Below the pieces are notes generated by a model. It was not told where the DNA came from. It worked only from the letters and a program-made list of their open reading frames with translations, and made no database searches. Shown in pieces: positions 1 through 64,000 of a stretch of 64,000 bases of DNA (positions are counted from its first letter, which is position 1; every line of letters starts with the position of its first letter). Both the position numbers and the translations under genes were made by a program. The stretch lies in the NCBI RefSeq assembly GCF_035593345.1, contig NZ_CP141606.1:3658001-3722000 (forward strand), read 5' to 3'. This DNA comes from Lelliottia sp. JS-SCA-14 (GTDB lineage Bacteria > Pseudomonadota > Gammaproteobacteria > Enterobacterales > Enterobacteriaceae).

Positions 1-262
1 TTTACAGGCATAAATATCCCTTTTAGGAAAATAATGAGTTCGTGACAGAGGCACTATAAGGATTCAGGAGGAGACGAATGGGGCAGAAATGAATAGCGAG
101 AAATGCATTTTTTGCACAGCTACCGTTTCGATGAGTGTAAGAGTTGGCAATCTTTGTAATATTGACTTACATCTTAGCGGTTTTATCACATCGTGCTTTT
201 TGTCGCTTTTCGGATTTTCTCCGATAGAATGTTTTCAAGGATACTCAACGACCGGAAGCCTG

Positions 263-877
263 ATGAATATTCCCCGAAAGCATGTCAACGATATAATCAA
301 CCACTTTATTAATAACACCCATCTGACGACAAAAATTAGCGTTTACAATCCAGGCGAAAACGACCGGACGCTGCTCGATGACGACTGCGTATTAATGGTT
401 ATTGAAGGGTATATTTCACTGGTTCGCGAAAAAGATGGCATTATCATGGCTTCTTTTGAAGGCCCTTACATCATAAAAATCTGCTCCTCGGGCGTATTTA
501 ATAAGATGCGTCTTAGTCAGGACAGTAACTTTTCCTATATCACCTGCAGACGTAGCGATTTTTATCAATACATCGGCGAGAAAGACCTTTGGTATAGCCT
601 GGTCCAGATTCTGGAATACAGCACCTGGCAGCTTTACTCTAAAATAGAGATGATGACCCACGGCAGCGTCTATGACAGCGTGAAGTTCTATTTGGGAAAA
701 CTAAACAGTCATCCCGCGCTATGTCAGAAAGAGAATGTTTGTCAATATATTGTTGTCAGAACGGGTTATGCAAAAAGCGGAGTGATGGCGATTCTGAATG
801 AATTACGGAAAGGAGGCTATATCACGATTGTGCGCGGTAAGTTAACCGGGTGCACTAAATTGCCAAATAAATTCTAA
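263..877 (+). CDS. IprA/YaiV-like winged-helix regulator
   Basis: Predicted cytoplasmic DNA-binding regulator of the CRP-like IprA (YaiV) group, known in enterics from work on peroxide resistance. The central part carries a cNMP-like fold segment (VLMVIEGYISLVREKDGI) and the C-terminus a winged helix with YAKSGVMAILNELRKGGYI. I chose the ATG at 263 because it gives 204 residues, close to the roughly 207 of E. coli YaiV, and GGAAG lies just upstream. The frame is open back to an ATG at 89, but those extra 58 residues are Cys-rich and look unlike the family. The gene converges on the LysR gene, with the palindrome CACGAGCGCTCGTG between the two stops. The target is unknown. Family assignment is fairly sure, the start less so. 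Confidence 0.72.
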   Translation: MNIPRKHVNDIINHFINNTHLTTKISVYNPGENDRTLLDDDCVLMVIEGYISLVREKDGIIMASFEGPYIIKICSSGVFNKMRLSQDSNFSYITCRRSDFYQYIGEKDLWYSLVQILEYSTWQLYSKIEMMTHGSVYDSVKFYLGKLNSHPALCQKENVCQYIVVRTGYAKSGVMAILNELRKGGYITIVRGKLTGCTKLPNKF

Positions 878-882
878 ATTAA

Positions 883-896
883 CACGAGCGCTCGTG
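883..896. terminator. 14-bp perfect palindrome between convergent genes
   Basis: CACGAGCGCTCGTG sits between the stop codons of the IprA-like and LysR-type genes. It could fold in either transcript and act as a weak bidirectional terminator, but there is no clear U-tract on either side, so it may instead be a protein site. Confidence 0.3.
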
Positions 897-903
897 ATCG
901 TTA

Positions 904-1767
904 TTAGAACAATTTGCTAATGTGCTTGATGATATTGGTTAGTTCTTCGTTGTGCTTAGCGCTCCGGCGCGAATAAAAGTAGGTGGTTATTCTGATGTCA
1001 TCGAGCAAGATGGTATGACTGCGGTTGATGTTCATCATCTCACAGGTGGTGAGCGGCAACAGCATGTACCCCGTGCCGTTGGCTGACATCAGCAGGAAGT
1101 CAAGGATGGAGCCGTTGACGCCGCGGATCCGCGGGGTGAAATGCACCGCCTTCTCCAGCACCCCGGACAGACGCATCTGCGCGCTGGTCACCATATTTTC
1201 CCTGACCAGCAGCGGTATTTCTGCCAGTTTTTCCGGGTCGTTTTTGAGCTCGCTGTTGGTTATTAATAATAACGCGCTGCTGCTGTGGCTCTGGGCGACG
1301 ACGGTTTGCGGAACGGGAAAATGATGGTTACTGACGATCAACGTATTGTGGCCCAACTCTCCGGCATCAAAATCCTCTTGTGTAATTTTCCTGCGGCTCA
1401 GTTGATAAGGTAACAGGCTCTTTTTCAGGCTGGACTCAATAATATCTGCGGGGTTATCAGGGAACGAGCTGTCAAGGATAATCTGTGTGACATTCTTTTT
1501 CCGCGTGGTCCCCAGCCGGTCTTCAATATGCATTATCTTTCGATATAAAGGCTCGGTTTGCTCGTATATCTCGAGCGCATATTCCGTTGGCTTAAACAGT
1601 CCATGCTGGCGAATAAATAATTTTTCTCCAAAGAGTGTTTCGAGTTCGTTAATCGTTTTACCCAAAGGTGAACGTGTAATAAAAAGTTCTTCACAAGCTT
1701 TGTTTAGACATCGCTTCTCCATTACCGTCATGAAATATTTCAGTTTCTTTGTTAATAAGAAGTGCAT
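904..1767 (-). CDS. LysR-type transcriptional regulator
   Basis: A 287-residue protein with the LysR layout: an N-terminal helix-turn-helix at about residues 5–65 (LKYFMTVMEKRCLNKACEEL, then ITRSPLGKTINELE, then FIRQHG) and a C-terminal effector-binding region. The HTH is recognisable but the effector domain is divergent, and I cannot name the regulon. It is transcribed away from the adhesin gene, with a 454-bp AT-rich gap between them, so it is a candidate regulator of that adhesin. This link is inferred from position only. Confidence 0.75.
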   Translation of the reverse strand: MHFLLTKKLKYFMTVMEKRCLNKACEELFITRSPLGKTINELETLFGEKLFIRQHGLFKPTEYALEIYEQTEPLYRKIMHIEDRLGTTRKKNVTQIILDSSFPDNPADIIESSLKKSLLPYQLSRRKITQEDFDAGELGHNTLIVSNHHFPVPQTVVAQSHSSSALLLITNSELKNDPEKLAEIPLLVRENMVTSAQMRLSGVLEKAVHFTPRIRGVNGSILDFLLMSANGTGYMLLPLTTCEMMNINRSHTILLDDIRITTYFYSRRSAKHNEELTNIIKHISKLF

Positions 1768-2221
1768 CAGTCTTTCCCCTTATCTACCCTAAAATTCATT
1801 GCAGTCCGCATCATCATATTGATGTGTGATGGAATAGCAAATGCTGTTTATTTTCTCTCTGTGCCTTTGATAAATGTAAATTATCATGTTAGTCCAGGTT
1901 ATATGAGCAACTTCTGCCCAAACCCGTGCAAGATTGGACCGGTCTAAGAATTTTCGGATATCGTTAATGTCACGCGGATTAACCTGGCTTCACGGAAATA
2001 ATTTTAAACATCTCACGTTCAAATCTGGAAGTGCGTCATGTAGCGTTTTTTTATTGCAGGTCAGTGTGGTAAATAGTGTGGTGAAAATGGCGGGGCTAAT
2101 ATTTTATTAAAGACAACTGTATTTATCGACGTGGCATTAAACAATGTCTCTCTGAGCCTCCGCTCTGGCAAAAGCTTTATCCAACTCACCGCAGTGATTC
2201 TTGTAAATAGGTTATATTCGC
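1768..2221. other. AT-rich intergenic region upstream of inverse autotransporter
   Basis: About 450 bp between divergently transcribed lysR and the adhesin gene. Short open frames here lack ribosome sites or family resemblance. It should contain both promoters; I could not identify a convincing pair of −35/−10 boxes. The AT-rich composition is compatible with H-NS/StpA binding. Confidence 0.4.
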
Positions 2222-5200
2222 ATGTATAAAAAAAGAATCCCGCCGACTCCGGCGGGCTATATTCGGCAGTGGCTGATATGGACGCAAATTGCGCTACAGA
2301 TTATTTTTCCTTTTTTTACCGTCTTTCCTGCCAGCGCCGGGGAAGTCAAGGATGACGGGCAGGAATACGCCTCCCTGAGCGACAATATTAATCAGGTTGC
2401 CAGCACGCTGGCGGCAAATAATCTCCAGCAAAGCCTCTCTCAGGCTAAAGGCAACCTGGTCTCCGGCGTCACCTCCTCGGCGTCGTCCTCCGCGCAGGCG
2501 TGGCTCAGCCAGTTTGGCACCGCGAAAGTGCAGCTGAATGTCGACCAGGACGGCAACTGGGATCAAAGCTCGCTGGATCTGCTGGTTCCGCTTTACGATG
2601 ACAAAAAATCCATGCTGTTCAGCCAGTTTGGTTTGCGTAAACCCGACGATCGATTGACGACCAACCTCGGGATGGGGGTGCGAACCTTTTATCTCGACAA
2701 CTGGATGCTGGGCGGCAACGCCTTCTTTGATGATGACATGACGGGCAAAAACCGCCGCGTGGGGTTCGGGGCGGAAGCCTGGACCAACTTCCTGAAACTC
2801 TCAGCCAACGGCTATCTGGGCACCACCCAGTGGCACAGCTCCCGCGACTTTGACGACTACAACGAAAAACCTGCCGATGGTTTTGATATTCGGGCCGAGG
2901 CATATCTCCCCGCACTTCCGCAGCTGGGCGCAAAAGTCATTTATGAAAAGTACTACGGCGATAAAGTGGCACTGTTTGATAAAGATGACCTGCAAAAAAA
3001 TCCGTCTGCCGTCACCATCGGCGTGAACTATACCCCCGTTCCGTTGATCACCGTGGGCACCAACTATCGCCGCGGTCAGGACGACATGAACGATATGCAG
3101 TTTCAGGTCGATATGCGATTCGACTTTGGCCACGACTGGCGTTATCAGCTCTCCCCGGACAACGTGGCGCTGCAGCGCAGCCTGGCGGGAAGCCGTTACG
3201 ATGTGGTCGAGCGTAACAACCAGATCGTGATGCAATATCAGAAGAAAGAGACTCAGGGCGTAACCACCCTGCTGATGACGGCCCTCACGGATTACAGCCC
3301 GGCGGATGGTCTGGCGCAGAACACGCTCCAGGTTCAGGCGCTGGATGCCAAAGGGGATAAGGTCAAAGGCGCGCCTGTGGCCTGGTCCGCCTCCGGCAAC
3401 GCGAAGCTGGACAGAACCGCCGGCTCAACGGATGCCGAAGGGATGATGACGATTAATATTTCCGATGCTCAGAATGAAATCGTCAACGTCACCGCCACCA
3501 GCGGCAGCGCCTCCACCACTCTCCCGTCGCACTTTAACGAGGTCAAAGCGGCGAAACTGGTGCTGACGGTGGATAAAAACGGCAGCTTCGCCAACGGCCA
3601 GGCGACGGACGATGCCACGGTTCGCGTATCGGACATCAACAATCATCCGGTGGCGAACACCAAAGTCGCCTGGGCGCTTGAGGCTCCGGCGAAGCTCGCG
3701 GAATCTCAGGCGGTCACGGATGCCGAGGGGCTGGCGCACGTCAAAGCCACCTCCCTGGTGCCGGGTGAATCTGTGCTGTCGGTCAGTTCGGGCGATCTGT
3801 CCGACCAGAAAACGTTGCAGTTTGTCGTCAACGCCGAACAGGCCAAAATCACCGACTTTAGCGTCACCGTCGATAACAGCCCCGCCAACGGCAAAACGCA
3901 AAACAGCGCGCTGATAACCGTAAAAGATCCCTCCGGAAATCCGGTCAAAGACCAGCCGGTAACGGTGAAAGCGGACAAATCGACGGTCGCGTTTGGCGCA
4001 CCGGCCAAAGCGCGCGCGGCGACGCCGGGCCAGACCGATGACAAAGGGGAGCTGCGCGTCTCATTCAGCGACACGGTAGCCGAAAGCGTGCAGCTCACCG
4101 CCACGCTCAGCAACGGCGACAGCAAGCAGACGCAGGCGACCTTCGTGGCCGACAGCGAAAGCGCGACGTTACACGACCTTAAGGTGACGAAAGACGGCGC
4201 GCTGGCGAACGGCACCGATGCCGACCACGCAGAGGTGACGGTGCTCGACGGCCAGGGCAATCCCCTCGCTAACCAGCTGATCACCTGGAGCGCGACCCCG
4301 CAGGGCACCACCTTCCTGCCCGCCAGAACCAGCACCACCGACAGCGCGGGTAAAGCGCAGATCGGCTACACCAGCAAGATCGCGCAAACCATCCAGCTGA
4401 CCGCCACGCTCGCCAACGGCGAAAAAGCCAGCACCGCGTCGCTTTTCGTCCCGGATGCCAACAGCGAGCAGATTAAAACCTACACCGTCACCGGCGGGGC
4501 GGTAGCGAACGGCACCGCCACCAACAGCGCCACGGTCATCGTGACCGATAGCTTTAACAACCCGGTCACGAGTGAGAAAGTGACCTGGACGCTCTCCGGC
4601 ACGGCGGTCGGGTCGGAGCCGGAAAGCACCACCGATGCCGCCGGTAAAGCCTCCATCACCCTCACCGACACTAAAGCGGAGACCGTAGGCGTGAAGGTGG
4701 CCCTGAAAAATGGCGCCACTGAAACTCAGGACTCGGTGTTTGTCGCCGACAGCGAGCACGCGCTCATCACCTCATTGCAGGTGACAAAGGACGGCAGCCC
4801 GGCGGATAACAAAACGCCTGACACGGCAAAAATCGTGGTGATGGATAGCCACAATAATCCGGTGAAAGATGCAGTGGTGACCTGGACGTTCGACAGCGCC
4901 TCAGTCACCGCCCCCGCCACCAGCAAGACCAATAAAGACGGCGAAGCCAGCGTGGACTACACGGATGCCATCGCCGAGTCGGTTAATCTCACCGCCTCCC
5001 TGGCAAACGGTGAGCATAAAAGCGTGGCAAGTCAGTTTGTCGCCGATGTCTCCTCCGCCAAAGTGGCGCTTGCGATGCTTAAAGATGGGGAGTTAGCCGA
5101 TGGGCAAAAAGCGGACGTGGTCAAAGCGGTGGTGACGGATGCGCTGGGCCATACGCTGGCGAATCAGACCATCACCTGGAGCACTGGCAGCACCACGGCT

Positions 5201-6244
5201 TCCGTTGAGCCGACCAGCCAGACGAACATCACCGGTGAGTCGCAGGTGACCGTCACTGATACCGTCGGGGAAGCGGTGAACATCACCGCCACACTCGCCA
5301 ACCAGGCCACGGCGTCGCAGACGGCGAGCTTCACCTCGCACAGCGTGACGGCGATCCAGCAATACCGTAGCCCGCAGAAGGCGGACGGCAGCGGGCAGAT
5401 CTACTTCACGGCGACGGTGACCAACGAAAAAGGGGCGCCGGTAAAAGATTCTCCGGTCACCTTTAGCACCACGGGTCATGGCGTGCTAAGCGCCACCACG
5501 ATGAATACGGATGGGAACGGCGAAGCAGAGGTCATAGAGACCGATGTAACGCCGGAAGTGGTGACGGTGACGGCGAAATCTGCGGATTACGCGCTGGATG
5601 CCGGGAAAAGCACCACCGGGGAGTTTACCCAGGATCAGATCACCGCCCTGACCGCGAACGGCAAGAGTTTTGCCCCTGACGCCGGGTTCCCGAAAACCGG
5701 CTTCCTCTCGGGGAGCTTTACGCTGGAGATCGGCAATACAACGGCGAACAACGCCAACTATACCTATACCAGCGATAACAGCTGGCTACGGCCTGACAGC
5801 ACGCCCGGTAAGTACATCATGGCGTCGCCCCCGACCGTCGACATGAAAACCGTGACCCTGACGGCCACGCCAAAATCCGGCCAGGGGCAGCCGCTCACCT
5901 ATGTCGTGCACCTCGATCACTGGTTTACCAACATCGCGCGGTCATCGAAAGATCCGACGATCGCCGATCAGGACTGTCTCAATAAAGGGATGACCATCCC
6001 GGGTTACAAATTACTGTCCGATGTGCCTCCCAGCAGTCAGGGTGTGCGTGCTGTCGGCAGTTTGTGGGGAGAATGGGGCGATCTGAGCACCTACAGCAAC
6101 TGGTCGACGGCCAGTACCGCCCAGTCGATGTGGGCGGCGGAGGATGGCGTTCACGAAACCCGCATTTTCGTCCACTGGCGTGATGGCTACGTGAACGAGA
6201 ACATCCCGTCCGACAATATGGACGAGGTGTGTCTGGCGTTCTAA
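2222..6244 (+). CDS. Inverse autotransporter adhesin (intimin/invasin family)
   Basis: A 1,340-residue outer-membrane adhesin. Residues 1–40 form a signal peptide with a long hydrophobic core (LQIIFPFFTVFPASAG). Residues about 45–345 are the inverse-autotransporter barrel (motifs LDLLVPLYDD, GMGVRTFYLDNWMLGGNAFF, GFGAEAW, GTNYRRGQDD). About eight Big-1 Ig-like repeats follow (roughly 346–1140), each with an A/D-NG-T…A…V(T/R)V.D…PV pattern. The end has an invasin D3-like domain and a lectin-like tip with two cysteines (DQDC and DEVC, residues about 1250–1340), the usual disulphide of the intimin tip. No LysM domain is seen before the barrel. The barrel inserts through BAM and exports the downstream repeats to the surface. 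A single gene with a lysR neighbour; the receptor is unknown. Confidence 0.92.
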   Translation: MYKKRIPPTPAGYIRQWLIWTQIALQIIFPFFTVFPASAGEVKDDGQEYASLSDNINQVASTLAANNLQQSLSQAKGNLVSGVTSSASSSAQAWLSQFGTAKVQLNVDQDGNWDQSSLDLLVPLYDDKKSMLFSQFGLRKPDDRLTTNLGMGVRTFYLDNWMLGGNAFFDDDMTGKNRRVGFGAEAWTNFLKLSANGYLGTTQWHSSRDFDDYNEKPADGFDIRAEAYLPALPQLGAKVIYEKYYGDKVALFDKDDLQKNPSAVTIGVNYTPVPLITVGTNYRRGQDDMNDMQFQVDMRFDFGHDWRYQLSPDNVALQRSLAGSRYDVVERNNQIVMQYQKKETQGVTTLLMTALTDYSPADGLAQNTLQVQALDAKGDKVKGAPVAWSASGNAKLDRTAGSTDAEGMMTINISDAQNEIVNVTATSGSASTTLPSHFNEVKAAKLVLTVDKNGSFANGQATDDATVRVSDINNHPVANTKVAWALEAPAKLAESQAVTDAEGLAHVKATSLVPGESVLSVSSGDLSDQKTLQFVVNAEQAKITDFSVTVDNSPANGKTQNSALITVKDPSGNPVKDQPVTVKADKSTVAFGAPAKARAATPGQTDDKGELRVSFSDTVAESVQLTATLSNGDSKQTQATFVADSESATLHDLKVTKDGALANGTDADHAEVTVLDGQGNPLANQLITWSATPQGTTFLPARTSTTDSAGKAQIGYTSKIAQTIQLTATLANGEKASTASLFVPDANSEQIKTYTVTGGAVANGTATNSATVIVTDSFNNPVTSEKVTWTLSGTAVGSEPESTTDAAGKASITLTDTKAETVGVKVALKNGATETQDSVFVADSEHALITSLQVTKDGSPADNKTPDTAKIVVMDSHNNPVKDAVVTWTFDSASVTAPATSKTNKDGEASVDYTDAIAESVNLTASLANGEHKSVASQFVADVSSAKVALAMLKDGELADGQKADVVKAVVTDALGHTLANQTITWSTGSTTASVEPTSQTNITGESQVTVTDTVGEAVNITATLANQATASQTASFTSHSVTAIQQYRSPQKADGSGQIYFTATVTNEKGAPVKDSPVTFSTTGHGVLSATTMNTDGNGEAEVIETDVTPEVVTVTAKSADYALDAGKSTTGEFTQDQITALTANGKSFAPDAGFPKTGFLSGSFTLEIGNTTANNANYTYTSDNSWLRPDSTPGKYIMASPPTVDMKTVTLTATPKSGQGQPLTYVVHLDHWFTNIARSSKDPTIADQDCLNKGMTIPGYKLLSDVPPSSQGVRAVGSLWGEWGDLSTYSNWSTASTAQSMWAAEDGVHETRIFVHWRDGYVNENIPSDNMDEVCLAF

Positions 6245-6393
6245 GCAGCAGAGAAGACTGGCGTTCGCACCGTGGGCGGACGCCAGACTCAGACCCCGTT
6301 GATCCACTTACAGTTTTATCCTAAAGCCATGCCGCTTCGCTCGTGCCATCCTTAATCACGCTCATAACATGAATAACGTGAATTGAGGATATT

Positions 6394-6750
6394 ATGAAAA
6401 AGACAATTATCGCATTATCTGCACTTCTGCTGGCTTCCCCTGTTTTTGCCGCAACCACACACGCAACCGACGACACCGTTGCCGCCGCGAAAGCGAACGC
6501 TAACGACGCGAAGCAAAAACTGCATGAAGAGCAGAACAAAGGTGAAGAGCTGAAGCTCAAAAACCAGCACGCCGCTGAAGGCAAAAGCGAGAGCTTTGGC
6601 AGCAAGGTGAGTGAGGATTCCCAGAAGGCATGGCACAAAACCAAAGAAGGTACCGAGAAAGGTTGGGATGCCACCAAAGAAGGGACCGAGAAAGGCTGGA
6701 ATAAAACCAAAGAAGGCGCATCTTCTCTGGAAAAGAAAGTCACCGAGTAA
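6394..6750 (+). CDS. Small exported protein with 11-residue LEA-like repeats
   Basis: 118 residues. Residues 1–19 are a clear signal peptide (MKKTIIALSALLLASPVFA), so the mature protein is periplasmic. The mature part is rich in Lys, Glu, Ala and Thr and has no cysteine. From about residue 82 it repeats with an 11-residue period (TKEGTEKGWDA, TKEGTEKGWNK, TKEGASSLEKK), the periodicity typical of group-3 LEA and other desiccation-type amphipathic helices. GAGG lies 8 nt before the ATG and a strong terminator follows the stop. I do not recognise a named family; a periplasmic stress or membrane-protective role is inference. Confidence 0.75.
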   Translation: MKKTIIALSALLLASPVFAATTHATDDTVAAAKANANDAKQKLHEEQNKGEELKLKNQHAAEGKSESFGSKVSEDSQKAWHKTKEGTEKGWDATKEGTEKGWNKTKEGASSLEKKVTE

Positions 6751-6765
6751 GTTATCTCCCCCGAA

Positions 6766-6790
6766 AAGGCCGCCATCGCGGCCTTTTTTA
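6766..6790 (+). terminator. Rho-independent terminator of the LEA-like gene
   Basis: Perfect 8-bp stem AAGGCCGC / GCGGCCTT with a CATC loop followed by a run of T, 15 bp after the stop codon. Confidence 0.85.
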
Positions 6791-6815
6791 TTTGCAGGCA
6801 GGTGCGGTCTGCATT

Positions 6816-7664
6816 GCCCGGTGGCGCTGCGCTTACCGGGCCTACAAAAGCCAGTTCGGAGGGTTTTGTAGGCCGGGTAAGGCGAAGCCGCCACCCGGCG
6901 CATACACCGCTGCGGCCCCAATTCGCCCGGTGGCGCTGCGCTTACCGGGCCTACAAAGTCCAGTTCGGAGGGTTTCGTAGGCCGGGTAAGGCGAAGCCGC
7001 CACCCGGCGCAAACGCCGCTGCGGCCTCAATTGCCCGGTGGCGCTGCGCTTACCGGGCCTACAAAGGCCAGTTCGGATGGTTTTGTAGGCCGGGTAAGGC
7101 GTAGCCGCCACCCGGCGCAAACACCGCTGCGGCCCCAATTCGCCCGATGGCGCTGCGCTTACCGGGCCTACAAAGTCCAGTTCGGAGGGTTTTGTAGGCC
7201 GGGTAAGGCGAAGCCGCCACCCGGCGCAAACACCGCTGCGGCCCTAATTCACCCGGTGGCGCTGCGCTTACCGGGCCTACAAAGGCCAGTTCGGAGGGTT
7301 TTGTAGGCCGGGTAAGGCGTAACCGCCACCCGGCGCAAACACCGCTGCGGCCCCAATTCGCCCGATGGCGCTGCGCTTACCGGGCCTACAAAGGCCAGTT
7401 CGGAGGGTTTTGTAGGCCGGGTAAGGCGAAGCCGCCACCCGGCGCAAACACCGCTGCGGCCCCAATTCGCCCGGTGGCGCTGCGCTTACCGGGCCTACAA
7501 AGTCCAGACCGGATGGTTTTGTAGGCCGGGTAAGGCGTAGCCGCCACCCGGCGCAAACACCGCTGCGGCCTCAATCGCCCGGTGGCGCTGCGCTTACCGG
7601 GCCTACAAAGACCAGCCCGGAGGGTTTTCGTAGGCTGGGTAAGGCGTAGCCGCCACCCGGCGCA
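6816..7664. repeat. Tandem array of eight ~109-bp REP-pair (BIME) units
   Basis: Eight units begin at 6816, 6925, 7033, 7142, 7251, 7360, 7469 and 7577, spaced 108–109 bp. Each holds two inverted REP-like palindromes: GCCCGGTGGCGCTGCGCTTA followed by CCGGGCCTAC, then TGTAGGCCGGGTAAGGCG followed by CCGCCACCCGGCGC. They are separated by a short linker (CAGTTCGGAGGGTT or close variants) and units are joined by CACCGCTGCGGCC-rich DNA. Units differ by a few substitutions (GGTGG/GATGG, CGAAGCC/CGTAGCC). This is a BIME-type array; such elements bind gyrase, IHF or Pol I and stabilise mRNA 3' ends. Open frames across it are artefacts. Confidence 0.93.
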
Positions 7665-7699
7665 AACAGCGAAAGTCTCAACTTTATTTCCCCTCACCC

Positions 7700-7728
7700 C
7701 GAATAAATCTCCCTCCCCGTGCGTTTAC
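7700..7728 (+). promoter_or_regulatory. Candidate ECF sigma promoter of the yceI-like gene
   Basis: CGAATA at 7700–7705, 15 nt, then GCGTTTAC at 7721–7728, ending 29 bp before the ATG at 7758. The same two blocks with exactly the same spacing occur in front of the TPR–sigma–anti-sigma operon on the other strand (10246–10218). A −35/−10 pair of an ECF-type promoter is the simplest reading; sigma assignment is inference. Confidence 0.6.
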
Positions 7729-7757
7729 CCCTTGCCCGCATACTGGAGATCCGCCCG

Positions 7758-8309
7758 ATGATTCGCCCTTTGATATTTGTGCTCGCCCTGCTCTCTCCTG
7801 CCCTTTACGCGCAGCCGGTCAGCTATGTCATCAACACCGAGAAAACCCCCATTACCCTCTCGTGGCACGCCTTCGGCGGTATCCTCTCCTGGGCCAATCT
7901 CAACGGCGTGACCGGGAACGTCACCCTGGATCCGAAGAATGAGTTCAGCGATCGCATCGAGGTCACCATCCCCGTCTCGACGCTGGTGGCGTCCAACCGC
8001 CTGCTCACCTGGCAGCTCAAGAGCGATATGTTTTTCGACGCCGCGCGCTACCCCACGATCCAGTTCAACAGCACGCGAATCGTCACGCTCGGCGACGGGC
8101 GTTTCAGGGTGTTTGGCTCACTCAAGGTCAGGGACATTACCCGCCCGGTGATCCTGGAGGCGACGCTGGAAGAGCACAAAGCGCAGGAGTCCATCTCGCT
8201 GCACGCCACCACCGCCATCTCACGATCCGCCTATCAGATGGATAAATTCGCGATGGTGGTGGATGACCGCATCAATATTAACATTGAGATCCAGGCCAGC
8301 GCCTCATAG
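7758..8309 (+). CDS. YceI-family periplasmic protein
   Basis: 183 residues: a signal peptide (MIRPLIFVLALLSPALYA) and then a YceI-like lipocalin-type barrel (YVINTEKTPITLSWHAFGG, LNGVTGNVTLDP, FNSTRIVTLGDGRFRVFGSL, ISRSAYQMDKFAMVVDD). YceI proteins are periplasmic and can bind isoprenoid-type lipids. I chose the ATG at 7758, after CTGGAGAT, because the open frame's earlier start would lie inside the candidate promoter. The gene converges on the anti-sigma gene with a 6-bp overlap of the coding ends. It shares its upstream element with the sigma operon, so it is probably a target of this ECF factor. Ligand unknown. Confidence 0.85.
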   Translation: MIRPLIFVLALLSPALYAQPVSYVINTEKTPITLSWHAFGGILSWANLNGVTGNVTLDPKNEFSDRIEVTIPVSTLVASNRLLTWQLKSDMFFDAARYPTIQFNSTRIVTLGDGRFRVFGSLKVRDITRPVILEATLEEHKAQESISLHATTAISRSAYQMDKFAMVVDDRININIEIQASAS

Positions 8310-9092
8310 CAGCGCCAGCTGCAGCTGACGCGCGCTGGCCTTAAGCTGCGTCGCCGGGTTGCGACCAATCAGCACAAACTGATAGTCCCTGTCGCGCCAC
8401 CAGGCGACATTCATCCCGTGCCGCTGTTCGTTGCTGATATCGGTCACATCCCCCTGCTCAAGGGGGGAAATACACAACGCCATCGGCCCGAAATCCGCAT
8501 GCATCCAGACGATCTGAGCGATCGCCGTGCTCTCGTAGCGCAGCATGCGGATCATCTTCAGCTCCGCATCGGCCAGAGCCAGCTGCAGCTCACTCACTTT
8601 CAGGCCAATATCCTCGGCGGTACGCACGATCCCCCTTGCAATGAGCGGCGGTGAGCTGTCCACATCCAGCAGAGTTTCGGCGCTGTAGAGCGACATGTAC
8701 TGCGCCTCAAGATCGCGAATACGTTCGTTCTCCGTGTGCAACGCCACCGACGGACGCGCCAGATAGCCGAGCCCGGAACCGATCAGCAGAAAACCGACGG
8801 ACGCGGCGATAAGCGCGCGGCGGCTGACACCGGGCCGGGACGCCGGGGTGTTTGCCAGCCAGGTCTCCAGCCGTTCCTCCATCTGCGCCGACGGCGCCTC
8901 TTCCAGCAAAGGCGCAAACGCGCGCTGATAATCCTGATGGCTGGTTTTCAGCTCCTCCGTGCGCGCCGAGAGCCGCTCGTCGTGGGCAAGCTGCTCTGCA
9001 AAGACGCGGGCGTCGTTGGGGTCCATCTCACCATCCAGCCAGGCGACAATCGCATCGTCCTGATAAGGAGGCGTAAAACGTAACGATTTCAA
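8304..9092 (-). CDS. Membrane anti-sigma factor
   Basis: 262 residues. The N-terminal cytoplasmic part (about 1–85) has an anti-sigma layout (IVAWLDGEMDPNDARVFAEQ), one membrane segment follows at about 92–112 (ALIAASVGFLLIGSGLGYLA), and the rest is periplasmic. No zinc-binding HxxxCxxC pattern is present, so it is not a classic ZAS protein. It begins with TTG overlapping the TGA of the sigma gene (TTGA), implying translational coupling. It should hold the ECF factor inactive at the membrane until an envelope signal arrives. Family role is well supported by gene order; the signal is unknown. Confidence 0.82.
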   Translation of the reverse strand: MKSLRFTPPYQDDAIVAWLDGEMDPNDARVFAEQLAHDERLSARTEELKTSHQDYQRAFAPLLEEAPSAQMEERLETWLANTPASRPGVSRRALIAASVGFLLIGSGLGYLARPSVALHTENERIRDLEAQYMSLYSAETLLDVDSSPPLIARGIVRTAEDIGLKVSELQLALADAELKMIRMLRYESTAIAQIVWMHADFGPMALCISPLEQGDVTDISNEQRHGMNVAWWRDRDYQFVLIGRNPATQLKASARQLQLALL

Positions 9093-9538
9093 GAGCGTTT
9101 CTCCTTTGCTGCCGGGCGGGCGTCCAGGGTTTTCGCCAGCTGGGCCCGCGCCGTGGCCAGGCGGCTCATCACGGTGCCGATGGGGACCGACAGCGTGTCA
9201 GCCGCCTCCTGATAGGTGAATCCTTCGACGTAGACTAAAAACAGCGTGTTGCGCTGGGCTTCGGGAAGAGCATTCACCCGCTGCATGATTTTTTGATAGT
9301 GAATGCGATCCTCATCCTGCCCGTGGGTATCCGGGGCGATCAGCTCTTCGCTGGGCACAAATCCCTGCCCCTGGCGGACGTGGCGGGCGCGCAGATCGGA
9401 GATCCAGATCGAGTGGAGAATCGAGAACAGCCATCTGTCGATACGGGTGCCCGGCGTGTATTGCGCGCTCCGTTCGAGCGCGCGGACGCAGGTCGACTGA
9501 ACCAGCTCCTCAGCCAGATCCCGGTTTCGCGACAGCAC
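9089..9538 (-). CDS. ECF-type RNA polymerase sigma factor, 5' end irregular
   Basis: From the GTG at 9538 the protein is 149 residues: most of region 2 (LAEELVQSTCVRAL, then RIDRWLFSILHSIWIS) and a full region 4 (LPEAQRNTLFLVYVEGFTYQEAADTLSVP, split by me here as the sigma-4 HTH, followed by GTVMSRLATARAQL). ECF proteins normally have about 20 more residues, and the upstream DNA in this frame encodes exactly such a helix (DVRQQLAAHLTRLWRYGLV). However, the frame has no ATG, GTG or TTG there: the ATG at 9611, after GGGAGGG, is one base out of frame and stops after six codons. Either a single A is extra in the A5 run at 9604–9608, or initiation is non-canonical. See findings. Confidence 0.75.
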   Translation of the reverse strand: MLSRNRDLAEELVQSTCVRALERSAQYTPGTRIDRWLFSILHSIWISDLRARHVRQGQGFVPSEELIAPDTHGQDEDRIHYQKIMQRVNALPEAQRNTLFLVYVEGFTYQEAADTLSVPIGTVMSRLATARAQLAKTLDARPAAKEKRS

Positions 9539-9626
9539 CAGCCCGTAGCGCCAGAGGCGCGTCAGGTGTGCTGCCAGCTGTTGGCGAACGTCACTGGTGG
9601 TGATTTTTCATACCCTCCCGCTGCAA

Positions 9627-10178
9627 TCAGGATTCCGGATGGCCGTTGATCGCCGCCTGCAGATCGCGATACTCCTCGCAATCCTGGCCGCAAATCCCGG
9701 CAATGACTTTCAGCTGCTCTTTCGCCAGATCCGGGCGACCTTTCACCATCCAGGCTTCACCCAGATACTCACGCGCTTTGGCGTAGTTGGGCTGCAGGGC
9801 AAGGGAGCGCTGATAATAGCCGATGCCCTCATCCGTGCGCCCCAGTTTGCGGGTCGCATAGCCGCGATAATTCCACGCCTCTGCCGTATTGGCATTTTTC
9901 AGGGAATCCAGCAGATTCAGCGCCGCCTGGTACTCCCCTTTTTTCGCGAGGTGGTACGCATAATTGGTTTTGTCCTCATCGCTGAGGCTGCTGGTTTTCT
10001 CCGGGACACAGGTCTTACTCACGCTGTCGTACACCTGTCCCGACGGGCAGTCCGGCGTTTTACTCTCAGTATCATTATTGCCCATCGCAAAGACCTGCGG
10101 GGCCTGTAAGAAAAATAACAGCGCCGGGATGGCGAGGGTTTTAGCGAAGGTACGAGGAAGCGATGACAGAGCGTTCAT
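9627..10178 (-). CDS. Exported TPR-repeat protein of the ECF module
   Basis: 183 residues. A signal peptide (about 1–31, ending LQAPQVFA) leads into a short Cys-containing segment (DCPSGQVYDSVSKTCVP) and then TPR-like helix pairs (about 70–165; EAWNYRGYATRKLGRTDEGI, YYQRSLALQPNYAKAREYLG), with a second Cys pair in GICGQDCEEY. It is the first gene of the operon TPR–sigma–anti-sigma, 16 bp before the sigma gene's ribosome-binding region. A periplasmic sensor or partner for the anti-sigma factor is plausible from position but not shown. The candidate ECF promoter ends 40 bp before its ATG. Confidence 0.8.
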   Translation of the reverse strand: MNALSSLPRTFAKTLAIPALLFFLQAPQVFAMGNNDTESKTPDCPSGQVYDSVSKTCVPEKTSSLSDEDKTNYAYHLAKKGEYQAALNLLDSLKNANTAEAWNYRGYATRKLGRTDEGIGYYQRSLALQPNYAKAREYLGEAWMVKGRPDLAKEQLKVIAGICGQDCEEYRDLQAAINGHPES

Positions 10179-10217
10179 TTTCTACTCCTGGTTCGGTGGT
10201 TGTCAGGTGAACGAGGA

Positions 10218-10246
10218 GTAAACGCCTGAGCGCCTGCTTCTATTCG
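10218..10246 (-). promoter_or_regulatory. Candidate autoregulated ECF sigma promoter of the TPR–sigma operon
   Basis: On the minus strand CGAATA (10246–10241), 15 nt, then GCGTTTAC (10225–10218), 40 bp before the ATG at 10178. Identical blocks and identical spacing to the element at 7700–7728 in front of yceI. Autoregulation of ECF operons is the usual arrangement. Confidence 0.6.
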
Positions 10247-10961
10247 ACGAAAAGGGAAGATTTATCGGTGCCGAAAATCATACTAACGGCCTATGCAACC
10301 TGGTAACGGAAAAGGATAAATTGAGCCAACAATAAAGCCCGTATTTATTATTAGCGTATCTAGCAGATTATTGCCGCTTCGCCACTCCTATTTTTCATTC
10401 CGGTCGCAAACATAATATATCGTATAAATGATTCATTCACCGCATCTAAAATAACGTTTTAGCCCTCCTTAATTGACCGCATATTTACATTCAATAAATT
10501 CAAATATATTCACTGAATTAATTCGCATTATATCCAAACCCGAAAAGAGAAAAAAACACCGCAGCCGCACGCCACGCGGGATGCGGTGGGAAACTGGCTT
10601 ATAGCCATCTTGGTAAAACTATTCAATTCAGAAGGGGTTAACTGCAGGTTACCGGTGCTTCATTTGCATAATCTGATATTTATAGCTATATCATTTTTAG
10701 TCCATTTAAATAATATCTTTATAAATCACAGGGCTTTATATAACACAAAAAACACCGAATACAAGTCAAGCCAAAGTAAATAAATAGCTTCACCTGATGT
10801 TGCCACTCTATTCGCTGGCGGGCATCGGCCGCTCTGAAGAAATCAACGGTAAGCACTATCGTCAAAAATAGTGAATTCGCCGGGGGCGCTCTTTACCCGC
10901 AGAAAAGTGATGGCTTCGTCTTGCACGCCATTTCAATAAAAATCTGTTGGGAGTCATCAAT
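10247..10961. other. AT-rich region upstream of the giant adhesin
   Basis: About 700 bp, mostly AT-rich to 10790, then a GC-richer stretch. It contains a 24-codon open frame (10797–10871) that reads like a coding remnant, and an inverted repeat CACTAT–N8–ATAGTG (10854–10873). The adhesin promoter should lie here. No RNA gene or convincing longer CDS seen. Confidence 0.4.
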
Positions 10962-13900
10962 ATGAGCCAAATCTCTGTCATTTCGAAACTTACTGGCGTG
11001 GAAACCACCACAGAAGGCACTCAGGTTACTCTGGATCACTCCTCCATTGTGAAGCTTCACGTCGGCCGGGCCGACATTTCCCACTACACGCGCAGTGGCA
11101 ACGATCTGATCGTCAGCCTGCACTCCGGCGAAGTCATTACCCTGAAAAACTTTTACCACGGCGACGCGCAGGGCGAGAGCCAGCTGGTGCTGCAGGAAGG
11201 CAACGGCGCGCTGTGGTGGATTGAAGACCCAACCGCCGCAGAGCACTACGAGGCGATTGCCTCAACGGATGTGCTGATGGGCTCCTCCGGCGATGGCGGC
11301 GGCGCGGCCATCTGGCCGTGGGTGCTGGGCGGTGTTGCCGTCGCAGGCGGGATCGCCCTTGCCGCGGGTGGCGGTGGCGGCGGAGGCGGTGGTGGTGGCG
11401 ATGACGACAACCCGACCAACCCTGGCAATCCGGGGAACCCGACTGACCCGGACACTACGCCGCCGAACGCACCGACCAATCTGCAGTTCTCCGGGGATGG
11501 GACCTCGGTCTCAGGGACCGCAGAGCCTGGCAGCACTATCACCCTGAAAGATGCCAACGGCAATCTGGTCGGCACCGGGAAAACCGGCAGCGACGGGAAA
11601 TTCACCATTGAACTCGGCACCCCGCTGACCAACGGCGAGCAGATTTCTGCCACCGCCACCGACTCCTCCGGCAACGTCAGCAAAGAGGGTCACGTCACCG
11701 CGCCGGATCTGGTCACGCCGGATGCACCGGACATTTTGATCGTTAACGACGATGTCGGGAGCGAAACGGGCCCGCTGTCCAACGGCCAGCGCACGGATGA
11801 CGCGCGCCCGACCCTGAGCGGGATCGGCGAAGCGGGCACCACCATCACCATCTTCGATAACGGCACCAAAATCGGCACCACAACCGTCGACGCCAAGGGC
11901 AACTGGAGTTTTACCCCGCCGAATGCGCTGTCCAACGGCAGCCATACCCTGACCTCTACCGCCACCGATGCGGCGGGACACACCAGCGCGCCGTCTGCCG
12001 GGATCACCATTGTGGTCGATACGGTGGCGCCAACGGCACCGGTGATTTCCAGTGTCACCGATGACGTCGACCCGGTCACCGGGCCGCTCAACAACGGCGG
12101 CAGCACCAACGATCAGCGCCCGCTGCTCACCGGCACCGCCGAAGCCAATTCCACGGTGACGATCTACGATAACGGTATCGCAATCGGCACCGTCACCGCC
12201 GCCGCGAACGGCAGCTGGACCTTTACCCCGTCCGTCAATCTGAGCGAAGGCAGCCATGTGCTGACGGTTCGCGCCACCGACGTGGCCGGGAATACCAGCC
12301 CCGCCTCGCCGGGCTTTACTATCACGGTCGATATCACCGCTCCCGCCGCACCGTCGGCGTTTGTGGTGAACGATGAAGTCGGCTCGATCCGCGGCGCGGT
12401 TTCCGCCGGCCAAACCACCGACGCCAGCCAGCCACGCCTCACGGGCCGCGGCGATCCGGGCAGTACGATTATTATTTACGATAACGGCGTGGAAGTCGGG
12501 AGAGTGACCGTCGGCCCGAACGGCCTGTGGGCCGTAGCGCCGAATGGCCCGCTGTCGGAAGGCCCGCACTCGGTCACGGTGCGTGAAATTGACGCCGCCG
12601 GAAACCCGAGCGGCCTGTCGCAGGCCATCAACTTTATCGTCGACACTGTCGCACCGACCCAGCCGGTGATCGCCTTAAACCCTGCCGGGAATCAGGTGAC
12701 CGGCACCGCCGAACCGAACAGCACCATTACCATCACCAACGGCACCGGTCAGAGCTGGACGGGCACGACAGATGGCAGCGGTAACTTCACTATTCCGCTC
12801 AACCCTGCGCAGACCAACGGCCAGACCATTTCCGTCATCGCCTCTGACGCCGCCGGGAACGACAGTATTCCGGCCAACGTCGTCGCCACCGACACCATCG
12901 CCCCGAACCCACCGGCCGATCTCACCGTCGCCGGTAACGGCGCCAGCGTCAGCGGCACCGCCGAAGCCAACAGCACCGTCACGGTCAAAGATCCGGGCGG
13001 CAATGTCATTGGCACCGGCACCACCGACGGGACCGGCCATTTCACCGTGCCTGTCGCTCCGCCGCAAACCAATGGCGAAGTGCTGGAAGTGATCGCCAAA
13101 GACCCCGCAGGCAATGCGAGTCAGCCGGGTCATGCCGATGCACCGGACACCACCGATCCGCTGGCACCGGATAATCTGGCTGTCTCTGACGATGGCACCA
13201 CCGTCACCGGCACCGCCGAGCCGGGCAGTACCGTCAGCATCAAAGGCCCGGATGGCACCGAGCTGGGTCACGCCACGGCGGGCGATAACGGCGACTTTAC
13301 CGTCACTATCAACCCGCCGCAGCTCAATGGCGAAACACTGACCGCCGACGCGACGGATCATGCGGGCAACACCGGGCCAACCGCCTCGGTGGATGCCCCG
13401 GATATCACCCCGGCGCAAACCCCGGTGATCACGTCGGTGTATGACGACGTAGCCAACGGCATCGGTGATGTCGCGAACAATGGCCTGACCAACGACGCGA
13501 CGCCAACCATTCGCGGCACCGGGGAGCCGGGCACCACGCTCTATCTCTTCAGCGGCAGCAATCAGATCGGTACCCTGACCATCCCACCGAGCGGCATCTG
13601 GGAGTACACCCCATCGGTGCACCTGCGCGAGGGCGGGCACGTCCTGACCGCCACCGCCATTGACGCCGCCGGGAACGCCAGCGGCACCTCGAACAGCTGG
13701 AGTATTACCGTCGACAGCGCGGCCCCTGCGGCACCGGTCATTACCTCCGTGGTTGACGATGTCCCAGGCAGAACCGGTCCGCTCGATACCGGCGAAATCA
13801 CCAACGACGCTCGTCCAACCCTCAACGGCACGGGCGAACCTGGGGCGACCATCAGCGTGCGTCTGGACGGCGTGCAGATCGGTACCGCCGTGGTCAGCGA

Positions 13901-16900
13901 TGGCGGTTCATGGACCTTTACCCCGACGCAGGCGCTCCCGGAAGGCGGCCCGCATACGCTCACCGCCGTGGCGATAGATCAGGCCGGGAACGTCGGTTCC
14001 CTTTCGAATGGATTTGAGATCATCGTCGACACCACGCCGCCACCGGCTCCGTCGATCGCGACGGTCACCGACAACACCGGGAGCGTCACCGGCCCGGTCA
14101 CCAGCGGCACCCCGACGGATGAAACCCGTCCGGTGCTGACGGGCAACGCTCCGCCGAATACGATTATCACCGTGTATGACGGCACCACCCTGCTCGGCAC
14201 CGCCACCCTCAACGGCAGCGGCGGCTGGAGCTTTACCCCACTCACCCCGCTCACCAACGGCACCCACTCCCTGACGGTGGTCGCGACCGATTCCGCAGGC
14301 AATTCCACGTCCTCACCGCCATTTAGCCTGGTGGTGGATACCGTCGCCCCGGCGACGCCAGACTCCCCGGACGTGACCGTCAACCCGGACGGCCAGCCAA
14401 CGGCGCTGAATCCTGGCGAAGCGACGCGCGACACCACGCCGACCTTAAGCGGCACCGGCACGCCGGGCGATACGGTGACCATCTACATTGACGGCGTTAA
14501 ACAGCCTGATGTGATCACTGTTCAGCCGAACGGCACATGGACCTGGACGCCGACTCAGGCGCTGCCAAACGGCTCTTACGATGTCGCCCTGACCGTGACC
14601 AACAAAGACGGCGCGGGCAACGAAAGTGCGCCATCTCAGCCGGTGACCATCATCATTGATACCGATCCGCCAGCGACCCCGACCGCACCGGTGGTGACCG
14701 ATAACGTCAGCCAAATCACCGGCCCGGTTGCGGATAACACCAGCACCAACGATTCACGTCCGGTGCTGAGCGGCACCGGTACCGCCAACGACGTGATCAT
14801 TATTTATGACAGCGTGGGCGGCGCGGCGAAAATCGAAGTGGGCCGCGTCACCGTCGGCGCGGACGGCAACTGGAGCTGGCGGCCAGACACGGCGCTGACC
14901 CAAACCACCCACGCCTTCACCACCACCGCCACCGACGAAGCGGGGAACGTGTCGGGCACATCGCCGGTGATTACGGTGACGGTGGATACCACACCGCCGG
15001 TCACGCCTGAAATCACCGCAGGTACCGTCGCTAATGGCGGCTCGACGTCAGACGCCACCCCGACCATCAGCGGGACCGGCACCAGCGGCGATACGGTGAT
15101 TATCTATAACAACGGGGTCGAAGTGGCTCGCGTGCCTGTCACCGGCGGTAACTGGACCTGGACCAGCCCGTCCGTCTCAGACGGCGCGCTGAAACTGACC
15201 GTCTCCTCCGTCGATGCAGCGGGTAACGTCAGCGGCACCAGCCCTATTTACACCATCACGGTGGATACCGTCGCGCCGACCACGCCGCAGATTGATAGCA
15301 TCTCCAGCAGCACACTGGCGAACGGCACGCTCTACACCAACGACAGCACACCGACCATCAGCGGCAAAACCGAAGTTGGCAGCACCATCACCGTGCGGAT
15401 CGACGGCGGCGCGCCGCAGCAGGCCACCGTGGATGCCAACGGTAACTGGACGCTGACCCTGCCGAACGGCTCAGCGCTGACGGATGCCCCTCATACCATT
15501 ATCGTCACCGCCACCGACGCCGCTGGAAACGCCACGCCGAGCGCGCCGGTGACCGTGACGGTTGATACGAATGCCCCAAATGCACCAGTGGTCACCAGTC
15601 TGGCTGTCGAAGGGACGCCGCTGACAGGCACCGCAGAACCGGGCTCTACGGTGATCGTCAAAGGGCCAAATAACGTTGAACTGGGTCGGGGCGTCACCGA
15701 TGGCTCGGGCAATTACTCCATTGCCCTTTCTCCGGCGCAAAACAACGAAACCACCCTGACCGTCACGGCGACAGACGCCGCAGGCAACGTCAGCGGCCCG
15801 ACAGACTATCAGGTCACCGACACGCCGAATCTGCCGGATGTTCCGGCGATCACCTCCATCGTCGATGACAATGGTCTCAGCGGTGACGTTGAGGTGAAAG
15901 GCGCAAGCTCCAACGACACCACGCCGATCCTCAGCGGGACCGCCGTGGCGAACAGTATTGTGACCATCTATCTCGATGGCAGCCTGGTGCCCTGGGCGGT
16001 CGTCACCGCTGGCCCAACCGGAGCCTGGACAGCCAGCTCGCTGGTCCCGCTCGGCGAAGGCCCGCACAGCTTTGCTGCCACCGCCACCGTGGGCGCTGAG
16101 ACCAGCGGCCTCTCTCCTGCCGCCACCGTCACCATCGATCTGACCGCACCGAACGCACCAATCCTCGGCGCAGTCACCGATGACGTCGGCCCTGGCACCG
16201 GGCCGCTGACCAACGGACAAATCACCAACGACAGCCGCCCAACCCTGAGCGGCACCGCCACGGCGGGCGATACCATTACCATCTACAACAATGGCACCGC
16301 CATTGGCACTGTGGTGGTGGGTTCCACCGGCACCTGGAGCTTTACCCCAGGGGGGGCGCTGGGGGAAGGCAACCACGCCCTGACCATTTCCGCCACCGAT
16401 CCGGCGGGGAATGAAAGCCCGCAATCTCCGCCGTTCAATATCGTGGTCGATACGGTCTCCACCACGCCGGTGATTGTCGGCGCGGACGATAACGTCGGCA
16501 CCGTGACCGGGAACGTCCCGTCCGGCGGCACCACCAACGACAGCACGCCGACGCTTTCGGGCACGGCGGAAGCCAACAGCAGCATCGCGATTTTCGAAGG
16601 CAGCACCCAGATTGGCACCGCCACCGCCAACGGTTCGGGGAGCTGGAGCTTTACCCCGACCACGCCGCTGGGCGAAGGCAGCCACACCTTTACGGTGATC
16701 GCGACCGATCCTCAGGGCAACGTCAGCACCAGCTCGAACAGCTACACCGTGATCGTCGATCTCACCCCGCCAGCGGTACCGGTGCTCACCTCCGTTGCCG
16801 ATGACGTGCAGGGCGGCGCGGTCGGCAATCTGACCTCGGGGCAGCTCACCAACGATGCCACGCCAACCCTCACCGGGACCGGCGTCACGGGCAGCACCAT

Positions 16901-19900
16901 TCACATCCTGAATAATGGTACTGAGATCGGCACCGCAGTGGTCGTGGGCGGGGCCTGGACCTTTACACCGCCGACCGGACTGGCCGACGGCGTGTACAAC
17001 ATCAGGATCAACGCCACCGATCCGGCGGGTAATATCTCGGCGAACTCCCCGGTCTTCTCCTTCACCGTGGATACCACGCCGCCTGCGGCACCGGCTCTCA
17101 CCTCGGTGCAGGACGACGTCGGCCCGGTCACCGGAAATATCACCGACGGCGGCAGCACCAACGACAGCCGGCCAACCTTTAACGGCACCGGCGAGATCGG
17201 GGCGACGGTCACTCTGCTCAGCGACGGACAACCCTTCGGTACCGCGGTGGTGAACTCCCAGGGGAACTGGACTTTCACGCCAACGGCACCGCTGGCCGAC
17301 GGGGCGCACACCATCACCATCAGCACCACCGACGTGGCGGGCAATACCTCCATCACCAATACCACCTTCACCCTGACGGTCGATACCCAGCCGCCAGCCG
17401 CACCGCTGATTATTAACGCCACGGATGACGTCGGCGCTATTCTCGATCCGGTGTTAAACGGCAAAACCACCGACGATACCCGACCGCAGCTGAACGGTTC
17501 GGCGGAGGCCAACGCCACCATCATCATCTATGAAAATGGCGTCCAGGTCGGCACGGTGCAGGCCAACGGCTCGGGCGCATGGAGCTTCACCCCGCCGAGC
17601 GCCCTGAGCAACGGCAGCCACACCTGGACCGCCACCGCGACCGACGCGGCGGGCAACGTCAGCGTGGCGTCGCCGGGCTTCACGGTGATCGTGGATACCA
17701 TCGCACCGCTGGCTCCAGCCATCACCCAGGCGATTGACGATGTCGGCACCGTCACCGGCCCGCTCGGCAGCGGCCAGACCACAGATGACACCCTGCCGCG
17801 CCTGATCGGGACCAGCGAACCGAACGCGACCATCAATATCTATGAGGGCAACACGCTCCTCGGTACCACCACGGCGGATGCCAGCGGGAACTGGGCGGTG
17901 ACGATCACCACCGCGCTCACGGCAGGACCGCATAACCTTGTCGCGCAGGCCACCGATGCTGCGGGGAATAACAGCGATCCGTCCCCGAGCTTTAGTCTGA
18001 CTATCGACCTGACGCCGCCAACCATTCCGGTGCTGCTGACGGTGGTGGATGACGTCGGCACCGTGACCAACCTGACCAGCGGCCAGCTCACCAACGACGC
18101 CCAGCCAACCCTCTCGGGCACGGCGGAAGCGGGCTCGACGGTGAAAATCTACGATAACGGCGTGCTGATTGGCTCCGTCACTGCCACCGGCGGCGCGTGG
18201 TCCTTCACACCGACCCCGGCGCTGAGCGACGGGCTGCATCCCCTGACCATCACCGCCACCGACGCCGCCGGGAACGCCAGCGGTCCGACAACGGCCTTCG
18301 TGGTTAACGTGGACGCCACCGCGCCAATTGCCCCGGTGATTTCGTCGGTGGTCGATGATGTCGGCACCATCACCGGACCGGTGATCAACGGCAATCCGAC
18401 CAACGATACGACGCCGACGCTGAACGGCACCGCCGAGGCCAACACGACGGTGCGCATTTACGACAACGGCGTGCTCATCGGCACCGTGACCGCCGATGGT
18501 AACGGCGTCTGGACGCTGCCGCAGGCCACCATCTCGTTGACCAACGGACAGCACAACTTCACCGCCACTGCGACGGACGCGGCGGGCAACACCAGCGCAC
18601 CGTCGTCCATCACCTCCATCGTGCTGGATACCGTCGCACCGGGTGTGCCGGGCACGCTGGCCGTCATCAGCAACGGGACACACGTCACCGGTCTGGCGGA
18701 AGCGGGCAGTACCGTCACCATCACCAGCAGCACCGGGACCGTACTGGGCACGGCGACAGCGGACGGCAGCGGCGCGTTCAACGTCACTATTTCACCGGCG
18801 CAGACCAACGGCGAAACCCTGCTCGCCTTTGCGACTGATAAAGCCGGTAACGCGGGCGCAACGAGCAACGTCATCGCGCCATTCACTAACCTGCCGAATG
18901 CGCCGCTGATCACTACCGTCAACGACAACGTCGGGACCATCACCGGCAATCTGACCAACGGCAAATCTACCGATGACACCACGCCAACCCTGAGCGGGAC
19001 GGCGCAGCCGAACTCCACCATTACGCTGTACAACAACGGCGTGGCGATGGGCACGGCGACCACGGATGTCAACGGTAACTGGACCTTTACCACGCCGGTG
19101 CTGGGCGAAGGCTCCCACGCCTTTACCGCCACCGCCACCAACGTCATCGGCGGCACCGGGCCGGTCTCGCTGCCGACGACGGTCATCGTCGACACCATCG
19201 CCCCGAACGCGCCGAACGGCACCTTCAACGCCGACGGCAGCGTGCTGACGGGCACCGCCGAAGCGGGCAGCACCGTCACCATTCGTCTGGCGGATGGTTC
19301 AACGGTCACCACCACGGCGAATGCCGGAGGCACCTACAGCTACAGCTTCCTCAATAAACAGACGGAAGGTCAGACCCTGCAAATCACCGCCACCGATGCG
19401 GCGGGCAACACCTCGACGCCGGGCTCGGCACTGGCCCCTGTGGTGCCGCTGTCGGCCAGTTCGAACGTGGAGGAGCTGGCACTCGGCACCACGGCGACGG
19501 TGACGAACGCTCAGTACAGCGACTACGGCTCCCTGCTGGTCGGCGCGCTGGGCAACGTCCTGACGCTGCTGGGCAACGACACGGCGCAGGTCGGCTTTAC
19601 GGTCAGTGCGGGCGGAAGTGCGGATATTTCGATCAACGCTAACGCCACGGGCGTGGTGCTTTCTCTGCTCAATACCCTGGAAGTGGTGGTGCAGCGCTGG
19701 GATGCGGTCAACGGCACCTGGACCACGGTGGTGGACACCGGTCTGCCGCAGTTTGCCAACCTGCTGACCCTCGGGGCGAGCGGCGTGACGCTCAACATGA
19801 CCGGGCTGGCGGACGGGCAATACCGCGTGCTCAGCTACAACACCAACCTGCTGGCAACCGGGTCCTACACCAGCCTCGACGTGGATGTCACCCAGACCAG

Positions 19901-22136
19901 CGCCGGGACGGTGACGGGCGTCACCACCCAATCCGGAAACGTGATTTATGACGTTGACCCGACCACCGGCAGCGACAACGCCCCGGCGGGCACCCGCATC
20001 ACGGCAGTCACCGATGCGCAGGGCCACACGGTGAACGTGACCGCAGACGGAACGGTGATCCAGGGTCAGTACGGCACCCTGACCATCAACCTCGACGGGA
20101 GCTACACCTACACCCTGACCAACACCAGCGCCGCCGTTCTGGGGCGGACCGAAAGCTTCACCTACACCATCGGCCATAACGGGGCCAGCGCCTCGGCGCA
20201 GCTGGTGATCTCGCTCGGCGCGAACACCGTCACCAACAGCGTCACGGCGGTGGACGATACGGCGAGCTTCACCTTCGACACCAGCGTGCACGCCATTAAC
20301 AACGGCACCTCGTCCCAGGGTGGCTTTACCGTTGTCGGCGTGAATCTCGGCAACACGCTGGGGCTGAACCTCCTCGACGATCTGAGCAATCCGATCATCT
20401 ATAACGTGGCGGAAGGCACCACCCGCACCATGACCATCCAGGCCTCCGTGGGCGGCGTGGCGCTGGCCTCGGTGTTCGACCTGTACGTCTATAAATTCAA
20501 CGAGGCGACGCAAACCTTCGAGCAGATGCGCGTCCAGCCAGGCTGGCTGCGTGCGCCGCTGCTGGGCGGAACGTCAGCCACTCTGACGCTCAACCTGCCG
20601 GCGGGTGAGTACCTGTTCCTGCTGAACACCGCGGCGGGGATCACGGCCCTGACGGCCTACACCCTCAACGTGCTGGAAGACCATGTCTACACCGTCTCAA
20701 GCGTCGGCGGCAGCACCACCGGCGATGTGCTGGCGGATGATATCGCCCCGGCTGGCACCCACGTCACCTCGGTGAACGGTGTGACGGTCAATGGCACCGG
20801 CGTCACCACTATTCAGGGGGAATATGGCACCCTGACCATCAATGCGGACGGGAAATATACCTACACCCTGAACAGCGGTGTCGGGGCCGATCACATCAAA
20901 ACGCCGGATACCTTCGTCTACACCGTGACCGCGCCAAACGGCGATAAAGACACGGCGTCGCTGAACATCACCCCGACGGCGCGGGCGATGGATGCGGTCA
21001 ACGACGTCAGTGCGGTGATGGACGTGACCTCGGTTCACCACACCTCGGCATACTCGGACACCACCGTCGGAAGTGCCAGCTGGCAGGCGGCGCTGCTGGC
21101 TTCCACCCAGGGCAGCGGCAGCGGCACCTTTGTGGTCGACCCGAACACGGCGCTGCATAACGTGGTTCTGCACTTCAACGTCGCGTCGCTGCTCTCTCTC
21201 GGCGGGCTGACGGTGGACTGGGTGCTGTCGAACGGCTCGACCACCATCCGCAGCGGTTCGTTCAACGGGGGATTACTGCTGGGCGGCACCGCGACGGTGA
21301 ACCTCAGCGGGCTGGATCTGGATGCGGGCACCTACACCCTCTCCTATACCGGGAAAATGGGCGCGCTGGCGGCGGGGCAAATCACCATCACCCCGGACGT
21401 GGTGGGGACCACTTACTCCCTCACCCAGTTCGATTCCACCAGCGGCCACACCGTCAACGGCAACATCTTTGACGGGACGGATTCGCAGGGGGCGATGGAT
21501 CAGCTGCACTCGGTCGATACCCGTCTGAGCATCACCGGCTACAACGGCGTGACCACCACCCTTGACCCGTACACCACCAGCGCCGCTAACGTCACCATTC
21601 AGGGGCATTACGGCACGCTCTCCATCGGTGCGGACGGGCATTACACCTACACCATGAACACCGGGGTGTCGCTCTCGAGCATCACCTCGAAGGAGGTCTT
21701 CAACTACACCCTGACCGATGCGGCAGGCAAAACCGACAGCGCCTCGCTCACCATCAACATGGCCCCGCAGTTCATCAGTTCGGAGCATAACGATGTGATC
21801 AACGGGACGGCTTACGGCGATACCCTGATTTATCAGGTGCTGAACAACACCGTGGGTAACGCCACGGCGGGCAACAGCACCGGGGATCACTGGACCAACT
21901 TCTCCATCAGCCAGGGGGACAAAATCGATATCGGCGATCTGCTGGTGGGCTGGAACGGACAGGCATCGACGCTCGGGAACTACGTGCATGTCACCACCAG
22001 CGGTAACAACACTGTGATCTCCATCGACCGTGACGGGACAGGGACCACCTACACTAATACCACGCTGGTCACTTTGGACAACGTGCAGAGCAGCTACGAC
22101 GAACTGGTTAATCAGCACCACAACATCATCACCTGA
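10962..22136 (+). CDS. BapA/SiiE-like giant adhesin secreted by a type I system
   Basis: 3,724 residues from the ATG at 10962 (GGGAG upstream). Order: a BapA-prefix-like N-terminal domain (about 1–115); a hydrophobic Gly/Ala stretch and an unbroken run of 11 Gly (about 135–147), then an Asp/Asn/Pro linker; about 27 Ig-like repeats (about 165–2830) of two kinds, long ones with DDVG..TGPL..G..TND..PTLSG and FTP motifs, and short ones with VSGTAEPGSTI; three larger modules (about 2835–3600) with GTLTIN.DG.YTYTL motifs; and a C-terminal type I secretion target domain (about 3605–3724; EHNDVINGTAYGDTLIYQ, GDKIDIGDLLVGW). Repeats suggest calcium-rigidified rods. The next three genes are its exporter. 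Biofilm or host attachment is inferred from BapA/SiiE. Confidence 0.93.
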   Translation: MSQISVISKLTGVETTTEGTQVTLDHSSIVKLHVGRADISHYTRSGNDLIVSLHSGEVITLKNFYHGDAQGESQLVLQEGNGALWWIEDPTAAEHYEAIASTDVLMGSSGDGGGAAIWPWVLGGVAVAGGIALAAGGGGGGGGGGGDDDNPTNPGNPGNPTDPDTTPPNAPTNLQFSGDGTSVSGTAEPGSTITLKDANGNLVGTGKTGSDGKFTIELGTPLTNGEQISATATDSSGNVSKEGHVTAPDLVTPDAPDILIVNDDVGSETGPLSNGQRTDDARPTLSGIGEAGTTITIFDNGTKIGTTTVDAKGNWSFTPPNALSNGSHTLTSTATDAAGHTSAPSAGITIVVDTVAPTAPVISSVTDDVDPVTGPLNNGGSTNDQRPLLTGTAEANSTVTIYDNGIAIGTVTAAANGSWTFTPSVNLSEGSHVLTVRATDVAGNTSPASPGFTITVDITAPAAPSAFVVNDEVGSIRGAVSAGQTTDASQPRLTGRGDPGSTIIIYDNGVEVGRVTVGPNGLWAVAPNGPLSEGPHSVTVREIDAAGNPSGLSQAINFIVDTVAPTQPVIALNPAGNQVTGTAEPNSTITITNGTGQSWTGTTDGSGNFTIPLNPAQTNGQTISVIASDAAGNDSIPANVVATDTIAPNPPADLTVAGNGASVSGTAEANSTVTVKDPGGNVIGTGTTDGTGHFTVPVAPPQTNGEVLEVIAKDPAGNASQPGHADAPDTTDPLAPDNLAVSDDGTTVTGTAEPGSTVSIKGPDGTELGHATAGDNGDFTVTINPPQLNGETLTADATDHAGNTGPTASVDAPDITPAQTPVITSVYDDVANGIGDVANNGLTNDATPTIRGTGEPGTTLYLFSGSNQIGTLTIPPSGIWEYTPSVHLREGGHVLTATAIDAAGNASGTSNSWSITVDSAAPAAPVITSVVDDVPGRTGPLDTGEITNDARPTLNGTGEPGATISVRLDGVQIGTAVVSDGGSWTFTPTQALPEGGPHTLTAVAIDQAGNVGSLSNGFEIIVDTTPPPAPSIATVTDNTGSVTGPVTSGTPTDETRPVLTGNAPPNTIITVYDGTTLLGTATLNGSGGWSFTPLTPLTNGTHSLTVVATDSAGNSTSSPPFSLVVDTVAPATPDSPDVTVNPDGQPTALNPGEATRDTTPTLSGTGTPGDTVTIYIDGVKQPDVITVQPNGTWTWTPTQALPNGSYDVALTVTNKDGAGNESAPSQPVTIIIDTDPPATPTAPVVTDNVSQITGPVADNTSTNDSRPVLSGTGTANDVIIIYDSVGGAAKIEVGRVTVGADGNWSWRPDTALTQTTHAFTTTATDEAGNVSGTSPVITVTVDTTPPVTPEITAGTVANGGSTSDATPTISGTGTSGDTVIIYNNGVEVARVPVTGGNWTWTSPSVSDGALKLTVSSVDAAGNVSGTSPIYTITVDTVAPTTPQIDSISSSTLANGTLYTNDSTPTISGKTEVGSTITVRIDGGAPQQATVDANGNWTLTLPNGSALTDAPHTIIVTATDAAGNATPSAPVTVTVDTNAPNAPVVTSLAVEGTPLTGTAEPGSTVIVKGPNNVELGRGVTDGSGNYSIALSPAQNNETTLTVTATDAAGNVSGPTDYQVTDTPNLPDVPAITSIVDDNGLSGDVEVKGASSNDTTPILSGTAVANSIVTIYLDGSLVPWAVVTAGPTGAWTASSLVPLGEGPHSFAATATVGAETSGLSPAATVTIDLTAPNAPILGAVTDDVGPGTGPLTNGQITNDSRPTLSGTATAGDTITIYNNGTAIGTVVVGSTGTWSFTPGGALGEGNHALTISATDPAGNESPQSPPFNIVVDTVSTTPVIVGADDNVGTVTGNVPSGGTTNDSTPTLSGTAEANSSIAIFEGSTQIGTATANGSGSWSFTPTTPLGEGSHTFTVIATDPQGNVSTSSNSYTVIVDLTPPAVPVLTSVADDVQGGAVGNLTSGQLTNDATPTLTGTGVTGSTIHILNNGTEIGTAVVVGGAWTFTPPTGLADGVYNIRINATDPAGNISANSPVFSFTVDTTPPAAPALTSVQDDVGPVTGNITDGGSTNDSRPTFNGTGEIGATVTLLSDGQPFGTAVVNSQGNWTFTPTAPLADGAHTITISTTDVAGNTSITNTTFTLTVDTQPPAAPLIINATDDVGAILDPVLNGKTTDDTRPQLNGSAEANATIIIYENGVQVGTVQANGSGAWSFTPPSALSNGSHTWTATATDAAGNVSVASPGFTVIVDTIAPLAPAITQAIDDVGTVTGPLGSGQTTDDTLPRLIGTSEPNATINIYEGNTLLGTTTADASGNWAVTITTALTAGPHNLVAQATDAAGNNSDPSPSFSLTIDLTPPTIPVLLTVVDDVGTVTNLTSGQLTNDAQPTLSGTAEAGSTVKIYDNGVLIGSVTATGGAWSFTPTPALSDGLHPLTITATDAAGNASGPTTAFVVNVDATAPIAPVISSVVDDVGTITGPVINGNPTNDTTPTLNGTAEANTTVRIYDNGVLIGTVTADGNGVWTLPQATISLTNGQHNFTATATDAAGNTSAPSSITSIVLDTVAPGVPGTLAVISNGTHVTGLAEAGSTVTITSSTGTVLGTATADGSGAFNVTISPAQTNGETLLAFATDKAGNAGATSNVIAPFTNLPNAPLITTVNDNVGTITGNLTNGKSTDDTTPTLSGTAQPNSTITLYNNGVAMGTATTDVNGNWTFTTPVLGEGSHAFTATATNVIGGTGPVSLPTTVIVDTIAPNAPNGTFNADGSVLTGTAEAGSTVTIRLADGSTVTTTANAGGTYSYSFLNKQTEGQTLQITATDAAGNTSTPGSALAPVVPLSASSNVEELALGTTATVTNAQYSDYGSLLVGALGNVLTLLGNDTAQVGFTVSAGGSADISINANATGVVLSLLNTLEVVVQRWDAVNGTWTTVVDTGLPQFANLLTLGASGVTLNMTGLADGQYRVLSYNTNLLATGSYTSLDVDVTQTSAGTVTGVTTQSGNVIYDVDPTTGSDNAPAGTRITAVTDAQGHTVNVTADGTVIQGQYGTLTINLDGSYTYTLTNTSAAVLGRTESFTYTIGHNGASASAQLVISLGANTVTNSVTAVDDTASFTFDTSVHAINNGTSSQGGFTVVGVNLGNTLGLNLLDDLSNPIIYNVAEGTTRTMTIQASVGGVALASVFDLYVYKFNEATQTFEQMRVQPGWLRAPLLGGTSATLTLNLPAGEYLFLLNTAAGITALTAYTLNVLEDHVYTVSSVGGSTTGDVLADDIAPAGTHVTSVNGVTVNGTGVTTIQGEYGTLTINADGKYTYTLNSGVGADHIKTPDTFVYTVTAPNGDKDTASLNITPTARAMDAVNDVSAVMDVTSVHHTSAYSDTTVGSASWQAALLASTQGSGSGTFVVDPNTALHNVVLHFNVASLLSLGGLTVDWVLSNGSTTIRSGSFNGGLLLGGTATVNLSGLDLDAGTYTLSYTGKMGALAAGQITITPDVVGTTYSLTQFDSTSGHTVNGNIFDGTDSQGAMDQLHSVDTRLSITGYNGVTTTLDPYTTSAANVTIQGHYGTLSIGADGHYTYTMNTGVSLSSITSKEVFNYTLTDAAGKTDSASLTINMAPQFISSEHNDVINGTAYGDTLIYQVLNNTVGNATAGNSTGDHWTNFSISQGDKIDIGDLLVGWNGQASTLGNYVHVTTSGNNTVISIDRDGTGTTYTNTTLVTLDNVQSSYDELVNQHHNIIT

Positions 22137-22153
22137 TAGCACAACACAACTGA

Positions 22154-22174
22154 CCCGGGCGTTCAGCGCCCGGG
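22154..22174 (+). promoter_or_regulatory. GC-rich hairpin between adhesin and secretion genes
   Basis: Perfect 8-bp stem CCCGGGCG / CGCCCGGG with a TTCAG loop, 18 bp after the adhesin stop. There is no U-run after it, so it looks like an mRNA processing or partial attenuation site that could set the ratio of adhesin to exporter, rather than a full terminator. Confidence 0.45.
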
Positions 22175-22207
22175 CATGAAGCGGTACTCTTTTATTAGGG
22201 ATATGAC

Positions 22208-23611
22208 ATGGGAATGAAGATGCCTTACTGGTGGCTCTCGTGCTGCCTGATATCTGTGCCCGCGCTCGCTGCCAATCCTGCGGGGGTGATCAACACCGGC
22301 TTCCTGAGTGAAGAACAGGAGTTGCCGTCGCTGAATGGCCGCGTCGCGCCGGTTGCCGGTAACGCCGCACCCGGCACGCTCAAGCTGGGGGACGCCGTGA
22401 ACCGCGCCGTCAGCTGGCATCCGACCATCAGCGAAGCGGTCGGGAAACTCTACGAACAATCGGAACAAGTCGACGTCGCCAAATCGAAATACTATCCGCA
22501 GGTCAACGCGGGCATGGACGGCGGCTATAGCCACGACGGCAGCAACAACGGCTTTACCCCTTCATTAGTACTTTCTCTCTCTCAGATGCTCTACGACTTT
22601 GGCAAAGTCGCCAGCCAGGTACGCGCCGAAAACGCAGGCGTGGCCCAGCAGCAGGCCAATGTGCTGGTGAGTATTGATACCATCGGCCACGACACGGCGC
22701 TGGCGATGGTGCAGGTGCAAACCTGGCAGCAGATGGTGGAAACCGCCAAAGAGCAGCTGGATGCGCTGTCGTCTATCGGCAACCTCGCCCGCCAGCGTAA
22801 CGACGAAGGGGCGAGTTCCCTGTCGGACGTGGTGCAGACCGACGCCCGTATCGAAGGCGCTCGCGCCCAGCTCATGCAGTACCAGGCAAGCCTCGACAGC
22901 TCTCGCGCCACGCTGATGAGCTTTCTCGGCTGGAACAATCTGAACACCATCAGCAACGACTTTCCCGATAACCTGAAACGCAGCTGCGATGTCGCCGAAC
23001 CGGACGATCGGCTGGTGCCTGCGGTGCTCTCCGCGTGGGCGCAGGCCAACGTCGCGCAGGCCAATCTCGACTACGCCAACGCCCAGATGACGCCGACCGT
23101 CTCGCTCGAACCGGAAGTGCGCCACTATCTCAACGACCGCTACGCGGGCAGTGAGTCGCTGGATCGCACCCAGTATTCCGCCTGGGTGAAAGTGCAGATG
23201 CCGCTCTACCAGGGCGGCGGTCTCACCGCCCGGCGCAACGCCGCCGGACACGCCGTCGAAGCCGCGCAATCCACCATTCAGCGCACGCGCCTCGACGTGC
23301 GTCAGAAATTACTCGAATCGCGCAGCCAGGTGATGAGCCTGCTGAGCACCCTGCAAATCCAGGGCCGCCAGGAAGCCCTCAGCGTTCGCACCCGCGAACT
23401 CTATCAGCAGCAATATCTCGATCTCGGCTCACGCCCGCTGCTCGACGTGCTGAACGCCGAGCAGGAGGTCTATCAGGCGCGTTTCACCCAGCAGCAAACC
23501 GTCGGGCAACTGCACCAGCTGCAGCTGAGCTGCCTGTATAACACCGGCCTTTTGCGTCATTCGTTCGATCTTGAGAACCGCACCATTCAGACTGTGGAGA
23601 TCCAGCCATGA
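22208..23611 (+). CDS. TolC-family outer-membrane channel of the adhesin T1SS
   Basis: 467 residues with a signal peptide (about 1–22, ending VPALAA) and the TolC/OEP architecture of two helical-hairpin repeats (LKLGDAVNRAVSWHPTISEA near residue 60; YGGG-like turn LYQGGGLTARRNAAGHAVEA near 340; LDVLNAEQEVYQARF near 415). It forms the outer-membrane and periplasmic tunnel for the adhesin upstream, comparable to LapE/BapB. Its stop overlaps the start of the exporter gene (ATGA), so the three secretion genes are coupled. Confidence 0.9.
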   Translation: MGMKMPYWWLSCCLISVPALAANPAGVINTGFLSEEQELPSLNGRVAPVAGNAAPGTLKLGDAVNRAVSWHPTISEAVGKLYEQSEQVDVAKSKYYPQVNAGMDGGYSHDGSNNGFTPSLVLSLSQMLYDFGKVASQVRAENAGVAQQQANVLVSIDTIGHDTALAMVQVQTWQQMVETAKEQLDALSSIGNLARQRNDEGASSLSDVVQTDARIEGARAQLMQYQASLDSSRATLMSFLGWNNLNTISNDFPDNLKRSCDVAEPDDRLVPAVLSAWAQANVAQANLDYANAQMTPTVSLEPEVRHYLNDRYAGSESLDRTQYSAWVKVQMPLYQGGGLTARRNAAGHAVEAAQSTIQRTRLDVRQKLLESRSQVMSLLSTLQIQGRQEALSVRTRELYQQQYLDLGSRPLLDVLNAEQEVYQARFTQQQTVGQLHQLQLSCLYNTGLLRHSFDLENRTIQTVEIQP

Positions 23612-25794
23612 AGCAATCCGATAAACCGCTGGGCGAAAGCATTCCTGAAGAGACGCTGGAGCACTGGGCGCAGGCCTTTGGCTATGTCGCCACCCGCTAC
23701 CGCGTGGCCTGCTCTCCTGGCGCACTGGTCGCCAGCGCGCCGTGGCTGAAGGGCAAACCGATGGTCCCGGCGCTGACCCAGCTGGCGCGCGAAGCGGGGC
23801 TCTCCTTTCAGCTTCTGACCGCCACGGAGCAGTCCATCAACAGCTGGAAACTGCCGGTGGTGGTTGAGCTCAACGAAGGTAAAATCGGCGTCATCGAGCA
23901 CTTCGACGGCGACGATACCCTCGATATCAACTTCATCGACACCTCGCCGCACAACAACCGCGTGTCGATGACTGCCCTTCTGCCAGCGATTCGCCACGTG
24001 GTCGCCCTGCGCCCGCTGGCGGCGCTGAAAGACAGCCGCGTCGACGCCTATATTTCCAAATACCGCCCGGACTGGCTCTACCGCCTTGTGATGCGCGACA
24101 TGCGCCCCTACACCTGGGTGATGCTGGCGGCGCTGTTCATCAACGTGCTGTCGCTCTCCGGGATCGTCTTTTCGATGCAGGTGTATGACCGGGTGATCCC
24201 CGCTCAGTCCTACCCGACGCTGTACGTCCTGACCATCGGCGTGCTGATCGCCACCTTGTTCGGCTTTGTGCTGCGCATCGCGCGCGGGCACATTATGGAT
24301 CTGCTCGGCAAACGCGCCGATCTGCGCGTCTCGGATCGGGTGTTTGGGCACGCCCTGCGCCTGCGCAACAGCGCGATCCCGCGCTCGACCGGGAGCTTTA
24401 TTTCCCAGCTGCGCGAGCTGGAGCAGATCCGCGAGATGGTCACCTCCTCCACCATTTCTACGATTGTCGATCTGCCGTTCTTCTTCCTGTTCGTGGTGGT
24501 GCTGGCGATCATCGCCCCGCAGCTGGCGTGGATCGCCCCCGTCGCCGCGGTGCTGATGGTCCTGCCCGGCCTGCTGCTGCAGAAGAAACTCGCGGCGCTG
24601 GCAAAACAGTCTGCCCATGAATCCACCCTGCGCAACGCGGTGCTGGTGGAGAGCGTGCAGGGGCTGGAGGACATCAAGCTGATGCAGGCGGAGAACCGCT
24701 TTTTGCAGCAGTGGAACAGCTACATCCAGATCACCGCCGAGTCCGGCCTGCGCACCCGCGAGCTGACGCAGAACCTGATCAGTTGGGGAATGACCATTCA
24801 GAGCCTGGTTTACGCCGGGGTGATCGTGGTCGGCGCGCCGATGGTGATCGACGGCACGCTCACCACCGGTTCGGTGGTCGCCGCCTCGATGCTGGCCTCG
24901 CGGATGATCGCCCCGATGGCGACCCTGTGCGGCGTGCTGGCCCGCTGGCAGCAGGTGAAAGCCGCCAAAGAGGGACTGGACAGCATCATGCAGCTGCCGA
25001 CGGAGAATCAGCGCGAAGAGTCGCCGATCCGCCAGGACGTGCTGCGCGGGCATTACCTCTTCGATCAGGCGCAGTTTCGCTATCACCCGGAAGATCCGCG
25101 CATGGCTCTGCGCATTAACCGGCTGGAGATCCAGCCCGGCGAGAAAGTAGCGATCCTCGGGCGCAACGGCGCGGGGAAATCCACGCTGCTGCAGGCGATG
25201 TCGGGCGGGATGGATCTGGCGGGCGGCGAACTGCGTCTCGACAACCTCAGCCTGCCGCATCTCGATGTGGCGGATCTGCGGCGCAACGTCGGTTTTATGA
25301 CCCAGAACGCCCGGCTGTTTTACGGCACCCTGCGGGAAAACATCACCCTCGGCATGCCGCGTGCCACCGATGAGGAGATCTTCGCGGTGCTGGAGATGTG
25401 CGGCGCGGCGAGCTTTGTGCAGAAACTGCCGAAAGGGCTCGACTACCCGATCATGGAGAACGGCGTGGGGTTGTCCGGCGGGCAGCGTCAGTCGATCCTG
25501 CTGGCGCGCATGTTCCTGCGCGATCCCAATATCGTCCTGCTGGATGAACCGACCGCCTCGCTGGACGAGCACACGGAGCGCGAGTTTCTCCAGCATCTCG
25601 GCGAGTGGCTCGGCAACCGGACGCTGATCGTCGCTACTCACCGCGTGCCGGTGCTGGAGCTGGTGGAGCGCGTGGTGGTGCTGAAAGAGGGCATGCTGGT
25701 GATGGACGCGCCGAAGGCGCAGGCCCTGAGCAACAGCCGCATGCAGCAGCAGGCAAACGGACGGGAGTGGAAAAATGAAAATCAGTCAGCGTGA
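23608..25794 (+). CDS. Type I secretion ABC exporter (LapB/BapC-like) with inactive C39-like domain
   Basis: 728 residues. An N-terminal C39-like domain (about 1–130) lacks the catalytic Cys–His arrangement of bacteriocin exporters, as in RTX/LapB exporters where it binds substrate instead of cutting it. A six-helix membrane domain follows (about 150–430), then an ATP-binding domain with Walker A GRNGAGKST (about 516), signature LSGGQRQS (about 622) and Walker B IVLLDEPTASLD (about 643). It powers export of the giant adhesin across the inner membrane. Overlaps the next gene by 20 bp. Confidence 0.92.
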   Translation: MKQSDKPLGESIPEETLEHWAQAFGYVATRYRVACSPGALVASAPWLKGKPMVPALTQLAREAGLSFQLLTATEQSINSWKLPVVVELNEGKIGVIEHFDGDDTLDINFIDTSPHNNRVSMTALLPAIRHVVALRPLAALKDSRVDAYISKYRPDWLYRLVMRDMRPYTWVMLAALFINVLSLSGIVFSMQVYDRVIPAQSYPTLYVLTIGVLIATLFGFVLRIARGHIMDLLGKRADLRVSDRVFGHALRLRNSAIPRSTGSFISQLRELEQIREMVTSSTISTIVDLPFFFLFVVVLAIIAPQLAWIAPVAAVLMVLPGLLLQKKLAALAKQSAHESTLRNAVLVESVQGLEDIKLMQAENRFLQQWNSYIQITAESGLRTRELTQNLISWGMTIQSLVYAGVIVVGAPMVIDGTLTTGSVVAASMLASRMIAPMATLCGVLARWQQVKAAKEGLDSIMQLPTENQREESPIRQDVLRGHYLFDQAQFRYHPEDPRMALRINRLEIQPGEKVAILGRNGAGKSTLLQAMSGGMDLAGGELRLDNLSLPHLDVADLRRNVGFMTQNARLFYGTLRENITLGMPRATDEEIFAVLEMCGAASFVQKLPKGLDYPIMENGVGLSGGQRQSILLARMFLRDPNIVLLDEPTASLDEHTEREFLQHLGEWLGNRTLIVATHRVPVLELVERVVVLKEGMLVMDAPKAQALSNSRMQQQANGREWKNENQSA

Positions 25795-26974
25795 CGTGGC
25801 GGCGATGGACGATCTCGATAACGCTCTCGACTCCGAAAGCGGCTACTCGGGCGCACGACGGATCGTGATCCTCTCCCTGCTCCTGTTCATCATCGTAGGC
25901 GTGTGGGCGTGGTTCGGCATTCTCGACGAGGTCTCGACCGGGACGGGGAAAGTGATCCCCAGCTCGCGCGAGCAGGTATTGCAGTCTCTCGACGGCGGCA
26001 TTTTGACCGAGCTGAACGTGCGCGAGGGGAATCTGGTGCAGGCGGGTCAGGTGCTGGCGCGGCTCGACCCTACGCGGTCGGAATCTAACGTCGGCGAAAG
26101 TGCGGCGCGGTATCGCGCGTCGCTGGCCTCCAGCGTGCGCCTGACGGCGGAGGTGAACGATCTGCCGCTGGTCTTCCCCCCTTCCCTGATAAAATGGCCG
26201 GATCTGATCGCCGCCGAAACCCGGCTCTACACCTCTCGCCGCGCGCAGCTTGATGACACCCAGCGCGAACTGAGGGCGGCGCTGGATCTGGCGAATAAGG
26301 AGCTGGCGATCACCCAGCGGCTGATCAAAACCGGTGCCGCCAGCCGGGTGGAAGAGTTACGTTTGCAACGGCAAAAAAGCGATCTGGAGCTAAAACTCAC
26401 CGACGTGCGCTCCCAGTATTACGTGCAGGCTCGCGAGGCGCTGTCGAAAGCCAATGCCGATGTCGATATGGTCTCGGCGGTGCTGAAAGGCCGCGAAGAC
26501 TCGGTGACACGCCTGACCGTGCGATCGCCGGTGCGCGGGATCGTGAAAAACATCAAAGTGACCACCATCGGCGGCGTGATCCCGCCTAACGGCGAGCTGA
26601 TGGAGATTGTGCCGGTGGACGATCACCTGCTGATCGAAACCCGTCTGTCGCCCCGCGATATCGCTTTCATCCACCCGGAGCAAAAGGCGCTGGTGAAAAT
26701 CACCGCCTACGATTACGCCATCTACGGCGGGTTGCACGGCGTGGTCGAAACCATTTCGCCCGACACCATTCAGGACGAGGCCAAACCGGAAGTGTTCTAC
26801 TACCGGGTGTTTATCCGCACCAGCCAGGATTATCTGGTCAATAAAGCGGGCCGGAAATTCTCGATCGTGCCGGGGATGATTGCGACGGTGGACATCAAAA
26901 CCGGGGAGAAATCGGTGATGGATTACATGATTAAGCCGTTCAACCGGGCGAAAGAGGCGCTGCGGGAGCGGTAA
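25775..26974 (+). CDS. HlyD-family membrane-fusion protein of the adhesin T1SS
   Basis: 399 residues: short cytoplasmic N-terminus, one membrane helix (about 30–50, IVILSLLLFIIVGVWAWFGI), split lipoyl halves (GKVIPSSREQVLQSLDGGIL near 65; VRSPVRGIVKNIKV near 250), a long helical hairpin between them, and a beta-barrel end (MEIVPVDDHLLIETRLSPRD). It bridges the ABC exporter and the outer-membrane channel. The last gene of the secretion operon; a REP pair follows the stop. Confidence 0.92.
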   Translation: MKISQRDVAAMDDLDNALDSESGYSGARRIVILSLLLFIIVGVWAWFGILDEVSTGTGKVIPSSREQVLQSLDGGILTELNVREGNLVQAGQVLARLDPTRSESNVGESAARYRASLASSVRLTAEVNDLPLVFPPSLIKWPDLIAAETRLYTSRRAQLDDTQRELRAALDLANKELAITQRLIKTGAASRVEELRLQRQKSDLELKLTDVRSQYYVQAREALSKANADVDMVSAVLKGREDSVTRLTVRSPVRGIVKNIKVTTIGGVIPPNGELMEIVPVDDHLLIETRLSPRDIAFIHPEQKALVKITAYDYAIYGGLHGVVETISPDTIQDEAKPEVFYYRVFIRTSQDYLVNKAGRKFSIVPGMIATVDIKTGEKSVMDYMIKPFNRAKEALRER

Positions 26975-26978
26975 AAAA

Positions 26979-27055
26979 GCCCGGTGGCGCTGCGCTTACC
27001 GGGCCTACAGGGTTTGTAGGTTTTGTAGGTCGGGTAAGCGCAGCGCCACCCGACG
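26979..27055. repeat. REP pair after the secretion operon
   Basis: Two inverted REP-like elements, GCCCGGTGGCGCTGCGCTTA plus CCGGGCCTAC and GTAGGTCGGGTAAGCGCAGC plus GCCACCCGAC, separated by a short GTTTGTAGGTTTT linker, directly after the hlyD-like stop. A likely 3'-end stabiliser. Confidence 0.85.
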
Positions 27056-27234
27056 GGTGTTCTGCCACTCCATACATTTTTCCTGAAGCCACCTCGCAGG
27101 ACGAAATTTCTTCTTCATTTCCCCCTTTCAGCCTCACTCGACGAGGCGTATTTTCCCGTGACTTCAGAGGCTGTTTCTGACTGCATTGAGCCAAAAGTCG
27201 GGTCAAATTCTGATTAAGTAATAATCGGCAGAAA

Positions 27235-27253
27235 TGCACTTGCGCACAGTGCA
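27235..27253. promoter_or_regulatory. Inverted repeat upstream of higBA (possible operator)
   Basis: TGCACT–N7–AGTGCA, 52 bp before the toxin start. HigA-type antitoxins autorepress by binding inverted repeats here; assignment is by position only. Confidence 0.35.
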
Positions 27254-27305
27254 TCGGTGCAATACCATTAACGCAGCTTCAAAGGGACAGGAGCTAAAAT
27301 GCATC

Positions 27306-27614
27306 ATGTTGAAGAACATTAATAACTTTCGCGATCAGTGGCTTGAGGATTTCTTCCTGTATGGAAAATCTCACAAAATATTCCCCTCAAGCATTGAAGC
27401 CGCCCTGGCGAGAAAACTGGATATCATCAATGCCGCAACGTCCCACAGGGATTTGCGCTCGCCGCCAGGCAATATGTATGAAGAACTTAACCCACCAATG
27501 TCAGGGTTTTCTTCCATACGAGTTAACAAACAGTACAGACTGATATTTAAATGGGTGGCCGGTAAAGCCGAAGACCTCTACCTCGCCCCGCATAAATACA
27601 AGCCTTATAAATAG
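27306..27614 (+). CDS. higB: HigB-type toxin (RelE/ParE superfamily)
   Basis: 102 residues of the RelE-fold HigB family (FYGKSH-like segment FFLYGKSHKIFPSSIEAALA, LARKLDIINAA, DLRSPPGNMYEEL, INKQYRL-like VNKQYRLIFKW). HigB toxins are ribosome-dependent mRNA endonucleases. The ATG at 27306 follows AGGAG; an ATG seven bases earlier is out of frame and stops early. The toxin-first order and 13-bp gap to the antitoxin are typical of higBA, and unlike most other TA loci. Confidence 0.88.
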   Translation: MLKNINNFRDQWLEDFFLYGKSHKIFPSSIEAALARKLDIINAATSHRDLRSPPGNMYEELNPPMSGFSSIRVNKQYRLIFKWVAGKAEDLYLAPHKYKPYK

Positions 27615-27627
27615 TGAGGTATCCTAC

Positions 27628-27975
27628 ATGACTTCCCAACAATCCCTCCGCAAACCCACTACGCCGGGTGATGTGTTGCAGTACGACTACCTTGAGCCGC
27701 TGAACCTCAAAATTGCCGATTTGGCCGACATGCTTAACGTGCACCGCAACACCATCAGCGCGCTGGTGAACAATAACCGCAAATTAACCGCTGACATGGC
27801 GATTCGTCTCTCCCGCGTCTTTGATACCTCCATCGAGTTCTGGCTCAATTTGCAGCAGAACGTCGATATCTGGGAAGTGCAGAACAACGCGCGGACACAG
27901 GAAGAGATGAGCCGTATCAAAACGATTGCTGAGGTTCTCGCAAAAAGAAAGTCTGACCAGCAGGACATCGCCTGA
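27628..27975 (+). CDS. higA: HigA-type antitoxin (XRE HTH)
   Basis: 115 residues with an N-terminal PGDVLQYDYLEPLNL segment and a Cro/C1 helix-turn-helix (KIADLADMLNVHRNTISALV, about residues 29–50), ending with a helical tail that contacts the toxin. It neutralises HigB and represses the operon. The match to HigA-family antidotes is clear. Confidence 0.9.
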   Translation: MTSQQSLRKPTTPGDVLQYDYLEPLNLKIADLADMLNVHRNTISALVNNNRKLTADMAIRLSRVFDTSIEFWLNLQQNVDIWEVQNNARTQEEMSRIKTIAEVLAKRKSDQQDIA

Positions 27976-28017
27976 ACTCTGCTACAGTACCGCCAACATA
28001 AAATTCAGGGAGTGAGC

Positions 28018-28443
28018 ATGCGCCAGAGAACCATTGTTTGTCCGATTATCCAGAATGACGGGGCATATCTACTGTGCAAAATGGCGGCGGATCGCGGGGT
28101 GTTTCCCGGCCAGTGGGCGCTGTCGGGTGGCGGCATGGAGCCTGGTGAAACCATGGAGCAGGCGCTGCGCCGTGAGATCCGCGAAGAGCTGGGCGAGGCC
28201 CTTGAGATCACCGACGTCAAACCCTTCGCCTTTCGCGATGACATTCGCGTCAAAACCTACGCCGACGGCACCACCGAAGAGATTTACATGATCTACCTGA
28301 TCTTCGACTGCATCAGCGCCAACCGTGACGTGACCTTTAACGAAGAGTTTCAGGAGATCGCCTGGGTGCTGCCGGAATCCTTAAAAGAGCTGGATCTCAA
28401 CGAGGCGACGCGGATCACCCTCTCGCAAAAAGGGCTTCTGTAA
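28018..28443 (+). CDS. nudI: Nucleoside triphosphatase NudI (Nudix)
   Basis: 141 residues, the same length as E. coli NudI, beginning [19 protein letters not shown]. The Nudix box is complete (GGMEPGE near residue 40, then REIREELGE). NudI hydrolyses pyrimidine deoxynucleoside triphosphates to monophosphates and pyrophosphate. The ATG at 28018 follows GGGAG; a GTG two codons upstream is less likely. In E. coli nudI lies in another neighbourhood, so its place after higBA is a local arrangement. Confidence 0.93.
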
Positions 28444-28959
28444 TCAGTTCACCTGCGGTGCAGCCGAGAGATACACCCGCACATAGCGCGTAAACTTACC
28501 CAAAAACACCCCCGCGAATACACCGCCGGAAACAATTGCAAACGCGCTCATTCCCGGCTGTTGCAGCGTCTCGGGCGAGACGACGGTCATGACGCCTAAG
28601 ACGTATTTCACGCCGAACGCCAGCAGCATAAATGGCAGCGCTGAGTAGTCGGCCTGTCGATAAATGCTGCGGGGCTGTGCCGCGCGGGTGGTATTCACTT
28701 GCTTAACCAGCAGATAGCCCAGCGCCGCGCCCGCCAGCAGCCCGGCGATCCACAGCGTGCAGGTCGCGACGGTGAGTTTGCGAAACACCACCAGATCGTA
28801 GATATCCCAAATCAGAAAGATCGCGGGAATAATCGCGAGCTTTTCCAGGGCTACGATGGCCGGTTTTCGGGCTTTGATACCGCGGGAGATCAGGAAGATA
28901 AACAGCACCCACACCCAGACGGGCGTGTGAGTGATCACTCCGGTGATGAATTCTGTCAT
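28444..28959 (-). CDS. DUF6622-like inner-membrane protein
   Basis: 171 residues with about five hydrophobic segments (VWVWVLFIFLISRGI, LAIIPAIFLIWDIYDLVV, LWIAGLLAGAALGYLLV, LPFMLLAFGVKYVLGVMTVV, SGGVFAGVFLGKF). It resembles a widespread family of small uncharacterised membrane proteins. Converges on nudI with one base between the coding ends. No function can be given. Confidence 0.75.
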   Translation of the reverse strand: MTEFITGVITHTPVWVWVLFIFLISRGIKARKPAIVALEKLAIIPAIFLIWDIYDLVVFRKLTVATCTLWIAGLLAGAALGYLLVKQVNTTRAAQPRSIYRQADYSALPFMLLAFGVKYVLGVMTVVSPETLQQPGMSAFAIVSGGVFAGVFLGKFTRYVRVYLSAAPQVN

Positions 28960-29038
28960 AGGAATTACCGTCAGTGAGATTTTCGCACCGGGATAGTATT
29001 ACGCACAATGGCGACCGCGCCATCATGCGTAAGTGGGT

Positions 29039-30220
29039 TCAGAGCGAAATTTTCAGGCGTCGAACTGCCTCTTTCAGCTGCTCATCCGTGGCCGTCACGA
29101 AGGACATGCGCAGGGTCGAATGGTCCGGGTTGCTGCAATAGAAGAACTCGCCCGGCACGAACACCACGCCGTTCGCCAGCGTCTTCGCCAGCCACTCGGT
29201 GGTGTTGAGGCCGTTGTTGAATTTTGCCCACAGGAACATCCCGCCCTTCGGCTTGTGGAAGGTCAGCACATCGCCCAGCTCGTTTTCCAGCTCAGTGGCA
29301 AAGGTCTGATATTTCTGGCGATAGGCATCGCGGATCAGCGCGATCTGCCCGGCGAGACGCCCGGTTTGCAGATACTCAAAAGTCATCAGCTGCGACAGGG
29401 TGCTGGTGTGCAAATCGGTGGTTTGCTTCAGATTCACCACCGCCCGCTTCAGCCACTCCGGGACCACCAGCCAGCCGACGCGGGTGCCCGGGGCGAGGAT
29501 TTTGGAGAAGGTCGAGGTGTAGACGACGTTTTCTTCGTTGCCAATCGCTTTGGCGTGCGCCATCAGCGGGCGGAACACGTCAGAGGTGTAGTTGATCTCG
29601 CTGTACGGGTCGTCTTCGATAATCACGAAATCGTAGCGTTTTGATAACTCCACCAGCTGTTTGCGGCGGTTTTCAGAGAGCGTCACGCCGCCGGGGTTGC
29701 CGAAGGTCGGCACGATATAGACGGCTTTGATGGTTTTGCGGCTGACCAGGGCTTCGAGTTCATCGACTTTCATCCCTTCCCCGTCGGTGCCGACGGATTC
29801 AAGATTGGCCTGCGCCAGGCTAAAGACCTGCAGTGCGGCGAGATAGGTCGGGCTTTCCACGACGACGGTGTCGCCAGGGTTGATGAGCGCACGCGCCAGA
29901 ATATCCAGCGACTGCTGCGAGCCGGAGGTGATGACCACGTCATCGGCCTGGCAGGCGATCCCGCGCTCAACGCAGATCTGGCCGATGGCGCTACGCAGTT
30001 CCGGATAGCCCTCGCTCAGGCCATACTGAAAGGCCTCGCCAAAATGGCGGGATAACACGGCATCGGCCGCGATCTGTAATCCTTCGTGATCGAAAAGATC
30101 GGGATTCGGAATGCCGCCGCCGAGGGAGATCACTCCCGGCATTTTGCTGTGTTTTAACAATTCACGGATGGCGGAAGATTGCAGGCTTTGCACGCTGCTG
30201 GCGAGTTTGTTCTTAGACAT
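29039..30220 (-). CDS. PLP-dependent aminotransferase (class I/II, LysN/KAT-like)
   Basis: 393 residues with fold-type I aminotransferase motifs: GVISLGGGIPNPDLF near the start, SGSQQSLDILARALINPGD (about 110), FGNPGGVTLSENRR (about 172), IIEDDPYSEINY (about 200) and the Schiff-base lysine in TSTFSKILAPGTRVGW (about residue 238). It belongs to the group of 2-aminoadipate/aromatic/branched-chain transaminases; the substrate cannot be chosen from sequence. It stands alone between two small membrane-protein genes. Confidence 0.88.
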   Translation of the reverse strand: MSKNKLASSVQSLQSSAIRELLKHSKMPGVISLGGGIPNPDLFDHEGLQIAADAVLSRHFGEAFQYGLSEGYPELRSAIGQICVERGIACQADDVVITSGSQQSLDILARALINPGDTVVVESPTYLAALQVFSLAQANLESVGTDGEGMKVDELEALVSRKTIKAVYIVPTFGNPGGVTLSENRRKQLVELSKRYDFVIIEDDPYSEINYTSDVFRPLMAHAKAIGNEENVVYTSTFSKILAPGTRVGWLVVPEWLKRAVVNLKQTTDLHTSTLSQLMTFEYLQTGRLAGQIALIRDAYRQKYQTFATELENELGDVLTFHKPKGGMFLWAKFNNGLNTTEWLAKTLANGVVFVPGEFFYCSNPDHSTLRMSFVTATDEQLKEAVRRLKISL

Positions 30221-30308
30221 ACTGTCGGGGCCCTGTAGTTCTGATTTTTATGATGTTCATAGTGTTAGTAACACATCTGTGGGGCTTTGATCATCACTTT
30301 TAGCGCCA

Positions 30309-30758
30309 TTACTGGTCTTCTTTTGGAATGATTGAGATATGCCCGTTGCGCTCGAGGATGGCGTACTTAATTTTGCTGAACTCTTCGATACCCTGCGTCT
30401 GGCGCGCGGCGACTAAAATATCGTCGCAGGAGACGTCCACCTTTTTCAGTTTGTCCGGTAACGGCATACCGTTTTCCAGCAAAATGACCGGGGAGCCATC
30501 GAGGACCGTTTCGGCACCGGAGAGGTACTTTTTCATCAGCCCAAAAAGCATATCAATGACGACCAGGGTCACAATGGTCAGCATCGCGCCCGTAACCGAA
30601 AAATCATTTCCCAGCAGCGCCTGCTGAGTCGCCTCACTGATAATCAGCAGTAAAATCAGATCGAAACTGGTCATCTGCAATAGCGCGCGACGCCCCGCCA
30701 CTTTAAACACCACCAGCAGGATCAGATAGATTGCCAGTGCCCGGAAAACCATCTCCAT
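30309..30758 (-). CDS. DUF421 (YetF-like) membrane protein
   Basis: 149 residues. Three hydrophobic segments at the N-terminus (AIYLILLVVFKVAGRRALLQ, SFDLILLLIISEATQQALLG, LTIVTLVVIDMLFGLM) and a soluble DUF421 C-terminal domain (VLDGSPVILLENGMPL). YetF-type proteins are unassigned inner-membrane proteins, linked in Bacillus to spore germination or stress. Probably co-transcribed with the gene upstream, 9 bp away. Confidence 0.85.
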   Translation of the reverse strand: MEMVFRALAIYLILLVVFKVAGRRALLQMTSFDLILLLIISEATQQALLGNDFSVTGAMLTIVTLVVIDMLFGLMKKYLSGAETVLDGSPVILLENGMPLPDKLKKVDVSCDDILVAARQTQGIEEFSKIKYAILERNGHISIIPKEDQ

Positions 30759-30767
30759 ATTGCGCTC

Positions 30768-31271
30768 CTAAGGATAAATAAACTGCCAGAAGCGGATTTC
30801 CGGCTCGCTGTTAACCTTGATTGAATTAACTGATTTGCCCATGCCCGTGGGCGTAACAAACATCCGCACGGAGAAATCACCTTGCGTTTTCACATTGCGA
30901 TAAATCAAATACAGCGTTTTTCCCTCACTGAACATGCTATCGGGTTGCGGTGAAATGGCACCTGGCTCAAATATCGTATTTAATTCACCATTAATACTGA
31001 AAATATAGCTTTCGGCAGGTAATGATCGCGTAGAAAAGCGCAGTTCGAATTCTGTTTGCAGGCGACCAAAACGCTCATAGTGAATAGCCAGCGTGTGCGC
31101 GTTATTTTCTTTTTGCGCCGAGCTAAAATAACCGTTAGAAAACAGCCCTGACAGGGCAGAAATAATAATGCCCAGCAACACCACCAGCCCAACCTGGCGG
31201 AATAAGGCCTCAAAGTTCAGCCCACGCCTGCTTTCCGTGATGCCGGGTAATCTCTCTTTTTCTCGCGCCAT
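30768..31271 (-). CDS. Uncharacterised single-pass membrane protein
   Basis: 167 residues. One N-terminal membrane helix (about 27–45, VGLVVLLGIIISALSGLF) and a beta-rich outer domain with regular S/T–aromatic spacing. The start at 31271 follows a GAGG-like stretch. I do not recognise a family. It is directly upstream of the DUF421 gene with only 9 bp between, so the two probably act together at the inner membrane. Confidence 0.7.
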   Translation of the reverse strand: MAREKERLPGITESRRGLNFEALFRQVGLVVLLGIIISALSGLFSNGYFSSAQKENNAHTLAIHYERFGRLQTEFELRFSTRSLPAESYIFSINGELNTIFEPGAISPQPDSMFSEGKTLYLIYRNVKTQGDFSVRMFVTPTGMGKSVNSIKVNSEPEIRFWQFIYP

Positions 31272-31629
31272 TGCTCACCTCATTGCCTCGCGCTCTGCTC
31301 AGCAAGATGATTTTCAAGGATAAACGTTTTGTGGATTATCCCGTTTGTTAGATTAAGCAATAGCCACAGCGGGGGATAAGTCAAGCCAGCTCCCCGTGAA
31401 TATTTCAACAATGTAAAGCTACCAAAATCAGGGAGAGTGCGTTTCGGCCCTACCAATATCAGGGAGGACGATGTCAGGAATAAGCTGCCCTTTAGGATAA
31501 TTCCCCATTTCATCCGTCAGGTAAAAAACCAACAATTTAATCCGTTTTATTTGCTATGGAATATCCATGACATTTGCCGGTCATCTCCGGCACTCATCAC
31601 CATTAAATGAAAATAAAGGATTACGGGAA
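31272..31629. other. Intergenic region before the Ail/OmpX-like gene
   Basis: About 360 bp, AT-rich toward the right end. A 77-codon minus-strand frame (31280–31513) lacks a ribosome site and any family look and was not called. It should carry divergent promoters for the membrane-protein pair and the OmpX-like gene. Confidence 0.4.
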
Positions 31630-32190
31630 ATGAATAAAATATCTCTGGCGGTATTGGTGGCGGCAAGTCTGGCCAGCGGCGCAGCTCTGGCGGATAACCA
31701 CACGGTTTCTCTTGGCTATGCGCAGAGCAAAGTTGAGAATTTTAAAAATATCCGCGGCGTTAACGCGCAATATCGCTACGAATGGGATTCTCCGCTCAGC
31801 GTCATGGGTTCTTTCACCTATATGAGCGGCGATGACGATCAGAGATATTATGTCGCTTCTGATTCGGTCAAAAATCATATCGACGTGAAATATTATTCAT
31901 TGATGGCGGGTCCGGCTTATCGCATTAACGACTATGTGTCGTTATATGCCCTGGGCGGCGTGGCGCATACCAAAGCCGACGGGGATTCTACCTGGGTGAA
32001 CGCGGGTGACGGGTACACGCAGAAAGACAGCATCTCAGAAAAATCGACCTCGTTTGCGTACGGTGCGGGCGTGCAGTTTAACCCGACCGCAGAACTGGCG
32101 ATTAATGTCGGTTATGAGGGGACGAACGCGGATCTGCAGGGCGACCATTCGATTAATGGCTGGAATGTGGGCGTCGGGTATCGGTTCTAA
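31630..32190 (+). CDS. Ail/Lom/OmpX-family outer-membrane protein
   Basis: 186 residues: signal peptide (MNKISLAVLVAASLASGAALA) and an eight-stranded barrel of the Ail/OmpX type, with alternating strands (HTVSLGYAQSKV, MGSFTYMSG, KYYSLMAGPAYRINDYVSLY, GAGVQFNPTAELAINVGYEG) and a terminal Phe (GVGYRF) as expected for BAM recognition. I used the ATG at 31630, after GGGAAA; the open frame begins 63 bp earlier. Family members act in adhesion and complement resistance. A REP element follows 12 bp after the stop. Confidence 0.88.
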   Translation: MNKISLAVLVAASLASGAALADNHTVSLGYAQSKVENFKNIRGVNAQYRYEWDSPLSVMGSFTYMSGDDDQRYYVASDSVKNHIDVKYYSLMAGPAYRINDYVSLYALGGVAHTKADGDSTWVNAGDGYTQKDSISEKSTSFAYGAGVQFNPTAELAINVGYEGTNADLQGDHSINGWNVGVGYRF

Positions 32191-32201
32191 GCGGCGTTTG
32201 T

Positions 32202-32234
32202 GCCGGGTGGCGGCTTCGCCTTACCCGGCCTACG
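32202..32234. repeat. Single REP element
   Basis: GCCGGGTGGCGGCTTCGCCT plus TACCCGGCCTAC, a lone REP-like palindrome between the convergent OmpX-like and LysR genes. Confidence 0.8.
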
Positions 32235-32261
32235 GGGTCTGTGCGGTATTTGGGCCGGGCA

Positions 32262-33149
32262 TTAAACCGCACGTATGCCTTGTAATAGATGATCTATGTA
32301 ATACGTCAATTTCGGCAACGGGCGTAAATCCTGCCGCCACAACAGATGTACCGGCCTCGGTTCCGGTGTGAAAGGCTCCAGCACCCGAATCAACCTGCCA
32401 TTCGCCAGCTCGTCGGCCACCAGCACCTCCGGCTGCAACAGCAAACCCGCACCGGCCACCGCCGCGGTGCGTAATCCGTACCCGTCGTTACAGCGCAAAA
32501 TCGCATCGCGTTTCCAGCGCACCTCCCCTTCCACGCCCGGCAGCCGCCACTCGTTGCGCGCGGTCCAGACCGTGTGGGAAAGACAGAGATGATCGACCAG
32601 ATCGGCAGGTGTTTGCGGCGTCCCGTGGCGCGCCAGATACGCCGGAGCCGCGCAGATCACCATCCGATACGGACACAGATATTTCGCCACCAGATCCTCG
32701 TGACGAATATCGCCGATGCGGATCGCCAGATCGAAGCCCTCATTGACCATGTCCACCATCCGATTGGTCAGATCCAGTTCGACGCGCACCTCCGGCCAGG
32801 TCTGTAAAAAGGTCGCCGTGAGCGGAGCGATCACGCAGCCGCCAAAGGAGGTCGGCGCGCTGATGCGCAGCGTCCCGGCCGGGGCTGCGCGCAGGCGTTC
32901 CACCGAGCTTTCGGCAATCGACACCTGCTCCAGCACCCGCTTTGCCTCGTCGTAAAACACCCGCCCGGCGTCGGTGAGGCTTTGACGACGGGTGTTGCGC
33001 TCCAGCAGACGCGTGCCAAGCTGTTCCTCCAGCAGCGCAATGTATTTTCCGACCATCACCGCCGACATCTCCAGCCGCGCCGCCGCCTGCGTAAAGCTGC
33101 CGCTCTCGACCACGGCGATAAAGGTCTCCATGCCGCGAAGCTTATCCAT
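32262..33149 (-). CDS. LysR-type regulator of the adjacent SDR
   Basis: 295 residues. N-terminal LysR HTH (RGMETFIAVVESGSFTQAAA, LEMSAVMVGKYIALLEEQLG, then LLERNTRRQSLTDAG) and a CrgA/PcpR-like effector domain (GTLRISAPTSFGG, ELDLTNRMVDMVNEGFDLAI). Divergent from the SDR gene with a 98-bp gap containing a T-N11-A type box, so it most likely controls that gene. Effector unknown. Confidence 0.9.
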   Translation of the reverse strand: MDKLRGMETFIAVVESGSFTQAAARLEMSAVMVGKYIALLEEQLGTRLLERNTRRQSLTDAGRVFYDEAKRVLEQVSIAESSVERLRAAPAGTLRISAPTSFGGCVIAPLTATFLQTWPEVRVELDLTNRMVDMVNEGFDLAIRIGDIRHEDLVAKYLCPYRMVICAAPAYLARHGTPQTPADLVDHLCLSHTVWTARNEWRLPGVEGEVRWKRDAILRCNDGYGLRTAAVAGAGLLLQPEVLVADELANGRLIRVLEPFTPEPRPVHLLWRQDLRPLPKLTYYIDHLLQGIRAV

Positions 33150-33163
33150 ATTGCAAACCCCTG

Positions 33164-33180
33164 GTTAGTAATCTTCTAAC
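33164..33180. promoter_or_regulatory. LysR-type binding box between lysR and SDR
   Basis: GTTAG–TAATCTT–CTAAC, an inverted repeat containing a T-N11-A core, in the short divergent intergenic region. Typical of the autoregulatory site shared by a LysR gene and its divergent target. Confidence 0.5.
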
Positions 33181-33247
33181 TTTAGCCCAGTTTATCTCAG
33201 TTCTGATTTATTAAAGAATGGAGGCTCACAACCTGAAGGAGTCTGCT

Positions 33248-33850
33248 ATGAAAATCGTCATTATTGGTGCCAGCGGCACGGTCGGCCGCGCCGTGACAGA
33301 AGAGTTGAGCCGTAAACACGAGGTGATCCGCGTCGGTCGCACGCAGGGTGATGAGCAGGTGGATATCACGTCGCAGGCCAGCGTGCAGGCGCTGTTCGAA
33401 AAAATCGGCCCGGTGGACGCGATTGTTTCTGCCAGCGGCGGGCTGCATTTTGGTCCGCTGGCGACCATGAAAGACAGCGATTTTGACCAGGGTTTGCAGG
33501 ACAAACTGCTGGGACAGGTGCGCCTGGCGCTGACCGGTCAGCACTACCTGAATGAGGGCGGGTCGATAACTCTGATCAGCGGGATTGTCGCTCACGAGCC
33601 GATTGCCCAGGGGGTGAACGCGACCACGGTGAACGCCGCGCTGGAAGGCTTTGTCCGCGCTGCGGCCTGCGAACTGCCGCGCGGAATTCGTATCAACCTG
33701 ATTAGCCCAACGGTGCTGACGGAATCCGCCGAAGCGTACGACGGATTTTTCCCCGGCTTTGAAAGCGTCCCTGCCGCCACCGTCGCGCTGGCCTACCGCC
33801 GCAGCGTGGAAGGCGTGCAGAGTGGTCGGGTTTATAAAGTCGGTTACTGA
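33248..33850 (+). CDS. Short-chain dehydrogenase/reductase
   Basis: 200 residues. NAD(P)-binding motif GASGTVGRAV at residues 7–16 and the later SDR features SASGG (about 60) and ITLISG (about 105); the usual Tyr-x-x-x-Lys is not visible, NATTVNAALEGFVRAAA standing in its place, as in the atypical short SDRs of this type. The ATG at 33248 follows AAGGAG. It converges on the methyltransferase with a 7-bp overlap. Substrate unknown. Confidence 0.86.
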   Translation: MKIVIIGASGTVGRAVTEELSRKHEVIRVGRTQGDEQVDITSQASVQALFEKIGPVDAIVSASGGLHFGPLATMKDSDFDQGLQDKLLGQVRLALTGQHYLNEGGSITLISGIVAHEPIAQGVNATTVNAALEGFVRAAACELPRGIRINLISPTVLTESAEAYDGFFPGFESVPAATVALAYRRSVEGVQSGRVYKVGY

Positions 33851-34578
33851 GGTTTGACGGCAGCGATCAGCACCAGCATCGGTCGCTCCGCCTCTTCTGC
33901 CAGCGCGGGCCAGGCGTCAATCTGCGCCTGCGTTGGGCCCCACTCGTTGACTTCCCGAAGCGTTAAACCTGCTTTGATCAGCGCATTCAGCGTGGTGCCG
34001 AGCGTGCGGTGATATTTGATCACCCCGTCCGCCAGCCAGTTGCTGACGCGCTGCCCCTCCTGCTGATACTGATTCACGCCCCAGAACCGCGCGCCGTTGT
34101 CATCCGTCAGCCAGCCCTGGCGCGAGGCGCAGGTGTAGATCGGATGTTCCATCGAAAAGACCAGGCTACCGCCGGGCTTGAGCGCGCGCTGAACGTGGCT
34201 GAACAGCGTGTCGAGTTCCGGGAGATAGTGCAGCGCCAGCGAGCTGTAGACCAGGTCGAGGCTGTTTTCTTCGAGTTGCAAAGATTCCAGATCGCTGCGT
34301 TGGTAGGTGATGGCCGCATCGGTGGTGAGTTCAAGCGCGCGGGCGAGCATTTTTTCGGAGATATCGACGCCCATCACCTGTGCCGCGCCCATTTCGCGGG
34401 CGCTGCGGCAGAACCAGCCGTAACCGCAGCCGAGATCGATGACCGATTTTCCCGTCAGATCGGGGAGCATGGATTTAAGCGCCGGCCATTCCGGTGCGCC
34501 ATCAAGGCCGTGGACCGAGCGTGGGAGCTGGGCGTAGCCCTCGAAAAACGCCGGATTGTCGTAGATATTTTGTGCCAT
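33844..34578 (-). CDS. Class I SAM-dependent methyltransferase
   Basis: 244 residues from the ATG at 34578 (GAGG upstream). SAM-binding motif I VIDLGCGYGWFCR (about 47–59), followed by VMGVDISEKML, ITYQRSDLESLQL and LDLVYSSLALHYL, the standard Methyltransf_11 order. Longer open frames extend into the REP cluster and are artefacts. Acceptor not predictable; small-molecule methyltransferase by fold. Confidence 0.88.
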   Translation of the reverse strand: MAQNIYDNPAFFEGYAQLPRSVHGLDGAPEWPALKSMLPDLTGKSVIDLGCGYGWFCRSAREMGAAQVMGVDISEKMLARALELTTDAAITYQRSDLESLQLEENSLDLVYSSLALHYLPELDTLFSHVQRALKPGGSLVFSMEHPIYTCASRQGWLTDDNGARFWGVNQYQQEGQRVSNWLADGVIKYHRTLGTTLNALIKAGLTLREVNEWGPTQAQIDAWPALAEEAERPMLVLIAAVKPQ

Positions 34579-34628
34579 CGCAGATCCCTCTATAAGAATG
34601 TGCTTAGCATTATACTTCATCGCCGGTT

Positions 34629-34876
34629 GCCGGGTGGCGCTTCGCTTACCCGGCCTACGGTTCGTGCTGCTGTTGATTTTGTAGGCCGGGTAAGGCGTAG
34701 CCGCCACCCGGCAGCAAGCGACTGTGCGGCCTAAAACGCCCGGTGGCGCTGCGCTTACCGGGCCTACGGTTCGTGCTGCTGTTGATTTTGTAGGCCGGGT
34801 AAGGCGTAGCCGCCACCCGGCAGCAAGCGGCTGTGCGGCCTAAAACGCCCGGTGGCGCTGCGCTTACCGGGCCTAC
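34629..34876. repeat. REP cluster with 109-bp period
   Basis: Five REP-like elements in alternating orientation. Plus-type elements begin at 34629, 34738 and 34847, exactly 109 bp apart, with inverted partners between them (TGTAGGCCGGGTAAGGCG followed by CCGCCACCCGGCAGC). The linkers (GGTTCGTGCTGCTGTTGAT and AAGCGACTGTGCGGCC) differ from those of the array at 6816–7664 although the period is the same. Confidence 0.92.
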
Positions 34877-34883
34877 AAAAAAC

Positions 34884-36266
34884 TTATCCCCCGACGTTAC
34901 CCCACACCAGGTTCCCGTTATGGAACGTCGCGGTGCGCGGGGAGATGCGCGCCACGGCTTCGGCGGAACAGGAGGCGTCCACCAGCACAAAGCTCGCGGC
35001 ATCCTGCGCTTTCGGCCACACGCGTTCGCCCTTGTCGTTCAGCGGCAGCACGTCGCCGGTGGCGATCCCCAGCGCGCGCGACAGGGTCTGCTCGTTCGGG
35101 CGGATGTAGAGCTGTGCGTAGAGATTGGCTTTTTCCAGCATGTCGCCCAGACCGTACGGCGACCAGTGGTCGATCACGCTGTCGGTGCCCGTCATCACAA
35201 ACACACCTTTATCGCGCAGCTGCTTAAGTGGCATATGCAGGGTGCCAATCGGCACCGTCGAAGCAATGGTGATCTGCTGCGCCGCCATGCGCGTGGCGAT
35301 GGCATCCACCTCTTGCTCGTTCAGCGTCGCCAGCGCGAAGCCGTGGCTGATGGTCAGCTTGCCCTTCAGTTCCGGGGTTTTCTCGACCGTCTCGACCATA
35401 TAATTCAACGCCGCCACGCCCGCCGGGCTGGTTTCGTGCAGGTGGATATCCACGCCTTTATCGTAATCCAGCGCGATCTGGAACATGGTGTCGAGGGATT
35501 TTTCCATCGCGCCGTCGACGTTGGTCGGGTCCAGCCCGCCGACGTACTGCGCTCCGGCCTGCATCGCTTCGCGCATCAGCGGCTCAGATTTTGACAGCAG
35601 TAAACCGTGCTGCGGGAAAGCGACGATTTCACAGTCAAAACCGGGTTTACGCCGCGCCAGCACCGCCTGCAGGTTCTCCAGATTTTTCAGGCCCGACGTC
35701 GGCTCGATATTGCAGTGGCTGCGGGCGATGGTCGAGCCTTTGGACTGGATCAGATCGATCAGTTTTTCCGCGCGCTCCTGCGTATAGGGTTGCAGCTCCG
35801 GCAGCAGCTTTTGCTCGAGACGAATCATGTCCTGAATCGTCGTTCCCGCCGGGCGATTGAGCGAGCGCCACGGGCCGCCGTAGAAGGTTTTATCCAGATG
35901 GATGTGCATGTCGCGCATCGCCGGAAGCATCAGCTTGCCGCCCGCATCGTAGTGCGGAAGCGTGCTGTCGGCGTGGCTGTTGTTGTCGCGCAGGGCGACG
36001 ATTTTGCCGTCCTGAATTTCCAGGGTTTTTAGCTCGGTACGGGTGCTGGTTGCGACATCGCCGTCGAAGTTAAACCCGGCCTCCAGCAGCACGTTGTCGA
36101 GGTAATAGTGTTTCGCGGTGATGTTCATCGGTTTGCCCGTCTCGCAGGTTTTATTCGCTGTCTCAGCAGCATACGCGACGGAACCGGTCGCGCCAAACAG
36201 CGCGCAGGCAGTGACCATTTTACCGCTCTGGCTGATAAACTCCCGGCGGCTTTTATTCTCTTTCAT
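34884..36266 (-). CDS. yahJ: Amidohydrolase YahJ with Tat signal
   Basis: 460 residues. The N-terminus has a twin-arginine signal (SRREFISQSGK, then VTACALFGATGSVAYAA), so it is probably exported folded. The rest is a cytosine-deaminase-like amidohydrolase: metal site DMHIHLDKTFYGG (about 110), SHCNIEP (about 180), HLHETSP (about 275), SHGF (about 310) and TGTDSVIDHW (about 360). It matches E. coli YahJ closely along its length. Last gene of the yah cluster, 21 bp after carbamate kinase. It probably opens or deaminates a cyclic or ureido substrate; the substrate is not known. Confidence 0.9.
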   Translation of the reverse strand: MKENKSRREFISQSGKMVTACALFGATGSVAYAAETANKTCETGKPMNITAKHYYLDNVLLEAGFNFDGDVATSTRTELKTLEIQDGKIVALRDNNSHADSTLPHYDAGGKLMLPAMRDMHIHLDKTFYGGPWRSLNRPAGTTIQDMIRLEQKLLPELQPYTQERAEKLIDLIQSKGSTIARSHCNIEPTSGLKNLENLQAVLARRKPGFDCEIVAFPQHGLLLSKSEPLMREAMQAGAQYVGGLDPTNVDGAMEKSLDTMFQIALDYDKGVDIHLHETSPAGVAALNYMVETVEKTPELKGKLTISHGFALATLNEQEVDAIATRMAAQQITIASTVPIGTLHMPLKQLRDKGVFVMTGTDSVIDHWSPYGLGDMLEKANLYAQLYIRPNEQTLSRALGIATGDVLPLNDKGERVWPKAQDAASFVLVDASCSAEAVARISPRTATFHNGNLVWGNVGG

Positions 36267-36287
36267 CTTATCTTCCTTATCTCTTTC

Positions 36288-37238
36288 TTACGCATTCACG
36301 ATGTGGGTGCCGGTCTCACCGCGCAGCGCCGCAGGCAGGCAGTCTGGCGAGGTGATAATGACCCGTTTGCCGCCCTGTTGCAGGAACGCCAGGCTGGCGA
36401 CAATTTTCGGCAGCATGCTGCCCGCCGGGAAATGGCCCTCTTCCATGTAGCGCGTCATTTGCGCCACGTTGACGGTGTCGAGCGCCTGCTGATTCGGCTT
36501 GCCAAAGTGAACGCACACTTTCTCCACGCCGGTGGTGATCACCAGCACGTCGGCTTGGATCTCGCGCGCCAGCAGCGCGGTGGAGAGATCTTTATCAATC
36601 ACCGCGTCGACGCTCTGATAATCCCCTTCTGGCGTGCGGATCACCGGAATCCCGCCGCCACCGGCACCGATCACCACAAAGCCTTTTTGCGTCAGGGTTT
36701 TGATGGCGTCGGCTTCGACGATGCGCACCGGCTGCGGCGAGGCGACCACGCGACGGTAGCCGCGCCCGGAATCTTCCACAAAGTGCCAGTCCGGATGAGC
36801 GAGCTGCAGCTCGTCGCGCTGGGCTTCACTGAAAAAGGCGCCGATGGGTTTGGTGGGATGGGTAAAACCGGGATCCTGTAGATCGACTTCCACCTGGGTG
36901 ACCACCGTCACCGCCTTTTGCTCACCGCGCGCGGCGAGGCGATTGTTCAGCGCCTGCTGGATCAGATAGCCGATCCCGCCCTGAGTGTCGGCGACACAGT
37001 TGGCGAGCGGCGTCAGGGGCAGACCTTCGCGCTCGTGGGCGATCTCCGCGCGACGCAGATCGAGGCCGACCTGCGGGCCGTTGCCGTGGGTGAGGACGAT
37101 GTCGTAGTCGGAGGCGAGCATCTCTAATACCGATTCCGCGACCGCTTTGACCGCCTGCGCCTGGTGTTCAATCGACTGGCTGGCGTTGTCTTTGATAATG
37201 CTGTTGCCACCGATGGCGACGACCATGAGTTCTTTCAT
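36288..37238 (-). CDS. yahI: Carbamate kinase YahI
   Basis: 316 residues starting MKELMVVAIGGNSIIKDNAS, as in E. coli YahI; the ATG at 37238 follows AAAGGAAA. Amino-acid-kinase features: VAIGGNS at the start, LTHGNGPQVG (about 50), FVVIGAGGGGIP (about 200), SVDAVIDKDLSTALLA (about 218). It converts carbamoyl phosphate and ADP to carbamate and ATP, giving the energy yield of the cluster. An inverted repeat (37271–37347) separates it from the permease gene. Confidence 0.95.
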   Translation of the reverse strand: MKELMVVAIGGNSIIKDNASQSIEHQAQAVKAVAESVLEMLASDYDIVLTHGNGPQVGLDLRRAEIAHEREGLPLTPLANCVADTQGGIGYLIQQALNNRLAARGEQKAVTVVTQVEVDLQDPGFTHPTKPIGAFFSEAQRDELQLAHPDWHFVEDSGRGYRRVVASPQPVRIVEADAIKTLTQKGFVVIGAGGGGIPVIRTPEGDYQSVDAVIDKDLSTALLAREIQADVLVITTGVEKVCVHFGKPNQQALDTVNVAQMTRYMEEGHFPAGSMLPKIVASLAFLQQGGKRVIITSPDCLPAALRGETGTHIVNA

Positions 37239-37270
37239 GTGTTTTCCTTTAGATTGGTGCGGTCTGGGGC

Positions 37271-37347
37271 CCTCACCCCGGCCCTCTCCCACAGGGAGAG
37301 GGAGAAACCGGTTCCCTCTCCCTGTGGGAGAGGGTTAGGGTGAGGGC
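37271..37347. repeat. CCCTCACCC-type intergenic inverted repeat, copy 1
   Basis: Arms CCCTCACCCCGGCCCTCTCC and GGAGAGGGTTAGGGTGAGGG around a CCCACAGGGAGAGGG / CCCTCTCCCTGTGGG core, between the permease and yahI within one operon. Related copies at 50850–50934 and 54534–54600. Could fold into a long hairpin and tune downstream expression. Confidence 0.8.
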
Positions 37348-37358
37348 ATCAGGCATTA

Positions 37359-38903
37359 TCAGGACTCTGAAACCGGCGCTGCCGCCCGCGTCACTTCGCG
37401 GCTATCCAGCACGTGTTTCACCACAAACATCCCGCTCATCATCAGGTACGCCGTCACAAACATCAGCGAACTCCCTTCGGCGAAACCGACTACCGGGGCG
37501 TGGATGACACCGAACATCGCCAACAGTGCGCCCACTGCTGCAGCAATCGCTCCGCGCAGCGGTTTATTGATGATGGCGAAGATAGCGATACAGCCCCAGA
37601 GCATGCTGGCGAGCGGTGCGCCGTTGCCCAGATGCACCAGCCCTTCGTAGTAGATGCCTTTACTGTGCAGCACGTCGGTGCCAATCTTCGCCGCATTCGT
37701 TCCCGCCGCCCCCATCACGCTGTTCATCATGGTCAGCGCCCAGTTGGCGATCCACGGGAACAGGCAGATGAAGATGACGGGCACCTCCACTTTGGGCGTT
37801 TCCCTCACCACCTGGTTGGCGGTGACCACGCCGATAAACACCAGAATCGGCACGATGGCGGTCATCGGAATGATGGCGAGCATAAAGGCCCCCAGCCCGA
37901 ACAGCGGCACGATGAACATAGTCACGCCCGACGCCAGGGTATAGCCGATGCTCGCGCCCATCGCTTTCCAGCCCGCGTGGCCGACGTAGACCGTCACCGG
38001 GAACGGGTTGCCCATCAGGCAGCCGAGCATGGAGGCCAGACCGTTCGCCAGCATCACTTTGCGGGTCGGGTATTCGTCCCCTGCCGCGTGGGCGCTTTCG
38101 ATGTTTTCGAGGTCAAAGATGTAGTTCGCCAGACCCAGCGGAACCGCCGACGCCAGATACGGCAGAGCGTGCGGTAAACCTTGCATGAAACTGTCAACGT
38201 GGACTGACGGCGGGTTAAAGCCGAACGAGGACATGGACGCTTTGATCGCTTCCGGGCTTTGCAGACCGGAGATCCACGCCAGCGCGGTCCCGGCGATCAG
38301 CAGCAACAGACCGGTCGGGATGCGGGCGAAGATCGGCTTTTTACCGAACCAGTTGATGAAGATCAGCAGCAGCACGATGAAGGAGACCGTCGGCGCTTCG
38401 AACGCCTGCAGCATCGGGTTCATCGCCAGCAGCAGCAGGCCCAGACCGGACAGGCACGACAGCAGCACGGTACGCGGGATCATCTTGCGGATGGTTTCAC
38501 CGAGGAACGAGCCGCCCGCCAGAATCATCGCTTCCACGAAGCACCACACCAGACCAATCTGGATGGCAAAATCCGCGTCGCCGGTCTGCTGGTAAACCGG
38601 CATCAGCACCAGGAACGTCACCGTGAAAATGGACGGGGCGCTCGGGCCGGACGGCAGCGCCGTCACATCACTGCGCCCGGTGTCGCGCTGCATCTGCAGG
38701 CCAAACCACGCGTAGCAGATGCTGGCGACCAGTACCGCCAGCCCGAAGGCTGGCGCGATGCGTCCATAAACAATCTCTTTCGGGATGCCGACGACAAAAA
38801 TGAGCAGTCCCATCATGGTCAACAGGTTAGTCAGGTTATTGGTCATGAGCCCGAAATAGGCCGCCCAGTCACCTCTTTTCCACTCCAGTTTCATGCTTTT
38901 CAT
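37359..38903 (-). CDS. NCS2-type (xanthine/uracil family) permease of the yah cluster
   Basis: 514 residues with about 12–14 membrane helices and NCS2/AzgA-like character (GDWAAYFGLMTNNLTNLLTM, VTALPSGPSAPSIFTVTFLV, MLANGLASMLGCLMGNPFPV). It lies in the operon between yahG and yahI, 11 bp after yahG, so it most likely imports the compound degraded by YahJ/YahF/YahG. In the E. coli K-12 cluster as I know it no permease sits at this point. The substrate may be a purine-breakdown or ureido compound. Confidence 0.85.
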   Translation of the reverse strand: MKSMKLEWKRGDWAAYFGLMTNNLTNLLTMMGLLIFVVGIPKEIVYGRIAPAFGLAVLVASICYAWFGLQMQRDTGRSDVTALPSGPSAPSIFTVTFLVLMPVYQQTGDADFAIQIGLVWCFVEAMILAGGSFLGETIRKMIPRTVLLSCLSGLGLLLLAMNPMLQAFEAPTVSFIVLLLIFINWFGKKPIFARIPTGLLLLIAGTALAWISGLQSPEAIKASMSSFGFNPPSVHVDSFMQGLPHALPYLASAVPLGLANYIFDLENIESAHAAGDEYPTRKVMLANGLASMLGCLMGNPFPVTVYVGHAGWKAMGASIGYTLASGVTMFIVPLFGLGAFMLAIIPMTAIVPILVFIGVVTANQVVRETPKVEVPVIFICLFPWIANWALTMMNSVMGAAGTNAAKIGTDVLHSKGIYYEGLVHLGNGAPLASMLWGCIAIFAIINKPLRGAIAAAVGALLAMFGVIHAPVVGFAEGSSLMFVTAYLMMSGMFVVKHVLDSREVTRAAAPVSES

Positions 38904-38914
38904 GAATGCTTACC

Positions 38915-40330
38915 TTATAAAAAGTAGCGATCGCGGAAGGTCAACAGCGCCTTTTCAAAACAGCTAAATGGCGGGTGAACGATGCCCGCCCCAATCATGC
39001 CGATCCCGGCGTCTTTGTGGGCAATGGCGGTGTTGATCACCGGCAGAATGCCGCTGGCAGCGACTCTGGTGATATCAATCGCCGTCGGAATGCCCATAAA
39101 CGAGAGCAGCGGAATGGTGACGTTCGGGTTTTCGCCGAGGGTGATTTCACGCATCTGGCGCGAGAAGTCGATGGCTTCGTCCACCGTGCCGCCCACCAGC
39201 GCCACAATCGCCGGAGCCGTCGCCATCGCAAACCCGCCGATGCCGTAGGTTTCGGTGATGGCGCTGTCGCCGATATCCAGACCGGAGTCTTCCGGCTTGT
39301 AGCCCGCAAACATCGGGCCAATCACCTGCTGCGCCGGGCCGGTAAACCACTGCCCCGGCAGGCCGGAGATGCGCAGACCAAACTCAAAACCGTTGCGCGC
39401 CATGGTGGTGACGACGGTGCTGTACTCGATCCCGTGCGCGGCATCGAGCGCGGCTTTGCACATCGCCATCCACGTCGGGCCGGAGAAGTAGTCGCTGCTC
39501 GCCACAAACTCGAACACCTGACGCTGCTGCTCCACCGGATAACCGGCCTGAATCAGGCCCGGCGTCAGAGCCTGGATCAGCAGCGTGGTGCCCGCGTTGT
39601 TGCGGTTGTGGCACTCGTCGCCCATGTGCAGGGCCTGGGCCAGCATCAGGCGCAGATCGATTTCGCCGATGATTTTCATCGCATCGCGCAGCATCGGGCC
39701 GAGCACATCGCGCATCCAGTTCAGACGATCGATCACGCTCTGGTCGTTAGCGCCCATGCGCAGGATCTTCGCCATCTGCTCGCTGAGGTTGGTGAACGCC
39801 CGGTTGCCGTAGGTTTTGTTCTCGACGATGTGCATAAACATCGACGCCGAGGTGATGCCCGCCATCGAGCCGACGCAGTCATGTTCGTGGCACGGCGAGA
39901 AGGTGATTTCGCCGGATGCAGCGAGGCGTTCCGCGTCTTCCAGATCGCTCGCCAGCCCTTCAAACACCAGCGCGCCCGTTACCGCACCGCGCATCGCACC
40001 GCACATGTTTTCCCACGCGACCGGCGGCCCGGCATGCAGGATGGTGGTGCGGGTCATGCCTGGCACCACGTTAATGGCCTGGTCGAAGCCCACCAGCACC
40101 GGATGAGACTGGATAATGCGCTCCAGCGCCTGTTGGTTGGCGGCGGCGATTTTGTCGGCGAGCGTGGAGTGCGCCAGTTGATCCAATGCTTCGACCACCT
40201 GCAGATTGCCCTGCCCCGGCGGCGTCCAGTCGAGCTGCGTGACCGGCACGTGCTGTTTTTTCAGGTCGTCGCTGAACAGGGCGATGCCGACGTTGATGAC
40301 GTTCAGCGGCTGGTTAAATAAGGTTTTCAT
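38915..40330 (-). CDS. yahG: YahG (DUF1116), carbamoyltransferase-type subunit
   Basis: 471 residues, DUF1116 family, related to YlbE/AllG. Conserved stretches include MTRTTILHAGPPVAWENMCG, ITFSPCHEHDCVGSMAGIT and NRNNAGTTLLIQALTPGL. Its start overlaps the yahF stop (TGATG). FdrA/YlbE-type proteins have been identified as components of the oxamate carbamoyltransferase (AllFGH) of allantoin fermentation; YahF/YahG are their paralogues, so a carbamoyl transfer producing carbamoyl phosphate for YahI is a reasonable inference. Confidence 0.9.
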   Translation of the reverse strand: MKTLFNQPLNVINVGIALFSDDLKKQHVPVTQLDWTPPGQGNLQVVEALDQLAHSTLADKIAAANQQALERIIQSHPVLVGFDQAINVVPGMTRTTILHAGPPVAWENMCGAMRGAVTGALVFEGLASDLEDAERLAASGEITFSPCHEHDCVGSMAGITSASMFMHIVENKTYGNRAFTNLSEQMAKILRMGANDQSVIDRLNWMRDVLGPMLRDAMKIIGEIDLRLMLAQALHMGDECHNRNNAGTTLLIQALTPGLIQAGYPVEQQRQVFEFVASSDYFSGPTWMAMCKAALDAAHGIEYSTVVTTMARNGFEFGLRISGLPGQWFTGPAQQVIGPMFAGYKPEDSGLDIGDSAITETYGIGGFAMATAPAIVALVGGTVDEAIDFSRQMREITLGENPNVTIPLLSFMGIPTAIDITRVAASGILPVINTAIAHKDAGIGMIGAGIVHPPFSCFEKALLTFRDRYFL

Positions 40331-41871
40331 CAGGCTTTCTCTCCTTTGCAGACAAATTCACGCGCCAGTAATCCGGTATTGGTACTGCTGCTGGCCCAGA
40401 TCACGCCGGCGTCCGTCAGCAGCTGGCACTGCTGCGAAAGCGACGGAGTATCCAGATCGGTGCCGAGCACGTAGCCGAGGATCTCCAGCGGGCGGTTGTC
40501 CGCTTTCGCGATAGCCTGCGCCTCTTTGATGGCGTCGATCATTACCCCGACCGGGTCTTCGTGAGAGCCGAAACCGAGCACGAAATCCATCACGATCACC
40601 CCCACTTCCGGATCGCGCGCCTCTTGCAGCAGGCGGCTGATGCGGTTGGTCGGGTCGATCATCGGGTGCGGTTTGCCGTTGGTGAAGTCGTCGTCGCCAA
40701 AGTCGAGGAAGGTATGAGCCTGGCTGACGTTGAGATCGGCCAGCCGTTTGGTCGGGTCCGGCTGGATGTTGCTGTAGACGTCGTCGAATTTTTCCAGCGC
40801 CGCGAACATCGCTTCGTCGCACAAAGTGCCGCCGCAGAACAGACCGCGAATGTACTTTTGCTGCGGGGTCAGACGGGCGCGGACTTCTTCAATGAGCGGC
40901 CAGTTGAGCGGGTGCAGATCCAGCGACTCTTTTTTGATGCCAGTGAGGAGGACCGCTTTCAGGGCTGCCTCTTTGGTGCCGCGCGCGAACTGCAATCCGT
41001 CTTCATCGGCGGGCGGTTCGTTGCGCCCGAGGAAACAGACCACGACCGGTTTGCGGCAGGCGCGGGCGCGGGCCAGCACTTTTTCAGCCACTTTTGGCGC
41101 AGGCGGTTTCGAGATTAGAGCAATCACCTGGGTGGCCTCGTCGGCTTCCAGCATTTCAATGGCGTCGAGCATCATCAGGCCGCCGATTTTTTCACTCAAA
41201 TCGCGCCCGCCTGTGCCGATCAACTGCGAGATCCCGCCGCCGAATTCATGAATGCGCGCGCTCAGCTCCTGGCTGCCGGTGCCCGATGCGCCGACGATGC
41301 CAATCGGCCCGCGACGTACCGCGTTGCCAAAGCACAGGGCCGCGCCATTGATAATGGCGGTGCCGCAGTCCGGGCCCATCATCAGCAGGCCTTTCTCATG
41401 CGCCAGCTGCTTAAGCGCCAGTTCGTCGTCAAGGCTGACGTTATCGGAGAAGAGCATCACGTTGAGATCGTTTTCCAGCGCCTGGCGCGCCTCGCGGGCG
41501 GCGAACAGACCGTTGACGGAGATCACCGCCAGGTTGCTGTCGGGACGATGCGTTTTGGCGCTGGCGAGCGTGGCAAAACGGGATTCGTGCGCCCCGCCGC
41601 TCTCTTTGCGGGTAAATAACGCTTCGATGGCCGCCAGAGTTTCGTCGTCAGCGGCATCGCCTTTAATCACAATCAACAGGTCGCCGTTTTTAGCGTCCTG
41701 CAGTTCTGGCGTTAATAAGCCTAAATTTTTTAATACGCCTTTATTCATTTCGGTCGCCATCGCCACAAACGCCTGGTCCACACCGGGCAATTTATTGGCT
41801 TTGGTCGAGACCGACATCAGCGAGACCGAATCAAAATAAGTGTTCTTTTTAATAACGATTTTGGTGGGCAT
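40330..41871 (-). CDS. yahF: YahF, FdrA-type acyl-CoA-synthetase-like protein
   Basis: 513 residues from MPTKIVIKKNTYFDSVSLMS; the ATG at 41871 has GGAGG upstream. Succinyl-CoA-synthetase-like domains are visible: GIVGASGTGSQELSARIHEF (about 190), GTGGRDLSEKIGG, and the CoA-binding-like FLGRNEPP and GLFCGGTLCDEA segments. FdrA (AllF) is the partner of YlbE in oxamate carbamoyltransferase; YahF should partner YahG the same way. First gene of the yahFG–permease–yahIJ operon. Confidence 0.9.
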   Translation of the reverse strand: MPTKIVIKKNTYFDSVSLMSVSTKANKLPGVDQAFVAMATEMNKGVLKNLGLLTPELQDAKNGDLLIVIKGDAADDETLAAIEALFTRKESGGAHESRFATLASAKTHRPDSNLAVISVNGLFAAREARQALENDLNVMLFSDNVSLDDELALKQLAHEKGLLMMGPDCGTAIINGAALCFGNAVRRGPIGIVGASGTGSQELSARIHEFGGGISQLIGTGGRDLSEKIGGLMMLDAIEMLEADEATQVIALISKPPAPKVAEKVLARARACRKPVVVCFLGRNEPPADEDGLQFARGTKEAALKAVLLTGIKKESLDLHPLNWPLIEEVRARLTPQQKYIRGLFCGGTLCDEAMFAALEKFDDVYSNIQPDPTKRLADLNVSQAHTFLDFGDDDFTNGKPHPMIDPTNRISRLLQEARDPEVGVIVMDFVLGFGSHEDPVGVMIDAIKEAQAIAKADNRPLEILGYVLGTDLDTPSLSQQCQLLTDAGVIWASSSTNTGLLAREFVCKGEKA

Positions 41872-41978
41872 GTTTCCTCCCGAATGCGGGCAAAAGGGGG
41901 CCGTCATCATGATGAAGTCATGATGGTAAAGGTGAAAATTTTCAGGTCAGGCAAGCCCGGAAAGGCTTGCCGAATACA

Positions 41979-42584
41979 TTATGCGCCGGCGGCTAACAGC
42001 AGCTCGGCAATGGCGTGATAGCCTTTTTCGCGCGCCAGTTCGAGCGGGGTTTTACCGTATTTATCGGTCATGTGCGGATTGGCGCCGTGGTCGAGGAGTA
42101 ATTTGACGATCTCCTGCTGTTTCGCCCCGCCGTCGTTGAGGACGATGGCTTCCAGCAGTGGCGTCCAGCCGACAAAGTTGGTGTGGTTGACGTTGATATC
42201 CGTGTGGGTCAGCAGTTCGCGGACAATCTCCACGTGACCTTTTTCGCTGGCAGGCGTGATGCCGACGCCGCCGAAACGCGACAGACGGTCGAGATCCGGC
42301 TTCGCGGGCAGAACAATGCGCAGCAGGGTTAGGTCGTTTGTCAGGCAGCTAATTAAGAACGGGTTAAAACAGGTCTGATCCTGCTGGTCGATATCCGCCC
42401 CGGCGGAAATAAGGAATTCGACGCAAGAGTAATGCTTTTTCAGGCTGGCAGTAATAATGGCGGTTCTTTTCTGGCGGTTGGTGGCGTTGATATCCACCCC
42501 TTTTTCCAGACAGGCTTTGAGCGCATCCAGATTGCCCTGCTCTGCCGCCAGCAGAAATTCAGTAACGAGTTCATTTGCAGACAT
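41979..42584 (-). CDS. yahD: Ankyrin-repeat protein YahD
   Basis: 201 residues, the same length as E. coli YahD. Ankyrin repeats with the G..D.NATN…..T.I..A.L pattern (LEKGVDINATNRQKRTAI, LISAGADIDQQDQTC, PASEKGHVEIVRELLTHTDI, LLDHGANPHMTDKYGKTPLE) fill it. Cytosolic protein–protein interaction role. Upstream of yahF on the same strand, 107 bp apart; its link to the pathway is unknown. Confidence 0.92.
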   Translation of the reverse strand: MSANELVTEFLLAAEQGNLDALKACLEKGVDINATNRQKRTAIITASLKKHYSCVEFLISAGADIDQQDQTCFNPFLISCLTNDLTLLRIVLPAKPDLDRLSRFGGVGITPASEKGHVEIVRELLTHTDINVNHTNFVGWTPLLEAIVLNDGGAKQQEIVKLLLDHGANPHMTDKYGKTPLELAREKGYHAIAELLLAAGA

Positions 42585-42949
42585 ATTCAGACTCCGATGT
42601 TTTCATTTCTGATGCCCTGAGAATAGCAACAGCCCCGCGATAAAAGAATCCGCTTAAATTTCATTCATCGTAAGCCGAGACATTGTTGAATCAAAATCAA
42701 CAGTCGGGTCAAAACGTGCGTGGGTGCAATGTTTTTCTTATCTTTGACGCACTTTTAACGCGCTAAACGGCTTTCTGCTTATGGCTCGACACGCCTTGAC
42801 TGGCGCGGCCTGAAACAAAATAACAGAAGTGTGATAGTGCTCAAATGAGTTGTAACCGCAGTGTTAAATATTGTTCAAAACTGATTGCCGTCACGGGCGA
42901 TTACAAATAGATTCAACAATACTGCCGGGCGAATAAATAAGGGCGAGCC
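42585..42949. other. Divergent promoter region yahD / yahB
   Basis: 365 bp between divergent yahD and yahB. AT-rich near 42650–42740 and 42855–42930. Expected to hold the YahB operator and promoters for both directions; no single box stood out. Confidence 0.45.
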
Positions 42950-43879
42950 ATGAATTCTATTTTTACCGAAGAGAACCTGCTGGCCTTTACCGCTGCGGCG
43001 CGCTTCGGCAGTTTCAGCAAAGCCGCCGAGGAGCTGGGCGTGACGACGTCGGCCATCAGCTACACCATCAAACGGATGGAGACCGGGCTGGACGTGGTGC
43101 TGTTTGTGCGCAATACGCGCAGCATCGAGCTGACGGAGTCCGGGTTTTACTTTTACCGTAAAGCCACCGATCTGCTGAATGACTTTCACGCCATCAAGCG
43201 CGGGATCGATACCATTTCGCAGGGCATTGAGGCGCGGGTAAGGATTTGTATTAATCAACTGTTATACACCCCGCGCCACACCGCCCGCTTATTACAGGTA
43301 TTAAAAAAGCAGTTTCCGACCTGCCAGATCACCGTCACCACCGAGGTGTATAACGGCGTGTGGGATTCGATTATTAATAATCAGGCCAATATTGCGATTG
43401 GCGCGCCGGATACCCTGCTCGACGGCGGCGGGATTGATTACACGGAGATCGGCGCGATTCGCTGGGTATTCGCCATTTCTCCCCAGCATCCGCTGGCATT
43501 TTCCCCTGAGCCGATCGCCGAAAGCCAGCTGCGGCTCTATCCGAACATCATGGTCGAAGACACAGCGCATACGATCAATAAAAAGGTGGGTTGGTTGTTG
43601 CACGGACAGGAGGCGATTCTGGTGCCGGACTTTAACACCAAATGTCAGTGTCAGATCCTCGGGGAAGGGATTGGTTTTTTACCGGAGCATATGGCGCGGG
43701 AGGCGGTGGAAGAAGGTTTACTGGTGACGCGGCGGATTAATAATCCTCGCCAGGATTCCCGCATGCTGCTGGCGACGCAACATGCGGCGACCGGTCAGGT
43801 CACCCGCTGGATCAAACAGCAGTTTGGACCGCAGGGGGTACTGACCGGGATTTATAACGATTTACTGTGGCGGGATTAA
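42950..43879 (+). CDS. yahB: LysR-type regulator YahB
   Basis: 309 residues, colinear with E. coli YahB from MNSIFTEENLLAFTAAARFG. LysR HTH at about 5–65 (FGSFSKAAEELGVTTSAISY, then IKRMETGLDVVLF) and an effector domain (ARVRICINQLLYTPRHTARL, GIDYTEIGAIRW). Divergent from the yahD–yahJ genes, it is the obvious local regulator. Its stop overlaps the convergent yqaE stop by 4 bp. Confidence 0.93.
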   Translation: MNSIFTEENLLAFTAAARFGSFSKAAEELGVTTSAISYTIKRMETGLDVVLFVRNTRSIELTESGFYFYRKATDLLNDFHAIKRGIDTISQGIEARVRICINQLLYTPRHTARLLQVLKKQFPTCQITVTTEVYNGVWDSIINNQANIAIGAPDTLLDGGGIDYTEIGAIRWVFAISPQHPLAFSPEPIAESQLRLYPNIMVEDTAHTINKKVGWLLHGQEAILVPDFNTKCQCQILGEGIGFLPEHMAREAVEEGLLVTRRINNPRQDSRMLLATQHAATGQVTRWIKQQFGPQGVLTGIYNDLLWRD

Positions 43880-44034
43880 TCGCGGGACTGCACCCAAAAG
43901 GCGTGAATAAGCCCGGGGATGTAACCCAAAAGCGTCAGCACGATATTAATGATAAACGCCCAGCCGAAGCCTTTGCCCAGCAGCACGCCCAGCGGTGGGA
44001 TAAGAATTGTAAAAACGATACGCCAGAAACCCAT
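43876..44034 (-). CDS. yqaE: YqaE, PMP3-family small membrane protein
   Basis: 52 residues beginning MGFWRIVFTILIPPLGVLLG and ending GYIPGLIHAFWVQSRD. Two membrane helices typical of the PMP3/UPF0057 family, which respond to membrane potential or salt stress in plants and yeast. The match to E. coli YqaE is nearly complete. It marks the left edge of the conserved core stretch. Confidence 0.95.
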   Translation of the reverse strand: MGFWRIVFTILIPPLGVLLGKGFGWAFIINIVLTLLGYIPGLIHAFWVQSRD

Positions 44035-44262
44035 ACTTTCTCCATACTCCATACAAGCTAAAAAAGATCATTGTTAAAAAAGAGTTATTAACTCTAAGCG
44101 TAGCGAGTTTAGCCTGGCCTGCCATTTTGCCCGCGCGCTTTTACGCTCCTTTACCCTCTTTACAATCACTTAGGCTGGCGATTAAGGGGTATTCGGGCAT
44201 GACAACTGTACCCGGCTTCCGACGTGGGCTAAGGTAAGACATACCAAAACGAGGAGATCATT

Positions 44263-44442
44263 ATGTTTACAGTTGGAGATGTTGTGCAGCCACGTATGGG
44301 CGGCCCGAAATTGAAAATCGTTGAAGTCCATGAGGATCAGATTGTTGCCGTACAGGCAAGCAACGAGCAGGGAGAGAAGTTTACGCTGAAGGCAGCAGAT
44401 GTGACGCTGTATAAAGAAGACGGCGATTTCGGCGTCTGTTGA
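44263..44442 (+). CDS. YodC/DUF2158-like small protein
   Basis: 59 residues: MFTVGDVVQPRMGGPKLKIV, then EVHEDQIVAVQASNEQGEKF and a Cys at the C-terminus (GDFGVC). The GDVVQ..+GGP.+.V pattern is that of the YodC-like DUF2158 family of small beta-barrel proteins, here lacking the usual C.WF segment. GAGGAG precedes the ATG. Lies where E. coli has ygaV–ygaP. Function unknown. Confidence 0.75.
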   Translation: MFTVGDVVQPRMGGPKLKIVEVHEDQIVAVQASNEQGEKFTLKAADVTLYKEDGDFGVC

Positions 44443-44447
44443 AAGCT

Positions 44448-44470
44448 CAGGGCGGTGAGATACCGCCCTG
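44448..44470. terminator. Bidirectional hairpin between YodC-like gene and stpA
   Basis: Perfect 9-bp stem CAGGGCGGT / ACCGCCCTG with a GAGAT loop between convergent stop codons. The U-runs are weak, so termination may be partial. Confidence 0.55.
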
Positions 44471-44479
44471 ATGTACCAC

Positions 44480-44884
44480 TTAGATCAGAAAATCATCCAG
44501 TGATTGACCGTTTGCCAGCGCGTTCGCGATTGGCTTAGGCGTACGGCCCTGGCCGGTCCAGGTTTTTTCTTCACCGTTGACGTCAGTAAAACGATATTTC
44601 GCTTCACGCGCCTGACGTTTTTGCGGCTGGCTGGCGCCTTTCAGAACGTCTTTGCCCAGCAAGTCTTCCGGAGAAATACCGTCTGCTTTCATCAGCTCTA
44701 ACAGCGCATTAATTTTCTGCTGCTGTTCTGCCTGCTGGCTCTGCATTTCATCTTGCTCATTACGTTTTTCTTCCGTAACGATGCGGAATTTTTCCAGCAT
44801 TTCTTCAAGCACATCAATTGAGAATTCACGCGCCATTGCGCGAAGGGTACGGATATTATTAAGATTTTGTAACATTGAAGACAT
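44480..44884 (-). CDS. stpA: H-NS paralogue StpA
   Basis: 134 residues. N-terminal dimerisation helices (MLQNLNNIRTLRAMAREFSI), a Gln/Glu-rich linker, and the C-terminal DNA-binding domain with TWTGQGRTPKPIA. StpA rather than H-NS is indicated by the N-terminus, the location between yqaE and alaE, and the ending SLDDFLI. It binds AT-rich DNA, silences horizontally acquired genes and acts as an RNA chaperone; the AT-rich adhesin upstream regions in this window are natural targets. Confidence 0.95.
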   Translation of the reverse strand: MSSMLQNLNNIRTLRAMAREFSIDVLEEMLEKFRIVTEEKRNEQDEMQSQQAEQQQKINALLELMKADGISPEDLLGKDVLKGASQPQKRQAREAKYRFTDVNGEEKTWTGQGRTPKPIANALANGQSLDDFLI

Positions 44885-45531
44885 ATTACTGAAGACCTTT
44901 TATGAGTTGATTCAATGAGCAATAGTTCAATATGGTAATCCACTTTACTTTGAATATCCATTAATTTCCTCCCTGACTTTTATTGAGGATATTCAAAAAT
45001 ATTTATTTAATTATCGTTACCTTTATTTGCACTCCTCGCAAAATTGCATTTAGTTTATCGCCCCGTTTCTATTTCAAAACGGCGTTCGTCGTGTGATTCT
45101 TCGCCCGTCACTTCTTCATTTCTGAATAATCATTCACCTGCGCGGCATAACAACACAAAAACCAATGTCAGAATAATTCACCACAAAATGCGCTTTGGAA
45201 GCAGATTCTTCACCACAAGCTCACTTTTCATTCTGCGGGAAGGAGAGTCTGCTGAACGCCAGTTTCGTGCGGTTGAACCCTCATTGATAAAACAAACTTA
45301 ACATATTGATTTTAAAAACTGTTTACAGGTGTAAAACAGAAAATGCCGAGGGTTGCAGAAAGGAACTCTGTTTAGAGCATTTTGTGGACAAAACGCCATT
45401 AAATAAAAATTAATCACTCATTGTGACTTTCAAAGCAGAGAGATACTCTATACACGCTCAAGAAAGCAACCTAAAGCACCAATCGCTGCGGGTAAAATCT
45501 CTGTTTTGTGTTTATCTCAAGGAGTTCGGAC
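44885..45531. other. AT-rich stpA–alaE intergenic region
   Basis: About 650 bp between divergent stpA and alaE. Contains the stpA promoter region and the alaE leader. The 85-codon frame at 45044–45301 has no ribosome site and shows no family features. No RNA gene recognised. Confidence 0.45.
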
Positions 45532-45981
45532 ATGTTCTCACCGCAGTCTCGCCTGCGCCATGCAGTTGCAGACACTTTCGCGATGGTTGTCTACTGTTCC
45601 GTAGTGAACATGCTGATCGAGATATTCCTCTCCGGAATGTCTTTTGAGCAGTCCCTTTCTTCCAGACTGGTGGCGATCCCGGTTAACATTCTTATTGCAT
45701 GGCCGTACGGTTTTTACCGCGATGCGGTGATGCGCGTGGCGCGCCGTTTTAGCCCGTCTGGCTGGATGAAAAACCTGGCGGACGTGCTGGCGTATGTCAC
45801 CTTCCAGTCCCCGGTGTATGTGGCGATTTTGCTGACCGTTGGCGCAGACTGGCATCAGATTGCCGCTGCCGTCAGCTCGAATATTGTGGTGTCGATGTTG
45901 ATGGGTGCCGTCTACGGCTACTTCCTCGACTACTGCCGCCGCCTGTTTAAAGTCAGCCAGTATCATCAGTCTCAGGCGTAA
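45532..45981 (+). CDS. alaE: L-alanine exporter AlaE
   Basis: 149 residues, four membrane helices ([72 protein letters not shown]). Nearly identical in order to E. coli AlaE, which exports L-alanine. The ATG at 45532 follows AAGGAG. Single-gene unit. Confidence 0.95.
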
Positions 45982-46013
45982 CGTGCTGCGACTGGCCGCT
46001 GCCAGTCGCGTGT

Positions 46014-46358
46014 TTACTGCGGTTCGCCAAACAAACCTGTCAGAAATCTCTCCAGCGCCATGCGGGAGCTAAAACCATGCGGAATGCCGTAATGCTGGTG
46101 CCGTTCTCCGGCTAAATAGAGCGGAAATTCCTGATAGTGATCGCAAGTTTTGATATCCGTGGCCGGCTCAGCAAACGACAAACTGCGGTCTTTCAGCGTG
46201 GGGTGAATAATCAGCGCAGTGCGTCCCATTCGGGCTTCACGGTTAACGTAAACATAATTATCGCCGCGGCGATATCCGTATGTTTTCTGTGTCACTGCAT
46301 CCATGATGAAACCCGCTTTTTCAAGAACGCGCGCCACCTCATCGGGTCGTAAATACAT
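46014..46358 (-). CDS. ygaC: YgaC (DUF2002) protein
   Basis: 114 residues starting [20 protein letters not shown] and containing [20 protein letters not shown], as in E. coli YgaC. Small cytosolic protein, reported as Fur-controlled in E. coli; no biochemical role known. Converges on alaE. Confidence 0.93.
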
Positions 46359-46518
46359 ATTTTATCCTCGTTATCTTTTCCTGCGGGCCAACCTTACAAT
46401 ATTCAGCATTAGCAACGCTTTCAGATAAATCCATAAAGGCTCCGATAAGTCGTGACTCGCTTCAGATATTAAAAACCTGGACTAAACTGTGTGTGAACGC
46501 AAAATTATGGAGGATCGT

Positions 46519-46845
46519 ATGTTTAACAGACCGAACCGAAACGATATTAATGACGACGCTCAGGATATTCGTAACGATGTCAGCCAATTAGCAGACACAC
46601 TGGAAGATGTTTTGAAATCCTGGGGCTCTGATGCGAAGGACGAGGCGGATGTCGCCAGGCGTAAGGCTCAGTCTCTGCTGCGTGAAACCCGCGCCCGGAT
46701 GCATGGCCGCTCGCGCACCACGCAGGCCGCCTGCGATGCCATTGGCTGTGCCAATACGTTCATTCGCGAAAAACCGCTGTATGCCGTGGGGACCGTCGCC
46801 GCGGTGGGGATTTTTATCGGTGCGTTACTGACGCTGCGTAAATAG
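46519..46845 (+). CDS. ygaM: YgaM (DUF883, ElaB/YqjD family)
   Basis: 108 residues. I use the ATG at 46519, ten codons into the open frame, because GGAGG stands 7 bp before it and the product then begins MFNRPNRNDIND as in E. coli. DUF883: a long amphipathic helix (about 10–75) and a C-terminal membrane helix with GAxxG (AVGTVAAVGIFIGALL). ElaB/YqjD relatives tether inactive ribosomes to the inner membrane in stationary phase. Confidence 0.92.
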   Translation: MFNRPNRNDINDDAQDIRNDVSQLADTLEDVLKSWGSDAKDEADVARRKAQSLLRETRARMHGRSRTTQAACDAIGCANTFIREKPLYAVGTVAAVGIFIGALLTLRK

Positions 46846-46984
46846 TCCTTAAAGCGTGATTCGTTGACCCTCGTTCGCTCCGGCGTTCGGGGGTTTTTAT
46901 TTTTCGCTCAAAAAAAGCACCGCAAACCGCGTACAGCCTGCCCCTCCTCGCTGCGTTCATCATCGAGGCTAAATCAATCGTTAA

Positions 46985-47031
46985 ATCCCATATCTTGTAT
47001 GGTTGAAACTTACATCAACTACATCTAGTAT
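46985..47031. promoter_or_regulatory. Pair of NrdR boxes upstream of nrdHIEF
   Basis: ATCCCATATCTTGTAT (46985–47000) and CAACTACATCTAGTAT (47016–47031) each match the 16-bp NrdR consensus ACACWATATATWGTGT at 11 positions and start exactly 31 bp (three turns) apart, the usual NrdR arrangement. NrdR would repress the operon when dATP is high. Position, 75 bp before nrdH, fits. Confidence 0.65.
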
Positions 47032-47105
47032 TCCTTTTGACAAGACACACACAACCTGACGCGTTCATTCGCGCCGCTCCCTCATTCTAAATGGAAATAC
47101 GAATC

Positions 47106-47345
47106 ATGAGCATTACTATTTACACTCGTAACGACTGTGTTCAGTGCCACGCCACCAAACGTGCAATGGAAAGCCGCGGCGTCGAGTTTGAGATGGTGAA
47201 TGTGGACTTACAGCCCGATGCGGCAGATACCCTGCGCGCACAAGGATTTCGTCAGCTTCCGGTGGTGATCGCCGGGGAAACCAGCTGGTCAGGCTTTCGC
47301 CCGGACATGATTAACCGCCTGCAAACTCAGGCCGCCAGCGCATGA
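47106..47345 (+). CDS. nrdH: NrdH glutaredoxin-like electron donor
   Basis: 79 residues beginning [20 protein letters not shown], with redox motif CVQC at residues 11–14 and the thioredoxin-reductase-binding WSGFRPD motif near the end. It supplies electrons to class Ib ribonucleotide reductase. First gene of nrdHIEF; overlaps nrdI by 4 bp (ATGA). Confidence 0.96.
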
Positions 47346-47752
47346 GTCTGATCGTCTACTTCTCCAGCAGCTCGGAAAACACGCTGCGCTTTATTGAGCG
47401 CGTCGGGCTGCCCGCGGTGCGTATTCCGCTTAACGAGCGCGAGCGGATTCAGGTAGACGAACCTTACATTCTGGTGGTCCCCAGCTACGGCGGCGGTGGA
47501 ACGGCGGGCGCGGTGCCCCGCCAGGCGATCCGCTTTCTGAACGATCCCCATAACCGGGCGCTGATTCGCGGTGTGATCGCGGCAGGTAATCGCAACTTTG
47601 GCGATGCTTTCTGTCGCGCCGGGGATGTTATCTCGCAAAAGTGCGGCGTGCCGTATCTCTATCGTTTTGAACTGATGGGGACACAGCAGGACGTAGAGAA
47701 CGTGCGTAAAGGAGTGAATGAATTTTGGCAACGACAACCGCAGAACGCGTAA
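47342..47752 (+). CDS. nrdI: NrdI flavodoxin-like protein
   Basis: 136 residues, same length as in E. coli. Flavodoxin-like FMN-binding loop [17 protein letters not shown] (about 5–21) and [15 protein letters not shown] (about 49–63). NrdI supplies the oxidant that assembles the Mn(III)2–tyrosyl radical cofactor of NrdF. Overlaps nrdE by 28 bp. Confidence 0.96.
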
Positions 47753-49869
47753 TGCAGGGATCGACGGATTACCATGCCCTGAACGCCATGCTGAACCTCT
47801 ACGATCGTGAGGGGCATATTCAGTTTGGCAAAGACCACGAGGCGGTCGACGCCTTTTTCGCCGCCCACGTTCGGCCAAACACAGTGCCGTTTGCCAGCCA
47901 GCAGGCGCGGCTCGACTACCTGGTCAACGAGGGTTATTACGAAGAACGCGTGCTGACGCGCTACGACCGCGCTTTCGTGGTGAGCCTGTTTGAACGCGCC
48001 CACACCAGCGGTTTTCGTTTTCAGACTTTCCTCGGGGCCTGGAAGTATTACACCAGCTACACGCTCAAAACCTTCGACGGCAAACGCTATCTGGAAAGTT
48101 TTGAAGACCGCGTCTGCATGGTCGCCCTAACCCTCGCCCAGGGCGACGAAGCGCTGGCGCAGCAGCTGACGGATGAGATCCTCTCCGGGCGTTTCCAGCC
48201 TGCGACACCGACGTTCCTCAACTGTGGCAAAGCCCAGCGCGGCGAGCTGGTCTCCTGCTTCCTGCTGCGCATCGAAGACAATATGGAGTCGATTGGCCGC
48301 GCGGTGAACTCGGCGCTGCAGCTCTCCAAGCGCGGCGGCGGCGTGGCGTTTTTGCTGTCGAACCTGCGGGAATCCGGCGCGCCGATCAAGCGCATTGAGA
48401 ACCAGTCTTCGGGCGTGATCCCGGTGATGAAAATGCTGGAAGATGCGTTTTCCTACGCTAACCAGCTGGGGGCGCGTCAGGGCGCGGGCGCGGTCTATCT
48501 CCACGCCCATCACCCGGACATCCTGCGTTTTCTTGATACCAAGCGCGAAAACGCCGACGAAAAAATCCGCATCAAAACTCTTTCGCTTGGCGTGGTGATC
48601 CCGGATATCACCTTCCAGCTGGCGAAAGAGAATGCCGGGATGGCCCTCTTCTCCCCGTACGATATCGAGCGCATCTACGGCAAGCCCTTCGGTGACGTGG
48701 CAATTAGCGAGCTGTACGACGAACTGGTCGCTGATGACCGCATTCGAAAAAAATACATCAACGCCCGCGACTTCTTCCAGACTCTGGCCGAGATCCAGTT
48801 TGAGTCCGGCTATCCGTACATCATGTATGAAGATACGGTGAACCGCGCCAACCCAATTGCCGGGCGCATCAACATGAGCAACCTGTGCTCGGAGATTTTG
48901 CAGGTTAACAGCGCGTCTACTTACGACGAGAACCTGGACTACGCCGAGACTGGCAAGGATATCTCCTGCAATCTCGGCTCGCTGAATATTGCCCACACCA
49001 TGGATTCGCCGGATTTTGGCCGTACCGTGGAGACCGCTATTCGCGGACTGACGGCGGTATCGGACATGAGCCACATCCGCAGCGTGCCGTCGATTGAAGT
49101 CGGGAATGCCGCGTCCCACGCCATCGGGCTGGGGCAGATGAACCTGCACGGCTATCTGGCGCGGGAAGGTATCGCCTACGGTAGCCCGGAGGGGCTGGAT
49201 TTCACCAACCTCTATTTCTACACCATCACCTGGCACGCCCTGCATACCTCGATGATGCTGGCCCGCGAGCGCAAACAGCGTTTCGCCGGATTCGAGCAAT
49301 CGCGCTACGCCAGCGGGGAGTATTTTAATCAGTATCTGGAAAGCGACTGGCAGCCGAAAACCGACAAAGTGCGCGCGCTGTTTGCCCGCGCCGGAGTCCA
49401 TCTCCCGACGCGTGAGATGTGGCAGCAGCTGCGCGCCGACGTGATGCAGTACGGCATCTACAACCAGAATCTGCAGGCGGTCCCGCCGACCGGATCGATT
49501 TCCTATATCAACCACGCGACGTCGAGCATTCATCCGATCGTCTCGAAAATTGAGATCCGCAAGGAAGGCAAAACCGGGCGCGTGTACTACCCCGCGCCGT
49601 TTATGACCAACGAGAATCTGGCGCTGTATCAGGATGCCTATGAGATCGGCCCGGAGAAGATTATTGATACCTACGCCGAGGCCACGCGCCATGTGGATCA
49701 GGGGTTGTCCCTGACGCTGTTCTTCCCTGATACCGCCACCACGCGGGATATCAACCGAGCGCAGATCTACGCCTGGAAAAAAGGGATCAAAACCCTGTAC
49801 TACATTCGCCTGCGTCAGCTTGCGCTGGAAGGCACCGAAATTGAAGGCTGCGTGTCCTGCGCGCTGTAA
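47725..49869 (+). CDS. nrdE: Class Ib ribonucleotide reductase alpha subunit NrdE
   Basis: 714 residues, as in E. coli. Starts at TTG ([11 protein letters not shown]) inside the end of nrdI, with AAAGGAG 11 bp before. Active-site regions NLCSEILQ and [12 protein letters not shown], NYxNP-type [16 protein letters not shown], and the C-terminal redox pair in EGCVSCAL. Reduces ribonucleoside diphosphates, used under oxidative stress or iron limitation. Confidence 0.97.
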
Positions 49870-50838
<969 letters not shown>

Positions 50839-50849
50839 CGCGGCGTTGT

Positions 50850-50934
50850 CCCCTCACCCTAACCCTCTCCCCAAAGGGGAGAGGGGATCGCTCGGTGCGG
50901 TCTTTTCTCCCTCGCCCCTTTGGGGAGAGGGGAA
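50850..50934. repeat. CCCTCACCC-type intergenic inverted repeat, copy 2
   Basis: CCCCTCACCCTAACCCTCTC and CCCCAAAGGGGAGAGGGG on the left, with CCTTTGGGGAGAGGGG closing on the right, just after the nrdF stop. Same family as 37271–37347. Confidence 0.8.
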
Positions 50935-51164
50935 AATAACGAATCTGAATTTAATATAAATTCCACTTCCTCCCCCACAAATATCCCCCATCATCTATAC
51001 TGTAATTCCAGCGTCATATTCTCCTGAATTATTCCGATTCAGAAGAAATTCCCCGACCGCGCGGCAAAAATCTCAGAAAAATTCAACACCCGCTCAGCCC
51101 TTTCCTCATGGGAAATTCAGCCGTTTCGCTAACGGCAAAATTCGTGCCATAAGCGGCGCAAGGG

Positions 51165-51192
51165 TTGTCTCAGATTCTCAGTATGTTAGGGT
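51165..51192 (+). promoter_or_regulatory. proU P2-type promoter
   Basis: TTGTCT (−35), 16 bp, TAGGGT (−10). The flanking CAGATTCTCAGTATGTTAGG is the conserved sequence around the osmoregulated sigma-70 promoter of proU in E. coli (there TTGCCT). The leader to proV is about 60 nt. H-NS/StpA silencing of proU through the downstream element is established in E. coli. Confidence 0.75.
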
Positions 51193-51260
51193 ATGGCCAG
51201 TTCATTATTTTTAATGGTATTCATATCGACGCAATCAAATAACGGGAATATTTCTATTGC

Positions 51261-52463
51261 ATGGCAATTAAATTAGAAGTTAAAAATCTATATAAAGTAT
51301 TTGGCGAGCATCCGCAGCGCGCGTTCAAATATATTGAAAAAGGACTTTCAAAAGAACAAATCCTGGAGAAAACAGGATTATCCCTTGGCGTTAAAGACGC
51401 CAGTCTGGCAATTGAAGAAGGCGAGATTTTCGTCATCATGGGATTATCCGGTTCGGGTAAATCGACCATGGTTCGCCTTCTCAATCGCCTGATTGAACCC
51501 ACCCGCGGACAGGTGCTGATTGATGGCGAAGACATCGCCAAAATATCTGACGCCGAGCTTCGTGAGGTGCGCAGGAAAAAGATAGCGATGGTCTTTCAGT
51601 CATTCGCGCTAATGCCACATATGACGGTACTGGATAATACCGCTTTCGGTATGGAATTAGCGGGAATCCCTGCGGCGATTCGTCAGGAAAAAGCGCTGGA
51701 TGCATTACGTCAGGTGGGGCTGGAAAATTATGCCCACGGCTATCCGGATGAACTTTCTGGCGGGATGCGCCAGCGCGTCGGTTTAGCCCGCGCATTAGCC
51801 ATCAATCCCGATATTTTATTAATGGATGAAGCCTTCTCGGCGCTCGATCCATTAATTCGTACCGAGATGCAGGATGAGCTGGTAAAACTGCAGGCAAAAC
51901 ATCAGCGAACCGTGGTCTTTATTTCCCACGATCTCGATGAAGCGATGCGTATTGGCGATCGTATTGCCATTATGCAAAACGGCGAAGTGGTGCAGGTCGG
52001 TACACCGGATGAAATTCTGAATAATCCGGCCAATGATTATGTTCGTACCTTCTTCCGCGGCGTGGATATTAGCCAGGTGTTTAGCGCCAAGGATATTTCC
52101 CGACGTGCGCTGGACGGCATTATTCGTCGCACCCCAGGTTTTGGCCCGCGTTCGGCGCTCAAACTGTTGCAGGATGAAGACCGCGAATATGGCTATGTCA
52201 TTGAACGCGGGAATAAATTTGTGGGCATTGTCTCCATCGACTCTCTGAAAAAAGCGCTTAGCGAAAACCAGGGAATCGATGCGGCGTTACTCGACGCTCC
52301 GCTTGCCGTGGACGCGGAAACGCCGCTCAGCGAGTTGCTCTCTCACGTCGGCCAGGCACCCTGCGCGGTTCCGGTTGTCGGGGAAGAACAACAATACGTC
52401 GGCATCATTTCAAAACGCATGTTGCTGCAGGCTTTAGATCGCGAGGGGGCAAACAATGGCTGA
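51261..52463 (+). CDS. proV: Glycine betaine/proline ABC transporter ATPase ProV
   Basis: 400 residues. Walker [10 protein letters not shown] at 61–69, signature LSGGMRQR (about 170), Walker [13 protein letters not shown] (about 190), and two C-terminal CBS domains (about 280–400) that sense ionic strength in this family. Energises uptake of osmoprotectants. Overlaps proW by 8 bp. Confidence 0.97.
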
Positions 52464-53523
52464 TCAATCAAACCCGTGGGGAACCACAGAAGCGGCGGAT
52501 AGCGCCGCACAATCGGCAGATGCGTGGGGCACTTCCGCACCTGCGCCCGCTGACGGCGGCGGTACGGCAGACTGGCTCACCAGCGCGCCCGCTCCGGCAC
52601 CGGAACATTTCAATATCATGGACCCGTTCCATAAAACCCTGATCCCGCTCGACAGCTGGGTGACCGAGGGCATCGACTGGGTGGTGACCCACTTCCGTCC
52701 GGTGTTCCAGGGCATTCGTGTCCCGGTGGATTACATCCTGAACGGCTTCCAGCAGATGATGCTCGGCATGCCCGCGCCTGTCGCTATCGCCCTGTTCGCC
52801 CTGATTGCGTGGCAGTTCGGCAGCGCAGGGATGGGTATCGCCACGCTGATTTCACTGATTGTGATTGGCGCGATCGGTGCCTGGTCTCAGGCCATGATCA
52901 CTCTGGCGCTGGTCCTCACCGCCCTGCTGTTCTGCGTGGTGATCGGCCTGCCGATGGGGATCTGGCTGGCGCGCAGTCCGAGGGCGGCGAAAATTATTCG
53001 TCCGTTACTGGATGCGATGCAGACCACACCGGCGTTTGTCTATCTGGTGCCGATTGTCATGCTGTTCGGGATCGGGAACGTGCCGGGTGTGGTCGTGACC
53101 ATTATCTTCGCCCTGCCGCCGATCATCCGTCTGACCATTCTGGGGATTAACCAGGTGCCGGCCGATCTGATCGAAGCCTCGCGCTCGTTCGGTGCCAGCC
53201 CGCGCCAGATGCTGTTCAAAGTGCAGCTCCCGCTCGCGATGCCGACCATTATGGCGGGTGTGAACCAGACGCTGATGCTCGCCCTGTCGATGGTGGTGAT
53301 CGCCTCGATGATCGCCGTGGGTGGACTCGGTCAGATGGTTCTGCGCGGGATCGGTCGTCTCGATATGGGGCTGGCCACCGTGGGCGGCGTCGGGATCGTG
53401 ATCCTCGCCATTATTCTTGACCGCCTGACTCAGGCTGTCGGTCGTGACTCACGCAGTCGCGGCAACCGCCGCTGGTACAGCACCGGCCCGGTCGGGTTGT
53501 TAACCCGTCCATTCATTAAATAA
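52456..53523 (+). CDS. proW: Glycine betaine/proline ABC permease ProW
   Basis: 355 residues with a long soluble N-terminus (about 1–95, Ala/Pro-rich) characteristic of ProW, then about seven membrane helices and the EAA loop ([20 protein letters not shown]). Inner-membrane channel of ProU. Confidence 0.97.
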
Positions 53524-53532
53524 GGAACAACG

Positions 53533-54528
53533 ATGCGACATAACATCCTTTTTGCCACAGCGTTTGCCACCCTTGTCTCCACCAGCGCATTCGCCGCTGA
53601 TCTGCCGGGCAAAGGCATGACCGTTCAACCGGTTCAGAGCACTATTTCGGAAGAGTCCTTCCAGACCCTTCTCGTCAGCCGCGCGCTGGAGAAGCTGGGC
53701 TACACGGTGAATAAGCCGAGCGAAGTGGATTACAACGTGGGTTACACCTCGATTGCCTCTGGCGATGCCACCTTTACCGCCGTGAACTGGCAGCCTCTGC
53801 ATGATGATATGTATGCCGCAGCGGGCGGGAGTAAGAAGTTTTACCGCGAAGGCACCTTCGTGACCGGTGCGGCGCAGGGTTATTTGGTCGACAAAAAAAC
53901 CGCCGATAAATATCACATCACCAACGTTGAGCAGTTGAAAGATCCGAAGATCGCCAAACTGTTCGACACCAACGGTGACGGCAAAGCCGACATGATGGGC
54001 TGTTCGCCGGGCTGGGGCTGTGAAGCGGTGATTAATCACCAGAACAAAGCCTTCGATCTGGAGAAGACCGTCGACGTCAGCCACGGGAACTACTCCGCAA
54101 TGATGGCCGATACCATCGCCCGCTTTAAAGAAGGCAAACCGGTGATCTACTACACCTGGACGCCGTACTGGGTGAGCGACGTGCTGAAACCGGGTAAAGA
54201 TGTGGTCTGGCTGCAGGTGCCATTCTCGTCTCTGCCAGGCGAACAGAAGGACATCGATACCAAACTGCCGAACGGCATGAACTACGGGTTCCCGGTGAAC
54301 ACCATGCACATCGTCGCCAACAAAGCCTGGGCTGAGAAAAACCCGGCGGCAGCGAAACTGTTCTCGGTGATGAAACTGCCCCTGGCGGATATCAACGCGC
54401 AGAACGCGATGATGCACGAAGGCAAATCGTCTGAAGCGGATGTTCAGGGTCACGTTGACGGCTGGATCAAAGCCCACCAGCAGCAGTTCGACGGCTGGGT
54501 GAATGAGGCGCTGAGCGCGCAGAAGTAA
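53533..54528 (+). CDS. proX: Glycine betaine-binding periplasmic protein ProX
   Basis: 331 residues: signal peptide ([22 protein letters not shown]) and substrate-binding protein with the tryptophans of the betaine box in [19 protein letters not shown] and [11 protein letters not shown]. Delivers glycine betaine or proline betaine to ProVW. Confidence 0.97.
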
Positions 54529-54533
54529 GGTTT

Positions 54534-54600
54534 TCCCCTCTTCCAAAGGGAGAGGGGGATTAGGTTCCCTCTCCCCGTGGGAGAGGGTTAGGGTGAGGGC
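54534..54600. repeat. CCCTCACCC-type intergenic inverted repeat, copy 3
   Basis: CCCCTCTTCCAAAGGGAGAGGG and CCTCTCCCCGTGGGAGAGGG then TTAGGGTGAGGGC, directly after proX; the left arm is worn compared with copy 1. May serve as 3'-end hairpin of proVWX. Confidence 0.75.
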
Positions 54601-54733
54601 ATCAGGCCGCACAATCTCACCCTCCCAACCCTAAACCGCACAAACCACCACGCAACAAATCCCCAACATTCACATTCATCCGTTATGATGGTTTCTGAAA
54701 AAATAATCACTTAACTTACGATTGTTGAACCCC

Positions 54734-55918
54734 ATGACAAAAACATCTCAAGGGCTTAGCCCGGCACTTATTCTGCTCATGTCCGTGGCAACCGGCCTGG
54801 CGGTGGCCAGTAACTACTATGCGCAGCCCCTGCTCGACACTATCGCCCGCGCCTTTTCTCTCTCGGCCAGTTCAGCCGGATTTATTGTCACCGCCGCCCA
54901 GCTTGGCTATGCCGCGGGGCTGCTGTTCCTCGTGCCGCTGGGCGATATGTTTGAACGCCGCAGATTAATCGTCTCGATGACGCTGCTGGCCGCAGGCGGG
55001 ATGTTGATCACCGCCTCCAGCCAGTCGCTGGGGATGATGATCCTCGGTACGGCCCTGACCGGGCTGTTCTCGGTGGTGGCGCAAATCCTCGTCCCGCTGG
55101 CCGCCACCCTCGCGGCTCCGGAAAAGCGCGGGAAAGTCGTTGGCACGATCATGAGCGGCCTGCTGCTGGGGATTTTGCTGGCGCGTACCGTGGCCGGGCT
55201 GCTGGCGAGTCTCGGCGGCTGGCGGACGGTCTACTGGGTCGCCAGCGTGTTAATGGTGGTGATGGCCTTTGCCCTGTGGCGCGGCCTACCAAAAGTGAAG
55301 CAGGAAAACCATCTCAACTATCCTCAGCTTCTCGGTTCGGTTTTCAGCCTGTTCACCCAGGATAAACTCCTGCGCACCCGCGCGCTGCTGGGCTGTTTCA
55401 CTTTTGCCAACTTCAGCATTTTGTGGACCTCGATGGCCTTCCTGCTGGCCTCACCGCCATTCAACTATTCCGAAGGGGTGATTGGCCTGTTCGGTCTTGC
55501 GGGTGCGGCCGGTGCGCTGGGGGCACGTCCTGCCGGGGGGCTGGCGGATAAAGGTAAATCCCATCTGACGACGTCTGCCGGGCTGGTCCTGCTGCTGCTC
55601 TCGTGGGCGGCAATCTGGTACGGGCATATCTCGGTGCTGTCGCTGATTGTCGGAATTCTGGTTCTCGACCTGACGGTTCAGGGCGTGCATATCACCAACC
55701 AGACGGTGATCTACCGGGTGAAACCTGAGGCGCGTAACCGCCTGACCGCCGGTTACATGACCAGCTACTTTATTGGCGGTGCGGCGGGCTCGCTGATTTC
55801 AGCTTCCGCGTGGCAGCACGCGGGCTGGACGGGGGTTTGCGTGGTGGGTACGGTTGTCGCCGCCATCAACCTGCTCATCTGGTGGCGCGGATATCACCAG
55901 CAGGAAGCCATTATCTAA
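54734..55918 (+). CDS. ygaY: MFS transporter, intact YgaY homologue
   Basis: 394 residues from MTKTSQGLSPALILLMSVAT, with 12 hydrophobic segments and an MFS loop (PLGDMFERRRLIV near residue 70; ARPAGGLADKGKSH near 265). Position after proX matches ygaY, which is a pseudogene in E. coli K-12; here the frame is uninterrupted. The ribosome site is poor, so a TTG start 12 bp earlier is possible. Sugar/amino-acid efflux family; substrate unknown. Confidence 0.82.
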   Translation: MTKTSQGLSPALILLMSVATGLAVASNYYAQPLLDTIARAFSLSASSAGFIVTAAQLGYAAGLLFLVPLGDMFERRRLIVSMTLLAAGGMLITASSQSLGMMILGTALTGLFSVVAQILVPLAATLAAPEKRGKVVGTIMSGLLLGILLARTVAGLLASLGGWRTVYWVASVLMVVMAFALWRGLPKVKQENHLNYPQLLGSVFSLFTQDKLLRTRALLGCFTFANFSILWTSMAFLLASPPFNYSEGVIGLFGLAGAAGALGARPAGGLADKGKSHLTTSAGLVLLLLSWAAIWYGHISVLSLIVGILVLDLTVQGVHITNQTVIYRVKPEARNRLTAGYMTSYFIGGAAGSLISASAWQHAGWTGVCVVGTVVAAINLLIWWRGYHQQEAII

Positions 55919-56230
55919 GCTTTACATCGGTTTGGGGCGACTTAGGGTGTTAAGCAGCCCCACACTCTGTTAAGGTGAGCGTAATTATTTATCCCAGAAA
56001 TTTTACTGTGGGTGACATATTAGATTACCGCATGAAAAGTTTAGACCTGGTGGCTTCACCACTCCCCTGCAGATCGCTGACATCTCCATCCCGTTTGAAA
56101 CTTCATGCTGTTTCGCATCACCCGACCCCGTCTTTCATGGGCGTTTGCCCTTCCTTTTCTGTGCTTACCGGGTCACGGACTCACCCGGCACTTTCTGACA
56201 GTGATATCAGTTTGGCGGATATAACCGCAC
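55919..56230. other. Intergenic region where E. coli has ygaZH
   Basis: About 310 bp before the mprA promoter. No homologue of the ygaZ/ygaH exporter genes is present; the 101-codon frame at 55975–56280 runs through the mprA promoter and is not believable. Contains nothing else I recognise. Confidence 0.5.
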
Positions 56231-56269
56231 AAATAATTCATTTACATTATTTGTCACTGTCGTTACTAT
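56231..56269 (+). promoter_or_regulatory. mprA–emrAB promoter and candidate MprA operator
   Basis: TTTACA (56241–56246), 17 bp, TACTAT (56264–56269). A perfect inverted repeat AAATAAT–N8–ATTATTT (56231–56252) covers the −35 box, the expected place for autorepression by MprA (EmrR). The stretch from the −10 box to the start codon is conserved with E. coli as I recall it. Confidence 0.68.
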
Positions 56270-56299
56270 ATCGACTGTAATTAATGAGGTCATACCCAA

Positions 56300-56830
56300 A
56301 TGGATAGTTCGTTTACGCCCATTGAACAAATGCTTAAATTTCGCGCCAGTCGTTATGAGGACTTCCCTTATCAGGAGATCCTGTTAACCCGCCTGTGCAT
56401 GCACATGCAGGGTAAACTGCTGGATAACCGCAATAAGATGCTGAAAGCTCAAGGGATTAACGAGACGTTGTTTATGGCGTTGATTACCCTGGAGTCTCAG
56501 GAAGATCACAGCATTCAGCCTTCGGAGCTGAGCTGCGCGCTGGGTTCGTCCCGTACCAACGCGACCCGCATCGCCGATGAGCTGGAAAAACGCGGCTGGA
56601 TTGAGCGCCGTGAAAGCGACAACGACCGCCGTTGTCTGCATCTGCAATTGACCGACAAAGGTCACGAATTCCTGCGCGGGGTGCTTCCACCTCAGCACAA
56701 CTGTCTGCATCAACTTTGGTCTGCCCTGAGCACCACCGAACGCGATCAGCTCGAGCACATCACTCGCAAGCTTCTCACCCGTCTGGATCAGATGGATGAA
56801 GAAGGCGCCATTCTTGAGGCGCTGAGCTAA
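56300..56830 (+). CDS. mprA: MarR-family repressor MprA (EmrR)
   Basis: 176 residues matching E. coli MprA from [20 protein letters not shown]. MarR winged helix: [20 protein letters not shown] (about 73–93) and [19 protein letters not shown] wing. Represses emrRAB and microcin genes and is released by uncouplers and phenolic drugs. Followed by a hairpin before emrA. Confidence 0.97.
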
Positions 56831-56875
56831 CGCGACGACACGCTCAACCATCCAGATTTAATAAAAAAATTGATA

Positions 56876-56904
56876 GGCCAGCACGTCACACTGCTGGCCT
56901 TTCT
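56876..56904 (+). terminator. Hairpin between mprA and emrA
   Basis: GGCCAGCA / TGCTGGCC stem (8 bp, perfect) with a CGTCACAC loop followed by TTTCT. A partial terminator that could give more mprA than emrAB mRNA. Confidence 0.7.
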
Positions 56905-56957
56905 GACAACAGGTCGGCTCAGCCGATGTGAAAATAAGAAGATCGTGGAGAACTACA

Positions 56958-58133
56958 ATGAGCGCAAATGCGGAGAACACTCCCCCGCAGCAACCGGTCA
57001 ACACTAAGAAAGGCAAACGCAAGAGCGCCCTTCTGCTGCTGACTTTGCTCTTTATTATTATTGCCGTGGCATATGGGATCTATTGGTTTTTAGTACTGCG
57101 TCATATTGAAGAAACCGATGACGCATACGTGGCAGGGAACCAGGTTCAGATTATGGCGCAGGTGTCGGGCAGCGTGACGAAAGTCTGGGCTGACAATACC
57201 GACTTTGTGCAGAAAGGGGATGTGCTGGTCACGCTCGATCCGACCGATGCCCAGCAGGCGTTTGAAAAAGCGCAGACTCAGCTGGCCGCCAGCGTGCGTC
57301 AAACCCGCCAGTCGATGATCAACAGCAAACAGCTGCAGGCGAGCATCGACGTGCAGAAAACCGCACTGGCTCAGGCCCAGAGCGACCTCAACCGTCGCGT
57401 GCCGCTCGGCACCGCCAACCTGATTGGCCGTGAAGAGCTGCAACACGCCCGTGACGCCGTGGCCAGCGCGCAGGCGCAGCTCGACGTGGCGATCCAGCAG
57501 TACAACGCCAATCAGGCGATGATTCTGGGCACCAATCTGGAAGAACAGCCTGCCGTGAAACAGTCGGCAACCGAAGTGCGTAACGCATGGCTCGCCCTGC
57601 AGCGTACCAAGATTGTCAGCCCGATGACCGGCTATGTTTCGCGCCGCTCCGTTCAGCCTGGCGCCCAGATAAGCCCGACAACGCCGCTGATGGCGGTGGT
57701 TCCGGCCTCCAATCTGTGGGTGGATGCGAACTTCAAAGAGACGCAGCTGGCCCACATGCGTATTGGCCAGACCGCGACTATCGTCAGTGATATCTACGGC
57801 GATGACGTGAAGTACACCGGTAAAGTGGTCGGTCTGGATATGGGGACCGGCAGTGCCTTCTCCCTGCTGCCTGCGCAGAACGCCACCGGGAACTGGATCA
57901 AAGTGGTTCAGCGTCTACCTGTGCGTATCGAACTGGATGGCAAACAGCTCACCGATCACCCGCTGCGCATCGGTCTGTCGACCCTCGTCACCGTGGATAC
58001 CGCTAATCGCGACGGTCAGATGCTGGCGAACCAGGTTCGCACTCATCCGGCCTATGAAAGCAACGCCCGTGAAATCAGCCTTGATCCGGTCAACAAGCTG
58101 ATTGACGACATCGTGAAAGCGAACGCCGGTTAA
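56958..58133 (+). CDS. emrA: Multidrug efflux membrane-fusion protein EmrA
   Basis: 391 residues from the ATG at 56958 (GGAGAA upstream), starting MSANAENTPPQQPVNTKKGK. One membrane helix (about 25–47), HlyD-type lipoyl and hairpin segments (ETDDAYVAGNQVQIMAQVSG, IVSPMTGYVSRRSVQPGAQI). Links EmrB to TolC for export of uncouplers and hydrophobic drugs. Confidence 0.97.
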   Translation: MSANAENTPPQQPVNTKKGKRKSALLLLTLLFIIIAVAYGIYWFLVLRHIEETDDAYVAGNQVQIMAQVSGSVTKVWADNTDFVQKGDVLVTLDPTDAQQAFEKAQTQLAASVRQTRQSMINSKQLQASIDVQKTALAQAQSDLNRRVPLGTANLIGREELQHARDAVASAQAQLDVAIQQYNANQAMILGTNLEEQPAVKQSATEVRNAWLALQRTKIVSPMTGYVSRRSVQPGAQISPTTPLMAVVPASNLWVDANFKETQLAHMRIGQTATIVSDIYGDDVKYTGKVVGLDMGTGSAFSLLPAQNATGNWIKVVQRLPVRIELDGKQLTDHPLRIGLSTLVTVDTANRDGQMLANQVRTHPAYESNAREISLDPVNKLIDDIVKANAG

Positions 58134-58149
58134 TCCGAAGGTGAGCGGT

Positions 58150-59688
58150 ATGCAACAGCAAAAACCGCTGGAGGGGGCGCAGCTGGTCATTATGACCATT
58201 GCGCTGTCGCTGGCGACATTCATGCAGGTGCTGGACTCCACCATCGCAAACGTGGCGATCCCGACCATCGCCGGTAACCTCGGCTCATCCCTGAGCCAGG
58301 GGACCTGGGTGATCACCTCGTTTGGGGTCGCGAATGCGATCTCCATTCCGATTACCGGCTGGCTGGCGAAGCGCGTCGGGGAAGTTCGGCTGTTCCTGTG
58401 GTCAACGGTGTTGTTCGTCATCGCCTCCTGGGCGTGTGGCATGTCCAACAGCCTGACGATGCTGATCTTCTTCCGCGTGATCCAGGGGATTGTGGCCGGG
58501 CCGTTAATCCCGCTGTCGCAAAGTCTGCTGCTGAATAACTACCCGCCCGCCAAGCGCTCTATCGCGCTTGCGCTGTGGTCAATGACGGTGATTGTCGCCC
58601 CGATTTGCGGGCCGATTCTCGGCGGGTATATCAGCGATAACTACCACTGGGGCTGGATCTTCTTCATCAACGTACCAATCGGTGCAGCGGTGGTGTTGAT
58701 GACGCTGCAGTCGTTGCGCGGTCGGGAAACCAAAACCGAACAGCGGCGTATCGACGGCGTGGGACTGGCGCTGCTGGTGCTAGGGATTGGTAGCCTGCAG
58801 ATTATGCTCGACCGGGGTAAAGAGCTGGACTGGTTTGCCTCGCAGGAGATTATCGTGCTCACCGTCGTCGCGGTGGTGGCGATCAGCTTCCTGATTGTCT
58901 GGGAGCTGACGGACGATAACCCGATCGTCGATCTCTCGCTCTTCAAGTCGCGAAACTTCACCATCGGCTGCCTGTGTATCAGTCTCGCCTATATGCTCTA
59001 CTTCGGCGCGATCGTTCTGCTGCCGCAGCTGTTGCAGGAGGTATACGGCTACACCGCAACCTGGGCGGGTCTGGCCTCTGCGCCAGTCGGTCTGATTCCG
59101 GTCCTGCTGTCGCCGATTATTGGTCGCTTTGCCCATAAGCTCGACATGCGTCGACTGGTCACATTCAGCTTTATTATGTATGCGGTGTGCTTCTACTGGC
59201 GTGCGTATACGTTCGAACCGGGAATGGACTTTGGCGCGTCCGCGTGGCCGCAGTTTATTCAGGGCTTTGCCGTGGCGTGCTTCTTTATGCCACTCACCAC
59301 CATCACCCTGTCGGGACTTCCGCCAGAGCGAATGGCGGCGGCATCGAGTCTGTCGAACTTCACCCGTACGCTGGCGGGCTCCATCGGGACGTCGATTACC
59401 ACGACGCTGTGGACGAACCGCGAGTCGTTGCATCACGCGCAGTTGACCGAGTCGGTGAACGCCTTCAACCCGAATGCCCAGCAGATGTATTCCCAGCTGG
59501 AAGGTATGGGGATGACGGAGCAGCAGGCGTCGGGCTGGATTGCCCAGCAGATCACCAACCAGGGGCTGATTATCTCTGCCAACGAGATTTTCTGGTTCTC
59601 CGCAGGGATATTTATCCTGCTGCTGGGGCTGATCTGGTTTGCCAAACCGCCGTTCGGCGCGGGCGGTGGCGGCGGTGGCGCGCACTAA
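58150..59688 (+). CDS. emrB: Multidrug efflux MFS transporter EmrB
   Basis: 512 residues (MQQQKPLEGAQLVIMTIALS), 14 membrane helices of the DHA2 family, motif C GPILGGYISDNYHWGWIFF-like segment after ALWSMTVIVAPICG, and a Gly-rich end (GAGGGGGGAH). A GTG three codons upstream is not needed. Proton-driven partner of EmrA/TolC. Confidence 0.97.
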   Translation: MQQQKPLEGAQLVIMTIALSLATFMQVLDSTIANVAIPTIAGNLGSSLSQGTWVITSFGVANAISIPITGWLAKRVGEVRLFLWSTVLFVIASWACGMSNSLTMLIFFRVIQGIVAGPLIPLSQSLLLNNYPPAKRSIALALWSMTVIVAPICGPILGGYISDNYHWGWIFFINVPIGAAVVLMTLQSLRGRETKTEQRRIDGVGLALLVLGIGSLQIMLDRGKELDWFASQEIIVLTVVAVVAISFLIVWELTDDNPIVDLSLFKSRNFTIGCLCISLAYMLYFGAIVLLPQLLQEVYGYTATWAGLASAPVGLIPVLLSPIIGRFAHKLDMRRLVTFSFIMYAVCFYWRAYTFEPGMDFGASAWPQFIQGFAVACFFMPLTTITLSGLPPERMAAASSLSNFTRTLAGSIGTSITTTLWTNRESLHHAQLTESVNAFNPNAQQMYSQLEGMGMTEQQASGWIAQQITNQGLIISANEIFWFSAGIFILLLGLIWFAKPPFGAGGGGGGAH

Positions 59689-59799
59689 CCTGGCGCCTCG
59701 CCGGAAAAGTTGTCCGTTTCGCGACAGCTTCTGTCAGTTCTGATAAAGCAGCGCTCCTGAAATCGCTTCACGATAGTGAAAAGACAACAGGAGCGCATC

Positions 59800-61449
59800 A
59801 TGCTGAAACACCCCGCACAAAAATATCAACCTTATCCCCCGATCTCCCTGCCCGACCGCCGCTGGCCGGAGCAACGTATCACCCATGCTCCACGCTGGCT
59901 CTCCACCGATTTGCGCGACGGGAATCAGGCGCTGGCCGAGCCGATGGACATCGCGCGCAAGCTGCAGTTCTGGGAGTTACTCCTCGGCTGCGGTTTTAAA
60001 GAGATCGAAGTCGCCTTCCCGTCCGCCTCGCAGACCGATTTCAATTTTGTTCGCCAGCTCATTGAAGAAAATCGTATTCCCGACGATGTCACTATTCAGG
60101 TGCTCACCCAGGCGCGGGAAGATTTGATTGTCCGCACCTTCGAATCATTGCGCGGCGCGAAACGGGCGACCATCCATCTGTACAACGCCACCGCCCCGCT
60201 GTTCCGCCGCCTGGTGTTTGGCATGGATAAGGCGCAGATTGTTGAGCTCGCCGTGCGCTCGACGCGCCAGATCCGCACCTTGTGCGAGGAGAACCCGGAC
60301 ACACTCTGGCAGTACGAATACTCCCCGGAAACCTTCTGTTTTACCGAACCGGAATTTGCGCTGGAGATTTGCGAAGCCGTCGCGGAGATCTGGCAGCCGT
60401 GCGCCGAGCGGCCGATGATCCTCAACCTGCCTGCCACCGTGGAAGTCAGCACGCCGAATGTTTACGCTGATCAGATTGAGTATTTTTGTCGTCACTTTAG
60501 CCGCCGGAGCGAGGTGTGTATTAGCGTTCACCCGCATAACGATCGCGGCACGGGTGTCGCCAGCGCGGAGCTGGCGGTGATGGCGGGAGCCGACCGCGTG
60601 GAAGGTTGCCTGTTCGGTAACGGCGAGCGCACGGGGAATGTCTGCCTGGTGACGCTGGCGATGAATTTGTACAGCCAGGGCGTGAGCCCCCGTCTGGATT
60701 TCAGCAACATGACGCAGGCGGTTGAGGTGGTGGAGAGCTGCAATCAGCTGCCCGTTCACCCGCGCCATCCATGGGCGGGCAGTCTGGCGTATACCGCCTT
60801 TTCCGGCTCCCATCAGGATGCGATTAAAAAAGGCTTTGATGCCCGTCAACCGGACGAGCGCTGGGAGATGCCCTATCTGCCCGTCGATCCGCAGGATATC
60901 GGCTGCTCCTATGAAGCGGTGATCCGGGTGAACAGCCAGTCGGGCAAAAGCGGCAGCGCGTGGCTGATCGAGCAAAACCACGGACTCAAACTGCCCCGCG
61001 CCCTGCAGCAGGATTTCAGCCAGCACGTGCAGCAGGAGACCGACAGCCACGGCAAAGAGATGACGCAAAACGCCCTGTGGCAGCTGTTCCGCGCGCGTTA
61101 CGGCCTGGTAGCGACGCCGCATTTTGCCCTGCAAAGTTACCGGAGCGAGAGCCAGCAGGACGGCCAGCAGCGCCTGACCGCGACTGTCGCCGTCGAGGGC
61201 GGTACGCGTCAGCTTGAGGGTCAGGGGAATGGTCTGTTATCGGCGGCGGCCAGCGGAATCAGTCGCTGGCTGAACACGCCGTTTGTGATTAAGGATTATC
61301 ACGAGCACTCGCTGGGGGCGCGCAGCGACAGCCGTTCGGTGGCGTACATTCGCTGTCTGTTCCAGGACGGCAGCAGCCGCTGGGGTGTCGGGATTGATAA
61401 CGACGTAGCGCGCGCCTCGCTTCAGGCGTTGCTCAACGCCGTCGGCTAA
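59800..61449 (+). CDS. 2-isopropylmalate synthase, type 2 (LeuA2-like)
   Basis: 549 residues from the ATG at 59800 (CAGGAG upstream). DRE-TIM metallolyase features: WLSTDLRDGNQALAEPM (catalytic Arg/Asp near residue 40), EIEVAFPSASQTDF, the metal ligands in ISVHPHNDRGTG (about 240) and GCLFGNGERTGNV, and a C-terminal regulatory domain. It condenses acetyl-CoA with a 2-oxoacid. The length and motifs are those of the long actinobacterial-type LeuA rather than the ~520-residue LeuA of the leuABCD operon. No other leu gene is nearby. Inserted between emrB and luxS. A different 2-oxoacid substrate is possible. Confidence 0.88.
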   Translation: MLKHPAQKYQPYPPISLPDRRWPEQRITHAPRWLSTDLRDGNQALAEPMDIARKLQFWELLLGCGFKEIEVAFPSASQTDFNFVRQLIEENRIPDDVTIQVLTQAREDLIVRTFESLRGAKRATIHLYNATAPLFRRLVFGMDKAQIVELAVRSTRQIRTLCEENPDTLWQYEYSPETFCFTEPEFALEICEAVAEIWQPCAERPMILNLPATVEVSTPNVYADQIEYFCRHFSRRSEVCISVHPHNDRGTGVASAELAVMAGADRVEGCLFGNGERTGNVCLVTLAMNLYSQGVSPRLDFSNMTQAVEVVESCNQLPVHPRHPWAGSLAYTAFSGSHQDAIKKGFDARQPDERWEMPYLPVDPQDIGCSYEAVIRVNSQSGKSGSAWLIEQNHGLKLPRALQQDFSQHVQQETDSHGKEMTQNALWQLFRARYGLVATPHFALQSYRSESQQDGQQRLTATVAVEGGTRQLEGQGNGLLSAAASGISRWLNTPFVIKDYHEHSLGARSDSRSVAYIRCLFQDGSSRWGVGIDNDVARASLQALLNAVG

Positions 61450-62210
61450 GCATTCCTGAAATAGTCGCTGGGTGAGATCCCCATCACCCGGCGAAACATC
61501 GCCGTGAACGCGCTGTGGCTGCCGTAGCCCAGATCGAGCGCCACGCGCAGGACCGGCTGGCCCTGCGCCAGCCGAACCAGCGCCTCCAGCAGGCGCGCCC
61601 GCCGCGTCCATTCTCCGAAACTTAATCCGGTTTGCTGCTGAAAATGACGGTTCAGGGTGCGCTCGCTCATGCTGGTGAGGCTCGCGGCCTGCGCGCTGCT
61701 CCAGTGATTTTCCGGCGCACTGCGGATCTGCTGACACAGCTGGCGCAGCACGTCCGTTCCCGGTTCAGGCAAGCAGAATGGCAGTACCGGCATCAGGCGG
61801 ATTTCATCAAGGATCAGCTCATAGATGCGCTCATGGCGACTGCCGGGGGAATACGATTCGGGGAGATCAAAGGCGCTGACGATCAGTTCCCGCAGTAAAG
61901 GGGAGATCTGGACGATCTGGCATGACGCGGGCAGATCGGCGCGGGCCAGGGGATCGATAAACAGCGTTCGTGCCGCAACGTTGCCGGTGATGCGTATCGC
62001 GTGCGGCGTCCCGGCGGGCAGCCAGACGCCGCGCCCGGGTGGCACGACCCAACATCCGGCCGCCGTATCAACGCGCACCACGCCGCTCAGGCTGTGCAGC
62101 AGCTGGGCGCAGTCGTGCTGGTGCCAGGGCTCGCTGTCGCCATTTTGATAATCATGGGCGAAAGGAACCAGCGGGCGATGGGCAAAGGAGAACGTTGAGG
62201 TTGTGGTCAT
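61446..62210 (-). CDS. AraC-family regulator next to leuA2
   Basis: 254 residues from the ATG at 62210. An N-terminal cupin (WHQHDCAQLLHSLSGVVRVD, VVPPGRGVWLPAGTPHAI) and a C-terminal double HTH (SLTSMSERTLNRHFQQQTGL, RVALDLGYGSHSAFTAMFRR, then VMGISPSDYF). Converges on the leuA2 gene with a 4-bp overlap. Longer frames extend upstream into a REP element and are artefacts. Target not shown; leuA2 is the nearest candidate. Confidence 0.9.
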   Translation of the reverse strand: MTTTSTFSFAHRPLVPFAHDYQNGDSEPWHQHDCAQLLHSLSGVVRVDTAAGCWVVPPGRGVWLPAGTPHAIRITGNVAARTLFIDPLARADLPASCQIVQISPLLRELIVSAFDLPESYSPGSRHERIYELILDEIRLMPVLPFCLPEPGTDVLRQLCQQIRSAPENHWSSAQAASLTSMSERTLNRHFQQQTGLSFGEWTRRARLLEALVRLAQGQPVLRVALDLGYGSHSAFTAMFRRVMGISPSDYFRNA

Positions 62211-62253
62211 AGGGTTTCGCAGGAGGGAGGCGTGGGTTCCGTGCGGTGTTTGT

Positions 62254-62341
62254 GCCGGGTGGCGGCTGCGCCTTACCCGGCCTACGGGTTCGGCGCGGGA
62301 TTCGGGCCGTTGTAGGCCCGGTAAGCGCAGCGCCACCGGGC
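62254..62341. repeat. REP pair between araC-like gene and luxS
   Basis: GCCGGGTGGCGGCTGCGCCT plus TACCCGGCCTAC facing TGTAGGCCCGGTAAGCGCAG plus CGCCACCGGGC, just beyond the luxS stop. Confidence 0.85.
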
Positions 62342-62357
62342 ATCGGCTGGCACCCTG

Positions 62358-62873
62358 CTAGATGTGCAATTCCTGCAGCTTTTCTTTCGGCAGCGCCAGC
62401 TCTTCGTTGCTGTTCACGCGAACGTCACGATCGATGATGTGACGCGCGATCTCCTGCGCCTCTTCCAGAGAGTGCATCTGATAAGTGCCGCACTGGTAGA
62501 TGTTCAGCTCAGGGATCTGGTTCTGCTCTTTCACTTTCAGCACGTCGGCCATCGCCGCTTTCCAGGCATCCGCCACGCGCGTTTCATCTGGCTGACCAAT
62601 CAGGCTCATGTAGAAACCGGTACGGCAGCCCATCGGGGAGATGTCGATGATTTCCACGCCGTTACCGTTCAAATGATCGCGCATGAAACCGGCGAACAGG
62701 TGCTCCAGGGTGTGAATACCTTTTTCTGGCATCACTTCTTTGTTCGGCACGCAGAAACGCAGGTCGAATACGGTGATTGTGTCGCCGTGCGGGGTATGCA
62801 TGGTCTTCGCAACACGGACAGCAGGTGCTTCCATACGGGTGTGGTCGACTGTGAAGCTATCTAATAACGGCAT
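62358..62873 (-). CDS. luxS: S-ribosylhomocysteine lyase LuxS
   Basis: 171 residues, as in E. coli. Metal ligands in HTLEHLFAG (about 54–62) and IYQCGTYQM (Cys near 128), plus catalytic Cys in MGCRTGFYM (about 84). Splits S-ribosylhomocysteine to homocysteine and DPD, the AI-2 precursor. GGAGG precedes the ATG. Confidence 0.98.
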
Positions 62874-62909
62874 ACGTCACCTCCGATAGTGATTATTTTT
62901 AAAATAAAA

Positions 62910-62937
62910 TGAACTCTTTGTTTCCCTGCGCGTCTGA
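62910..62937 (+). promoter_or_regulatory. Sigma-E promoter of micA
   Basis: TGAACTCT (−35) and TCTGA (−10, 62933–62937), 15 bp between, six bases before the micA start. Fits the sigma-E consensus GGAACTT–TCTGA and the known sigma-E dependence of micA. Confidence 0.78.
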
Positions 62938-62943
62938 GTATAT

Positions 62944-63017
62944 GAAAGACGCGCATTTGTTATCATCATCCCTGATTTCAGAGATGTATATTTTGGCCAC
63001 AGCGATGTGGCCTTTTT
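62944..63017 (+). ncRNA. micA: MicA small RNA
   Basis: A 74-nt sRNA gene beginning GAAAGACGCGCATTTGTTAT, conserved in the 5' seed that base-pairs with ompA mRNA, with a central hairpin (CCCTGATTTCAGAGATG region) and a terminator TTGGCCAC–AGCGAT–GTGGCC–TTTTT. It lies between luxS and gshA on the opposite strand, as in E. coli. Needs Hfq and represses outer-membrane protein synthesis under envelope stress. Confidence 0.95.
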
Positions 63018-63025
63018 CTTTTCTG

Positions 63026-64000
63026 TCAGGCGTTCTTCGCCAGAAACTCATCAAACGACTCGGTATCCGCAGCTTCCACTTCACGCTGACGCACCACTGA
63101 TGCCTCACGCTCTGCCACGAAATCCTCTTCGCTTAAGACTTCCAGCGGCTCCTGCTGCAGCATGTCGCGATACTGCGCGGCAAGCGAACGGCCGGTTCCA
63201 CCGATACCTTGATCAATCATAGAACGCAGAATGCGCGCTGAGAACGTCAGTTCCGGGTTATCAAAAGATTCGACCAGCTGATCGCACACCTTCTGATACT
63301 CCTCACCGCCGTACACGCTGTCCATCGTCTGCGCCACACGTTTGAGATCGCGGAACAGGTCTTTGCCGACTTTCGCCAGCGGGAACTGCGCCGTTTCACA
63401 ACCGATGCCGAGCGTCAGGCCTGGCTTGCGCCCTTCCAGAATTACACGATTCCAGTTGGTGCGCGTACAGAGCAGTTCGTCAGAACTCATCTCTGGCGCA
63501 TCCGCCAGCACACACCAGACCATAAACAGGTCGAGGAAACGCACCTGCTGCTCGTCGACGCCAATCGGCGAGAACGGGTTGATATCCAGCGAGCGCACTT
63601 CAATGTACTCAATGCCGCCGCGCTCCAGCGCATCCGACGGCGCTTCGCCGCTGCGCGTCACGCGTTTCGGGCGGATCGGCGCATACAGCTCGTTTTCAAT
63701 CTGCAGCACGTTGCTGTTGATCTGCAGGCGCTTGCCGTCTTTTTCGAGGCCGATTTTCTCGTACTCTTCCGACGGCGTTTTGATCGCTCGCTTCAAGCCT
63801 GCCACATATTCGTGCAATTCGTTAAACGTAATTCCGAGATTGCTTTGCGACTTATTGGTATAACCAAGGTCGCTCAGGCGCAGAGAGGTGGCGTACGGCA
63901 GGTAATACATGCCGCAATCGGTCTTCTCAAACGGCAGCGTGGTCGGTTTGCCCTGCAGGAACGAAGAGCAAATCGCAGGCGAAGCACCAAACAGGTACGG
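63026..64000 (-). CDS. gshA: Glutamate–cysteine ligase GshA (3' part)
   Basis: The C-terminal 324 codons of GshA; the 5' part lies beyond the window end. Sequence from [20 protein letters not shown] through [20 protein letters not shown] and [20 protein letters not shown] to the end is that of the enterobacterial enzyme (about 518 residues). Catalyses the ATP-dependent first step of glutathione synthesis. The stop is 9 bp from the micA terminator on the other strand. Confidence 0.97.

Follow-up and report, generated by a model that had tools for sequence, protein, structure and literature searches.

A conserved two-block element as probable promoter and evidence for an AUC/AUU sigma start codon at an ECF sigma factor module of Lelliottia

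Two copies of a short two-block sequence element enclose an ECF sigma factor module in the window, by which we mean the whole analysed stretch of 64,000 nucleotides from Lelliottia sp. JS-SCA-14. The locus raises the question of which factor reads this element, and how the sigma gene between the two copies is expressed. The element is very probably the promoter of the local ECF sigma factor, judging from its conservation. This would describe a compact two-promoter regulon for a sigma factor that is scattered through the Enterobacterales.

The two element copies and the genes between them

The predicted promoter of the yceI-like gene (7700..7728, + strand; −35 box 7700-7705, spacer of 15 nt, −10 box 7721-7728) reads CGAATA-aatctccctccccgt-GCGTTTAC. 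The predicted promoter of the TPR-sigma-antisigma operon (10218..10246, − strand; −35 box 10246-10241, −10 box 10225-10218) reads CGAATA-gaagcaggcgctcag-GCGTTTAC. Re-reading of the sequence gave both copies at the positions and on the strands of the original prediction, as well as the claimed gap of 29 nt between the yceI-side element and the yceI ATG (7758). The gap between the operon-side element and the ATG of the TPR gene (10178), claimed to be 40 bp, is 39 nt.

A genome-wide search for the element had also been proposed. With spacers 14-17 allowed, CGAATA-N15-GCGTTTAC has exactly two matches in the 5,005,402-base genome, both at the module, so that the exact element is unique to these two sites. 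The reversed control pattern has one match in the whole genome, and 100 shuffles of the window gave none (spacers 14-17). At up to two mismatches and spacer 15, the whole genome holds 23 matches versus 34 for the reversed control; nothing thus stands out beyond the two sites of the module, and a wider regulon in the Lelliottia genome is unsupported at this level. A second YceI gene and five b561-type genes exist in the genome, and no exact element is found outside the module. E. coli genomes gave no match at megablast sensitivity. A sigma-70 promoter scan returned three weak promoter-like sites versus a shuffle average of 1.2, and the weak site at 10306-10277 (− strand) could be a source of basal operon transcription.

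The yceI-like gene (7758..8309, + strand) encodes, by its translation, an exported protein with a confirmed YceI domain (PF04264, E 4.3e-26; 92.5 bits versus a cut-off of 23.7). On the − strand, the TPR gene (9627..10178) encodes a protein with a signal-like N terminus, matches to TPR families, and four conserved cysteines, which are retained in 67, 67, 69 and 69 of 70 alignment rows, the remainder being gaps. Two of these cysteines lie towards the N terminus, the other two towards the C terminus. The ECF sigma factor gene (9089..9604, − strand; start ATC at 9604-9602) carries Sigma70 regions 2 and 4 (PF04542 and PF08281, above cut-off) and has a Shine-Dalgarno sequence, GGGAGGG (9613..9619, − strand), and an in-frame TGA at 9610-9608. 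The last gene (8304..9092, − strand) encodes a probable membrane anti-sigma factor and has a TTG start in a 4-nt overlap with the sigma stop; an NTG start in such an overlap is found in 88 of 91 loci. With the TPR stop at 9627 and the sigma start at 9604, the three genes are packed on one strand in the window and in many relatives, which favours cotranscription. In two loci (L111 and L124) the sigma reading frame is broken.

The N terminus of the anti-sigma factor resembles S. meliloti EcfR6 (E 2e-4), and weak zf-HC2 matches were obtained in 28 of 38 relatives. Neither Pfam nor NCBIfam gave a family at E 0.001, and a sequence search for solved structures gave no relative. Its structure model comprises N-terminal helices, a long low-confidence helix at 91-111 and a C-terminal sheet domain.

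The surroundings of the module show features of their own. At 6816-7668, just upstream of the predicted yceI promoter, a 109-bp unit is repeated in tandem 7.8 times with 94% matches, and the array appears to hold REP-like palindromes. A 1340-aa protein encoded at 2222-6244 reads like an inverse autotransporter of the intimin/invasin type with repeated domains, and a 3729-aa Ig-repeat protein encoded at 10947-22136 reads like a large adhesin of the BapA type.

Conservation of the element and its candidate reader

Sigma orthologs (E at most 1e-90) were found in 16 of 35 same-genus genomes, and those loci were retrieved. Of 149 genomes sampled from the family, 18 carry the sigma gene, the own genome counted. 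The scanned set was formed from the best 80 of 103 relatives plus the window, minus one duplicate, resulting in 80 loci with 984,392 bases, in which we searched the relaxed pattern [CT]GAATA-N15-N[CT]GTT[AT]A[CT].

Conservation upstream of orthologous modules, the check on which the original prediction had staked itself, was borne out at the exact spacer of 15. The relaxed element lies at most 1,700 nt upstream of sigma and on its strand in 68 of these 80 loci, and it precedes yceI on that gene's strand in 34 of the 36 loci that have a yceI match. Elsewhere in the 80 loci there is a single extra upstream match, in L063. Spacer 15 accounts for 103 matches and each of the remaining spacers in the range 8-23 for 0-3, and scrambled-block controls (n = 190) gave 0.38 matches on average and 6 at most. 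The block columns are near invariant, while most spacer columns hold less than 1 bit. On the strength of this conservation and of the uniqueness in the genome, we rejected a chance match or a simple duplication; the original prediction had likewise judged the two copies not to be a simple duplication.

Within the genus, 23 of the 35 relatives were covered by a comparison in which YGAATA-N15-GCGTTWAC is present at the module in 13 of 14 sigma-bearing and in 0 of 9 sigma-less genomes. Off the module, six consensus matches were found in the genus relatives versus two for the reversed control, all six inside open reading frames of at least 100 aa; six further consensus matches fell in other families. 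Three genomes (L097, L098, L099) each combine a TGTT −10 box on the operon side with a CGTT box on the yceI side, so that one sigma factor probably reads both forms.

The 12 loci missed on the operon side are eight Pectobacterium loci, Pantoea allii, P. ananatis, Erwinia aphidicola and one short contig. A relaxed search of Erwinia aphidicola detects CGAATA-N14-GCGTTAAC, i.e., a spacer of 14, on the operon side. In six Pectobacterium loci there is a loose resemblance, GAAMA-N15-TCGTCA, within the SDR reading frame, which was left out of the counts. The two misses on the yceI side are L054 and L124, the latter with a spacer of 14.

Judged by sequence, the gene content of the operon varies around a fixed pair of promoter and sigma gene. 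Three of the loci whose operon-side element lies more than 900 nt upstream of sigma were tested against Pfam (Rouxiella L071, Pantoea L084, Rahnella L127), and all three have a prokaryotic cytochrome b561 (PF01292) as first gene; the translations of many other such loci seem to read alike. A short-chain dehydrogenase precedes sigma in Pectobacterium L053, and the annotation of a Cronobacter plasmid gives the order SDR, cytochrome b, sigma and hypothetical protein, with YceI convergent.

Two other explanations of the element have to be weighed. A separate DNA-binding regulator might bind the blocks with no sigma promoter involved, as conservation by itself leaves the reader of the site unnamed. 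However, the blocks are non-palindromic, keep a single spacer and a single orientation, and match the published form of ECF26 promoters, and the element tracks the sigma gene within the genus; we regard a separate regulator as highly improbable. It is also unlikely, in our judgement, that the element controls only the yceI-like and b561 genes, with the operon copy acting for the leading gene (TPR or b561) and not for sigma autoregulation. Such an arrangement would agree with all eight Pectobacterium loci, which have the yceI copy and lack the operon copy, and with the position of the operon copy more than 900 nt upstream of sigma in 32 of the 68 loci, but the tight packing of TPR, sigma and anti-sigma genes speaks against it. 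The Pectobacterium loci do indicate that the autoregulation loop is not universal. With this restriction, the proposal of an autoregulated operon plus a YceI-family target is supported by the conservation of the element, and we retain the reading of both copies as promoters of the local sigma factor.

The start codon of the sigma gene

Promoter and module are of a described kind; the unexpected feature of the sigma gene is its conserved AUC/AUU start. The sigma frame of the window begins, behind the TGA, with AAA-ATC, and the next NTG lies 22 codons further in. Across 91 distinct sequences, the codon at the start position is ATC in 66 and ATT in 21 (87 of 91 together), ATG in two, and ATA and GTG in one each. 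Fewest changes on a quick protein tree, built without the start codon, amount to 16 exchanges between ATC and ATT and three between these two and anything else. The window has an out-of-frame ATG 5' of the ATC, and we considered whether its sigma start is defective; this was rejected because ATC or ATT is common to the relatives in differing contexts.

The codon could still be an ordinary isoleucine codon, with translation starting from an upstream GTG, TTG or ATG or from an internal NTG. An upstream in-frame NTG is indeed present in 37 of 89 sequences, codon 21 or 22 is GTG or ATG in many sequences, and the public annotation of the 120 homologs listed places the start upstream in 69, downstream in 17, at this codon in 22, and is unplaceable in 12. 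Against this stand the 54 of 91 sequences that have no ATG, GTG or TTG between the upstream in-frame stop and the codon (ATC 35, ATT 15, ATG 2, ATA 1, GTG 1), and the finding that two Erwinia persicina records have ATG in its place and Acerihabitans has GTG. GAGG or GGAGG ends 8 nt 5' of the codon in 60 of 89 relatives, whereas in 6 of 89 none of the Shine-Dalgarno words sought was found. In several Pectobacterium and Raoultella sequences the next NTG does not follow until 58-106 codons downstream. Codon periodicity begins directly after the codon and is absent before it: the three codon positions have entropies of 0.60/0.39/1.35 over codons 2-21 versus 1.74/1.84/1.81 over codons −12 to −5. 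The 52 sequences closed upstream show this contrast by themselves. The 37 sequences open upstream have lower variability in the codons 5' of the start (1.38/1.62/1.52), but these show no third-position excess. A start elsewhere is therefore very unlikely, and initiation of sigma translation at the conserved weak AUC/AUU codon is strongly supported by these sequence comparisons. In the part of the literature covered by our search, no report of an AUU or AUC start of a sigma factor was found.

A model of the regulon and its relation to known systems

Promoter conservation, the two genomic sites, the weak start codon and the sigma/anti-sigma overlap are read directly from the sequences, and from them we derive the following model. 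An envelope signal would free the sigma factor from its membrane anti-sigma factor. As the reader of the element, the freed sigma factor would then transcribe its own operon, with TPR, sigma and anti-sigma genes on one transcript, and the convergent yceI-like gene; by pattern, it probably transcribes nothing further in the Lelliottia genome. The weak AUC/AUU start would hold sigma synthesis low, such that the positive feedback loop would not fire by itself. We consider it highly probable that this model is correct as a whole, i.e., that the sigma factor encoded between the copies reads the element, with an autoregulated operon, a yceI target, a weak AUC/AUU start and membership in the ECF26 type. 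Judged from the predicted products, namely YceI, the exported four-cysteine TPR protein and the cytochrome b561 of other genera, the response may be one to periplasmic redox or envelope stress.

By sequence and promoter, the system appears to be of the ECF26 type, with one member of that group, RpoE6, compared pairwise. RpoE6, which we identified through its published promoter string in a pSymA stretch (L158), shares 40% identity with the window sigma over 155 residues. The available portions of the published accounts list RpoE1, RpoE3, RpoE4 and RpoE6 as ECF26 sigma factors of Sinorhizobium meliloti (PMC6180224, PMC3511301). They describe promoters that fit the cross-species consensus with GGAATA at −35 and GT at −10, and report that RpoE1 activates its own operon and RpoE3 does not (PMC6180224). 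In the same portions, the site CGAATA-N15-GCGTCTAA of SMc01022 precedes a YceJ-family gene that is induced by overexpression of RpoE1 and RpoE3 (PMC6180224). The original prediction knew of no description of the regulon. Given the SMc01022 site and the ECF26 consensus, however, promoters of this kind are already described, and there is precedent for a YceJ target. In the part of the literature that we searched, we found no YceI regulon for Enterobacterales.

With boxes [CT]GAATA and [CT]GTT at spacer 15, the element fits the promoter form of this group, its first base differing from GGAATA. We aligned ten S. meliloti sites given for this group in the available published text, leaving aside the rpoE6 promoter itself (GGACGA-like). 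Spacer 15 suited five of them, with a clear fit for SMc01022, SMc01418, SMc04291 and rpoE4 and a poor one for SMc02156, and spacer 14 suited the other five, namely sorT and the RpoE6-type sites. The lowest score in the promoter alignment was that of an ECF15 site. The probable anti-sigma factor likewise fits the ECF26 form, in which an anti-sigma domain at the N terminus is followed by a membrane helix and a periplasmic domain: it is encoded just downstream, similar to EcfR6 at its N terminus and modelled with a low-confidence membrane helix. As far as the available text describes the S. meliloti systems, the likeness comprises a related sigma factor, a membrane anti-sigma factor just downstream, GAATA-N15-GT in several targets, a YceJ-family target and, for RpoE1, activation of its own operon. 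The neighbours are different: here they are TPR or b561 and yceI, with SDR genes in places, and the lipoprotein gene and divergent serine protease of the RpoE1/RpoE6 type are absent. This context does not define ECF26, since in the same text RpoE3 and RpoE4 lack it as well. Further differences from the S. meliloti systems, on the same footing, are a −10 box of CGTT or TGTT where theirs is mostly CGTC, a spacer of 15 where RpoE6-type sites fit 14, and the AUC/AUU sigma start.

The modelled periplasmic domain of the anti-sigma factor, compared with the C-terminal domain of the envelope stress sensors RseB/MucB, gives a Z modestly above the best values of 7-8 typical of models without relatives. 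In contrast to RseB/MucB, the putative counterpart would be part of the anti-sigma factor itself.

For the start codon, the closest likeness is to infC and pcnB, which the available part of the source gives as E. coli genes with AUU starts (PMC9410913). infC of the Lelliottia genome also shows ATT. The sigma gene follows the infC-like pattern of a rare, conserved AUU/AUC start with a Shine-Dalgarno sequence and no upstream NTG in over half of the sequences. A regulatory gene probably located inside a positive feedback loop appears to retain a start codon that ranks among the weakest in bacteria. If this is true, translation initiation helps to prevent such loops from firing, and the start sites annotated for this family are unreliable. 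Rather speculatively, and with somewhat more doubt than confidence, we propose that a selected AUC/AUU start, disfavoured by IF3, curbs the translation of a self-activating stress sigma factor, which would tie sigma output to the balance of initiation factors. Alongside infC and pcnB, this would be another natural class of non-AUG control, conserved in the Enterobacterales and mostly obscured by inconsistent gene annotation. Unlike infC and pcnB, it concerns a sigma factor gene that has AUC more often than AUU, and a discriminating role of IF3 is conjectural here.
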